A stretch of 29,819 nt of DNA from a virus. The position numbers were made by a program, and so were the translations under genes. Position 1 is the first letter of the stretch. Each line of letters opens with the position of its first letter. The stretch spans positions 1 through 29,819 of the IMG/VR virus record IMGVR_UViG_3300046516_001118; one strand, 5' to 3'. A model generated the notes under the pieces. The model saw only the letters and a list, made by a program, of their open reading frames with translations. It ran no database searches and had not been told where the DNA came from. Positions 1 through 29,819 of this stretch are shown piece after piece.

Positions 1-161
1 GCTTGTGGTGGTGGTGGTGCCTTGTAAGGGGCTTGCGGGCTTGGAATGACACCCCTGGGTACCTCCGGTGGTGGTGGGCCGTCGGACCCATCGGCCAGGG
101 CTGGCCGTGGGGTGATCGCGAGCGCCAGGGCCAGGCCGGCGAGAGTTCGTTGCAGACTCAT
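1..161 (-). CDS. Secreted Pro-rich protein, 5' part only (runs off left edge)
   Basis: An ATG at 161-159 is preceded at 7 nt by GGAG and opens a frame that stays open to the left edge, giving 53 visible codons. The N-terminus (MSLQRTLAGLALALA...) is a textbook signal peptide: Arg, about 12 hydrophobic residues, then an Ala-Leu-Ala cleavage site followed by Asp-Gly. The mature part begins with a Pro-rich stretch (GPPPPEVPRG) and reaches KAPPPPQ at the edge. The product is therefore exported, but its function cannot be told from what is visible. If the window is a circular genome, the frame continues from 29819 downward for about 21 codons and stops in an ATGA overlap with the small terminase start. 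That join is an inference. Confidence 0.6.
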   Translation of the reverse strand, partial: MSLQRTLAGLALALAITPRPALADGSDGPPPPEVPRGVIPSPQAPYKAPPPPQ

Positions 162-352
162 GCTCTTTCTCCGCGCGTGAATGCTGCGGGTCCGACCGCT
201 GAACTTTTGTGGTCCTTCCTTCAGTCTATCGGATGCGAGGATGCAAAACTTCACTCATCCGTCAAACTCTGCGCCGCCGGCCATGTCAAACAGGGATAGC
301 ACGGTGATATACGGACGTGTTTCTGACGACTACAGAATTCTATTCTACCGTC
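162..352. other. Non-coding stretch between divergent genes
   Basis: Relatively AT-rich compared with the rest. It separates the leftward secreted-protein gene (start 161) from the rightward early promoter. It holds the operator-like AGAATTCTATTCTACC (333-348). I see no RNA gene; a leftward promoter is expected but not identified. Confidence 0.5.
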
Positions 353-380
353 TTGACATCTCACTTGCATACGCTATACT
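353..380 (+). promoter_or_regulatory. Sigma70-type early promoter
   Basis: TTGACA (353-358) and TATACT (375-380) are separated by 16 bp, about 45 bp upstream of the first gene of the rightward early operon. It lies in an AT-richer patch within otherwise GC-rich DNA. Just upstream, at 333-347, is an AGAATTCTATTCTACC stretch resembling the AGAACCTTCTACC sites beside the repressor promoters at 4699-4734, so this promoter may be under the same repressor (inference). Confidence 0.75.
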
Positions 381-426
381 TGACTTGTGGGCGGTGAGTG
401 GATGCAACCAAGAGAGGGGCGGAACG

Positions 427-687
427 ATGAGGGGCAAGACCTGGTACGCGGGTTATACGATCGGGTGGGACTGGGCGAAATCCTACGCGACCGGCACCAA
501 AGCGACCCGGGCCTCGATTCGCCGCAAGCTGGTGCGGATGGCGCCGTCTGACAATCGCCTGGTGCAAGGGATCTGGCAAGGTTGGTATGACCTGGTCGAC
601 CAGCTCGCTCCGGCCATCCTCGAGGGCAAGGCGCCGAGGACCGTCAATCCCCACAAGTTTTCCAAGGTCCTCGAGAGGGTGTCATGA
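427..687 (+). CDS. Small basic protein, first gene of the rightward early operon
   Basis: 86 residues. I chose the ATG at 427 because it follows a purine-rich GAGGGGCGGA site and lies downstream of the strong promoter at 353-380; an in-frame ATG at 181 lies upstream of the promoter and is rejected. The protein is basic and aromatic (WYAGYTIGWDWAKSYATGTK, then RRKLVRMAPSDN), with no recognised family. It has no signal peptide or membrane segment. Its stop is followed one base later by the next start (TGAGATG), so the two are translationally coupled. Position suggests an early accessory function, but none is assigned. Confidence 0.65.
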   Translation: MRGKTWYAGYTIGWDWAKSYATGTKATRASIRRKLVRMAPSDNRLVQGIWQGWYDLVDQLAPAILEGKAPRTVNPHKFSKVLERVS

Positions 688-688
688 G

Positions 689-964
689 ATGAGTAAGAAG
701 GCGATCGGAGGCCCGGAGCTTGAGCAACTGCTTGGGCTGAACAGTTTTCCGCCCGAAACCGTGGGCTATTACCAGGAGCTTTACCTACTCTGCGCCCTGT
801 ATCGACTGTGCGAGGAGAACGGATACGGTCGCCTCTATCAGCTAATGGAACAGATCAACGAAATCTGGCGCGACCCGACCCGGGCCGAATATTGGCGGAA
901 CTGGTATAGGGACCGAAACGATGCCCTGGCAAAGACGCAGGAGGAACTAGGGGAGAAAACATGA
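689..964 (+). CDS. Small acidic, Tyr/Trp-rich hypothetical protein
   Basis: 91 residues from the ATG at 689, one base after the stop of the preceding gene. The middle is helical and rich in aromatic and Leu residues (YYQELYLLCALYRLCEENGY), followed by a charged helix ending in TQEELGEKT. It may be a small helical interaction protein; I do not recognise the family. The next gene begins inside its last codons (ATGA overlap at 961-964), which supports both being translated in one operon. Confidence 0.65.
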   Translation: MSKKAIGGPELEQLLGLNSFPPETVGYYQELYLLCALYRLCEENGYGRLYQLMEQINEIWRDPTRAEYWRNWYRDRNDALAKTQEELGEKT

Positions 965-1191
965 GTGAGAACATCGTTCAGGATGACGTCGATCGACTGA
1001 TTCACGCCGGCTATACACCCCGCGACTATGCGGGGTGGCCGCATTGGGTGCGCGGCCATACTGGGGAGGTCGCGACCGTCGAGGAGCTGGCCGAGGTGCT
1101 GTTGCGTGGGCAGAGTACACTTGCGTGGGCGCCGGCCAGGCTGGACGCCGCGGCGCGGTTGGCGCTGGGGAGGGGTGACCGTGGGGACTGA
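961..1191 (+). CDS. Small hypothetical protein
   Basis: 76 residues. The start overlaps the previous stop as ATGA and is preceded by GGGGAG at 5 nt, a strong site. The sequence has an N-terminal acidic helix (NIVQDDVDRLIHAGYTP), a WPHWVRGHTGE stretch, and an Ala/Leu-rich C-terminal helix. No family is recognised. Its last codons overlap the start of the Gp37/Gp68-type gene, so expression is likely coupled. Confidence 0.65.
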   Translation: MSENIVQDDVDRLIHAGYTPRDYAGWPHWVRGHTGEVATVEELAEVLLRGQSTLAWAPARLDAAARLALGRGDRGD

Positions 1192-2161
1192 TTCGAAGAT
1201 TGAGTGGACCCACCACACATGGAATCCGTGGCGCGGCTGTGAGCATGTCATCATGGGGGAGGATGGCGCGGAGCTGCCTTACCTCGACTCGGAGCGCTTG
1301 CCCTCCGGGTGCGATCACTGCTATGCGGAGGCGCTGTCACTGCGGAATCCGGCGGTCCTCGGAACGTGGGGGCCGCGGGGGCGGCGAGCGGTCGCCGCCG
1401 AGGCGTATTGGAACTTGCCGATCAAATGGGATCGCGAGGCAAAGGCGGCGGGTGAGCGCAGGCGGGTGTTCGCCCTGTCACTGGGCGATTGGCTCGAGGA
1501 TCGGCCGGAGCTCGAGGAGCCGCGGGCGAGGATGGCGGCGGTGATTCAGGCGACGCCGAACCTGGATTACCTCTTGCTGACCAAACGGCCGGAGAATGCC
1601 CAGGAGCTCGCTAGCGAAGCGTTCGGGTGGGATGTGAGGAAACATGGGATGCCGCCTAATGTGTGGCCTGGGGCGAGCGTGGAGCATCAGGCGGCGGCCG
1701 AACTGCGCATTCCGCGCTTGCTTAAGATTCCCAGCGCGGTTCACTTCCTTAGCGTCGAGCCGTTGCTCGGGCCGGTCGACCTTTTGCGATGGGTTCACCC
1801 GTGGGGGTCGGCGATTAAGTGGGTGATCGTCGGCGGGGAAAGCGGGCCCCATGCGAGGCCGATGCATCCGAACTGGGCGCGCTCGATTCGGGAGCAATGC
1901 CGGGATGCTGGGGTCGCTTTCTTTTTCAAGCAATGGGGAGAGTGGGCGCCAACCGCGGATGTTGGCTTCGGTGATTCACCCCGAGTCGAGACGCACGTTT
2001 TCGGGGTCGAACAGAACATCGAGACTTTTGGTGGTGCGGTGCCGCTAGGTATCGAGATGCGCCGTGTCGGCAAGAAAGCCGCTGGCCGCGAGCTGGACGG
2101 CCGAGAATGGAACGAGGTTCCGCGCGTCGAGCCGCCGGCAATCGTTAAGGGATCCCAATGA
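1181..2161 (+). CDS. Phage Gp37/Gp68 family (DUF5131) protein
   Basis: 326 residues from a GTG at 1181 (GAGG 7 nt upstream; GTG at 1175 is an alternative). Family landmarks run in order: KIEWTHHTWNPWRGC at the N-terminus, SGCDHCYAEAL, a FALSLGDWLEDR block, LLLTKRPEN, NVWPGASVE, FLSVEPLLGPVDL, VIVGGESGPHARPMHP and FFFKQWGEW near the end. These are the conserved blocks of the phage Gp37/Gp68 family, whose Cys cluster recalls radical-SAM proteins; the biochemical role is not established. In relatives the first Cys and the CxxC pair are only a few residues apart; here about 20 residues lie between them. The gene sits in the early operon and overlaps the next start (ATGA). Confidence 0.88.
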   Translation: MGTDSKIEWTHHTWNPWRGCEHVIMGEDGAELPYLDSERLPSGCDHCYAEALSLRNPAVLGTWGPRGRRAVAAEAYWNLPIKWDREAKAAGERRRVFALSLGDWLEDRPELEEPRARMAAVIQATPNLDYLLLTKRPENAQELASEAFGWDVRKHGMPPNVWPGASVEHQAAAELRIPRLLKIPSAVHFLSVEPLLGPVDLLRWVHPWGSAIKWVIVGGESGPHARPMHPNWARSIREQCRDAGVAFFFKQWGEWAPTADVGFGDSPRVETHVFGVEQNIETFGGAVPLGIEMRRVGKKAAGRELDGREWNEVPRVEPPAIVKGSQ

Positions 2162-2604
2162 AAGCGCTCACTGTCTATCAACCCTGGGCCTCCCTCGAAT
2201 GCCTGGGCTTGAAGGGAACCGAAACCCGGAGCTGGTCGACCTCCTACCGAGGGCCCCTGGCCATCCACGCGGGAGTGAAGTGGAACGACTATCTCCGGGA
2301 GCGTCAACGAGAGCTCCATTCGTACCTGGTGCGCCATGGTGCCCTCGGCTTGCCGGGCGACTTGCCGCGGGGGGTTATCCTCGCCGTCGGCAGTCTGGTC
2401 GACTGTTTGCAGGTGACCGAGGGGAATCAGACGATGTTCAGCGCGTTCGACCGGATCGCCGGCGACCTTTCCCTCGGTCGCTGGGCGTGGGTCCTCGAGG
2501 ATGTGCGGCCCTTGCGGCATCCGGTGCCGTGCCGGGGGATGCAAGGGATCTGGACGGTGCCGGGCCGGGCCGAGGCCCTCATCCTGAACAGGAGCGATCG
2601 TTGA
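2158..2604 (+). CDS. ASCH-domain (PUA-like) protein
   Basis: 148 residues. The start MKALTVYQPWASLECLGLKG followed by ETRSWSTSYRGPLAIHAG is the characteristic opening of ASCH-domain proteins: a WAS motif, then ETR-W-T-YRG-l-IHA. The C-terminal half keeps the usual pattern (GVILAVGSLVDC; LGRWAWVLEDVRPL; CRGMQGIWTVP). ASCH domains are PUA-like RNA-binding folds, and some members deacetylate modified nucleosides. The gene overlaps the upstream stop by ATGA and is commonly next to Gp37/Gp68 genes in phages. The exact substrate is unknown. Confidence 0.88.
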   Translation: MKALTVYQPWASLECLGLKGTETRSWSTSYRGPLAIHAGVKWNDYLRERQRELHSYLVRHGALGLPGDLPRGVILAVGSLVDCLQVTEGNQTMFSAFDRIAGDLSLGRWAWVLEDVRPLRHPVPCRGMQGIWTVPGRAEALILNRSDR

Positions 2605-3086
2605 CCCACCATGAGGCCCTCGAGCGGTCGCGCCGGGCGCGCGATTCGCGGTGGCATTGCGGCGGCGACCTGGTCGACCTCGGCCCTGACCAATGCCTGG
2701 ACCTTTGCGCCGTCTGGGCCTGCTCGGTCTGCCAAGAGTATGTCTCAATTGACCCGACTGGGGTGATCCGCGACACGGGGCCGATCGCGGTGCTCGATGC
2801 TCCACAACGCGCGGCGCTCGAGGCCCATCGGGGGAGCATTGAACCAGGAGCAACCAGGGTGACGCAACCAGCAACACGAATCCAGTGCCGGCGGTCGCCG
2901 AGCGGTTGGCACGAGCTCGCGGCCGAGGTGACCGTCGGCGCGCGGGATGACCGGCGGTTTCCCTCCGGCACCGAAATGTACCTCCGGTGCCGGCATTGCC
3001 AGGCATCGGGCCGCGCCATCCTCGAGGACAATCAAATTCAATGGGGTGAGGGCGAGAGGCCGCCGGTGGGGGGATCAGGCCGATGA
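2601..3086 (+). CDS. Cys-rich putative zinc-binding protein (TTG start)
   Basis: 161 residues from a TTG at 2601 that overlaps the upstream TGA (TTGA). AGGAG lies 6 nt before it, which decides the start. Two Cys clusters are visible: CLDLCAVWACSVCQEY in the first half and LRCRHCQASGRAI in the second, each with a CxxC knuckle as in zinc ribbons. A second good ribosome site (AGGAG at 2846-2850) precedes an in-frame GTG at 2859, so a shorter 75-residue C-terminal product with the second CxxC could also be made. Function is unknown; it may bind nucleic acid. Confidence 0.6.
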   Translation: MTHHEALERSRRARDSRWHCGGDLVDLGPDQCLDLCAVWACSVCQEYVSIDPTGVIRDTGPIAVLDAPQRAALEAHRGSIEPGATRVTQPATRIQCRRSPSGWHELAAEVTVGARDDRRFPSGTEMYLRCRHCQASGRAILEDNQIQWGEGERPPVGGSGR

Positions 3087-3340
3087 GTCTCGAGGGGACG
3101 GCAACGAACTTGCGCCGGGTGCTGCGCTCGCTTCTGCGGGATCGCAAGCATAGTCCGATTCACGACTGGCTTGTCGTGTCGACGGTCGACGGCCACATCG
3201 CCGCCCGCGCGCCGGGCGGGGAATGTTTCCGGATCGCCATCGTTCCCATTCCGCCCGAATCGGCCGATGCGCAGGCGCTGGCGGAGGTCGCCGGGATGTT
3301 CGAGGATCTGTTGAGGCGACCGAGGAGGGCCCAACGATGA
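3083..3340 (+). CDS. Small hypothetical protein
   Basis: 85 residues, ATGA overlap with the preceding stop. An N-terminal basic helix (LRRVLRSLLRDRKHS) is followed by a beta-rich core (DWLVVSTVDGHIAAR, FRIAIVPIP) and a C-terminal helix. No family is recognised. It is embedded in a run of coupled early genes, which is the main support for it being real. Confidence 0.6.
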   Translation: MSLEGTATNLRRVLRSLLRDRKHSPIHDWLVVSTVDGHIAARAPGGECFRIAIVPIPPESADAQALAEVAGMFEDLLRRPRRAQR

Positions 3341-3648
3341 CAACCCGAGCGCGCCGCAAGCCGAGGGCCCAGGCCGAGGGGTCGCCGCCGTTGCCGCCGC
3401 GGCGCTTGCTGGTCGGCCGGATCGTGGTGGAGGAGGATCCGCGCTTCGACCCGGAGGACCTCGCCGGGGCCGTCCTCTTGCGCGGCCTGGACGGCCGGGC
3501 GGGGCGGTATGCCGTCTATGCCGCGCTGGCCGATAAGGTGATAACCATCATCTCGGACAATCGGCCGCCGCTCCGGGTGACGCTGGGATCGGTCGCCGAG
3601 GCGATGATGACGGCCAGGCCCAAACCTCGCCGCCGCGGCGGCGGGTGA
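3337..3648 (+). CDS. Small hypothetical protein, last gene of the rightward early operon
   Basis: 103 residues from the ATG at 3337, in ATGA overlap with the previous gene. It has a basic Arg/Lys N-terminal tail, a central GRIVVEEDPRF...LRGLDGR segment, a compact YAVYAALADKVITIIS stretch, and a basic C-terminus (RPKPRRRGGG). I do not recognise it. It converges with the leftward gene at 3676, and its stop falls in the loop of an 11-bp stem-loop at 3629-3661. Confidence 0.6.
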   Translation: MTTRARRKPRAQAEGSPPLPPRRLLVGRIVVEEDPRFDPEDLAGAVLLRGLDGRAGRYAVYAALADKVITIISDNRPPLRVTLGSVAEAMMTARPKPRRRGGG

Positions 3649-3661
3649 GCGCCGCGGCGGC
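3629..3661. terminator. Convergent-gene stem-loop (possible terminator)
   Basis: Perfect 11-bp inverted repeat GCCGCCGCGGC (3629-3639) / GCCGCGGCGGC (3651-3661) with an 11-nt loop, located where the rightward early operon and the leftward lysogeny operon converge. No T-run follows on either strand, so termination is inferred from position. Confidence 0.4.
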
Positions 3662-3675
3662 CTGGGCCTGCTCGG

Positions 3676-4089
3676 CTACTTGCCGGCCCTGAACATCGCG
3701 CGGTCGACCCACCCGCGGGCGCCCTTGTCCTCGCCGGCGAGGACCTGCACAACCAGGGGGCCGCCCGCGCTCTTCACGACGCGGACCCGGGTACCGACGG
3801 CATAGGCCCTCACGCGCTTCGCCGCGGCGAGGCGGTGCATGGCCGCGCCGCCTCCGCCTGGGCGGTCGGGGCGCTTGTCGTAGAGGGTCGCCGCGGCGGC
3901 CTGCATGGCGAGATAGTCGGGTTCCGACCTCGCCATCCACACCGTTTGCTCGCCCTCGAGCTCGAGCGTGCCGATGGCGCCGGCCTTGACCGGCGGGGGC
4001 GGGTCGCCGGCGATCGCCGGGGCCGCGGAGGTCGCCGCGGTGAACAGGAGGGCCGTTTTCACGACCAGGCTGAACAGTTGACGAATCAC
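3676..4089 (-). CDS. Secreted protein with C-terminal SH3-like domain
   Basis: 137 residues from a GTG at 4089 with GAGGA 7 nt upstream. The first 28 residues are a signal peptide (basic start, hydrophobic LVVKTALLFTAATSAA, then a PAIAG cleavage region). A Pro-rich linker follows (DPPPPVKAG). The C-terminal 45 residues (GTRVRVVKSAGGPLVVQVLA...GARGWVDR) look like a bacterial SH3-type fold, typical of cell-wall or surface proteins. It is the last gene of the operon that begins with the repressor genes, so it should be expressed in the lysogen. A lysogenic-conversion or exclusion role is possible but is inference. Confidence 0.7.
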   Translation of the reverse strand: MIRQLFSLVVKTALLFTAATSAAPAIAGDPPPPVKAGAIGTLELEGEQTVWMARSEPDYLAMQAAAATLYDKRPDRPGGGGAAMHRLAAAKRVRAYAVGTRVRVVKSAGGPLVVQVLAGEDKGARGWVDRAMFRAGK

Positions 4090-4113
4090 TGGAGGGTCCT
4101 CGAGGTTGGGCGC

Positions 4114-4359
4114 TTACTGCGGGTCGAGATCATTCAGGCGGCGGGGCGGGTTGAGGCCGTAAAGGATGCGGAGGACGGTGGTCAAACTCGGTTCGTTCCG
4201 ACCGGCGAGGATTTGCCAGAGTTGTGACCGGGACATCGGCGGGTCGAGGCCGGCGGCGATCGTCGCGGTGTTGCGGCCATCGGCCTCGACCAGCTCGCGG
4301 AGCTGGTCGAGGACATCGGCGGCCGAGGGGGCGGGTGCGGGCGATGGGCGGCGGGGCAT
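4114..4359 (-). CDS. XRE-family HTH repressor
   Basis: 81 residues from the ATG at 4359, with AGGAG 7 nt upstream. After a Pro-rich basic N-terminus there is a helix-turn-helix of the Cro/CI type: TATIAAGLDPPMSRSQLWQI, then GRNEPSLTTVLRILYGL. It is a single DNA-binding domain without a cleavage or dimerisation domain, so inactivation would not follow the classical LexA-like route. Its position beside divergent promoters carrying repeated palindromic sites makes it the prime candidate for the lysogeny repressor. It is probably cotranscribed with the gene at 4371-4634. Confidence 0.85.
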   Translation of the reverse strand: MPRRPSPAPAPSAADVLDQLRELVEADGRNTATIAAGLDPPMSRSQLWQILAGRNEPSLTTVLRILYGLNPPRRLNDLDPQ

Positions 4360-4370
4360 CGGGAGACTCC

Positions 4371-4634
4371 TCAGATTTCTTGGACTTGTTCGCGATGGTG
4401 CTGGACTCCAGCGCTCCAACCGGCGAACACTTCCTCGAGGACGTGTATTGCGATGTGGTGTCCGTTGCCGCCGTCCTCGGTGAACCGCTCGAGGGTGCGG
4501 TTAACGAGGTCCTCGACGTCTACCGAATTCTCGAAGTCCGCCCAATCTATCCTCATGATTGCGTTAGAGAATTTCGCTCCAACGATGACTTTCTCTCGGC
4601 GACTGTCCAGGCTCTCCGGTCGCTTGCTTGGCAT
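4371..4634 (-). CDS. Small hypothetical protein, first gene of the repressor operon
   Basis: 87 residues from the ATG at 4634 (GAGGT 8 nt upstream). A GTG at 4664 would add 10 residues but lacks a ribosome site. The protein is acidic-helical, with VIVGAKFSNAIMRIDWADF followed by EDLVNRTLERFTEDG and EEVFAGWSAGVQHHREQV. It ends 11 nt before the XRE repressor. Many repressor operons pair an XRE protein with a small partner, such as an antirepressor-like or toxin-like protein, but I see no diagnostic motif. Confidence 0.6.
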   Translation of the reverse strand: MPSKRPESLDSRREKVIVGAKFSNAIMRIDWADFENSVDVEDLVNRTLERFTEDGGNGHHIAIHVLEEVFAGWSAGVQHHREQVQEI

Positions 4635-4694
4635 GGTCTTACCTCGGGTGCTGGTCTCACTCACTCACAAGCCCCCTTGGCCTGCTCTCTCTTA

Positions 4695-4722
4695 AGTATA
4701 GAACCTTCTAACGCCACGTCAA
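4695..4722 (-). promoter_or_regulatory. Leftward repressor-operon promoter
   Basis: On the minus strand TTGACG (4722-4717) and TATACT (4700-4695) are 16 bp apart, about 60 bp upstream of the first lysogeny gene. One operator-like palindrome (4699-4710) overlaps the -10 element and the adjoining spacer and another (4722-4732) abuts the -35, so autorepression is likely. Confidence 0.7.
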
Positions 4723-4732
4723 GAACCTTCTA
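4699..4732. promoter_or_regulatory. Two phased repressor operators
   Basis: AGAACCTTCTA occurs exactly at 4700-4710 and again at 4722-4732, 22 bp apart (two helical turns). The first copy extends to the palindrome TAGAA-CC-TTCTA. They lie within the leftward promoter and 10 bp before the TTGACA of the rightward one, the layout of a repressor switch. Confidence 0.65.
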
Positions 4733-4741
4733 CCCGATTCC

Positions 4742-4770
4742 TTGACATTCTGGCCGATTGCCGCTAAGGT
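4742..4770 (+). promoter_or_regulatory. Rightward replication promoter
   Basis: TTGACA (4742-4747), 17-bp spacer, TAAGGT (4765-4770). The -35 is perfect and the -10 is weak. It is divergent from the repressor promoter and reads toward the terminator at 4837-4879 and the replication gene at 5290. Confidence 0.55.
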
Positions 4771-4836
4771 CGGCCCATCGACTGGCTCGTACCCGGTCCA
4801 CGACATTCGAGGGCCCTCGGCCCTTGAACCGGCAAG

Positions 4837-4879
4837 CCCCCTAGCCGGAGTACGAGACCGGCTAGGGGGTTTTGCTTTT
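4837..4879 (+). terminator. Intrinsic terminator in the replication leader
   Basis: Perfect 12-bp stem CCCCCTAGCCGG / CCGGCTAGGGGG (4837-4848, 4858-4869), 9-nt loop, then TTTTGCTTTT. It lies about 65-100 nt after the predicted start from the 4742 promoter and before any gene. It therefore either releases a leader RNA of about 100 nt or attenuates the replication genes. Confidence 0.85.
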
Positions 4880-5006
4880 CCCGGAGATCAGGGACGGCTA
4901 GACTATCCTGGTAATTCAGGTCAGGGGTGCCGTCGCCGTTCGACCGCGTGAGGTTACCCCAGTCTTCCGGGCTTCTCGCGGCGGGTATTCAGGAAGACTC
5001 TAACTA

Positions 5007-5051
5007 CCGGCGGCGTAGGGTGTTTCTTGCCAGAGCCCCCTGCGCTTCCGG
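5007..5051 (+). other. Structured hairpin with conserved loop, copy 1
   Basis: A stem (CCGG at 5007-5010 pairing with CCGG at 5048-5051; GCGTAGGG with CCCTGCGC) closes the loop TGTTTCTTGCCAGAGCC (5021-5037). A second hairpin at 7665-7711 has the same loop plus one T but entirely different stem bases. Here it lies in the leader just before the ribosome site of the gene at 5070. The remaining stretch 4880-5006 shows no further recognisable element. Confidence 0.55.
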
Positions 5052-5069
5052 CCGACGGGAAGGATACCT

Positions 5070-5300
5070 ATGTTCCCATCCTGCAAGGGTGGAGCGCTCC
5101 AGCGCGCATGCGCCCGACCGCCTCGGCGGAGGCGCTATCCCGATCTTTCGCCGGGCCGCTGGGCCGGCGTTCAAGACAATCGCGACCAGGCCGCCGAGAG
5201 CTGGCCTCCCTGGACGGATGCGCCGGTCGAGTTCCTCGACTATGACGCTTTCGACGACCAGGGCCGGTTGATCTCGAGAGGGGGATGCGATGACGCATGA
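5070..5300 (+). CDS. Small hypothetical leader protein before the replication gene
   Basis: 76 residues from an ATG at 5070 preceded by AAGGA at 6 nt. The first half is Arg/Pro-rich and could be non-coding in origin. The second half (DNRDQAAESWPPWTDAPVEF, then LDYDAFDDQGRL) is acidic and protein-like. Its stop overlaps the first 11 nt of the replication gene, which suggests translational coupling. No family is recognised. Confidence 0.45.
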   Translation: MFPSCKGGALQRACARPPRRRRYPDLSPGRWAGVQDNRDQAAESWPPWTDAPVEFLDYDAFDDQGRLISRGGCDDA

Positions 5301-7143
5301 CCCCTCCGCCAACGGCAACGGCCACACTAACGGCTACGCCAACGGCCACGTCAACGGCCACGCCAACGGCCACGTCATCGGCAATGGCCAGGCCGCCGGC
5401 CTCCTCGCGGATCGCCGGCCGCCTTATCACCTCGAGGCCGAGCGGGGGGTTATCGGGTCGGTGATGATGTCCGAATCGGTGTTGACCGAGGTCGCGCATA
5501 TCCTCCGGCCGGAACACTTCTTTCGCGATGACCACGGCGTCATCTATGGCGCCATCCTGGGCCTTTATGAATCCGGCCGGGCCGTCGACCTGGTCACACT
5601 CGCGGATGAGCTCCAACGGCGAGATCACTTGACGCGGATCGGCGGATTTGACGCGCTCGCCGAAATCATGGCGAGTGTTCCGCACCCCGCAAACGGGCTG
5701 GAATACGCCGAGATCGTGCGTGAGAAATGGATCGGCCGGGAGATGATCCGGGTTTCTGAACAATCACTTTCGGGAGCCTATGGCCAGAGGGAATCGGTCG
5801 GCGCGCTGCTGTCAAAGGCAAGCGACCGCCTCGCCGCGCTGGGCGACCTCGAGCCGGAGCCGGAGGCGTCGCGGGTTCGGCCCTGGCCGGATCCGCCCGA
5901 TGAGGCGGTTTATCAGGGCCTGGCCGGGGACATTGTCCGGATGATCGAGCCGCATACCGAGGCCGATCCAATGGCCATCCTGGGCCAATTGCTCGTTTGC
6001 TTCGGGAACGTGATTGGTCGCCGGGCGCATTGGCGGAACGAGGGGACCTGGCATTACCTGAACCTGTTCGCGTGCATCGTCGGGAACAGCTCAAAGGCGC
6101 GGAAGGGGACCAGTTGGGACCATTGCCGCAACCTCATGAAAAGCTGCGATCCGGATTGGGCGAGGAAATGCCTGCAACGGGGACTGTCGTCAGGGGAGGG
6201 CCTGATCTGGTCGGTTCACGATGCCGTGATGCGGCGCGAAAAGACCGGCGGAATCTATCGAGAGGTCGAGGCCGAGCCGGGTGTCGACGACAAGCGGGCG
6301 CTCTTCATTCAGACGGAATTCGGGTCGACGCTTTCGATACTCAATCGCGAGGGCAATTCCCTTTGCGGAACACTGCGCGAGGCGTGGGATTATGGCGACC
6401 TCGCCGCGGCCACGAAAAACAATCCGGCCAGGGCGACCGGCGCCCATATCTCGGTGATCGGCCACGTCACATGCGAGGAGCTGCACCGACGGTTGACGGA
6501 GAACGATGCCGCCAACGGGTTCGCCAATCGCTTTCTGTGGATTTGCTCGCGACGGTCGAAATATCTGCCCGATGGCGGCCGGATCCTGGAGGTCAATTTC
6601 ACGGATGCCGTCAACCGGCTGCGCGAGGCAATCGCGTTTGGCGCCGACGATTTCATCGGCGATAAGGCGCCGATGATTCGCGATCATGAGGCGACCGATT
6701 TATGGCACGAAATCTATCGCAAGCTGTCGGAGCCGAAACCGGGCCTCCTCGGCGCGGTGACGAGCCGCGGCGAGGCGCAGGTGATGCGGTTGGCCTGCAT
6801 CTATGCCCTGCTTGACCGGACCAAATACGTCCTCCGGCGGCATCTCGAGGCGGGTCTCGCGTTCTGGAAATACTGCGAGCAATCGGCCGCCTACATTTTC
6901 GGCGACCAGCTCGGCGACCCGCACGCGGAGAAGCTGCTGAAGGCGCTGGTCGCCGCCGGCGAGGCCGGCCTGACGATGACCACGATTCGCCGCAAGGTGT
7001 TCTGCGGCCATCGCACCCTCGCGCAGCTCGAGAATACGATCGGTCTGCTGATGCGCGCGGGAGTTATCACAATGCATGTGGATAAGAGTTCAGGAGGCCG
7101 GCGGCCGATTACGTGGAAAGCTGTTCAGCACGCGGGGAATTAG
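5290..7143 (+). CDS. Replication protein: DnaB N-terminal domain fused to DUF3987 ATPase
   Basis: 617 residues. Residues 9-34 are an Asn-Gly-His repeat tract (NGH/NGY units). Residues 44-150 match the DnaB helicase N-terminal domain: PPYHLEAERGVIGSVM, then PEHFFRDDHGVIYGAI and VDLVTLADEL. From about residue 205 onward the classical RecA-type DnaB core is replaced by a DUF3987-like ATPase, with the loop GNSSKARKGTS at 265-275 and FIQTEFGSTLSILNREGNSL and LREAWDYG further on. The C-terminal 80 residues resemble a winged helix. The likely role is replisome loading and unwinding at the phage origin, with the DnaB-N part contacting host primase (inference). It lies directly before the large palindrome at 7153-7420. 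Confidence 0.8.
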   Translation: MTHDPSANGNGHTNGYANGHVNGHANGHVIGNGQAAGLLADRRPPYHLEAERGVIGSVMMSESVLTEVAHILRPEHFFRDDHGVIYGAILGLYESGRAVDLVTLADELQRRDHLTRIGGFDALAEIMASVPHPANGLEYAEIVREKWIGREMIRVSEQSLSGAYGQRESVGALLSKASDRLAALGDLEPEPEASRVRPWPDPPDEAVYQGLAGDIVRMIEPHTEADPMAILGQLLVCFGNVIGRRAHWRNEGTWHYLNLFACIVGNSSKARKGTSWDHCRNLMKSCDPDWARKCLQRGLSSGEGLIWSVHDAVMRREKTGGIYREVEAEPGVDDKRALFIQTEFGSTLSILNREGNSLCGTLREAWDYGDLAAATKNNPARATGAHISVIGHVTCEELHRRLTENDAANGFANRFLWICSRRSKYLPDGGRILEVNFTDAVNRLREAIAFGADDFIGDKAPMIRDHEATDLWHEIYRKLSEPKPGLLGAVTSRGEAQVMRLACIYALLDRTKYVLRRHLEAGLAFWKYCEQSAAYIFGDQLGDPHAEKLLKALVAAGEAGLTMTTIRRKVFCGHRTLAQLENTIGLLMRAGVITMHVDKSSGGRRPITWKAVQHAGN

Positions 7144-7152
7144 GCCCATGTG

Positions 7153-7420
7153 GAAAGTGCGCCCGATGCGCCCGAAGCGCCCAAAGTCATTTTCGTCGCC
7201 GCAAGGTGCAGATACTATTGATGTTCCGGCCCAAAACTTTGGGCGCATACCCTGCGCCCGAAGTGCGCCCGAAGTTTTGGCGGTCATCAGGGGGGGGACT
7301 TTGGGCGCACTTCGGGCGCACGAGATGCGCCCAAAGTTTTGGGCCACAAGTGTTGACATATCCAGATCTTGCGCCGACCAAAACCACTTTGGGCGCTTCG
7401 GGCGCTTCGGGCGCACTTTC
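7153..7420. repeat. 268-bp dyad with twelve GCGCCC iterons (candidate replication origin)
   Basis: GCGCCC or its complement occurs at 7159, 7168, 7177, 7241, 7254, 7265, 7303, 7314, 7327, 7391, 7400 and 7409. Every unit on the left has a partner on the right about one common centre at 7286.5, so spacing is conserved without indels. The outer triplets have a 9-bp period. A perfect 21-bp inverted pair lies at 7228-7248 / 7325-7345. The linkers between units are only partly symmetrical (39 of 58 positions in 7183-7240). Unit spacings of 9, 11, 13, 38 and 64 argue against coding. Position after the replication gene suggests an origin (inference). Confidence 0.7.
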
Positions 7421-7664
7421 GTCATTTTTTTGCCCTCGCGAGCGCGCCGGCGCGCGGCCGCGCACGCACGCACGCGAGGCGTGGAAAAATCTCAGGGGTG
7501 GGGTTGCTCGCTGGCGGCGAGCTGTTCGGCCGGTTGTCCGTTCGCCCAGGCGGAAACGGACCCGGGTGTCCGGTATCTCCTCGGCCGGATCCGGGGCGAC
7601 CCGGGCGACCTGGTTTCGCGCATGGCGGCCGGTCTGTTCCGGCGGCAATGCCGCGCAGAAAAAA

Positions 7665-7711
7665 ACCGGCCGCCGGGGTGTTTCTTTGCCAGAGCCCCCC
7701 GGGCGGCCGGT
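7665..7711 (-). terminator. Conserved-loop hairpin, copy 2, with T-run on the minus strand
   Basis: ACCGGCCGCC (7665-7674) pairs with GGCGGCCGGT (7702-7711), then GGGG with CCCC, closing the loop TGTTTCTTTGCCAGAGCC. On the minus strand the stem is followed by seven T (7659-7665), so it should work as an intrinsic terminator for leftward transcripts entering from the integrase side. The same loop occurs at 5021-5037. Confidence 0.6.
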
Positions 7712-7744
7712 CACAGGAAAGACCGTTCCTCGTCACTCGTATTA

Positions 7745-7766
7745 TAGGTGATCTGGTGAACACCTA
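7745..7766. repeat. Short inverted repeat upstream of the att core
   Basis: TAGGTG (7745-7750) and CACCTA (7761-7766) are separated by 10 bp, about 55 bp from the tRNA-derived core. It could be an integrase arm site; nothing else supports this. The rest of 7421-7660 is GC-rich with CGCACGCACGCACG-type simple sequence and no gene. Confidence 0.3.
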
Positions 7767-7821
7767 AAGAGCAAATGGGAACGGATTGACCGGCGGTCGC
7801 TCGAGGAGCGGCCTCGGCCAT

Positions 7822-7863
7822 TGGGCGCACGAAGATTCGAACTTCGGACCTCACCCTTATCAG
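7822..7863 (-). other. Attachment core: 3' fragment of tRNA-Ile(GAT)
   Basis: On the minus strand the 42 nt run from an anticodon loop CTGATAA (GAT anticodon) through the 3' anticodon stem GGGTG, variable loop, a perfect T-arm CGAAG-TTCGAAT-CTTCG, to the acceptor strand TGCGCCC plus A. The 5' half is absent: bases upstream of the anticodon loop (GAATT) do not pair with GGGTG. This is the usual identity block used by tyrosine integrases, and the integrase begins 86 bp away. Phage genes lie on both sides, so it reads as attP. Confidence 0.8.
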
Positions 7864-7948
7864 AATTCCGGTTTAGTCTGGCGGGAATGGGGTAGGCTTG
7901 CGGTTGCCCCCCATTCCGCCATCACATCGACTCACCGGAATCCCTACC

Positions 7949-9055
7949 ATGTCAGGGCAAGCACACTGCGCGCCAATCTTGGCTACGCACCCTAACATAC
8001 TCATTTCGCCTGACCAAGTGATTTTACTTGGCGAGCTCTCGCGCCTCCTCCTCGAGCTCGCCGGCGGGGTGCAGGTGCGCCCGGTGGGCCTCGCGGAGTG
8101 GCGGGAAACGGCGCTGGCGGCCTGCGCGGGGCGGTCGCGGTCCTATCGCGATCGGGTCGGCCAGGCGCTGGCCGAGGCGGTCGCCCTGGCCGGGCCGGGG
8201 GCATCCACGGCCGCCCTGACGCCGGAGCTGGTCGCCAAGCTGGCGGCCAGGGCCGGGGCGGCGGCGACCACGAATGGCCTGCTAAGGGCCCTGCGGACGG
8301 CCTGCGGGCTCGCGGCGGATCGGGGGTGGTTGGTGCGGGGGTCGCTCGAGCGGGCGGCCTGGAGGGTTTACCAGGGGCCGCAAACGAGGGCGAGGCATCA
8401 TCCGCGTGAGGCGGTGGCCAGGGTCCTGGGGTCGCTCGAGGAGGGGCGGGCGAGCTGGGAGGGGGGGAGGCTGCATGCGCTGGCTTGCTGCTATGCGTAC
8501 ACCGGCCTCCGGCTGCGCGAGGCCCTGCGCCTCGAGGTCGGCGACCTCGACCTCGACCGGGGGTTTGTGTTCGTCAGGCCGGGGAAGGATCTCAAGACGG
8601 CGCGGTCGGCCGCGCCGGTGCCCTGCCCGCGGGCGCTGGTCGAGGTCCTCGAGGGGTGGGTCGGCCGGGCCGGGGGGCGCTGGGTGTTTCCCAATCTTGG
8701 GAAAACCGGGCCGTGGGGTGGGGGGACTTTCGGCAAGCGCCCGACCGATCGCCTGGTCGCCGCCGGCCTGGCCGTGGGGGTCGCCGGGTTCACCCCGCTA
8801 TCCCTCCGGCATTCGCTGGCCACGCACTATGCCGGGTACTGGGGACTATCGGACAAACAGATTCAGCAAATCCTCCGCCACACAACCGTCATGACCCAAG
8901 CGCACTATGTGCATGCCGACCTCGCGAACCTCGCGGAGCTGGTCGAGGGGTTTCGGTTCGACTCGCCGGAGCCGGCCAGGGGGCGGCGGCGGAGGCCGCC
9001 GCGGCGGGGCCGGGGCGGGCCGAGGAGGCGGCGGCCGGGGGTGGGGACGGGTTAG
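7949..9055 (+). CDS. int: Tyrosine-recombinase integrase
   Basis: 368 residues from the ATG at 7949; the ribosome site is weak and the start uncertain. Residues 1-140 form the arm/core-binding region. The catalytic domain shows TGLRLREALRL (Arg188), the beta-hairpin Lys in GKDLKTAR (Lys216), LRHSLATHY (Arg287), LRHTTVMTQAHY (His311) and the nucleophile Tyr320. The first His of the usual HxxR box is replaced: the sequence is TPLSLRH rather than TPHDLRH. The last 30 residues are an Arg/Gly/Pro-rich tail whose DNA is duplicated at 9263-9317. The enzyme should recombine the tRNA-Ile core at 7822-7863 with the host tRNA gene. Confidence 0.9.
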   Translation: MSGQAHCAPILATHPNILISPDQVILLGELSRLLLELAGGVQVRPVGLAEWRETALAACAGRSRSYRDRVGQALAEAVALAGPGASTAALTPELVAKLAARAGAAATTNGLLRALRTACGLAADRGWLVRGSLERAAWRVYQGPQTRARHHPREAVARVLGSLEEGRASWEGGRLHALACCYAYTGLRLREALRLEVGDLDLDRGFVFVRPGKDLKTARSAAPVPCPRALVEVLEGWVGRAGGRWVFPNLGKTGPWGGGTFGKRPTDRLVAAGLAVGVAGFTPLSLRHSLATHYAGYWGLSDKQIQQILRHTTVMTQAHYVHADLANLAELVEGFRFDSPEPARGRRRRPPRRGRGGPRRRRPGVGTG

Positions 9056-9317
9056 ACGGCGGTAGTGGAGAAGGGAGGCGGGACGATGCAAATGCCAGCT
9101 TATGCGACCTACTGCATTGCGGTGTGGGATTGCGAGGCGCAGCGGTGGGAGATCCGGTCAGAGGGCGTGACACCCCGCGGGCTACGTGAGGAGATCCGCC
9201 GGCTACGGTCGGACGGGTGGACGAGCGTCAGTGTGCTAATCGAGGGCGAGGACTGAGATGGGGCGGCGGGGCCGGGCCGGGCCGCGGAGGCGGCGGCCGG
9301 GGGGGGGGAGGGGTTAG
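9001..9317 (+). repeat. 55-bp direct repeats flanking a small gene (9001-9055 and 9263-9317)
   Basis: The last 55 bp of the integrase gene, including its TAG, recur at 9263-9317 with 51 of 55 identities and no net length change. The intervening 207 bp hold one small gene (9086-9256). This is the signature of a cassette bracketed by a duplicated gene end. Confidence 0.7.
9086..9256 (+). CDS. Small hypothetical protein between integrase-end duplications
   Basis: 56 residues from the ATG at 9086 with GGGAGG 7 nt upstream, a strong site. The protein has a beta-strand pair (ATYCIAVWDCEAQRWEIRSE) and a helix (RGLREEIRRLRSDGW) ending VSVLIEGED. The family is not recognised. It lies in a segment bounded by duplicated copies of the integrase 3' end, so it is probably acquired cargo. 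Confidence 0.6.
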   Translation: MQMPAYATYCIAVWDCEAQRWEIRSEGVTPRGLREEIRRLRSDGWTSVSVLIEGED

Positions 9318-9320
9318 GTT

Positions 9321-9686
9321 GAGCTGCTCGACCTGCTCGAGGACCTCGGCGGTACCGGAGCTGCGCGAGGACCTCGCCGGCGAGCTGGTCGGCGCGGAGC
9401 TGCTCGACCTGCTCGAGGACCTCGCCGGTACCGGAGCTGCGCGAGGACCTCGCCGGCGAGCTGGTCGGCCCGGAGCTGCTCGACCTGGTCGAGGACCTCG
9501 CCGGTACCGGAGCTGCGCGAGGACCTCGCCGGCGAGCTGGTCGGCCCGGAGCTGCTCGACCTGGTCGAGGACCTCGGCGGTACCGGAGCTGCGCGACGAC
9601 CTCGCCGGCGAGCTGGTCGGCCCGGAGCTGCTCGACCTGGTCGAGGACCTCGCCGGTACCGGAGCTGCGCGAGGACCTCGCCGGCG
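9321..9686. repeat. 76-bp tandem repeat, about 4.8 copies
   Basis: Copies begin at 9321, 9397, 9473, 9549 and 9625 with an exact 76-bp period. Each contains several palindromes: CGAGGACCTCG, CCGGTACCGG and CTCGCCGGCGAG. The period is not a multiple of 3, so it is not a protein repeat. It fills the gap between the converging integrase region and the end of the late operon. 9687-9807 shows no further feature. Confidence 0.85.
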
Positions 9687-9807
9687 GGGTCCTCGGCCGG
9701 GGGTGGGCCCTGCCCTGCTCGGGTGGGGGGGCGGCCTCGAGGGTGGGGGAGGGGTGCAGGGTTTCGCCGATCGGAGGAATCGGCGCGGTAGGGGTTGCGC
9801 GGGTTGC

Positions 9808-10041
9808 CTATGCCGCGGATTCGACGTCCTCGCCGAGTTGCAGGCGGAGGGCGGCGGGAATGGTGGGCCGGCTGACTCCTTTGAGGGCCGGAGTCATCAA
9901 CCGGATGACGAGTTCGCACGGGTCGATACCCAGATCGGCCGCGGTGGAGTCGATGAGACGTCTCAACCGGCGGGGAAGGGTATAGGTGACCTTGTCCTTC
10001 GGTTCCTTCGGTCGACTGGTCGACGGGTCTTTTCCGGCCAT
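9808..10041 (-). CDS. Putative ribbon-helix-helix regulator
   Basis: 77 residues from the ATG at 10041 with GGAGG 8 nt upstream. After a polar tail, DKVTYTLPRRLRRLIDSTAA followed by DLGIDPCELVIRLMTPAL has the strand-helix-helix pattern of CopG/Arc-type DNA-binding proteins. It is the final gene of the leftward late operon and might act in regulation; targets are unknown. Confidence 0.55.
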   Translation of the reverse strand: MAGKDPSTSRPKEPKDKVTYTLPRRLRRLIDSTAADLGIDPCELVIRLMTPALKGVSRPTIPAALRLQLGEDVESAA

Positions 10042-10102
10042 TGCTCGCGCCTCCGCCCTGGTCACAATTCCGCCCTATGACCTATCGGCGCGGAGGGGAT
10101 CC

Positions 10103-10330
10103 CTACTCCACATCGCCGGCGTCAATCGCGGCGAGGGTCCGCTCGAGCTCGAGGGCGTCGGGATCGTGGGGGGCGAGCTGGCGGGCGGTGATGACGATGA
10201 CCTCGCCGGCGGCGGTGCGGTAGAGAATGCGGCCGGGGCGCCAGGCGATCGAAACATCGCGCGGGAGCGCCCTGCCCGCCATCAGGGCGGCCATGACGGA
10301 TTTGAGCGTGATGTGGGCGATCGATTCCAC
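10103..10330 (-). CDS. Small hypothetical protein
   Basis: 75 residues from a GTG at 10330 (AAGGA 8 nt upstream). A longer frame to 10387 overlaps the upstream gene more and lacks a site. An N-terminal helix (SIAHITLKSVMAALMAGRAL) precedes a beta-hairpin (VSIAWRPGRILYRTAAGEVI), with an acidic helical end. The family is not recognised. It is coupled to the 10335-10568 gene. Confidence 0.5.
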   Translation of the reverse strand: MESIAHITLKSVMAALMAGRALPRDVSIAWRPGRILYRTAAGEVIVITARQLAPHDPDALELERTLAAIDAGDVE

Positions 10331-10334
10331 GGGA

Positions 10335-10568
10335 TCATTCCTTGGTCGGCGGGGCGGAAACCTCGGTGCCGGGGACCAGCATACCAAACCGGCGGCGGAG
10401 TTTGGCGTCGAGCCGGTTCAAGAGCTCTTGGCGCTGGGGACATCCGCAATCGACGCCGATCTTGTCGGCAAGCCAGAATGCGGCGCGGTCGACGCCGAGG
10501 CGGTGAGTGAGCTCGGAGACGAGGTCGCCGGCGAGGGGGACCTGGGCGAGGTATTCGAGCGGGGTCAT
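10335..10568 (-). CDS. Small late protein with DCGCPQRQELLN motif
   Basis: 77 residues. The core LGVDRAAFWLADKIGVDCGCP followed by QRQELLNRL matches a short Cys-containing segment (CGGCxxRxxxLN-like) often seen in small phage proteins near tail-tip or lysis genes. The role is unknown. It lies in the late operon 14 nt after the Ig-like tail protein. Confidence 0.6.
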   Translation of the reverse strand: MTPLEYLAQVPLAGDLVSELTHRLGVDRAAFWLADKIGVDCGCPQRQELLNRLDAKLRRRFGMLVPGTEVSAPPTKE

Positions 10569-10581
10569 AGGGGGTCGGCGA

Positions 10582-11268
10582 TCAGAAGACGGTAACGTCG
10601 ATGTTCATATACGCTACCGCGATGTTGCATGGGCCGCCAGTCTGGGCGAACCCGTTCGAGACAAGTTGGACGGTGAGTTTTCCGGTTCCGACGGTGCCCA
10701 GGGCGACCGGCAGAACTAATGTTGCTGTCGTATTCGGGTATGTGTAGATAACAGAGGGGTTGTTAAAAAGAACCGGCGGGCTCGTTTGCCCTACCACGAC
10801 TTGTATGTTCGTTCCTCCGCATCCTTGATTGGGGCCGATGGTGATTCCCGTAAGCGTTACATTGTGGGTTCCGGAATCATGCGCCAACGATATCGGCGGA
10901 GCCTGGTCGATCGCCGGAGGACCACACGTTCGATTCAGGCTGAAAGTCGCCGATCGGGTAATCGGTTGGCATCCGGTCGAGGTGACCTTAACCGTGATCA
11001 GAACGGAGCCGTTGCCGCCGGCCCAGTTGAGGGTGAGGCTTCCGGTGGTGTTGGGACTGGTGTAATTGACGGTGGGGTTGGCAAGAATCGCGGTGTTGCT
11101 GCTGGTCGCCGTGATGACGATCGGGTTGGTACTACCCGTGGCGCTGATGCCGGTGAGCGAGACCGAAGGGAGCGTGTTGCCACACAAGCCGACCTGGTTG
11201 GCGATGCCGTCGAGGGTGCAAGCGCATGTGGTGCAACAAGTGCCGCATAGGCCGAGGCCGAGGGGCAT
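10582..11268 (-). CDS. Tail-associated protein with two Ig-like domains
   Basis: 228 residues. The N-terminal 30 residues are Cys-rich (LCGTCCTTCACTL). Two homologous beta-sandwich units follow: about 33-115 (SVSLTGISATGSTNPIVITA, then NYTSPNTTGSLTLNWAGG) and about 125-225 (NVTLTGITIGPNQGCGG, then IYTYPNTTATLVLPVALG). The pattern (LTGI...v.ATSSN...NPTVxYTSPN) resembles Ig-like domains common in planctomycete secreted proteins. In a phage this suggests a virion surface or receptor-contact protein (inference). Start ATG at 11268 is 2 nt from the upstream stop. Confidence 0.65.
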   Translation of the reverse strand: MPLGLGLCGTCCTTCACTLDGIANQVGLCGNTLPSVSLTGISATGSTNPIVITATSSNTAILANPTVNYTSPNTTGSLTLNWAGGNGSVLITVKVTSTGCQPITRSATFSLNRTCGPPAIDQAPPISLAHDSGTHNVTLTGITIGPNQGCGGTNIQVVVGQTSPPVLFNNPSVIYTYPNTTATLVLPVALGTVGTGKLTVQLVSNGFAQTGGPCNIAVAYMNIDVTVF

Positions 11269-11269
11269 T

Positions 11270-11659
11270 TCAACAATCCGCCTGGACGATGTAATTGAGG
11301 CCGCCGTAGGAGACGCACCAGATCGTTTTGCCGAACGCGAGCGCGGAAGAATAGGTGTTGTAAACGTCGAAATCGGGTGAGTCGGGGTCGGTTGCCAGGG
11401 CGCCGGCGGTGCCGGTGGGAACCAGGCGGGTGGCGGTGGCGGTGGAGGGGGCGGCGATCGTGCCGGCGGCCAGGGCGGCGGTGAGCTGGGCGGGAAAGAT
11501 CAGGTTCGCGCCGGCGACCGGGTATCGGGCGCGCTCGGCCGGGCCATTGAAGCGCTGGGCCTCGATGCGCTTGACGGTGTGGGCGATGCGGGCGGCATCC
11601 TTCTTTGAGAAACCCCATGCGCCGCCGTTGTCGCTGGCCTCGGGTAGGGTGTCGCTCAT
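11270..11659 (-). CDS. Tail-module hypothetical protein
   Basis: 129 residues. It has a charged N-terminus (KKDAARIAHTVKRIEAQRFN), a Thr/Ala-rich middle resembling a fibre collar (TIAAPSTATATRLVPTGTAG) and an aromatic C-terminal piece (YNTYSSALAFGKTIWCVSYG). No family is named; its place between tip-like and Ig-like genes suggests a minor tail component. Confidence 0.55.
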   Translation of the reverse strand: MSDTLPEASDNGGAWGFSKKDAARIAHTVKRIEAQRFNGPAERARYPVAGANLIFPAQLTAALAAGTIAAPSTATATRLVPTGTAGALATDPDSPDFDVYNTYSSALAFGKTIWCVSYGGLNYIVQADC

Positions 11660-11666
11660 TGGTGGG

Positions 11667-12560
11667 TTAACCCTGACCTGGTGCGCCGGAGGGGTCGAGG
11701 CCGAGGAGGGAATAGTCGGCCTCGGAATAGACCTCGAACGTCAGGGAGACCGGGTTGGAGCCGGTGACGAGTTTGGCGCCGTTGCCGTCGAGGAGCGCCG
11801 GGGAGCTGATTTCCTCGTTTTTATCGTCGAGGATCTTTTGTTTCTTGCCGCTGACGATCTGGCGCATGCCCTGGTCGAGGATCTGCTTTTTCCACCCGTT
11901 GGGGTTGATCTCGAATTGGTATGTGATGACGTAATAAAACCCGCAGATCGGGTTGTATTCGAGCTCGCCCAGGGGGGTGGACATCTTCACGGTGAGGGGG
12001 CCGAAACCGAAAAAGGGGCCGGTGTTGAGGCAATCTTTCCAGGTGAGGGCGTAGGAGGGGGAGTAACTCGGTTCGTTGCGGACGATTCGCAGGGTGGGGC
12101 GGGAATCGTCGATGGCGATGGGCGGGTCGAAATAGTCGCCGGCGCTGTTGACGACCGGGTTGCCGTTGCGGTCGGCAAAACACACTTGCTCGAAACGGTT
12201 TTCACCCCAACTGATTTTGATGGGGTGATTCAAGGGATTTTCTGGGAACTGGGTGGGATCGTAGGGGGCATACTCGACGGTGACAACCCATGAGGAGTCA
12301 TCGTTGCAATCGGGATCGATCTGGGCGTCGATCTTGGTGGCGAAGGAGAATTGATCGTATTCGACCAGGGCGCCCTCGCCGTTGGTGATGACGTAAGCCT
12401 GGCCGAGGAATACCGGGATCGAGAGGCGGGCGCCGAGGGGGCCGATGGCGAAAGGGGAGTCGGTGATTACCCTGAATGCGCGGCGATAGGTGCGGTGCCA
12501 TTGGGGGTCGATGCCGCCGGAGCGGGATTTCAGCATTTCCTGGACGGAGAGTATGGCCAT
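11667..12560 (-). CDS. Putative minor tail / tail-tip protein
   Basis: 297 residues immediately after the tape-measure gene in transcription order, the usual site of distal tail or tip proteins. It is beta-rich with repeated aromatic strands (WVVTVEYAPYDPTQFPENP; ICGFYYVITYQFEINPNGW) and no signal peptide. A C-terminal region (KKQKILDDKNEEISSPALLD, then GNGAKLVTGSNPVSLTF) looks like an accessory beta domain. I cannot name the family; the role is inferred from order. Confidence 0.55.
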   Translation of the reverse strand: MAILSVQEMLKSRSGGIDPQWHRTYRRAFRVITDSPFAIGPLGARLSIPVFLGQAYVITNGEGALVEYDQFSFATKIDAQIDPDCNDDSSWVVTVEYAPYDPTQFPENPLNHPIKISWGENRFEQVCFADRNGNPVVNSAGDYFDPPIAIDDSRPTLRIVRNEPSYSPSYALTWKDCLNTGPFFGFGPLTVKMSTPLGELEYNPICGFYYVITYQFEINPNGWKKQILDQGMRQIVSGKKQKILDDKNEEISSPALLDGNGAKLVTGSNPVSLTFEVYSEADYSLLGLDPSGAPGQG

Positions 12561-12571
12561 AGGGGATTTTT

Positions 12572-12633
12572 ACCACGGATAGCACGGATGAGCACGGATG
12601 GGGAGGACGGTTCGCCGAGGGTGCAAGAGGGGG
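12572..12633. repeat. Dispersed intergenic repeat, copy 1
   Basis: Starts ACCACGGATAGCACGGAT and ends CCGAGGGTGCAAGAGGGGG. The second copy is at 16966-17026, nearly identical with small indels. It contains three CACGGAT heptamers. Short repeats of this ATCCGTG type are widespread between genes in planctomycetes and relatives (established knowledge, recalled). Confidence 0.8.
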
Positions 12634-12639
12634 AGACGG

Positions 12640-12827
12640 CCTCGAGGGTGACCAGGCCGCCGGCGAGGTCCTCCGGCAGGGCCAGGGCCTCGAGGGTGAC
12701 CAGCTCGCCGGCGAGGTCCTCCGGCAGGGCCCAGGGCCTCGAGGGTGACCAGGCCGCCGGCGAGGTCCTCCGGCAGGGCCCAGGGCCTCGAGGGTGACCA
12801 GGCCGCCGGCGAGGTCCTCGGCCGGTG
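12640..12827. repeat. 48/49-bp tandem repeat, 4 copies
   Basis: Copies begin CCTCGAGGGTGACCAG at 12640, 12688, 12737 and 12786, each followed by CGCCGGCGAGGTCCTC. It lies between the tape-measure stop (12828) and the dispersed repeat. The periods of 48 and 49 do not keep a reading frame. The CGCCGGCGAGGTCCTC core recurs inverted in the 76-bp repeats at 9321-9686. Confidence 0.8.
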
Positions 12828-14537
12828 TCAGATCGTGAAAGTGGCCAGGCCGTGGGCCTCGGTTTTGCCGCGGGCGGCGATTTCTTTGATGGCCTGGGCC
12901 ATGTTCTTGGTGTGCTTGGCGGTTTCCTTGGTGGCGGCGGCGGTTTCTTTGGCCTCGGTGCCTCCGCCCTGGTTCAGGAATCGGGCGATCGAGGAGCCGG
13001 CCTCGGAGGAGCCGATCTCGGCGGCGGCGACACCCTTGTAATCGCTGGGTTTCGGTAGGGGCTTTTCCTTGGCGGCCTCGGGTTTGGCGGGGCCGGGGAG
13101 TTTGGCGGTGGCGCGGGCCTTGACGCGGGCGGCGGTGCGGTTGGCAATGCGCTCGCCGGCGGCGTCGATGTCGGCTTGCAAGGAGACGAGCGGGGGTTTG
13201 ATCATTTCGGGGAGCGCGGCCAGGGCGGGTTCGAAGCCCTCGAGGAGAGGTTTCCAATCGAACACGAATCCGCCGGCCGGGTTCTTGAGGAACTGGTAAA
13301 ACGAGTTCGCGAGCTCGCCGAGGTTAGTCGCGAGGTTCTGAAATTCGATGCGGATGCCATCGATTGTCGTGGTGATGATGTCGCGCCAGTTGGTGGCGAT
13401 GTAATCGGCGACCAGGCCGAGGTTAGAGGCCATCGTTTCGATGTGGACGATGACGTTAGCAATCTTCTCGGCGACGATGAGCTGGAAGATCGTGACATAG
13501 TCGCCGGCGCTGGCGAGGGTGTCGGAGACTGTAAAAAAGGTGTTGGTGATGGCATCGGCCCATCCTTGGAGCATCGGCCTATTGTCCTCGAACACCGTAA
13601 TCAGGGTGGCGAGGAGCTCATTGAATCCGCCGATCGCGGCGGTGACCATCGGCATTAACATCGTGCCGACGGTGGTGGCGAAGTTGGCGAGGCCGCCCTC
13701 GGATTTGCGGAACTGGTTCGCCGCGGAATCCTGGGTGCGGGCGAGGTCGCCGGTGGCGGTGGCGAGGCCCTTGGTGATGAGGCTGGCGCGGGCGGCGACC
13801 TTGGCCGATTCGTCGAGCTTGCCGCTACCCTTGGCGAGGCCCATTCGCATCGCCTCGGCCTGGACGGCGGTTTCACTGAGGAGGACGCCGAACGCGCGGA
13901 GGGGTTCGGCCTCGCCGATGAGGCCGGAGCGGATTTTCTCGAGGGCCGAATCCATCGGGACGTTGTAGAAGCTGCTGGCGTCGGCGGCGAGGTTGACGAG
14001 CTGGTTACTGAGGGCGGCGGCGGCCTGGGTGCTCGAGCCGCTACCCTTGGCGATGAGGCCGATACTCGCGGCGGCGTCGAGGAGCTCGCCCTTGGGGAGG
14101 CCGAACGCTTTGGCCATCTTATCGGCGTTGGAGACGACGCTGTCGGTCTGGGCGCCGAAAACCTCGCCGGTCTTGGCCAGGGTTTCGCCGAGGTTGACGG
14201 CGCCCTTGATTCCACTCGTGAAGAATCCGACGACGGCCGAGGTTGCTTTGTAAATGACTCCGACAACGCCCAGGGCGGCGGCGATCTGGAGGCCCATGGC
14301 GCGGATCGAGGGGATCGCGGTGCGGGCCGCGGTGCCCACACTGCCGACACCCTTTGCCAGGTTCGCGGCGCCGGCGGTGGGGGCGGCCATGTTGACCCGG
14401 CTGAGGTCGCCCATCGGGTTAGCGCGCGCGAGGCCGCGCAGGCTGTCGCTCGCCATGCGGACTTGCCGGACGAATGTCGCGCTGTCGAATTTGACGCCGA
14501 TCACAATTGTGCGGTTGATCGAGGAATTCAGGGCCAT
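12828..14537 (-). CDS. Tail tape-measure protein
   Basis: 569 residues from the ATG at 14537. The N-terminus is NSSINRTIVIGVKFDSATF, then Ala/Gly-rich helices. Hydrophobic stretches occur around residues 80-115 (LQIAAALGVVGVIY; AVVGFFTSG) and 290-320 (TVGTMLMPMVTAAIGGF). Long amphipathic helices with few Cys follow, and a Lys/Ala-rich C-terminus (TKETAKHTKNMAQAIKEIAA). This composition, its size and its place after the frameshifted tail chaperone identify the tape measure, which fixes tail length. At roughly 0.15 nm per residue the tail would be about 85 nm (inference). The ribosome site is poor and the upstream DNA is a CRISPR array. Confidence 0.88.
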   Translation of the reverse strand: MALNSSINRTIVIGVKFDSATFVRQVRMASDSLRGLARANPMGDLSRVNMAAPTAGAANLAKGVGSVGTAARTAIPSIRAMGLQIAAALGVVGVIYKATSAVVGFFTSGIKGAVNLGETLAKTGEVFGAQTDSVVSNADKMAKAFGLPKGELLDAAASIGLIAKGSGSSTQAAAALSNQLVNLAADASSFYNVPMDSALEKIRSGLIGEAEPLRAFGVLLSETAVQAEAMRMGLAKGSGKLDESAKVAARASLITKGLATATGDLARTQDSAANQFRKSEGGLANFATTVGTMLMPMVTAAIGGFNELLATLITVFEDNRPMLQGWADAITNTFFTVSDTLASAGDYVTIFQLIVAEKIANVIVHIETMASNLGLVADYIATNWRDIITTTIDGIRIEFQNLATNLGELANSFYQFLKNPAGGFVFDWKPLLEGFEPALAALPEMIKPPLVSLQADIDAAGERIANRTAARVKARATAKLPGPAKPEAAKEKPLPKPSDYKGVAAAEIGSSEAGSSIARFLNQGGGTEAKETAAATKETAKHTKNMAQAIKEIAARGKTEAHGLATFTI

Positions 14538-14583
14538 GAGTAGATTTCCACTCCGGTAATCGCTAGATTCCTATTCGCGGCGA

Positions 14584-14847
14584 ACTTCCACGGCCTGGAG
14601 GGCGTGGCCCCATTGAAGCATGCCGATGACAATCGTGCGGTTGATCCTGCTGTTCTTTTCCACGCCCTTCGGGGCGTGGCCCCATTGAAGCGTGGCGGAG
14701 AGTGTCTCCAAGAGGTGTGAAGCGCCACTTTCCACGCCCTTCGGGGCGTGGCCCCATTGAAGCTAAAAACGCTTCGCGTCGAATTCAAGGTCGACGTATT
14801 TTCCACGCCGTAGGGCCCAGCGCCTTACGGCGTGGCCCCATTGAATC
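14584..14847. CRISPR. Phage-borne CRISPR mini-array, 4 repeats and 3 spacers, no cas genes
   Basis: Repeats of 36 nt at 14584-14619 (degenerate), 14656-14691 and 14728-14763 (identical except the first base), and an elongated one at 14799-14847. Plus-strand repeat: TTTCCACGCCCTTCGGGG, then CGTGGCCCCATTGAAGC; CCACGCCC and GGGCGTGG form an 8-bp stem with a TTCG loop. Spacers are 14620-14655 (36), 14692-14727 (36) and 14764-14798 (35). The three spacers are unrelated to one another. The 3' ATTGAAGC resembles the usual 8-nt crRNA handle and favours plus-strand transcription, but direction is not certain. No cas gene is in the window. Confidence 0.9.
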
Positions 14848-15772
14848 ACTTCTCTCCATTCTGCTCACTCCTCGAGCCGTCGATGGCCGCGGCGGCGACC
14901 AGTACCAGGCGGGCGCGGCGATCGGTGTCGGAGGCGGCGACGGCGTAGCGGCTCGAGCTGAAAATCTGGGTGGGGCGGAAGGTGGCGAGGAGGCGGCGGA
15001 GCTGGGGGAGGCTCGAGGCGTATTCGCAGGCGCGGGTGAAGAAACCTTTCGGGTCGCTGAATTCCAGGCGGGGGTCGAGGACCAGGAGGTGAGAGCGCTC
15101 GGCCGCGGTGAGGGGTGTCAGGGTGACCTTGCCGGAATGGGCGGTCGCCTCGGCGAGGATGTAGCGGAGGAGCTTGTCGGAGGTCGCCTTTTCTTGCTTC
15201 GTCGCTTCGACGAATCGGGAGACGCCGGCGGCATCATCCTCGTAATGGCCCTCGGCGAGCTCGGTGAGGGTGTAGCGCAGGCGGAGGGTGGGGGAGCTGG
15301 TGATCTCGCGGGCGACCAGGGCGACGGCCTGGGCGCGGGCGAGGGGTGCGTCGGCCTCGGTGTTGGTGCCGTCGGGTGGGGCGGCGGAGAGGGCGTCGAG
15401 GATTTCCTCGGTGCCGGCGAACAGGGTGAGAGAGAGCTGGTCGCGGAGCTGATACAGGGTTTCGTGATCGGGTTCGCCGGCGGCGTCGGGGATGACGATG
15501 CGCGGGTTCTCAGGTTTCTTCTTGCGCCGCCAGAATTCGGCGGTGAACGCGCGGAACAGCGCGGACTTGGCGCGGGCCTTGACCTGGTCGTGGCGCTTGC
15601 CGACCTCTTTGGCGACCACGCCCAGGCCGATCATTTCGGCGACCTCGGCGAGCTCGGCGGGGGCGAGCTCGAGGGCGCGGTGTTGCGCGGGGACTTGCCG
15701 CGGCGGGGCCGGGGTCGCTGCTTTATGGGCCTGGTCGAGGAGACTCGGGAGGGCCGTTTTGGTTCTGGACAC
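14846..15772 (-). CDS. Tail-module protein of unknown function
   Basis: 308 residues, between the tail assembly chaperone and the tape measure. It is mostly helical and Ala/Leu-rich, with a basic segment KRHDQVKARAKSALFRAF and RRKKK near residues 60-85 and a long regular helical C-terminal half. No family is recognised; position suggests tail assembly. Its first 15 residues (RTKTALPSLLDQA) are shared with the XF1762-family gene upstream because the underlying 62 bp are duplicated. Its TGA stop overlaps the last CRISPR repeat. Confidence 0.6.
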   Translation of the reverse strand: MSRTKTALPSLLDQAHKAATPAPPRQVPAQHRALELAPAELAEVAEMIGLGVVAKEVGKRHDQVKARAKSALFRAFTAEFWRRKKKPENPRIVIPDAAGEPDHETLYQLRDQLSLTLFAGTEEILDALSAAPPDGTNTEADAPLARAQAVALVAREITSSPTLRLRYTLTELAEGHYEDDAAGVSRFVEATKQEKATSDKLLRYILAEATAHSGKVTLTPLTAAERSHLLVLDPRLEFSDPKGFFTRACEYASSLPQLRRLLATFRPTQIFSSSRYAVAASDTDRRARLVLVAAAAIDGSRSEQNGEK

Positions 15773-16310
15773 GGGTGCGGGGTCCTTTCGCTTTCCTACT
15801 GTGCTTCCCAGCGAAATTTTCCTTGTAACGGGTGCTTGTCGACCCGCGGGCGATTAGCTCGCGACCACGATCCGCCGCGGGTTTCCCCCAGACATTTCCA
15901 ACCCGCGGCAATAAGGCTCGTACCCGGTTCGGTATCGAGTATGAAGGTGATCAATCGGGAATAACCGAGGGCTTTTGTGGCTCGCCATGCCGCCGCATAA
16001 AGCGCTGAACACGCATTAGGGCATCCGTCGGTTGCCAGGCGAATAACCTCGAGCGTCAATCCGTTGTCAAGCATCCTTCCTACTGGGCGACTCATAATCG
16101 CGACGCCGCGGATTTGTTCACGGTCGTCTACAACGGCGAGAGAAAATTTGTGTCCTGTCGCGGAAAGGTGGTGGCGGTGATGGCGCCGGACAAAAGTATT
16201 TGCTTCATTCAACTCACAAGGAATTATCCGCAAGCGCGATTGCTTAACGGCCTGGTCGAGGAGACTCGGGAGGGCCGTTTTGGTTCGGGTCACGGGTGCG
16301 GGATCCTTTC
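15728..16310. repeat. 62-bp direct repeats flanking the XF1762 gene (15728-15789 and 16249-16310)
   Basis: The two 62-bp copies share 59 of 62 positions. On the minus strand each carries, in one frame, the chaperone C-terminus (NQNGPPESPRPG) and, in another, the start RTKTALPSLLDQA of the next gene. The repeat therefore preserves both overlapping frames at each end of the inserted segment. Confidence 0.85.
15796..16293 (-). CDS. XF1762-family (GNAT-like) phage protein
   Basis: 165 residues. From residue 21 the protein follows the XF1762-family pattern: LRIIPCELNEANTFVRRHHR, GHKFSLAVVDDREQIRGVAI, SRPVGR, LEVIRLATDGCPNACSALYA, AWRATKALGYSRLITFIL, EPGTSLIAAGWKCLGET and GGSWSR. These proteins have a GNAT-like fold, but the reaction is not established. 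The first ~18 residues are not part of the family; they come from a copied start of the downstream gene. The gene lies inside the tail operon, bracketed by 62-bp direct repeats, and is best read as a cargo insertion. Confidence 0.85.
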   Translation of the reverse strand: MTRTKTALPSLLDQAVKQSRLRIIPCELNEANTFVRRHHRHHLSATGHKFSLAVVDDREQIRGVAIMSRPVGRMLDNGLTLEVIRLATDGCPNACSALYAAAWRATKALGYSRLITFILDTEPGTSLIAAGWKCLGETRGGSWSRANRPRVDKHPLQGKFRWEAQ

Positions 16311-16947
16311 ACCATCTTGGAGAGCATCATCATCCGGGCGGCCATGTCCTCGCCGGACTGGGCGCGCGGGCCGCCGGCGGCGAAATAGGGGACGATGCGG
16401 TCGATCGACCTGGGCTTATCGGACCACAAGCCCTCGAGGGTGGAGCAAACCAGGGCGGTCAAAAAGTAGATATCGGGGAAGCCGTAAAGGCTGTCAAACG
16501 CGATGAGCTCGGCGAGCTCTGGGGATGTCAGGGCCTGGCCGAGCTCGGCGGGGGTGCGTCCGTAGTGGGCGGCCAGGCGGATCAGGAATCGGCGGCCTGG
16601 CCGGTCCGCGAGTTTTTTTCCAATTCCTCGATATCTTCGCGGGTGAATTTGTTGAGGCGGAATGCGACGTCCACAATGCGCGTGATCGCCGAGGTGGAGT
16701 GGGCGCCGAGGATCGGGATATCTTCTTCGCGGAAAAGATCCTTGCCGGCGTCATCGCACGCGCAGTAATAGACCAGGCGGGCGCGGAAGTGGATGCGCTT
16801 GGTCTTTTCCCACTGCATTTCGAGTTGATCGCGTTCCGATGCGGAGAGGGTGCGGACCCACACATCGCCTCCCCATTCGGGGACGGCGACCAGCTCGCGG
16901 TGGAGGAGCGGGGGGGTTTTCAGGATGGTATCGCGGTCGAGGGGCAT
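16244..16947 (-). CDS. Tail assembly chaperone, long form (-1 frameshift product)
   Basis: The short form (16582-16947) reads through the heptamer A AAA AAC at 16618-16612. A -1 shift there joins it to an open frame ending at 16244: 112 codons then 122, about 234 residues. The extension reads FLIRLAAHYGRTPAELGQAL, ELAELIAFDSLYGFPDIYFL and ends SKMVKGSRTRDPNQNGPPES, RPGR. Short and frameshifted long chaperones just before the tape measure are the standard lambda G/GT arrangement. The end of the long form overlaps the start of the XF1762 gene. Confidence 0.8.
16582..16947 (-). CDS. Tail assembly chaperone, short form
   Basis: 121 residues from the ATG at 16947 (MPLDRDTILKTPPLLHREL). It contains the chaperone pattern VPEWGGDVWVRTLSASERDQ, a two-Cys stretch YYCACDD, and the C-terminus RLNKFTREDIEELEKNSRTG. 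It should coat or guide the tape measure during tail assembly. The slippery sequence lies 10 codons before its stop. The gap to the tube gene holds a dispersed repeat (16966-17026), unlike the tight packing elsewhere in this operon. Confidence 0.85.
   Translation of the reverse strand: MPLDRDTILKTPPLLHRELVAVPEWGGDVWVRTLSASERDQLEMQWEKTKRIHFRARLVYYCACDDAGKDLFREEDIPILGAHSTSAITRIVDVAFRLNKFTREDIEELEKNSRTGQAADS
16612..16618 (-). promoter_or_regulatory. Programmed -1 ribosomal frameshift site
   Basis: Minus-strand A AAA AAC, in phase with zero-frame codons GAA AAA AAC. It follows the X XXY YYZ rule, and both A-site and P-site tRNAs can re-pair on AAA. The downstream -1 frame is open for 122 codons. 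Confidence 0.85.
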
Positions 16948-16965
16948 TCGATGAGCTCGGATTGG

Positions 16966-17026
16966 ACCACGGATAGCACGGATAGGCACGGATGGGAGGA
17001 CGGTTCGCCGAGGGTGCAAGAGGGGG
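16966..17026. repeat. Dispersed intergenic repeat, copy 2
   Basis: Same element as 12572-12633: ACCACGGATAGCACGGAT at one end and CCGAGGGTGCAAGAGGGGG at the other. It fills the gap between the tail tube gene and the tail chaperone start. Confidence 0.8.
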
Positions 17027-17473
17027 TTAACTGCCGGCGGTGAAGACGGGGAGGTCCGTCAATTTCAATTCGATATCGGCGCCGAGGTTGGATTTGACTT
17101 TCATCCCGTTCAGTTTGAACGACGTCAAGAACCCGTGAAAGGTGCATTTCGCGGGGGTGGTGTTGGTGTCGTTGAATTTGAGCTCGTAAGACTCGATGGC
17201 GCCGGGGGCGGTGGCATCGGTGATGAAAAGTTTATGGGTGGCGGTGTCGCTGGGATCGAACCAGATTTTCAGGGTGAGCTTGTCGGGTTCGGGAAAGAGG
17301 CTCGGCCGGGAGATGATCAAGCCGGTGGTCATCGCGGTCGAGTCGATGGCCTCGACCATAACCTCCGGGCCGTCGATCTCGGTGACCTGGGCGACCGGGG
17401 TCATGGTGGTCGCGATCTCCACACTGAGGATTGTTCCTTCGCCGGGGATGACCAGGGCGTCGACGGTGGGCAT
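17027..17473 (-). CDS. Major tail (tube) protein
   Basis: 148 residues. It starts GEGTILSVEIATTMTPVAQV and continues with beta-rich segments (TLKIWFDPSDTATHKLFITD, AIESYELKFNDTNTTPAKCT, FHGFLTSFKLNGMK). This is the pattern of siphovirus tube proteins of about 150 residues, and the gene sits between the tail terminator and the tail chaperone, as expected. It would polymerise into the tail tube around the tape measure. Confidence 0.82.
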   Translation of the reverse strand: MPTVDALVIPGEGTILSVEIATTMTPVAQVTEIDGPEVMVEAIDSTAMTTGLIISRPSLFPEPDKLTLKIWFDPSDTATHKLFITDATAPGAIESYELKFNDTNTTPAKCTFHGFLTSFKLNGMKVKSNLGADIELKLTDLPVFTAGS

Positions 17474-17488
17474 TGGGTTCGTCCTTCT

Positions 17489-18007
17489 CTACGCGCTTGC
17501 GTTTACGTTCGTGGGCCTCGACTCGCGGAGTTTGAACGTGAAGGGGAGCTCTTTCCAGTAGATGCCGATATCAGAACCGGAGATAGGTTCGTCGTAACCG
17601 TCATCTTCGGTGTCGAAGAAAACGCGGATGATCGGGAGGCCGTCGAGCTCGCCGGCGAAACCCTGAAAGAAATTGCGGAGGACCTCGCGGCCGGATTCGA
17701 TATCCGCGTGATTGTAGGAGGAGACGCGAAACAAGATGCTCACGTAGCGGATGCCGGCCGGGGCGGTGAGGGTGTCGTCATGCTGGCTGTCGGACATTTG
17801 ATAGGTGAGGGTCGCCGCGCCCATCGGCGAGGACTGGGGGATGATGACCGGGTAAATCCGGTTGCCGAACAGGGCCGCGGCGGCGGGGTCGGCCTCGAAT
17901 GCGGCGAGGAGTGCCAATTTGAGGTCCTCGAGGATGGGCGGGGCCGGGACGGGTGCCGGCCGCGACTTGTTGAACCGGAGCCGGTTGAATCGCGCGGTAT
18001 TCAGCAT
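17489..18007 (-). CDS. Tail terminator / completion protein (DUF3168-like)
   Basis: 172 residues. ILEDLKLALLAAFEADPAAA, ALFGNRIYPVIIPQSSPMGA and ATLTYQMSDSQH fit the small tail-completion family (DUF3168 or gpU-like) that caps the tube. Its beta-rich second half (YVSILFRVSSYNHADIESGR; GIYWKELPFTFKLRE) is typical. It sits immediately upstream of the tube gene. The opening NTARFNRLRFNK loosely echoes the N-terminus of the next protein upstream (FNRHRYN). Confidence 0.75.
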   Translation of the reverse strand: MLNTARFNRLRFNKSRPAPVPAPPILEDLKLALLAAFEADPAAAALFGNRIYPVIIPQSSPMGAATLTYQMSDSQHDDTLTAPAGIRYVSILFRVSSYNHADIESGREVLRNFFQGFAGELDGLPIIRVFFDTEDDGYDEPISGSDIGIYWKELPFTFKLRESRPTNVNASA

Positions 18008-18013
18008 GGGCTC

Positions 18014-18475
18014 TCAGGTCGTGAGGATCGCGCCCAGGAGCAATGAGGCCGCCGCGCACGAGCAATAGAGCGCGGTGACATCGGCGGTGAAGGGGTTCGG
18101 GAAGAGGCCGGCGGAGGCGTTCCAATACAGGGGCATTCCGGCTTTCAAGGTGATCGTGTTCGCCGGGGCCGTGGGGCTGTTTGTTTTGATCGTGAGGTCG
18201 GCGGTGGCGAGGAGGTAGAGCGCCTGGGTGCGGGCGACTGACCAGGCCGTGGGGATGACCACGTTGGAGGAGCCGGAAAAGAAGTTGCGAGAGAGGTCGA
18301 TCGACCTCCTCCCCGTTTCGGTGAAAGAGCGTTTCAGGCGGGTGCCGTCGGTTCCGGCGATCGCCACACTGAGGGCGTAATTGACGGTGGCCAGGTTGGT
18401 TCCCGGGGCGATGGGCGGGATGCCGATGCCGCCGAGGGCCGATCCGGGGCCGTTGTAGCGGTGGCGGTTGAACAT
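18014..18475 (-). CDS. Putative structural protein, paralog of 20983-21414
   Basis: 153 residues. The core NYALSVAIAGTDGTRLKRSF, TETGRRSIDLSR, TIKTNSPTAPANTITLKAGM, NASAGLFPNPFTADVTALY and the ending GAILTT are all matched in order by the product of 20983-21414. It is likely a beta-structured virion or decoration component because of its place among tail completion genes. No named family is recognised. The FNRHRYN N-terminus replaces the hydrophobic N-terminus of its paralog. Confidence 0.6.
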   Translation of the reverse strand: MFNRHRYNGPGSALGGIGIPPIAPGTNLATVNYALSVAIAGTDGTRLKRSFTETGRRSIDLSRNFFSGSSNVVIPTAWSVARTQALYLLATADLTIKTNSPTAPANTITLKAGMPLYWNASAGLFPNPFTADVTALYCSCAAASLLLGAILTT

Positions 18476-18481
18476 CGCGCG

Positions 18482-18823
18482 TTAGTACGGCTTGGCGACC
18501 ATCATCTCGAGGAGGACGCGATAGGTCGGGAGGCCGGTATCGCCGGCGACGTTGGTGTCGAGAAAGGCGCTGATCGCCGGGGCGGCCTGTTGCAAGAGGA
18601 CGTTGGCATGGTAGGCGTCGAGGTGGTTCAGGGGCGTCGGCGGTGGGCCGCCGAAATTGCTGGGCGGCGGGGTCTCAAAAATTGGGTCGACGAAGTTGCC
18701 GCCGGCCTGGGCCAGGAGGCCGGCATCTTGCAAGAGAGCGGCGACCGCGCCGAGGATCGCCGCGGCCTGGGTGACCGAATCGGCGCCGATCGAGAGTAGT
18801 TTGTTGGTGTAGTCTTGGGCCAT
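18482..18823 (-). CDS. Hypothetical protein in tail module
   Basis: 113 residues. An Ala/Leu-rich N-terminal helix pair (VTQAAAILGAVAALLQDAGL) is followed by a Pro-rich linker (ETPPPSNFGGPPPTPLNHL) and a second helical region with AAPAISAFLDTN and TYRVLLEMM. It resembles small structural proteins but is not recognised. It is 6 nt upstream of the 18475 start, so cotranslation is likely. Confidence 0.5.
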   Translation of the reverse strand: MAQDYTNKLLSIGADSVTQAAAILGAVAALLQDAGLLAQAGGNFVDPIFETPPPSNFGGPPPTPLNHLDAYHANVLLQQAAPAISAFLDTNVAGDTGLPTYRVLLEMMVAKPY

Positions 18824-18844
18824 GAATCGCCTCGAGTCTAGAGG

Positions 18845-19612
18845 TTAAACCACTGCGCCGGAGGCGTCGCGCCAGGCGCTGCCGTCCCACCAAATTGGTT
18901 TGTGGAGGGTTGCGTCATACCACTGGTCGCCGGCGGTGCGGCCGGTCGGCCGGGAGCCGGTCGCGCCGGTGCCGGTCCTGAACGTGTTCGGGACGCTAAC
19001 GCTGTTATCGTTTGCGGTGATATAGATTCCGTAAGCGCCGAGAACCAGATTGAAGACACCGTAATCGCCGGATACTGAAGCAATCGACCAGACTTGTGCG
19101 CCGTTCGCTCGATTGGTCAGTGTGACCCCTGCATTTGGGCCGGTCGTTGAAAAGCCCTGGGCGATCATGCCGCCGGTGGTCATGTTCGTCGCGGTGAAGG
19201 TGTTGCCATCCCAGACGGGGCCTCCGCCGGCAAAGGCGCCGGCGCTGTTGAATTGAATGTCGTGCGTGGTGCCGCCGGGGGAGTGCGATTCGATGCCGGC
19301 CTGGAGTTCGTCGATCGTCGCCTTGCATACCCGGATCTGCACGACCACGCCGGCGGCGAGGTTCACGTCAGAGTAACCGGCCGCGGCGGTGAGGCCGGTC
19401 AGGGCGAGGCCGGCGCGGCCGGTGGATTGAAACACGCCGAGGATGACCTCGGTGGGGGTGTCGGGATTGGTGCAGGCGGTGAGGCGATAGATCCGATTCG
19501 CCGGGAGCGTCGGCAAGCCGTTCAGCGCGGCGAGGACGAGCTGGCCATCGCCGGCGGTGTGGGCGGTGCCGACGGTGCTTGACCAGTTGTCGACGGCCAG
19601 GCCGTAGGGCAT
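18845..19612 (-). CDS. Putative tail fibre / virion surface protein
   Basis: 255 residues. The N-terminal 130 residues are small and beta-rich. A central segment (THDIQFNSAGAFAGGGPVWD, then GNTFTATNMTTGGMIAQGFS) looks like a trimeric fibre shaft. The end, GSRPTGRTAGDQWYDATLHK followed by PIWWDGSAWRDASG, is a motif common at the ends of phage fibre-like proteins. It may be a receptor-binding or decoration protein. Location within the head-tail completion genes is unusual for a fibre. Confidence 0.65.
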   Translation of the reverse strand: MPYGLAVDNWSSTVGTAHTAGDGQLVLAALNGLPTLPANRIYRLTACTNPDTPTEVILGVFQSTGRAGLALTGLTAAAGYSDVNLAAGVVVQIRVCKATIDELQAGIESHSPGGTTHDIQFNSAGAFAGGGPVWDGNTFTATNMTTGGMIAQGFSTTGPNAGVTLTNRANGAQVWSIASVSGDYGVFNLVLGAYGIYITANDNSVSVPNTFRTGTGATGSRPTGRTAGDQWYDATLHKPIWWDGSAWRDASGAVV

Positions 19613-19614
19613 TG

Positions 19615-20007
19615 TCAGAGAGCTCCAAGGAGGCGGTCGAGCTCCGACCGGGCGAAAACGAATTCCCGGGGGAGGCGTTTGTCAGCCTGCTTTTCGGCGA
19701 CCTCGATTGTGTAGGCGCGGGAATGGTCGAGGGCGGCCTCGTGACTACCGTAGCGGGTGCGGTCGGGGCCGCGGGTGGTGCCGCGCTTCGGGTTCAACAC
19801 CGATATCCACCCGGTCTCACCCTTGGCGGGGAGGGTGGCCGCGGCGAGCTTCTTGCCGACCCGGTGCAGGGTGACCTTGCCGCGGGTGTATTCGCCGATG
19901 CGCACTCCGCGCGGTTTCTCGGCGACCGCGGCGGCGGCCTGGGCGGGGAGCCGCTCGAGGCGGTCGAGGAGTTTGACGGCCTCCTCGAGGCCGGCGATGA
20001 CGATCAT
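19615..20007 (-). CDS. HK97 gp10-like tail completion protein
   Basis: 130 residues from the ATG at 20007; the longer upstream frame is Ser-rich and implausible. IAGLEEAVKLLDRLERLPAQ followed by AAAAVAEK resembles the N-terminal helix of HK97 gp10-type proteins, and the middle has strands with GKVTLHRVGKKL and WISVLNPKRGTTRGPDRTRY. The order closure protein, gp10-like, tail terminator, tube matches HK97-like phages, though extra genes lie between them here. Confidence 0.55.
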   Translation of the reverse strand: MIVIAGLEEAVKLLDRLERLPAQAAAAVAEKPRGVRIGEYTRGKVTLHRVGKKLAAATLPAKGETGWISVLNPKRGTTRGPDRTRYGSHEAALDHSRAYTIEVAEKQADKRLPREFVFARSELDRLLGAL

Positions 20008-20026
20008 GTCAGGGGAATCCCCATCA

Positions 20027-20206
20027 TTACCCTTGGATGACGAATCCGAACACTTTCCATCCGAGGAGGAATAGCAGAATGAACAGGAGGAGGTTTCCGC
20101 CAAGGATGCCGAATCCGGCCGGGCCTGGTTGGGAGGGCCAATTCCAGTACAGGCCGAACACGAACCAGAGAATCATGAGGAGCCAGAAGAGAAAACCGAG
20201 TGTCAT
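20027..20206 (-). CDS. 59-residue two-helix membrane protein (holin candidate)
   Basis: ATG at 20206 is preceded by GGAGG at 7 nt, an ideal site, and overlaps the upstream stop as ATGA. The product is almost wholly hydrophobic: LGFLFWLLMILWFVFGLYW, a Pro/Gly turn (NWPSQPGPAGFGILGG), then LLLFILLFLLGWKVFGFVI and a short tail. Two transmembrane helices and tiny size suit a holin, antiholin or small virion membrane protein. It sits beside another two-helix membrane protein. Confidence 0.65.
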   Translation of the reverse strand: MTLGFLFWLLMILWFVFGLYWNWPSQPGPAGFGILGGNLLLFILLFLLGWKVFGFVIQG

Positions 20207-20565
20207 GGGGGGTCCTCCGGCGGGGACTGCTGCGCGTGCTGCCGCTTGTGTTCTTCCTGGTTGGCGAGGATCACATCGACCCGCTTTGCGGTTTCGTCGA
20301 GGTGGGCGGCGACCTGGTCGACCACGCCGCGGAGGTCCTTACGCATCTTGTCGCGATACTCCAACCATAATCTGAGTGCCGGGATCGCTACGCCACCAAA
20401 GAGGCCGGTCAGGGCGGTAACGATCGCGATAATGGCGACCTGCACACCCTGAACCGGGTCGACCACGTTTGCGGCGGCCAACATACCAGCAACAAAGCCG
20501 GTGAATGAGCCGACGTAACATAGTCCCATGAATGCCTTGTGTATGAGGGATCCGGTGAGGAACAT
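20203..20565 (-). CDS. Membrane protein with two helices and a coiled-coil tail (holin-like)
   Basis: 120 residues from the ATG at 20565. Two hydrophobic segments (FMGLCYVGSFTGFVAGMLAA; VAIIAIVTALTGLFGGVAIP) are followed by a charged helical tail (DKMRKDLRGVVDQVAAHLDE, AKRVDVILANQEEHKRQ) likely to form a coiled coil. This is the general shape of class II holins. The start could be one of several close Met codons. No endolysin is recognised next to it. Confidence 0.6.
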   Translation of the reverse strand: MFLTGSLIHKAFMGLCYVGSFTGFVAGMLAAANVVDPVQGVQVAIIAIVTALTGLFGGVAIPALRLWLEYRDKMRKDLRGVVDQVAAHLDETAKRVDVILANQEEHKRQHAQQSPPEDPP

Positions 20566-20572
20566 CGGGCCG

Positions 20573-20983
20573 TCAATCTTCGGTTGCGCGGAGGGTCCGG
20601 TCGGGATCTGATACCGTCGGCCCTGACGTTGCCGAGGCCGGTGGTGGGGCGATGATCGCCATCGCGCCGTGATCCCAGAGGTTGGCGGCGACCCGACACC
20701 CCATTGCGAAAATCTGGGCCTCGAATGAGGGCGAGGTGATGACCTGCGAGGCGTTGGCCTCGAGGGCGTTGAACACGGCGCCGACACCTTGCGGGGCGCT
20801 GGCGTTGATAATTCCCCATAGCGCATTCATATCGATGCGGGGTTCAAGGAGGACGATCAACGGGTTGAGGCCGGCGGCGATCGGGATGAGCGTCGCGGGT
20901 GCTATCGCGGCCTTTTGCTGGGCCAGGAGGAATGAGCTGTGATATTTGGGCATCTCGAGGAACGACATTGGAATCGGGCCCAT
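20573..20983 (-). CDS. Hypothetical protein in head-tail completion region
   Basis: 136 residues from the ATG at 20983, which overlaps the preceding stop (TGATG); a Met at 20968 is an alternative. It has an N-terminal SSFLLAQQKAAIAPATLIPI stretch, a helical middle (DMNALWGIINASAPQGVGAV; SFEAQIFAMGCRVAANLWDH) and a polar tail. The family is not recognised. Confidence 0.5.
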   Translation of the reverse strand: MGPIPMSFLEMPKYHSSFLLAQQKAAIAPATLIPIAAGLNPLIVLLEPRIDMNALWGIINASAPQGVGAVFNALEANASQVITSPSFEAQIFAMGCRVAANLWDHGAMAIIAPPPASATSGPTVSDPDRTLRATED

Positions 20984-21414
20984 CAGGTGGTGAGGATCGA
21001 ACCTTGCAAGAGAGCCGCGGCGGTGCAGGTGACGTAGAATCCCGTCACATTGGTGGTGAATGGGTTCGGGTAATACCCTGCGCTCGCATCCCAGATCAGG
21101 GGGACGCCGGCGACCAGGTTTATGGTGTTGCCGGGGGAGGTCGGGGAGTTCGTTTTGATCGTCATATTCGAGCTCGAGACCAAGAAAATCGCCTGGGTGT
21201 TGGCGACTGTCCAGGCCGCGGCGACCAGTACATTGACGGAGCCGGCGGAGAGGTTTTTGGCGATGTCGATGGAGGTGGTGCCGGTTTCGGTGAAACTACC
21301 GTTGATGCGGGTCCCGTCGGTTCCACTCACGCCGATGGAAAAGGCATAGTTGATGCCGATGACGCCGAGGTAGAGGAGGCAGTACAGAGTGATTCCGGCG
21401 AGGCAGTAAATCAT
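20983..21414 (-). CDS. Putative structural protein, paralog of 18014-18475
   Basis: 143 residues. It begins with a hydrophobic stretch (LAGITLYCLLYLGVIG) that could be a signal anchor, then the same core as the 18014 product: NYAFSIGVSGTDGTRINGSF, TETGTTSIDIAK, TIKTNSPTSPGNTINLVAGV, DASAGYYPNPFTTNVTGFY and ending GSILTT. Two diverged copies in one 30-kb phage argue for duplication and separate roles. It lies between the head closure protein and the small membrane proteins. Confidence 0.6.
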   Translation of the reverse strand: MIYCLAGITLYCLLYLGVIGINYAFSIGVSGTDGTRINGSFTETGTTSIDIAKNLSAGSVNVLVAAAWTVANTQAIFLVSSSNMTIKTNSPTSPGNTINLVAGVPLIWDASAGYYPNPFTTNVTGFYVTCTAAALLQGSILTT

Positions 21415-21761
21415 GGGTTCGCGGGCGGGCCGACCTCCTGAACGAGGAGCTGGTATTCCTTGTGGCGGTTGTCGACGTCATTCACCCACAGGATGTTATA
21501 GATCGATCCATTGAAAATCAGGCGCATCGAGGGGAGGAGGCCGGGGGTCGGGAAAAGGGTGCCGAGGTAGCGCATGCGAACGGAATGGGTGACCGCGGCG
21601 GATATCTGCTTGGCGTTGACGGCCTCGCGACCGGCGAGGTTATGGACCTCGGCCCAATAGATTCCGGCCGGATTCCAGCTCGGTTGCATTTGTCCGTACT
21701 GGTCGCGGGTCTCGGTGAGGGTCTGCACCGTGACGCGCTGGCGCATCGGGCCTGCCCTCAT
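21411..21761 (-). CDS. Head-tail closure (head-tail joining) protein
   Basis: About 116 residues from the ATG near 21761 (MRAGPMRQRVTVQTLTETRD). An alternative start six residues later gives MRQRVTVQ. Typical SPP1 gp16-like features follow: DQYGQMQPSWNPAGIYWAEV, LAGREAVNAKQISAAVTHSV, RMRYL and SIYNILWVNDVDNRHKEYQL. These proteins close the portal after packaging. It overlaps the next gene slightly, consistent with a coupled operon. Confidence 0.78.
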   Translation of the reverse strand: MRAGPMRQRVTVQTLTETRDQYGQMQPSWNPAGIYWAEVHNLAGREAVNAKQISAAVTHSVRMRYLGTLFPTPGLLPSMRLIFNGSIYNILWVNDVDNRHKEYQLLVQEVGPPANP

Positions 21762-22006
21762 TTTGGTTTCACCCGGTAGACGTAGAACCGGAGGGCCTGG
21801 CCGTTGGATTTCGTCGAGCGCGCTTCGTAGGTTCGCATGGCGAACCGCTGGCCGATCAGAAGCGATAGCAGGCGGCGGCATCGGTTCGGGGTGAGGTCAT
21901 CGACGGCCGCGACCATTTCGGGGACGGTGAGGCCCTCGGGAGCGTTGCGGAGGGCGGTGCGCATGGTCTCGAGGAGAACTTTTTCCTCGGCGAGGGTCAT
22001 CATCAT
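21758..22006 (-). CDS. Small winged-helix-like protein
   Basis: 82 residues. Three consecutive ATGs (22006, 22003, 22000) are possible starts; GGAG from the duplicated DPGVYA junction precedes them. LLETMRTALRNAPEGLTVPE, MVAAVDDLTPNRCRRLLSLL and GQRFAMRTYEA have the helix-helix-wing pattern of small wHTH proteins. It sits directly after the methyltransferase and may belong to the core operon or the inserted unit. Function is unknown. Confidence 0.5.
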   Translation of the reverse strand: MMMTLAEEKVLLETMRTALRNAPEGLTVPEMVAAVDDLTPNRCRRLLSLLIGQRFAMRTYEARSTKSNGQALRFYVYRVKPK

Positions 22007-23010
22007 CAGGCATACACTCCGGGGTCGCCGGCGAGGTGGGCGAACAGGGGGCCGGGTGATTCGTCGGGTTTTGGCCGGGGAACCGGGGCGTGGGGGCGGT
22101 CGATTCGCCGCCTGGCCATTGCCAGATAGGCCGGGCTGAGGTCGCATCCAATACCGCGGCGGCCGAGGGCATTGGCGGCGAGGATGGTACTGCCTGCGCC
22201 GACGAATGGGTCGAAGACGATGCCGCCTTTCGGGCATCCGGCCTTGATGCATGTCGCCGCTAATTTCAGGGGCATCGTGGCGAAGTGAGCGCCCTTGAAT
22301 GGCTTCGGGCAGACGGTCCAGACGGAGCGGCGGTTGCGGCCGGACAATTCCTGGAATCGGAGGGTACTTTTTCCCGTCCCGTTTCTAGTTATGCCTGCCC
22401 GGGCCGCTTTATCGGGCTGCGGATATGTCACGTTCGTCTTTTCGCTGTATCGTTCCCGGATCGCCCCCGCGTCATAGTAATACCTTTCGTTTTTCGCCAG
22501 CAAAAACACGTACTCATGCGACTTCGTCGGCCGGTCGCGAACCGATTCCGGCATCGGATTGGGCTTGTGCCAGATGATGTCGCTTCTCAGGTACCATCCA
22601 TCGGCCTGGAGGGCGAACGCGACGCGCCAGGGGATGCCGATGAGGTCTTTGGGCTTGAGGCCGGGTGGCGTCGGCGCTGTCCTCTTTTCGCTTCGTGGAA
22701 TCATTCCACCGCGCCCGGTGGTATTGTCTTCCCGATGATCGATGGCGCCGCTTGAAGCGTAAGAGTCGCCCAGATTCAGCCAGCACGTCCCATCGTCGCG
22801 GAGTACCCGCCGCACTTCGCGAAACACGTCCACGATCGCGGCGACATAACCCTCGGGTGTTGGCTCGAGGCCGATCTGGCCGGCGATGCCATAATCCCGG
22901 AGGCCGAAATAGGGGGGAGAGGTTACCACACACTGGACCGATCGGTCGGCGAGGGGGATTGCCCTGGCATCCGACTTGAATAGCAGGTAGCCAATCCCGG
23001 TCGGGAGCAT
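22006..23010 (-). CDS. Solitary DNA methyltransferase (N4-cytosine/N6-adenine, beta-type order)
   Basis: 334 residues from the ATG at 23010. Catalytic motif IV is near the N-terminus (VVTSPPYFGLRDYG, residues 29-42) and the SAM-binding motif near the C-terminus (DPFVGAGSTILAANALG, from 267), the order seen in beta-type enzymes. TSPPY is typical of N4-cytosine enzymes, though N6-adenine activity cannot be excluded. WLNLGDSYASSG, SDIIWHKPNPMPESVRDRPT and KSHEYVFLLAKNERYYYD are the usual conserved blocks. No restriction enzyme is adjacent, so protection of phage DNA from host restriction is likely. It interrupts the connector genes and its C-terminus (DPGVYA) repeats the end of its upstream neighbour. 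Confidence 0.9.
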   Translation of the reverse strand: MLPTGIGYLLFKSDARAIPLADRSVQCVVTSPPYFGLRDYGIAGQIGLEPTPEGYVAAIVDVFREVRRVLRDDGTCWLNLGDSYASSGAIDHREDNTTGRGGMIPRSEKRTAPTPPGLKPKDLIGIPWRVAFALQADGWYLRSDIIWHKPNPMPESVRDRPTKSHEYVFLLAKNERYYYDAGAIRERYSEKTNVTYPQPDKAARAGITRNGTGKSTLRFQELSGRNRRSVWTVCPKPFKGAHFATMPLKLAATCIKAGCPKGGIVFDPFVGAGSTILAANALGRRGIGCDLSPAYLAMARRRIDRPHAPVPRPKPDESPGPLFAHLAGDPGVYA

Positions 23011-23031
23011 CAGGCGTAGACTCCGGGGTCG
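22006..23031. repeat. 22-bp direct repeats at both ends of the methyltransferase gene (22006-22027, 23010-23031)
   Basis: TCAGGC-TA-ACTCCGGGGTCG matches at 20 of 22 positions. On the minus strand each copy encodes DPGVYA-stop and supplies the GGAG used by the following start. The gene between them could therefore be gained or lost without disturbing either neighbour. Confidence 0.7.
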
Positions 23032-23849
23032 GTCGCCGAAATCAAAGCATCCACGGCCTGCGGAACCGGGTAGGTTTGCGCGTCGGCGACCTCCTCGCGG
23101 TGTTCGTACCAGTGCGCGACCATGAGGCGGCATGCGCTCTTCACGTTTTCGCTGACGCCGGCGGCGGTCGGATTGCCGGCGGTGAATTGGATGACCACGC
23201 CATCGATCTGCGGGCGGGCGACTGGCCAGACGTAGCCGATGAGGGGTTGGATCCGGGCGCCGAGGCCGGTACTGACAAAGTAGGTTGCGGGGTCGATCGT
23301 CTGGAGGACGCCGAGGGGGTCGAAGTATTTGACCGAGGCGACGGAGATGAGCGGGCGGGTCGGGAAATGGAGGATCGCCGCGCCGTTCGGGAGCCATTGG
23401 GGATTCGGGCCGCTCTGGCGGATAAGCCGGTTGTAATAGCCGTTCGCCGAGGCGGGGAAACCATCCATGTACCAGTTGAACGTTGATTGGAGGATCGTTG
23501 CGCGGAGGAGGACCTCCGCGCGGAGCCGGGCGGAGTCGATCCACGAAACGATGAGGGAGTCATCATCGGGGATCTCGAGGCGGCATTGTTGTTTCGCCTC
23601 GGCCAGGGTGATCGGTTGCAGGGTGAAATTCAGGGACTGGGGGCCGGTCGCCGTGGCGGGCCTGGTCAGGGTGACTTGACCGCCATCGTCGATCGAATGG
23701 ACGAACGTCGACGGAGGGATACCCGGGCCGCGGACCTGGACGGCGCCGGCGAGCTCGGCGGTGACCAGGCCGGTGACCGTGGGGGAGCCGGTCGCCAGAG
23801 TGCCTAGCTGGGCGACCACGGGGCCAGTGAGGAGTTCGAGGTGTTCCAT
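23010..23849 (-). CDS. Head-tail connector (phiE125 gp8 / gp6-like)
   Basis: 279 residues. From about residue 75 it follows the connector pattern: PITLAEAKQQCRLEIPDDDS, LIVSWIDSARLRAEVLL, PLISVASVKYFDPLGVLQTI, VVIQFTAGNPTA and SACRLMVAHWYEHREEV, ending VPQAVDALISATDPGVYA. Residues 10-70 are an extra beta-rich module (TVTGLVTAELAGAVQVRGPG) not usual in the family. Such proteins form the ring beneath the portal. The gene lies right after capsid and a small protein, as expected. Confidence 0.82.
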   Translation of the reverse strand: MEHLELLTGPVVAQLGTLATGSPTVTGLVTAELAGAVQVRGPGIPPSTFVHSIDDGGQVTLTRPATATGPQSLNFTLQPITLAEAKQQCRLEIPDDDSLIVSWIDSARLRAEVLLRATILQSTFNWYMDGFPASANGYYNRLIRQSGPNPQWLPNGAAILHFPTRPLISVASVKYFDPLGVLQTIDPATYFVSTGLGARIQPLIGYVWPVARPQIDGVVIQFTAGNPTAAGVSENVKSACRLMVAHWYEHREEVADAQTYPVPQAVDALISATDPGVYA

Positions 23850-23855
23850 GCCTGG

Positions 23856-24065
23856 TTACTTCGTCGGTCGCTGGCGGGGTGATACGGCCTGCTCGCCGTG
23901 GGGGGGGGCGGTGGCCGTTTGGATCGGGTCGGGGCCGGAAACGGCAATGCCCTTGCCGGCCTTGACGTATGCCTCGGCGAGGCGCGGGGGGAATTCCACG
24001 ACCTCGCCCTTCTCTCGCCATCGATCGCCGACGAGGGCGCCGGTGGCCAGTCTGATAAACGGCAT
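23856..24065 (-). CDS. Small hypothetical head-module protein
   Basis: 69 residues from the ATG at 24065 (MPFIRLATGALVGDRWREKG). An AAGG-containing ribosome site precedes it. EVVEFPPRLAEAYVKAGKGI resembles short proteins found after capsid genes in siphoviruses. The C-terminus is Pro-rich and polar. In the preceding gap (24066-24129) a CCAGGAAG unit with a ribosome-site core occurs three times about 24 bp apart. Confidence 0.55.
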   Translation of the reverse strand: MPFIRLATGALVGDRWREKGEVVEFPPRLAEAYVKAGKGIAVSGPDPIQTATAPPHGEQAVSPRQRPTK

Positions 24066-24129
24066 TGGGGCGACCTTCCTGGGTTGCGGGGTGTGTCTTC
24101 CTGGATAGCGGGTGTGTCTTCCTGGGTGG

Positions 24130-25476
24130 TTACAGGGTGACCATATCCACACACTGGGCGAACGATTCGGGGTGGCGGAGGTTGACGTCGCAATCCTGGA
24201 GGACCACGATTCGGATCGTGCCGGAGCTCGAGCCGGTATAGGGGTCGACGATCACATCTTGACCCGACCAGAATGCATAGATCAGATCATTCCAGTTGGC
24301 GAAGATGATCGGGGAAAGGTTGGTGCCGGTGCCCTTGGTGAGGTTCCCGGGCAATTGATTGGTGACGAAGACGGGATAGCCGTTGACCTCGCCCTGGTCG
24401 AAAATATAGATCGGGAAGGTGGAGGCGGCGACCTTGACGGTCTGTTTGAGGGTGCCGCGGCCGACGGCATTGCACATGTACGCGAGTGAGCCGAGGTCGG
24501 CGTTCAGCTTGGCGACGGCGGTCTCGAGGCCGACCGCCATTGCCCAGGTTGGCGCGCCGCCGTTGGCGCCGATCGGGACGGTGGTGACGCCGGGATGAAT
24601 CATGATTCCGACGGGTTGGTTGCTTACGCCGGTGCCGGCCAGGCCGGCGAGGTCGACGCCGCGGGCGACCACGTTGGCGAGGTCCTCGCGGACGAACATT
24701 TCCGCATCGGTGTTGATCTGCTCGGCGAGGCGGCGGGTGATATCGGTATAGGCGCCCGCCGTTCGCGGCGTGAAAGCGACCTGGTCGACGACGGGTTGAC
24801 CGGCGGAGGGCGGGGCCGCGCCCTCGGCAAGCCAGTACATTGCCTGGGTGGCGCTTTGCCTGGGGATCGCGAAATTCCCCTGCATGTCCGTGAGTACCCG
24901 CGCGCCGGCCTGGCGGGTGACCATCCTGGTTCGGAGGATCTCGATATAGGTGGTGTCCAGAACCGTGGCAATGCCGCCGGCGCCCTGGGTGGTGTCGAAT
25001 GCGCGATACTGGGGGTCCCCGTAGCGGGTGCGGCCGATGGCCGCGGAGCGGAGGTCGATCGGCAAATCGTAGGGCATCACGAAGCCGTTCGCCGGCACGG
25101 ATCGATTGACCACGCCGGCGCGGCGGGTGATGAGCTCTTGACTGCACTCGCCCTCGAGGCCGTCGAGCTTGCCGCGGTCGGCGAGGACCCGGATGGCGCG
25201 GAGGACGGAATATTTCCCCATGTTCCGCTTTTCCTGGTGCGGCAATGGGTCGCCGTGGCGCTCGCCGTTGGTAGCGGCGACCACGCCGGCCAGGGCGTCG
25301 AGGCGGTGGCGCTGGGCGATCTGCTCGCCGAGGCCCTCGCCCTCGGTCAGGAGGGCCTCGAAACGGGTGGTTTCCTCGGGAGTCTTCAGACGGTTTTCGT
25401 TCTCGGCAAGGGTGTTGATCTGGCGGGCCTGGTCGGCGATCTGCGCCCGTTTCCGGAGGAGCTCTTTGATTTCCAT
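24130..25476 (-). CDS. Major capsid protein, HK97 family
   Basis: 448 residues. Residues 1-60 are a charged coiled coil (ELLRKRAQIADQARQINTLA), the usual scaffolding delta domain removed by the protease. From about residue 115 HK97-fold landmarks appear: TTQGAGGIATVLDTTYIEIL, ARVLTDMQGNFAIPRQSATQ, YWLAEGAAPPSAGQPVVDQV, PRTAGAYTDITRRLAEQ and VREDLANVVARGVDLAGLAG. The end has TLKQTVKVAASTFPIYIFDQ, GYPVFVTNQLPGNL and DVNLRHPESFAQCVDMV. It forms the icosahedral shell. Confidence 0.95.
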   Translation of the reverse strand: MEIKELLRKRAQIADQARQINTLAENENRLKTPEETTRFEALLTEGEGLGEQIAQRHRLDALAGVVAATNGERHGDPLPHQEKRNMGKYSVLRAIRVLADRGKLDGLEGECSQELITRRAGVVNRSVPANGFVMPYDLPIDLRSAAIGRTRYGDPQYRAFDTTQGAGGIATVLDTTYIEILRTRMVTRQAGARVLTDMQGNFAIPRQSATQAMYWLAEGAAPPSAGQPVVDQVAFTPRTAGAYTDITRRLAEQINTDAEMFVREDLANVVARGVDLAGLAGTGVSNQPVGIMIHPGVTTVPIGANGGAPTWAMAVGLETAVAKLNADLGSLAYMCNAVGRGTLKQTVKVAASTFPIYIFDQGEVNGYPVFVTNQLPGNLTKGTGTNLSPIIFANWNDLIYAFWSGQDVIVDPYTGSSSGTIRIVVLQDCDVNLRHPESFAQCVDMVTL

Positions 25477-25502
25477 TGGGGGACCTCGAGAGGGATGTTT
25501 CG

Positions 25503-26126
25503 TCAGAACACGTCCAGAAGCCGGACGCGGGCGGCATCGCGCTGGGCGGCAATCGCAATGTGTGGGGAGGGGATCGCGGGCGCCGATTCCTTGGCTTGCT
25601 GGGTTTGAAATGATCGGAGCGCTACCGATGTTTCCTCATAGGCGGGATACGTGACGGGTCCAACGTCATAGAGTTCGTCGGCCTCGACCAGGGTGCGGAG
25701 CGGTGGGTCACTCTTCCAATCCCATTCCTCCTTGGAGATGGTGAAAGCGAAACTTTGGCCCTGAATGTCGCGGCGGCGGATCGACTCGGCGGTGTCGCGG
25801 CCGAGCTGGGTATCGGGGAGGTCGCATTCCATCCGCAAGCCGATTTCATCCTCGACCAGGCGGAGGGTGCCGGCGGAGGTGCGGCCGAGGACACACGACG
25901 GGTCATGATTGAAGAGGGCGCGGACATCACAACGGCCGAGGGCGCTTGCGAACGCGCCGGGGGCGATCTGCTCGCGGAAATATCCGAGGTCGAGAGAGAG
26001 CCGGTTGAACAGCGCAGCGTAGCCGACCAGGGTACCGGGGCTTTTCGATCCGTCGGCCGCGGCGCGGAGCTCGATTGACTCGACGATGTCGCGGACCTCG
26101 CGCTTGTCGCTGGTTTTCGGTGTCAT
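25503..26126 (-). CDS. Prohead protease (HK97 gp4-like, peptidase S78)
   Basis: 207 residues from the ATG at 26126, ATGA-overlapping the portal stop. Family blocks: GTLVGYAALFNRLSLDLGYF, REQIAPGAFASAL, ALFNHDPSCVLGRTSAGTLR (catalytic His74), IRRRDIQGQSFAFTI (catalytic Ser125) and LYDVGPVTYPAYEETSVALR. It would cleave the capsid delta domain during head maturation. Gene order portal-protease-capsid is the standard one. Confidence 0.93.
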   Translation of the reverse strand: MTPKTSDKREVRDIVESIELRAAADGSKSPGTLVGYAALFNRLSLDLGYFREQIAPGAFASALGRCDVRALFNHDPSCVLGRTSAGTLRLVEDEIGLRMECDLPDTQLGRDTAESIRRRDIQGQSFAFTISKEEWDWKSDPPLRTLVEADELYDVGPVTYPAYEETSVALRSFQTQQAKESAPAIPSPHIAIAAQRDAARVRLLDVF

Positions 26127-27466
26127 TTGGCTGACCCATTCTTGGCGGCCTGGCCGTTGGTGCTCGGCATGAAAATATCGTCGTCTTCTTCGGGATCGAT
26201 CTGGGGAGGCGGGTCGGGCGGGGCCATCGCATCGCCGGCGCGGTCGAGGGGGACATACTGGGCCTGGAGGTAACACTTGTCGGCGTTGGGTTCGTTCGAT
26301 AGCGGGTTGTCGCCCTCCTTGGCCCTGATTTCGTTCGGGGAGATGCTGCCGACCTGAAAGCGACGGGTGTAATAGGCGGATCGGGCGGTCATGTTGCCGC
26401 GCATCAAGGCGTTCATATCGTGGGCAAAGTAGAGTTGATCCAATTCATCTTCGAACAGGAGTTTGGTGTTTTCCTCGGCCTCGATTGCCTCGAGCCATCC
26501 TTGGAGGGTCGAGGTGACGTAATCGAGGTTGGCCTCTTCCACGTTGGTCAGGTGCGCTTGGCTGTAGTCCTGGAGTTTGTGAGGAGGGAGGTTCAATAGG
26601 CGGGCGACCTCGATTACTTGAAATTGCCGGGAGCTCAAAAACTGGGCCGTTTCGGGCGAAATCTGGGATTCTTGCCACTCTAAACCTTCCTCGAGGACGG
26701 CGGTCCTGAACGCGTTCAGGGTGCCGGAGTGGATGTTCTCGAAGGAATCGCGGAGGCGCTTGGCGGCATCGGGAGAGAGCCGTTTTTGTGTCTTGAGGAT
26801 GCCGCCGGGCCGAGCGCCATTGCCGAACAGGGCCGCGCCGAATTGTTCCTCCGCAATGCCCAGGCCGATGGCTTGGCGGCCCAGTGTGGTCGGGGAGTAA
26901 CCTGAAATTCCATCGAAGGAGAGGCCGGCGATGTGAAGGATATTTTCGGGATTCCATCGCCGGTTGGTGTTGGTGTCCTCGTAATAGAGCGCTTTCCCTT
27001 TTGCATCGCGGATCGGCTTGGTGGTGCCGGGGTGGAGGGGCCAGAGCTCGGTCGGCATGCCGGAGCCATCGCGGATGATCTCGGAGTAATGGTTTCCCCA
27101 TCCCAGCGCGTGACCCAATTGCATTTGACGGTAGCGATACGCATTCATTTCCGGGTTCGGCCGGTGCCGGAGGAGGCGATGGCGGGGGTCGCCCTGGGCG
27201 TATGCCTGGCCTCCGCCCTCGAGGCGCTGGTAGAGGCCGAGCGGGAGTTTTGCAACATCCGTACTGATCACATTCACGCCGGCGAACCAGGCCGTGAGGG
27301 TGAGGGCCGTTTGCGGGGTGACGGTGATTCCCGAGAGGACCGGAGATATCAGACTGTAGCCGTAGGACTGACCCGGCAAGAGGTCGCGAGCTCGCCGCGC
27401 GGCGGTGGCCAGGCCGCGGCCGAGGCGGGTGAGGAGGCCGGGGGTGGGGGAGGGTGTGTTACTCAT
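26123..27466 (-). CDS. Portal protein, HK97 family
   Basis: 447 residues. Landmarks: TPQTALTLTAWFAGVNVIST, DVAKLPLGLYQRLEGG, HRLLRHRPNPEMNAYRYRQM, GNHYSEIIRDGSGMPTELWP, ILHIAGLSFDGISGYSP, SRQFQVIEVARLLNLPPHKL and MTARSAYYTRRFQVGSISPN. It forms the dodecameric DNA channel at the packaging vertex. The last 40 residues are acidic and low-complexity (PPDPPPQIDPEEDDDIFMPS). Confidence 0.95.
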   Translation of the reverse strand: MSNTPSPTPGLLTRLGRGLATAARRARDLLPGQSYGYSLISPVLSGITVTPQTALTLTAWFAGVNVISTDVAKLPLGLYQRLEGGGQAYAQGDPRHRLLRHRPNPEMNAYRYRQMQLGHALGWGNHYSEIIRDGSGMPTELWPLHPGTTKPIRDAKGKALYYEDTNTNRRWNPENILHIAGLSFDGISGYSPTTLGRQAIGLGIAEEQFGAALFGNGARPGGILKTQKRLSPDAAKRLRDSFENIHSGTLNAFRTAVLEEGLEWQESQISPETAQFLSSRQFQVIEVARLLNLPPHKLQDYSQAHLTNVEEANLDYVTSTLQGWLEAIEAEENTKLLFEDELDQLYFAHDMNALMRGNMTARSAYYTRRFQVGSISPNEIRAKEGDNPLSNEPNADKCYLQAQYVPLDRAGDAMAPPDPPPQIDPEEDDDIFMPSTNGQAAKNGSAK

Positions 27467-27671
27467 GTTCGATTCGACGTTTTCGCGCTGCGCTCTCTCG
27501 TTCGACCAGGATGGAGATATCGTTTTCGTAGCCTCGACCGCGGAGCTCGCGGAGCGCTTGCCGGATAGACCACTTCGGGAGGCGGCGGTAGCGCACTCGC
27601 CAGGCCCAATCGTCTAGCGGCGATTGGCCGGGGTCGCGGGTCGATACGGAATAGGTGACGCGCCTGGTCAT
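27459..27671 (-). CDS. Small basic protein between terminase and portal
   Basis: 70 residues, start overlapping the terminase stop (TGATG) and end overlapping the portal start. It contains SPLDDWAWRVRYRRLPKWSI and RQALRELRGRGYENDISILV, then a basic tail. A short frame of this kind between the large terminase and portal occurs in several siphoviruses, but I know no function. Tight overlaps on both sides support it. Confidence 0.6.
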   Translation of the reverse strand: MTRRVTYSVSTRDPGQSPLDDWAWRVRYRRLPKWSIRQALRELRGRGYENDISILVERESAARKRRIEHE

Positions 27672-29296
27672 CAGACGGATATCACCCCGCGGGTCTCGTA
27701 AATCGATCCGCCGGAATCGGGGTCGGCCTGGGCGGCGGCGATGGCGTTGACCAGGGCGGCCACACCGTCGATTTTCTTTCGGGAGCGCTTCTTATCGAGC
27801 TTCACGTTGCCGGCGGCATCCTCGACCGCGATGGCGTTACTCATCATCCATTTCAGAACTGGATTGCCGCCGTGGCGGATTTTCCGGCCCTTGACCAGGC
27901 GCTCGAGTTCCTTGGTTGGCGGAGAGAGAGAGAGGAAACCTTGACGGAGGAAATCGACGGGGAGGCCGTCCTGATCGCGGAGCTCGAGGGCGAGGGCCGT
28001 AGCGTTGTAGGGGTCGAGGAGGAGCTTACGGAGGTCGCTGGCCGCGGCCAGGGCGTTGATTCTCCGGCGGATGAAACCATAGTCCACGATCGATCCGGGC
28101 GTTTCTTCAATCCACCCCTGGGTGATCCATAGCCGGTAGGGGACCCGGTCGCGCTGCTCGAGCTCGGCGACGTTATCCGACGGCATCCAAAACCATGCCT
28201 CGAGGTCATAACCGCGGACATCATCCCCCCAGAGGGCGACCAGGGCGGTGAGGTCGATCGACTTTGAAAGATCGCCGCCGGCGTAACATCCGTAAGAGGT
28301 CCGGATGTCCCGCGCCGACGCCGGCGGCGAGCTGCACCCTTGCCAATCCTCGGCGGTGATATACACCGAATCAGACTTCGATACGATGCACAACCGGAGC
28401 CGTTGAAAGCCGGCCAGTTTGCGGGGTGTCTCGCGGGCCTCGGCGAGCTCGCGGGCGAAATCCTCCTCGGATATGGTGACGCCGAGACTGGGGTTGGCTT
28501 TCTTCCACGTCGCGGGGTCGCCGATATCGTCGAGTTTGGGATCGGCACGATAAACTTGACCAAGAAAGCTGATATCCGGGACGGTGCCGGCGGTGACCTT
28601 TTCCGCATATTCGCGTTCCTCCCACCAAACACCATCCTCATGTTCGCCGGCGGTGGTGATCGAGATGCGGAGGGGTTGAGAGCGGGCCGCGCCGGCATAC
28701 TCGAAAACATCCCATAACTCGCGATCGGCCAGGCGGTGGAGTTCGTCGAAAATCGTGCCGGAGGCGTTCAGGCCATCCTTGGAGGCGGCGACCGAGGAAT
28801 TCGCGATGATGACGCCGCGGCCGGAGGGGTCGATGATTCTCTTGTTGTTTTGGCTGTTCTGAATCTGGAGCCGGCCGCGGAGCTCGGGAGAAGACTCGAC
28901 CATGCGGCGCTGTTCTTCAAATATGATCGAGGCTTGATCTTTGTCACAAGCGTTCAAATAGACTTCGGGAGCGCCCTCGCCATCGGCCAGGAGGAGGTAC
29001 AGGCCGAGGCCGGAGATGAGCGTCGATTTGCCGTTTTTCTTCGCCACTTCCAAGTAGGCGCGGCGGAATCGCCGGCGACCATCCGGCATCTTCCACCCGA
29101 ACAGGCGGATGAGGAAATCCCGTTGCCACTCGAGGAGGGTGAGCGGTTGGCCGGCCCATCGGCCCTTGGACTGACAACAAAACGTCTCGACGAAATCACA
29201 AACCAGCTCGCCGGCGGCCTGGTCGACATAACACCCTTGCTCGAGGGCGAGCTCGTCAGACGGATTCCGGATCCAGCGCGGGTCGACCCTACGCAT
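27671..29296 (-). CDS. terL: Terminase large subunit
   Basis: 541 residues, the expected length. N-terminal VCDFVETFCCQSKGRWAGQP and LTLLEWQRDFLIRLFGW form the adenine-binding region. Walker A is EVAKKNGKST (about 83-92), Walker B TIFDELHRL (from 181). ATPase landmarks STLISGLGLYLLLADGEGAP and YLNACDKDQASIIFEEQRRM are typical of HK97-type terminases. The C-terminal nuclease part includes GCYAGGDLSKSIDLTALVAL. It drives DNA packaging and genome cutting. ATGA-type overlap with the small subunit. Confidence 0.95.
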   Translation of the reverse strand: MRRVDPRWIRNPSDELALEQGCYVDQAAGELVCDFVETFCCQSKGRWAGQPLTLLEWQRDFLIRLFGWKMPDGRRRFRRAYLEVAKKNGKSTLISGLGLYLLLADGEGAPEVYLNACDKDQASIIFEEQRRMVESSPELRGRLQIQNSQNNKRIIDPSGRGVIIANSSVAASKDGLNASGTIFDELHRLADRELWDVFEYAGAARSQPLRISITTAGEHEDGVWWEEREYAEKVTAGTVPDISFLGQVYRADPKLDDIGDPATWKKANPSLGVTISEEDFARELAEARETPRKLAGFQRLRLCIVSKSDSVYITAEDWQGCSSPPASARDIRTSYGCYAGGDLSKSIDLTALVALWGDDVRGYDLEAWFWMPSDNVAELEQRDRVPYRLWITQGWIEETPGSIVDYGFIRRRINALAAASDLRKLLLDPYNATALALELRDQDGLPVDFLRQGFLSLSPPTKELERLVKGRKIRHGGNPVLKWMMSNAIAVEDAAGNVKLDKKRSRKKIDGVAALVNAIAAAQADPDSGGSIYETRGVISV

Positions 29297-29762
29297 TCTT
29301 GCCGCGCCTGGTCAGGAATTCGCCCAGGGCATCCTTACTCTTCCCATCATCCCTCGCCTTGACCCGCGACCGGGCCGCCGGCGTCGCGCCGAATTCGGAG
29401 AGAAGCGAGTGCATTTGGGCCCTCGCCATGTGGCCCATTGTGACCGCTGGATTTGCTTTCACGCCGCCGGACCCCGTATCAACCAGGAGGCCGCGGATAT
29501 GTACCTCGAGGTCGGCCCGGATCCACTGCGAGTAAGCCGAACAGTAGAGCGCCAGCGCCGCGCCATCGACCGCGGCGAGAATGCCCATCGCCTCGAGCTC
29601 CGGCACAATCCTATCCCATTCCGCCCTCCCAAACGAATCAAGCGCCTCCGGTCTCTCCGGCCTCATCCGGGGCGGTTTCGGCTCATCCGCATTCACCCGA
29701 TCCGCCCTGGTTCCCTTGAGGAGTTTTAGCGGCGTCGGTTCAGGCTTTCGACCTCTTTTCAT
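29289..29762 (-). CDS. terS: Terminase small subunit, P27 family
   Basis: 157 residues starting MKRGRKPEPTPLKLLKGTRA, the P27-family opening, then NADEPKPPRMRPERPEALDS, FGRAEWDRIVPELEAMGIL and an ending with ARAQMHSLLSEFGATPAARS. It recognises the packaging site and hands DNA to the large subunit. It is the first gene of the leftward late operon. The ribosome site is weak. Confidence 0.92.
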   Translation of the reverse strand: MKRGRKPEPTPLKLLKGTRADRVNADEPKPPRMRPERPEALDSFGRAEWDRIVPELEAMGILAAVDGAALALYCSAYSQWIRADLEVHIRGLLVDTGSGGVKANPAVTMGHMARAQMHSLLSEFGATPAARSRVKARDDGKSKDALGEFLTRRGKNA

Positions 29763-29776
29763 ATAATCTCGCGACT

Positions 29777-29805
29777 ATCCAAAAAACAACCCGGAATCCT
29801 GTCAA
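29777..29805 (-). promoter_or_regulatory. Possible late-operon promoter
   Basis: On the minus strand TTGACA (29805-29800) is followed after 17 bp by TTGGAT (29782-29777), 15 bp upstream of the small terminase ATG. The -35 is perfect, the -10 poor. Only 57 bp are visible upstream of the operon, so a better promoter may lie outside. Confidence 0.3.
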
Positions 29806-29819
29806 CGTGTGCGTAAAGG

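Follow-up and report, generated by a model that had tools for sequence, protein, structure and literature searches.

The closest described counterparts of the locus analyzed here are the mini-arrays of the archaeal portoglobovirus SPV1/SPV2, which are directed against close relatives (Medvedeva et al. 2019, PMC6858448). These arrays have host-type leaders, and their exact mutual targets have been found; the reason why targets lie so close to the array was described as unexplained in the same study. As summarized in PMC6858448 and PMC7099407, a survey of phages and prophages (Faure et al. 2019) reported leaderless arrays, some of whose spacers match adjacent genes of relatives and not of the carrier. 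A 2024 review treats inter-virus competition by mini-arrays as established (PMC11656645), and phages are also known to carry cas-less repeat mimics, the RNA anti-CRISPRs or Racrs (Camara-Wilpert et al. 2023, PMC10651486). Virus-borne mini-arrays against relatives, with spacers aimed near the array, are thus already published. Within the open-access literature, we found no report of such arrays in planctomycete phages, which is weak evidence.

Here, we describe an array in a virus record of 29,819 bases (this whole stretch is termed the window herein). With a probability of roughly three in four, we propose that positions 14584-14847 are a virus-borne mini-CRISPR array that uses the type I-G CRISPR-Cas system of the host and is aimed at close relatives. 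Like the SPV1/SPV2 arrays, it is short, cas-less, and intergenic, with a spacer that resembles a site near the array and is probably aimed at relatives, and with a mutated copy of the presumed target in the carrier itself; with the leaderless phage mini-arrays of the Faure et al. survey, as far as they are summarized in the above articles, it shares an adjacent-gene spacer that is probably directed against close relatives. It differs from SPV1/SPV2 in that it is found in a bacterial siphovirus, has a type I-G repeat, three spacers, and diverged terminal repeats, and yielded no exact target. Repeats of this I-G family are also found singly, in the manner of Racrs, whereas the window locus has true spacers between its repeats.

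A cas-less array between two tail genes

The carrier is a temperate virus, probably of planctomycete-like bacteria. Head-tail genes of the window form a minus-strand module, and a tyrosine integrase and a protein with a DnaB-like helicase domain are also encoded. The array, on the plus strand, sits between the tape-measure gene and the adjacent tail gene, both on the minus strand:

12828-14537, minus strand: tape-measure protein gene (tblastn to annotated phage tape-measure proteins, E down to 3e-32)
14491-14493, plus strand: TTG immediately before (5′ side) the carrier's counterpart to the spacer 1 target, agreeing with the TTN PAM of type I-G (sequence; PAM according to PMC9638904)
14494-14529, plus strand: carrier's homologue of the spacer 1 target (codons 4-15)
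14584-14847, plus strand: cas-less CRISPR array with four repeats and three spacers
14584-14619, plus strand: repeat 1, degenerate (86% to the consensus; fold −11.5 kcal/mol)
14620-14655, plus strand: spacer 1, homologue of tape-measure gene codons 4-15 (28/36 bases, 10/11 residues)
14656-14691, plus strand: repeat 2, with an 8-bp stem, a UUCG loop, CCCC, and the handle ATTGAAGC
14692-14727, plus strand: spacer 2, without significant match
14728-14763, plus strand: repeat 3, equal to repeat 2 over 35 nt
14764-14798, plus strand: spacer 3, with the minus-strand frame YVDLEFDAKRF
14799-14847, plus strand: repeat 4, terminal, with an extended hairpin of 14 bp (fold −27.9 kcal/mol, z −5.6)
14846-15772, minus strand: tail-module gene upstream of the tape-measure gene

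Repeat 1 has one broken stem pair and retains an intact 3′ half and the 8-nt handle; in repeat 4, which reaches into the stop codon of the adjacent tail gene, the end of the handle is changed to ATTGAATC. The spacers are 35-37 nt long, and the motif GTGGCCCCATTGAA occurs four times in the window, always within the array (0.28 copies expected). A PADLOC scan recognized no Cas protein among ten window proteins, and no promoter matching the consensus turned up upstream of the array.

A sister phage (G001; 34,446 bases) shares the terminase (84%), a tail-tube-like protein (73%), and other genes with the window. Homologues of both genes flanking the array are present in G001 in the same order and within about 10 nt of each other, without an array, suggesting that the array was inserted in the carrier (or lost in G001). 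A further contig (L028; 12,722 bases) is identical to 17098-29819; because it stops short of the array, the array is known from one assembly only.

Type I-G repeat and probable host

The last 19 nt of the repeat (3′ end) were found at 24 loci in bacterial or archaeal genomes, at least 12 of them long arrays with a period of 71-76 nt; these loci belong to MAGs of Isosphaeraceae, other planctomycetes, Roseilinea, Anaerolineae, Burkholderiales, Deltaproteobacteria, and UBP9. Genes adjoining the arrays match the models Cas8g (5e-189), Cas56g (5e-139), Cas3g (3e-129), and Cas1g (2e-172), and their types are Cas8g/Csx17, Cas56g/Csb2 (Cas5-6g), Cas3g, and the type I-G Cas4-Cas1 fusion. In this subtype, described as the least well understood of type I, the repeat measures 36 nt, Csb2 cleaves 4 nt 3′ of the base of the hairpin, the handle has 8 nt, and the PAM is TTN (PMC9638904). 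The window repeat, with its hairpin followed by CCCC and, beyond the cut, ATTGAAGC, is an exact fit to the published processing site. By repeat identity and anatomy, we assign the window array to type I-G. At three loci (L008, L012, and L019), cas1 is followed by a codirectional array, which indicates that the plus strand of the window would be the transcribed strand.

The nearest repeat found, 2 bases off that of the phage, belongs to a type I-G array of an Isosphaeraceae MAG (G006), and no host array with an identical repeat was found. A homologous major capsid protein is encoded in 24 of 397 genomes from the class of this MAG (Planctomycetia). Seventeen of the 24 fall among the 45 genomes of its family, the best matches (57% and 50-51% identity) included, and prophage regions of several of the 24 are collinear with the window. 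We infer from these comparisons that the host is an Isosphaeraceae-like bacterium with a type I-G system.

Spacer 1 resembles the start of the carrier's own tape-measure gene

An earlier note on this DNA had reported that spacer 1 aligns without gaps to 14494-14529 (plus strand) with 28 of 36 identities, and we reproduced this match. The second-best site for spacer 1 in the whole window, both strands considered, reached 21 of 36, and shuffled versions of the spacer (n = 2,000) typically reached 20-22 and at most 26. Read on the minus strand in the frame of the gene, spacer 1 gives NSRINRTIVIG and the carrier NSSINRTIVIG, with 10 of 11 residues identical, again as reported; the base changes are indeed mostly synonymous, with four of the five changed codons silent and one not. 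The peptide score was 47, compared with 29.5 ± 3.1 for shuffles (0 of 150 reached 47) and 29 for the next-best match of this spacer in the window. Since the mismatches are mostly silent, spacer 1 appears to come from the coding sequence of a related phage, an origin that we regard as well supported.

The eight mismatches to the carrier copy are at positions 2, 9, 15, 28, 29, 31, 32, and 33, one of them in the seed. The proposal that these mismatches are enough to spare the carrier is plausible but insecure, as only three fall within the first 27 PAM-proximal bases. With 24 of these 27 bases matching next to a PAM, self-targeting or priming might impose a cost on the carrier; costs of this kind are discussed in PMC7099407.

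The start of the tape-measure protein of G001 is MPLNSSINRQIQIG, and G001 is the only sister for which this start is sequenced. Spacer 1 matches its DNA at 26 of 36 positions, preceded by TGG (not TTN), and G001 itself is not the target. For spacer 3, the best match of the frame YVDLEFDAKRF over ∼130 kb of phage sequence was a weak one, to codons 12-22 of the sister tape-measure gene (QIGLQFDSPSF); as a second spacer from a tape-measure start, spacer 3 was dropped, its score of 24 being suggestive though not significant.

Search for protospacers

A perfect copy of 14620-14655 was sought and found neither in IMG/VR nor in 50,697 phage records nor in the 397 genomes of the class of the Isosphaeraceae MAG. 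In IMG/VR, the exact 24-nt core of spacer 1 had no match, a wobble-degenerate pattern for INRTIVIG had three matches with no tape-measure gene among them, and the tape-measure protein as a query retrieved no relatives by pattern. Spacers 1 to 3 gave chance matches only against the phage records (E of at least 2 among the matches listed), and spacer 1 had no match with up to three mismatches in the 397 genomes. Prophages of that class, retrieved through their capsid homology and at best collinear with the window, had neither an array nor a better match to spacer 1. Cross-matching all mini-array spacers with the phage loci collected also gave no exact match. As no exact protospacer was found for any of spacers 1 to 3, the target phage is one that we infer. 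The earlier suggestion of a protospacer in a sister phage, which we consider largely right, is backed by the silent mismatches, the TTN PAM beside the carrier's copy, and the recurrence described below, and lacks the perfect protospacer itself.

Spacers resembling the gene next door in other phages

IMG/VR was scanned with the repeat motif, and every spacer was translated in six frames and compared with its own contig. The scans yielded further short arrays, likewise cas-less, and numerous repeats of this family that stand alone. In four arrays from four phage lineages, the best peptide match of a spacer was far above shuffles and always in the gene end beside the array: spacer 1 of the window (tape-measure start; score 47, 53 nt from the array edge), an L040 spacer (LTKFAPDASGVD) compared with the end of its own major tail protein (LTKFSPDAGGVE; score 50, 59 nt), an L089 spacer (KTKTCVWTAVFR) compared with the start of the adjacent gene (KTPLSVWTKIFR; score 40, 57 nt), and an L119 spacer (DWMCRQDFEPDT) compared with the end of the adjacent gene (DWMLRQDFEQDT; score 58, 37 nt). 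Each is the best match in its contig, and the chance of such closeness (37-59 nt) is ∼0.006-0.017 in each case. The three further spacers match their genes in frame, and many of the differences are silent. The L040 spacer is inverted relative to its gene, and 10 of its 13 mismatches are at third codon positions, as expected of a protein-coding homologue that has diverged. The L040 phage is distantly related to that of the window, with which it has head-tail genes in common; for L089 and L119, a nonsystematic comparison found no kinship. The triplets 5′ of these own copies, which are homologues and not the protospacers, agree with a TTN PAM in the carrier (TTG) and L040 (TTT) and deviate in L089 (CTC) and L119 (TGC), as does the TGG of G001.

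No convincing adjacent-gene match was found for the L042/L043 group, the L085/L087/L091 group, L106, L107, L108, L117, or spacers 2 and 3 of the window; the gene-next-door rule is therefore frequent and not universal. An apparent adjacency in L111 was discarded, since the match falls in an unrecognized neighboring spacer of L111 itself. Two spacers of one L111 array (about 310-520) are alike, with the core AAATCCTTCGGA, as though one target site were addressed in two allelic forms.

The recurrence bears on whether spacer 1 could have arisen in the carrier lineage by partial local duplication of the tape-measure start, the alternative named in the earlier note. The two copies lie in direct orientation at a distance of only 126 nt, as a duplication would leave them. 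The similarity, however, fills exactly one spacer between repeats, four of five changed codons are silent, and a noncoding duplicate would not diverge at wobble sites. The same relation to other genes in three other phage contigs, inverted in L040, makes local duplication unlikely still further, and we consider it extremely improbable. We likewise rejected a Campbell-type integration in which a host array would have entered through spacer 1: repeat 1 is indeed flanked by direct repeats (spacer 1 and the carrier's own tape-measure start), but their 126-nt spacing is not one repeat unit, and together with the inverted L040 spacer this means that no simple crossover explains all cases.

Guided Cascade can also repress genes through partial pairing, as in CreTA and scaRNA. 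By analogy, the array might guide Cascade to the carrier's own neighboring gene and repress it, and the partial match to that gene, which includes 7 of 8 seed bases and adjoins a TTG PAM, would suit such a role, as would the recurrence of adjacency in other arrays. The other own copies fit poorly, however: that of L040 has mismatches at positions 1, 3, and 6, that of L089 has six consecutive mismatches from position 6, and the L040 and L119 targets are gene ends, not promoters or starts. Moreover, the wobble-position mismatches of L040 fit a protein-coding homologue and not selection for pairing. We therefore regard cis-regulation as very unlikely.

Alternatively, the repeats could act as a Racr that mimics those of the host and titrates Csb2/Cas7, the spacers mattering little. 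The repeats of the mini-array are degenerate, and the same repeat family is found in phages as single units with no second repeat (L083, L090, L101, L123, and others), as described for Racrs in PMC10651486; against this, the window locus has four repeats with three spacers of the right length, its internal repeats keep handles and stems, and an in-frame adjacent-gene spacer, present in four arrays, is needless for titration. We consider this reading unlikely, although titration and targeting can coexist. Solitary type I-G-like repeats with no second repeat were seen in L083, L084/L092, L090, L101, L102, L103, L112, L120/L122, L123, and others, and are candidate type I-G RNA anti-CRISPRs.

In G416, G417, and G418 and in the L085/L087/L091 group, DNA of ∼74-86% identity carries arrays whose position is shared and whose spacers differ completely. 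This indicates that spacers are replaced rapidly; replacement at a fixed site is also known from SPV1/SPV2. In L085, L087, and L091, a hairpin with a T-run follows the array, and all three related phages have a second set of short direct repeats (ATCCCGCTTGAGGG) just upstream of it. Three repeats in L089 (2116-2290, equal to L098 7595-7771) have different but complementary stems (CCACCC/GGGTGG, CCACGCCG/CGGCGTGG, and CCGGGCCC/GGGCCCGG). These paired changes suggest selection for a hairpin in RNA processing, and the divergence possibly avoids spacer loss by recombination between repeats. In the viral contig L119, two arrays (8978-9381 and 10168-10277) are separated by ∼0.8 kb, and their stems vary in sequence; the segment that L119 spacer 1 resembles forms the end of the intervening gene (9392-10378).

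Proposed function of the mini-array

In the proposed use of the array against relatives, it would be transcribed on the plus strand, against the tail genes, and host Csb2 (Cas5-6g) would cut 4 nt 3′ of each hairpin to give crRNAs with the handle AUUGAAGC. Spacer 1 would have been acquired from the tape-measure start of a co-circulating relative, and in a coinfected or lysogenic cell, Cascade and Cas3 would destroy that relative, with the carrier spared by its 8 mismatches, one of them at seed position 2. Spacers 2 and 3 probably act in the same way against other elements. Speaking against this reading are the failure to find exact protospacers, a consensus promoter, or a host array with the identical repeat, the close and PAM-flanked copy in the carrier, the deviating triplets of L089 and L119, and the fact that most other spacers in such arrays resemble no adjacent gene.

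A bolder and quite improbable reading is that the array is a natural RNA-guided homing element. A spacer-guided cut in the chromosome of a relative, at the site orthologous to the array's own flank, would be repaired from carrier DNA, and the array would thereby be copied into the relative together with a cut-resistant allele. Free-standing homing endonucleases likewise spread by cutting and repair copying. If true, this would account for why, in four phage lineages, spacers are directed to a gene end that lies 37-59 nt from the array.

For the preferred reading, the significance lies in an inter-phage use of borrowed CRISPR among phages of planctomycete-like bacteria with type I-G. The main addition to published work is the gene-next-door geometry, seen in four independent cases across several phage lineages, which makes the open question of proximity testable: the four loci could separate recombination with a host spacer, linkage of the array to a resistant allele, and homing.

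Additional features of the window

A 67-nt direct repeat (93%) at 15723-15789 and 16244-16310 flanks a small ORF (15796-16293), whose first residues are nearly identical to those of ORF 14846-15772 (MSRTKTALPSLLDQA for 14846-15772 and MTRTKTALPSLLDQA for 15796-16293). The small ORF appears to have been inserted by recombination that duplicated its flanks; in G001, the two neighboring genes appear adjacent, without it. Two tandem repeats, at 9321-9686 (76 bp × 4.8, 97%) and 12638-12819 (49 bp × 3.7, 96%), have the motif GAGGACCTCGCCGG or its complement in common. Within the head-tail module, 18014-18475 and 20983-21414 are paralogous genes (58.5% identical over 123 residues). A DNA methyltransferase (22009-22980; N6_N4_Mtase, 3e-49) is encoded inside the morphogenesis module, and no restriction enzyme was recognized among the window proteins scanned. 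The protein encoded at 1112-2158 is a DUF5131 (phage Gp37/Gp68-like) protein that also matches the PADLOC candidate-defense models PDC-M41B and PDC-M30B.
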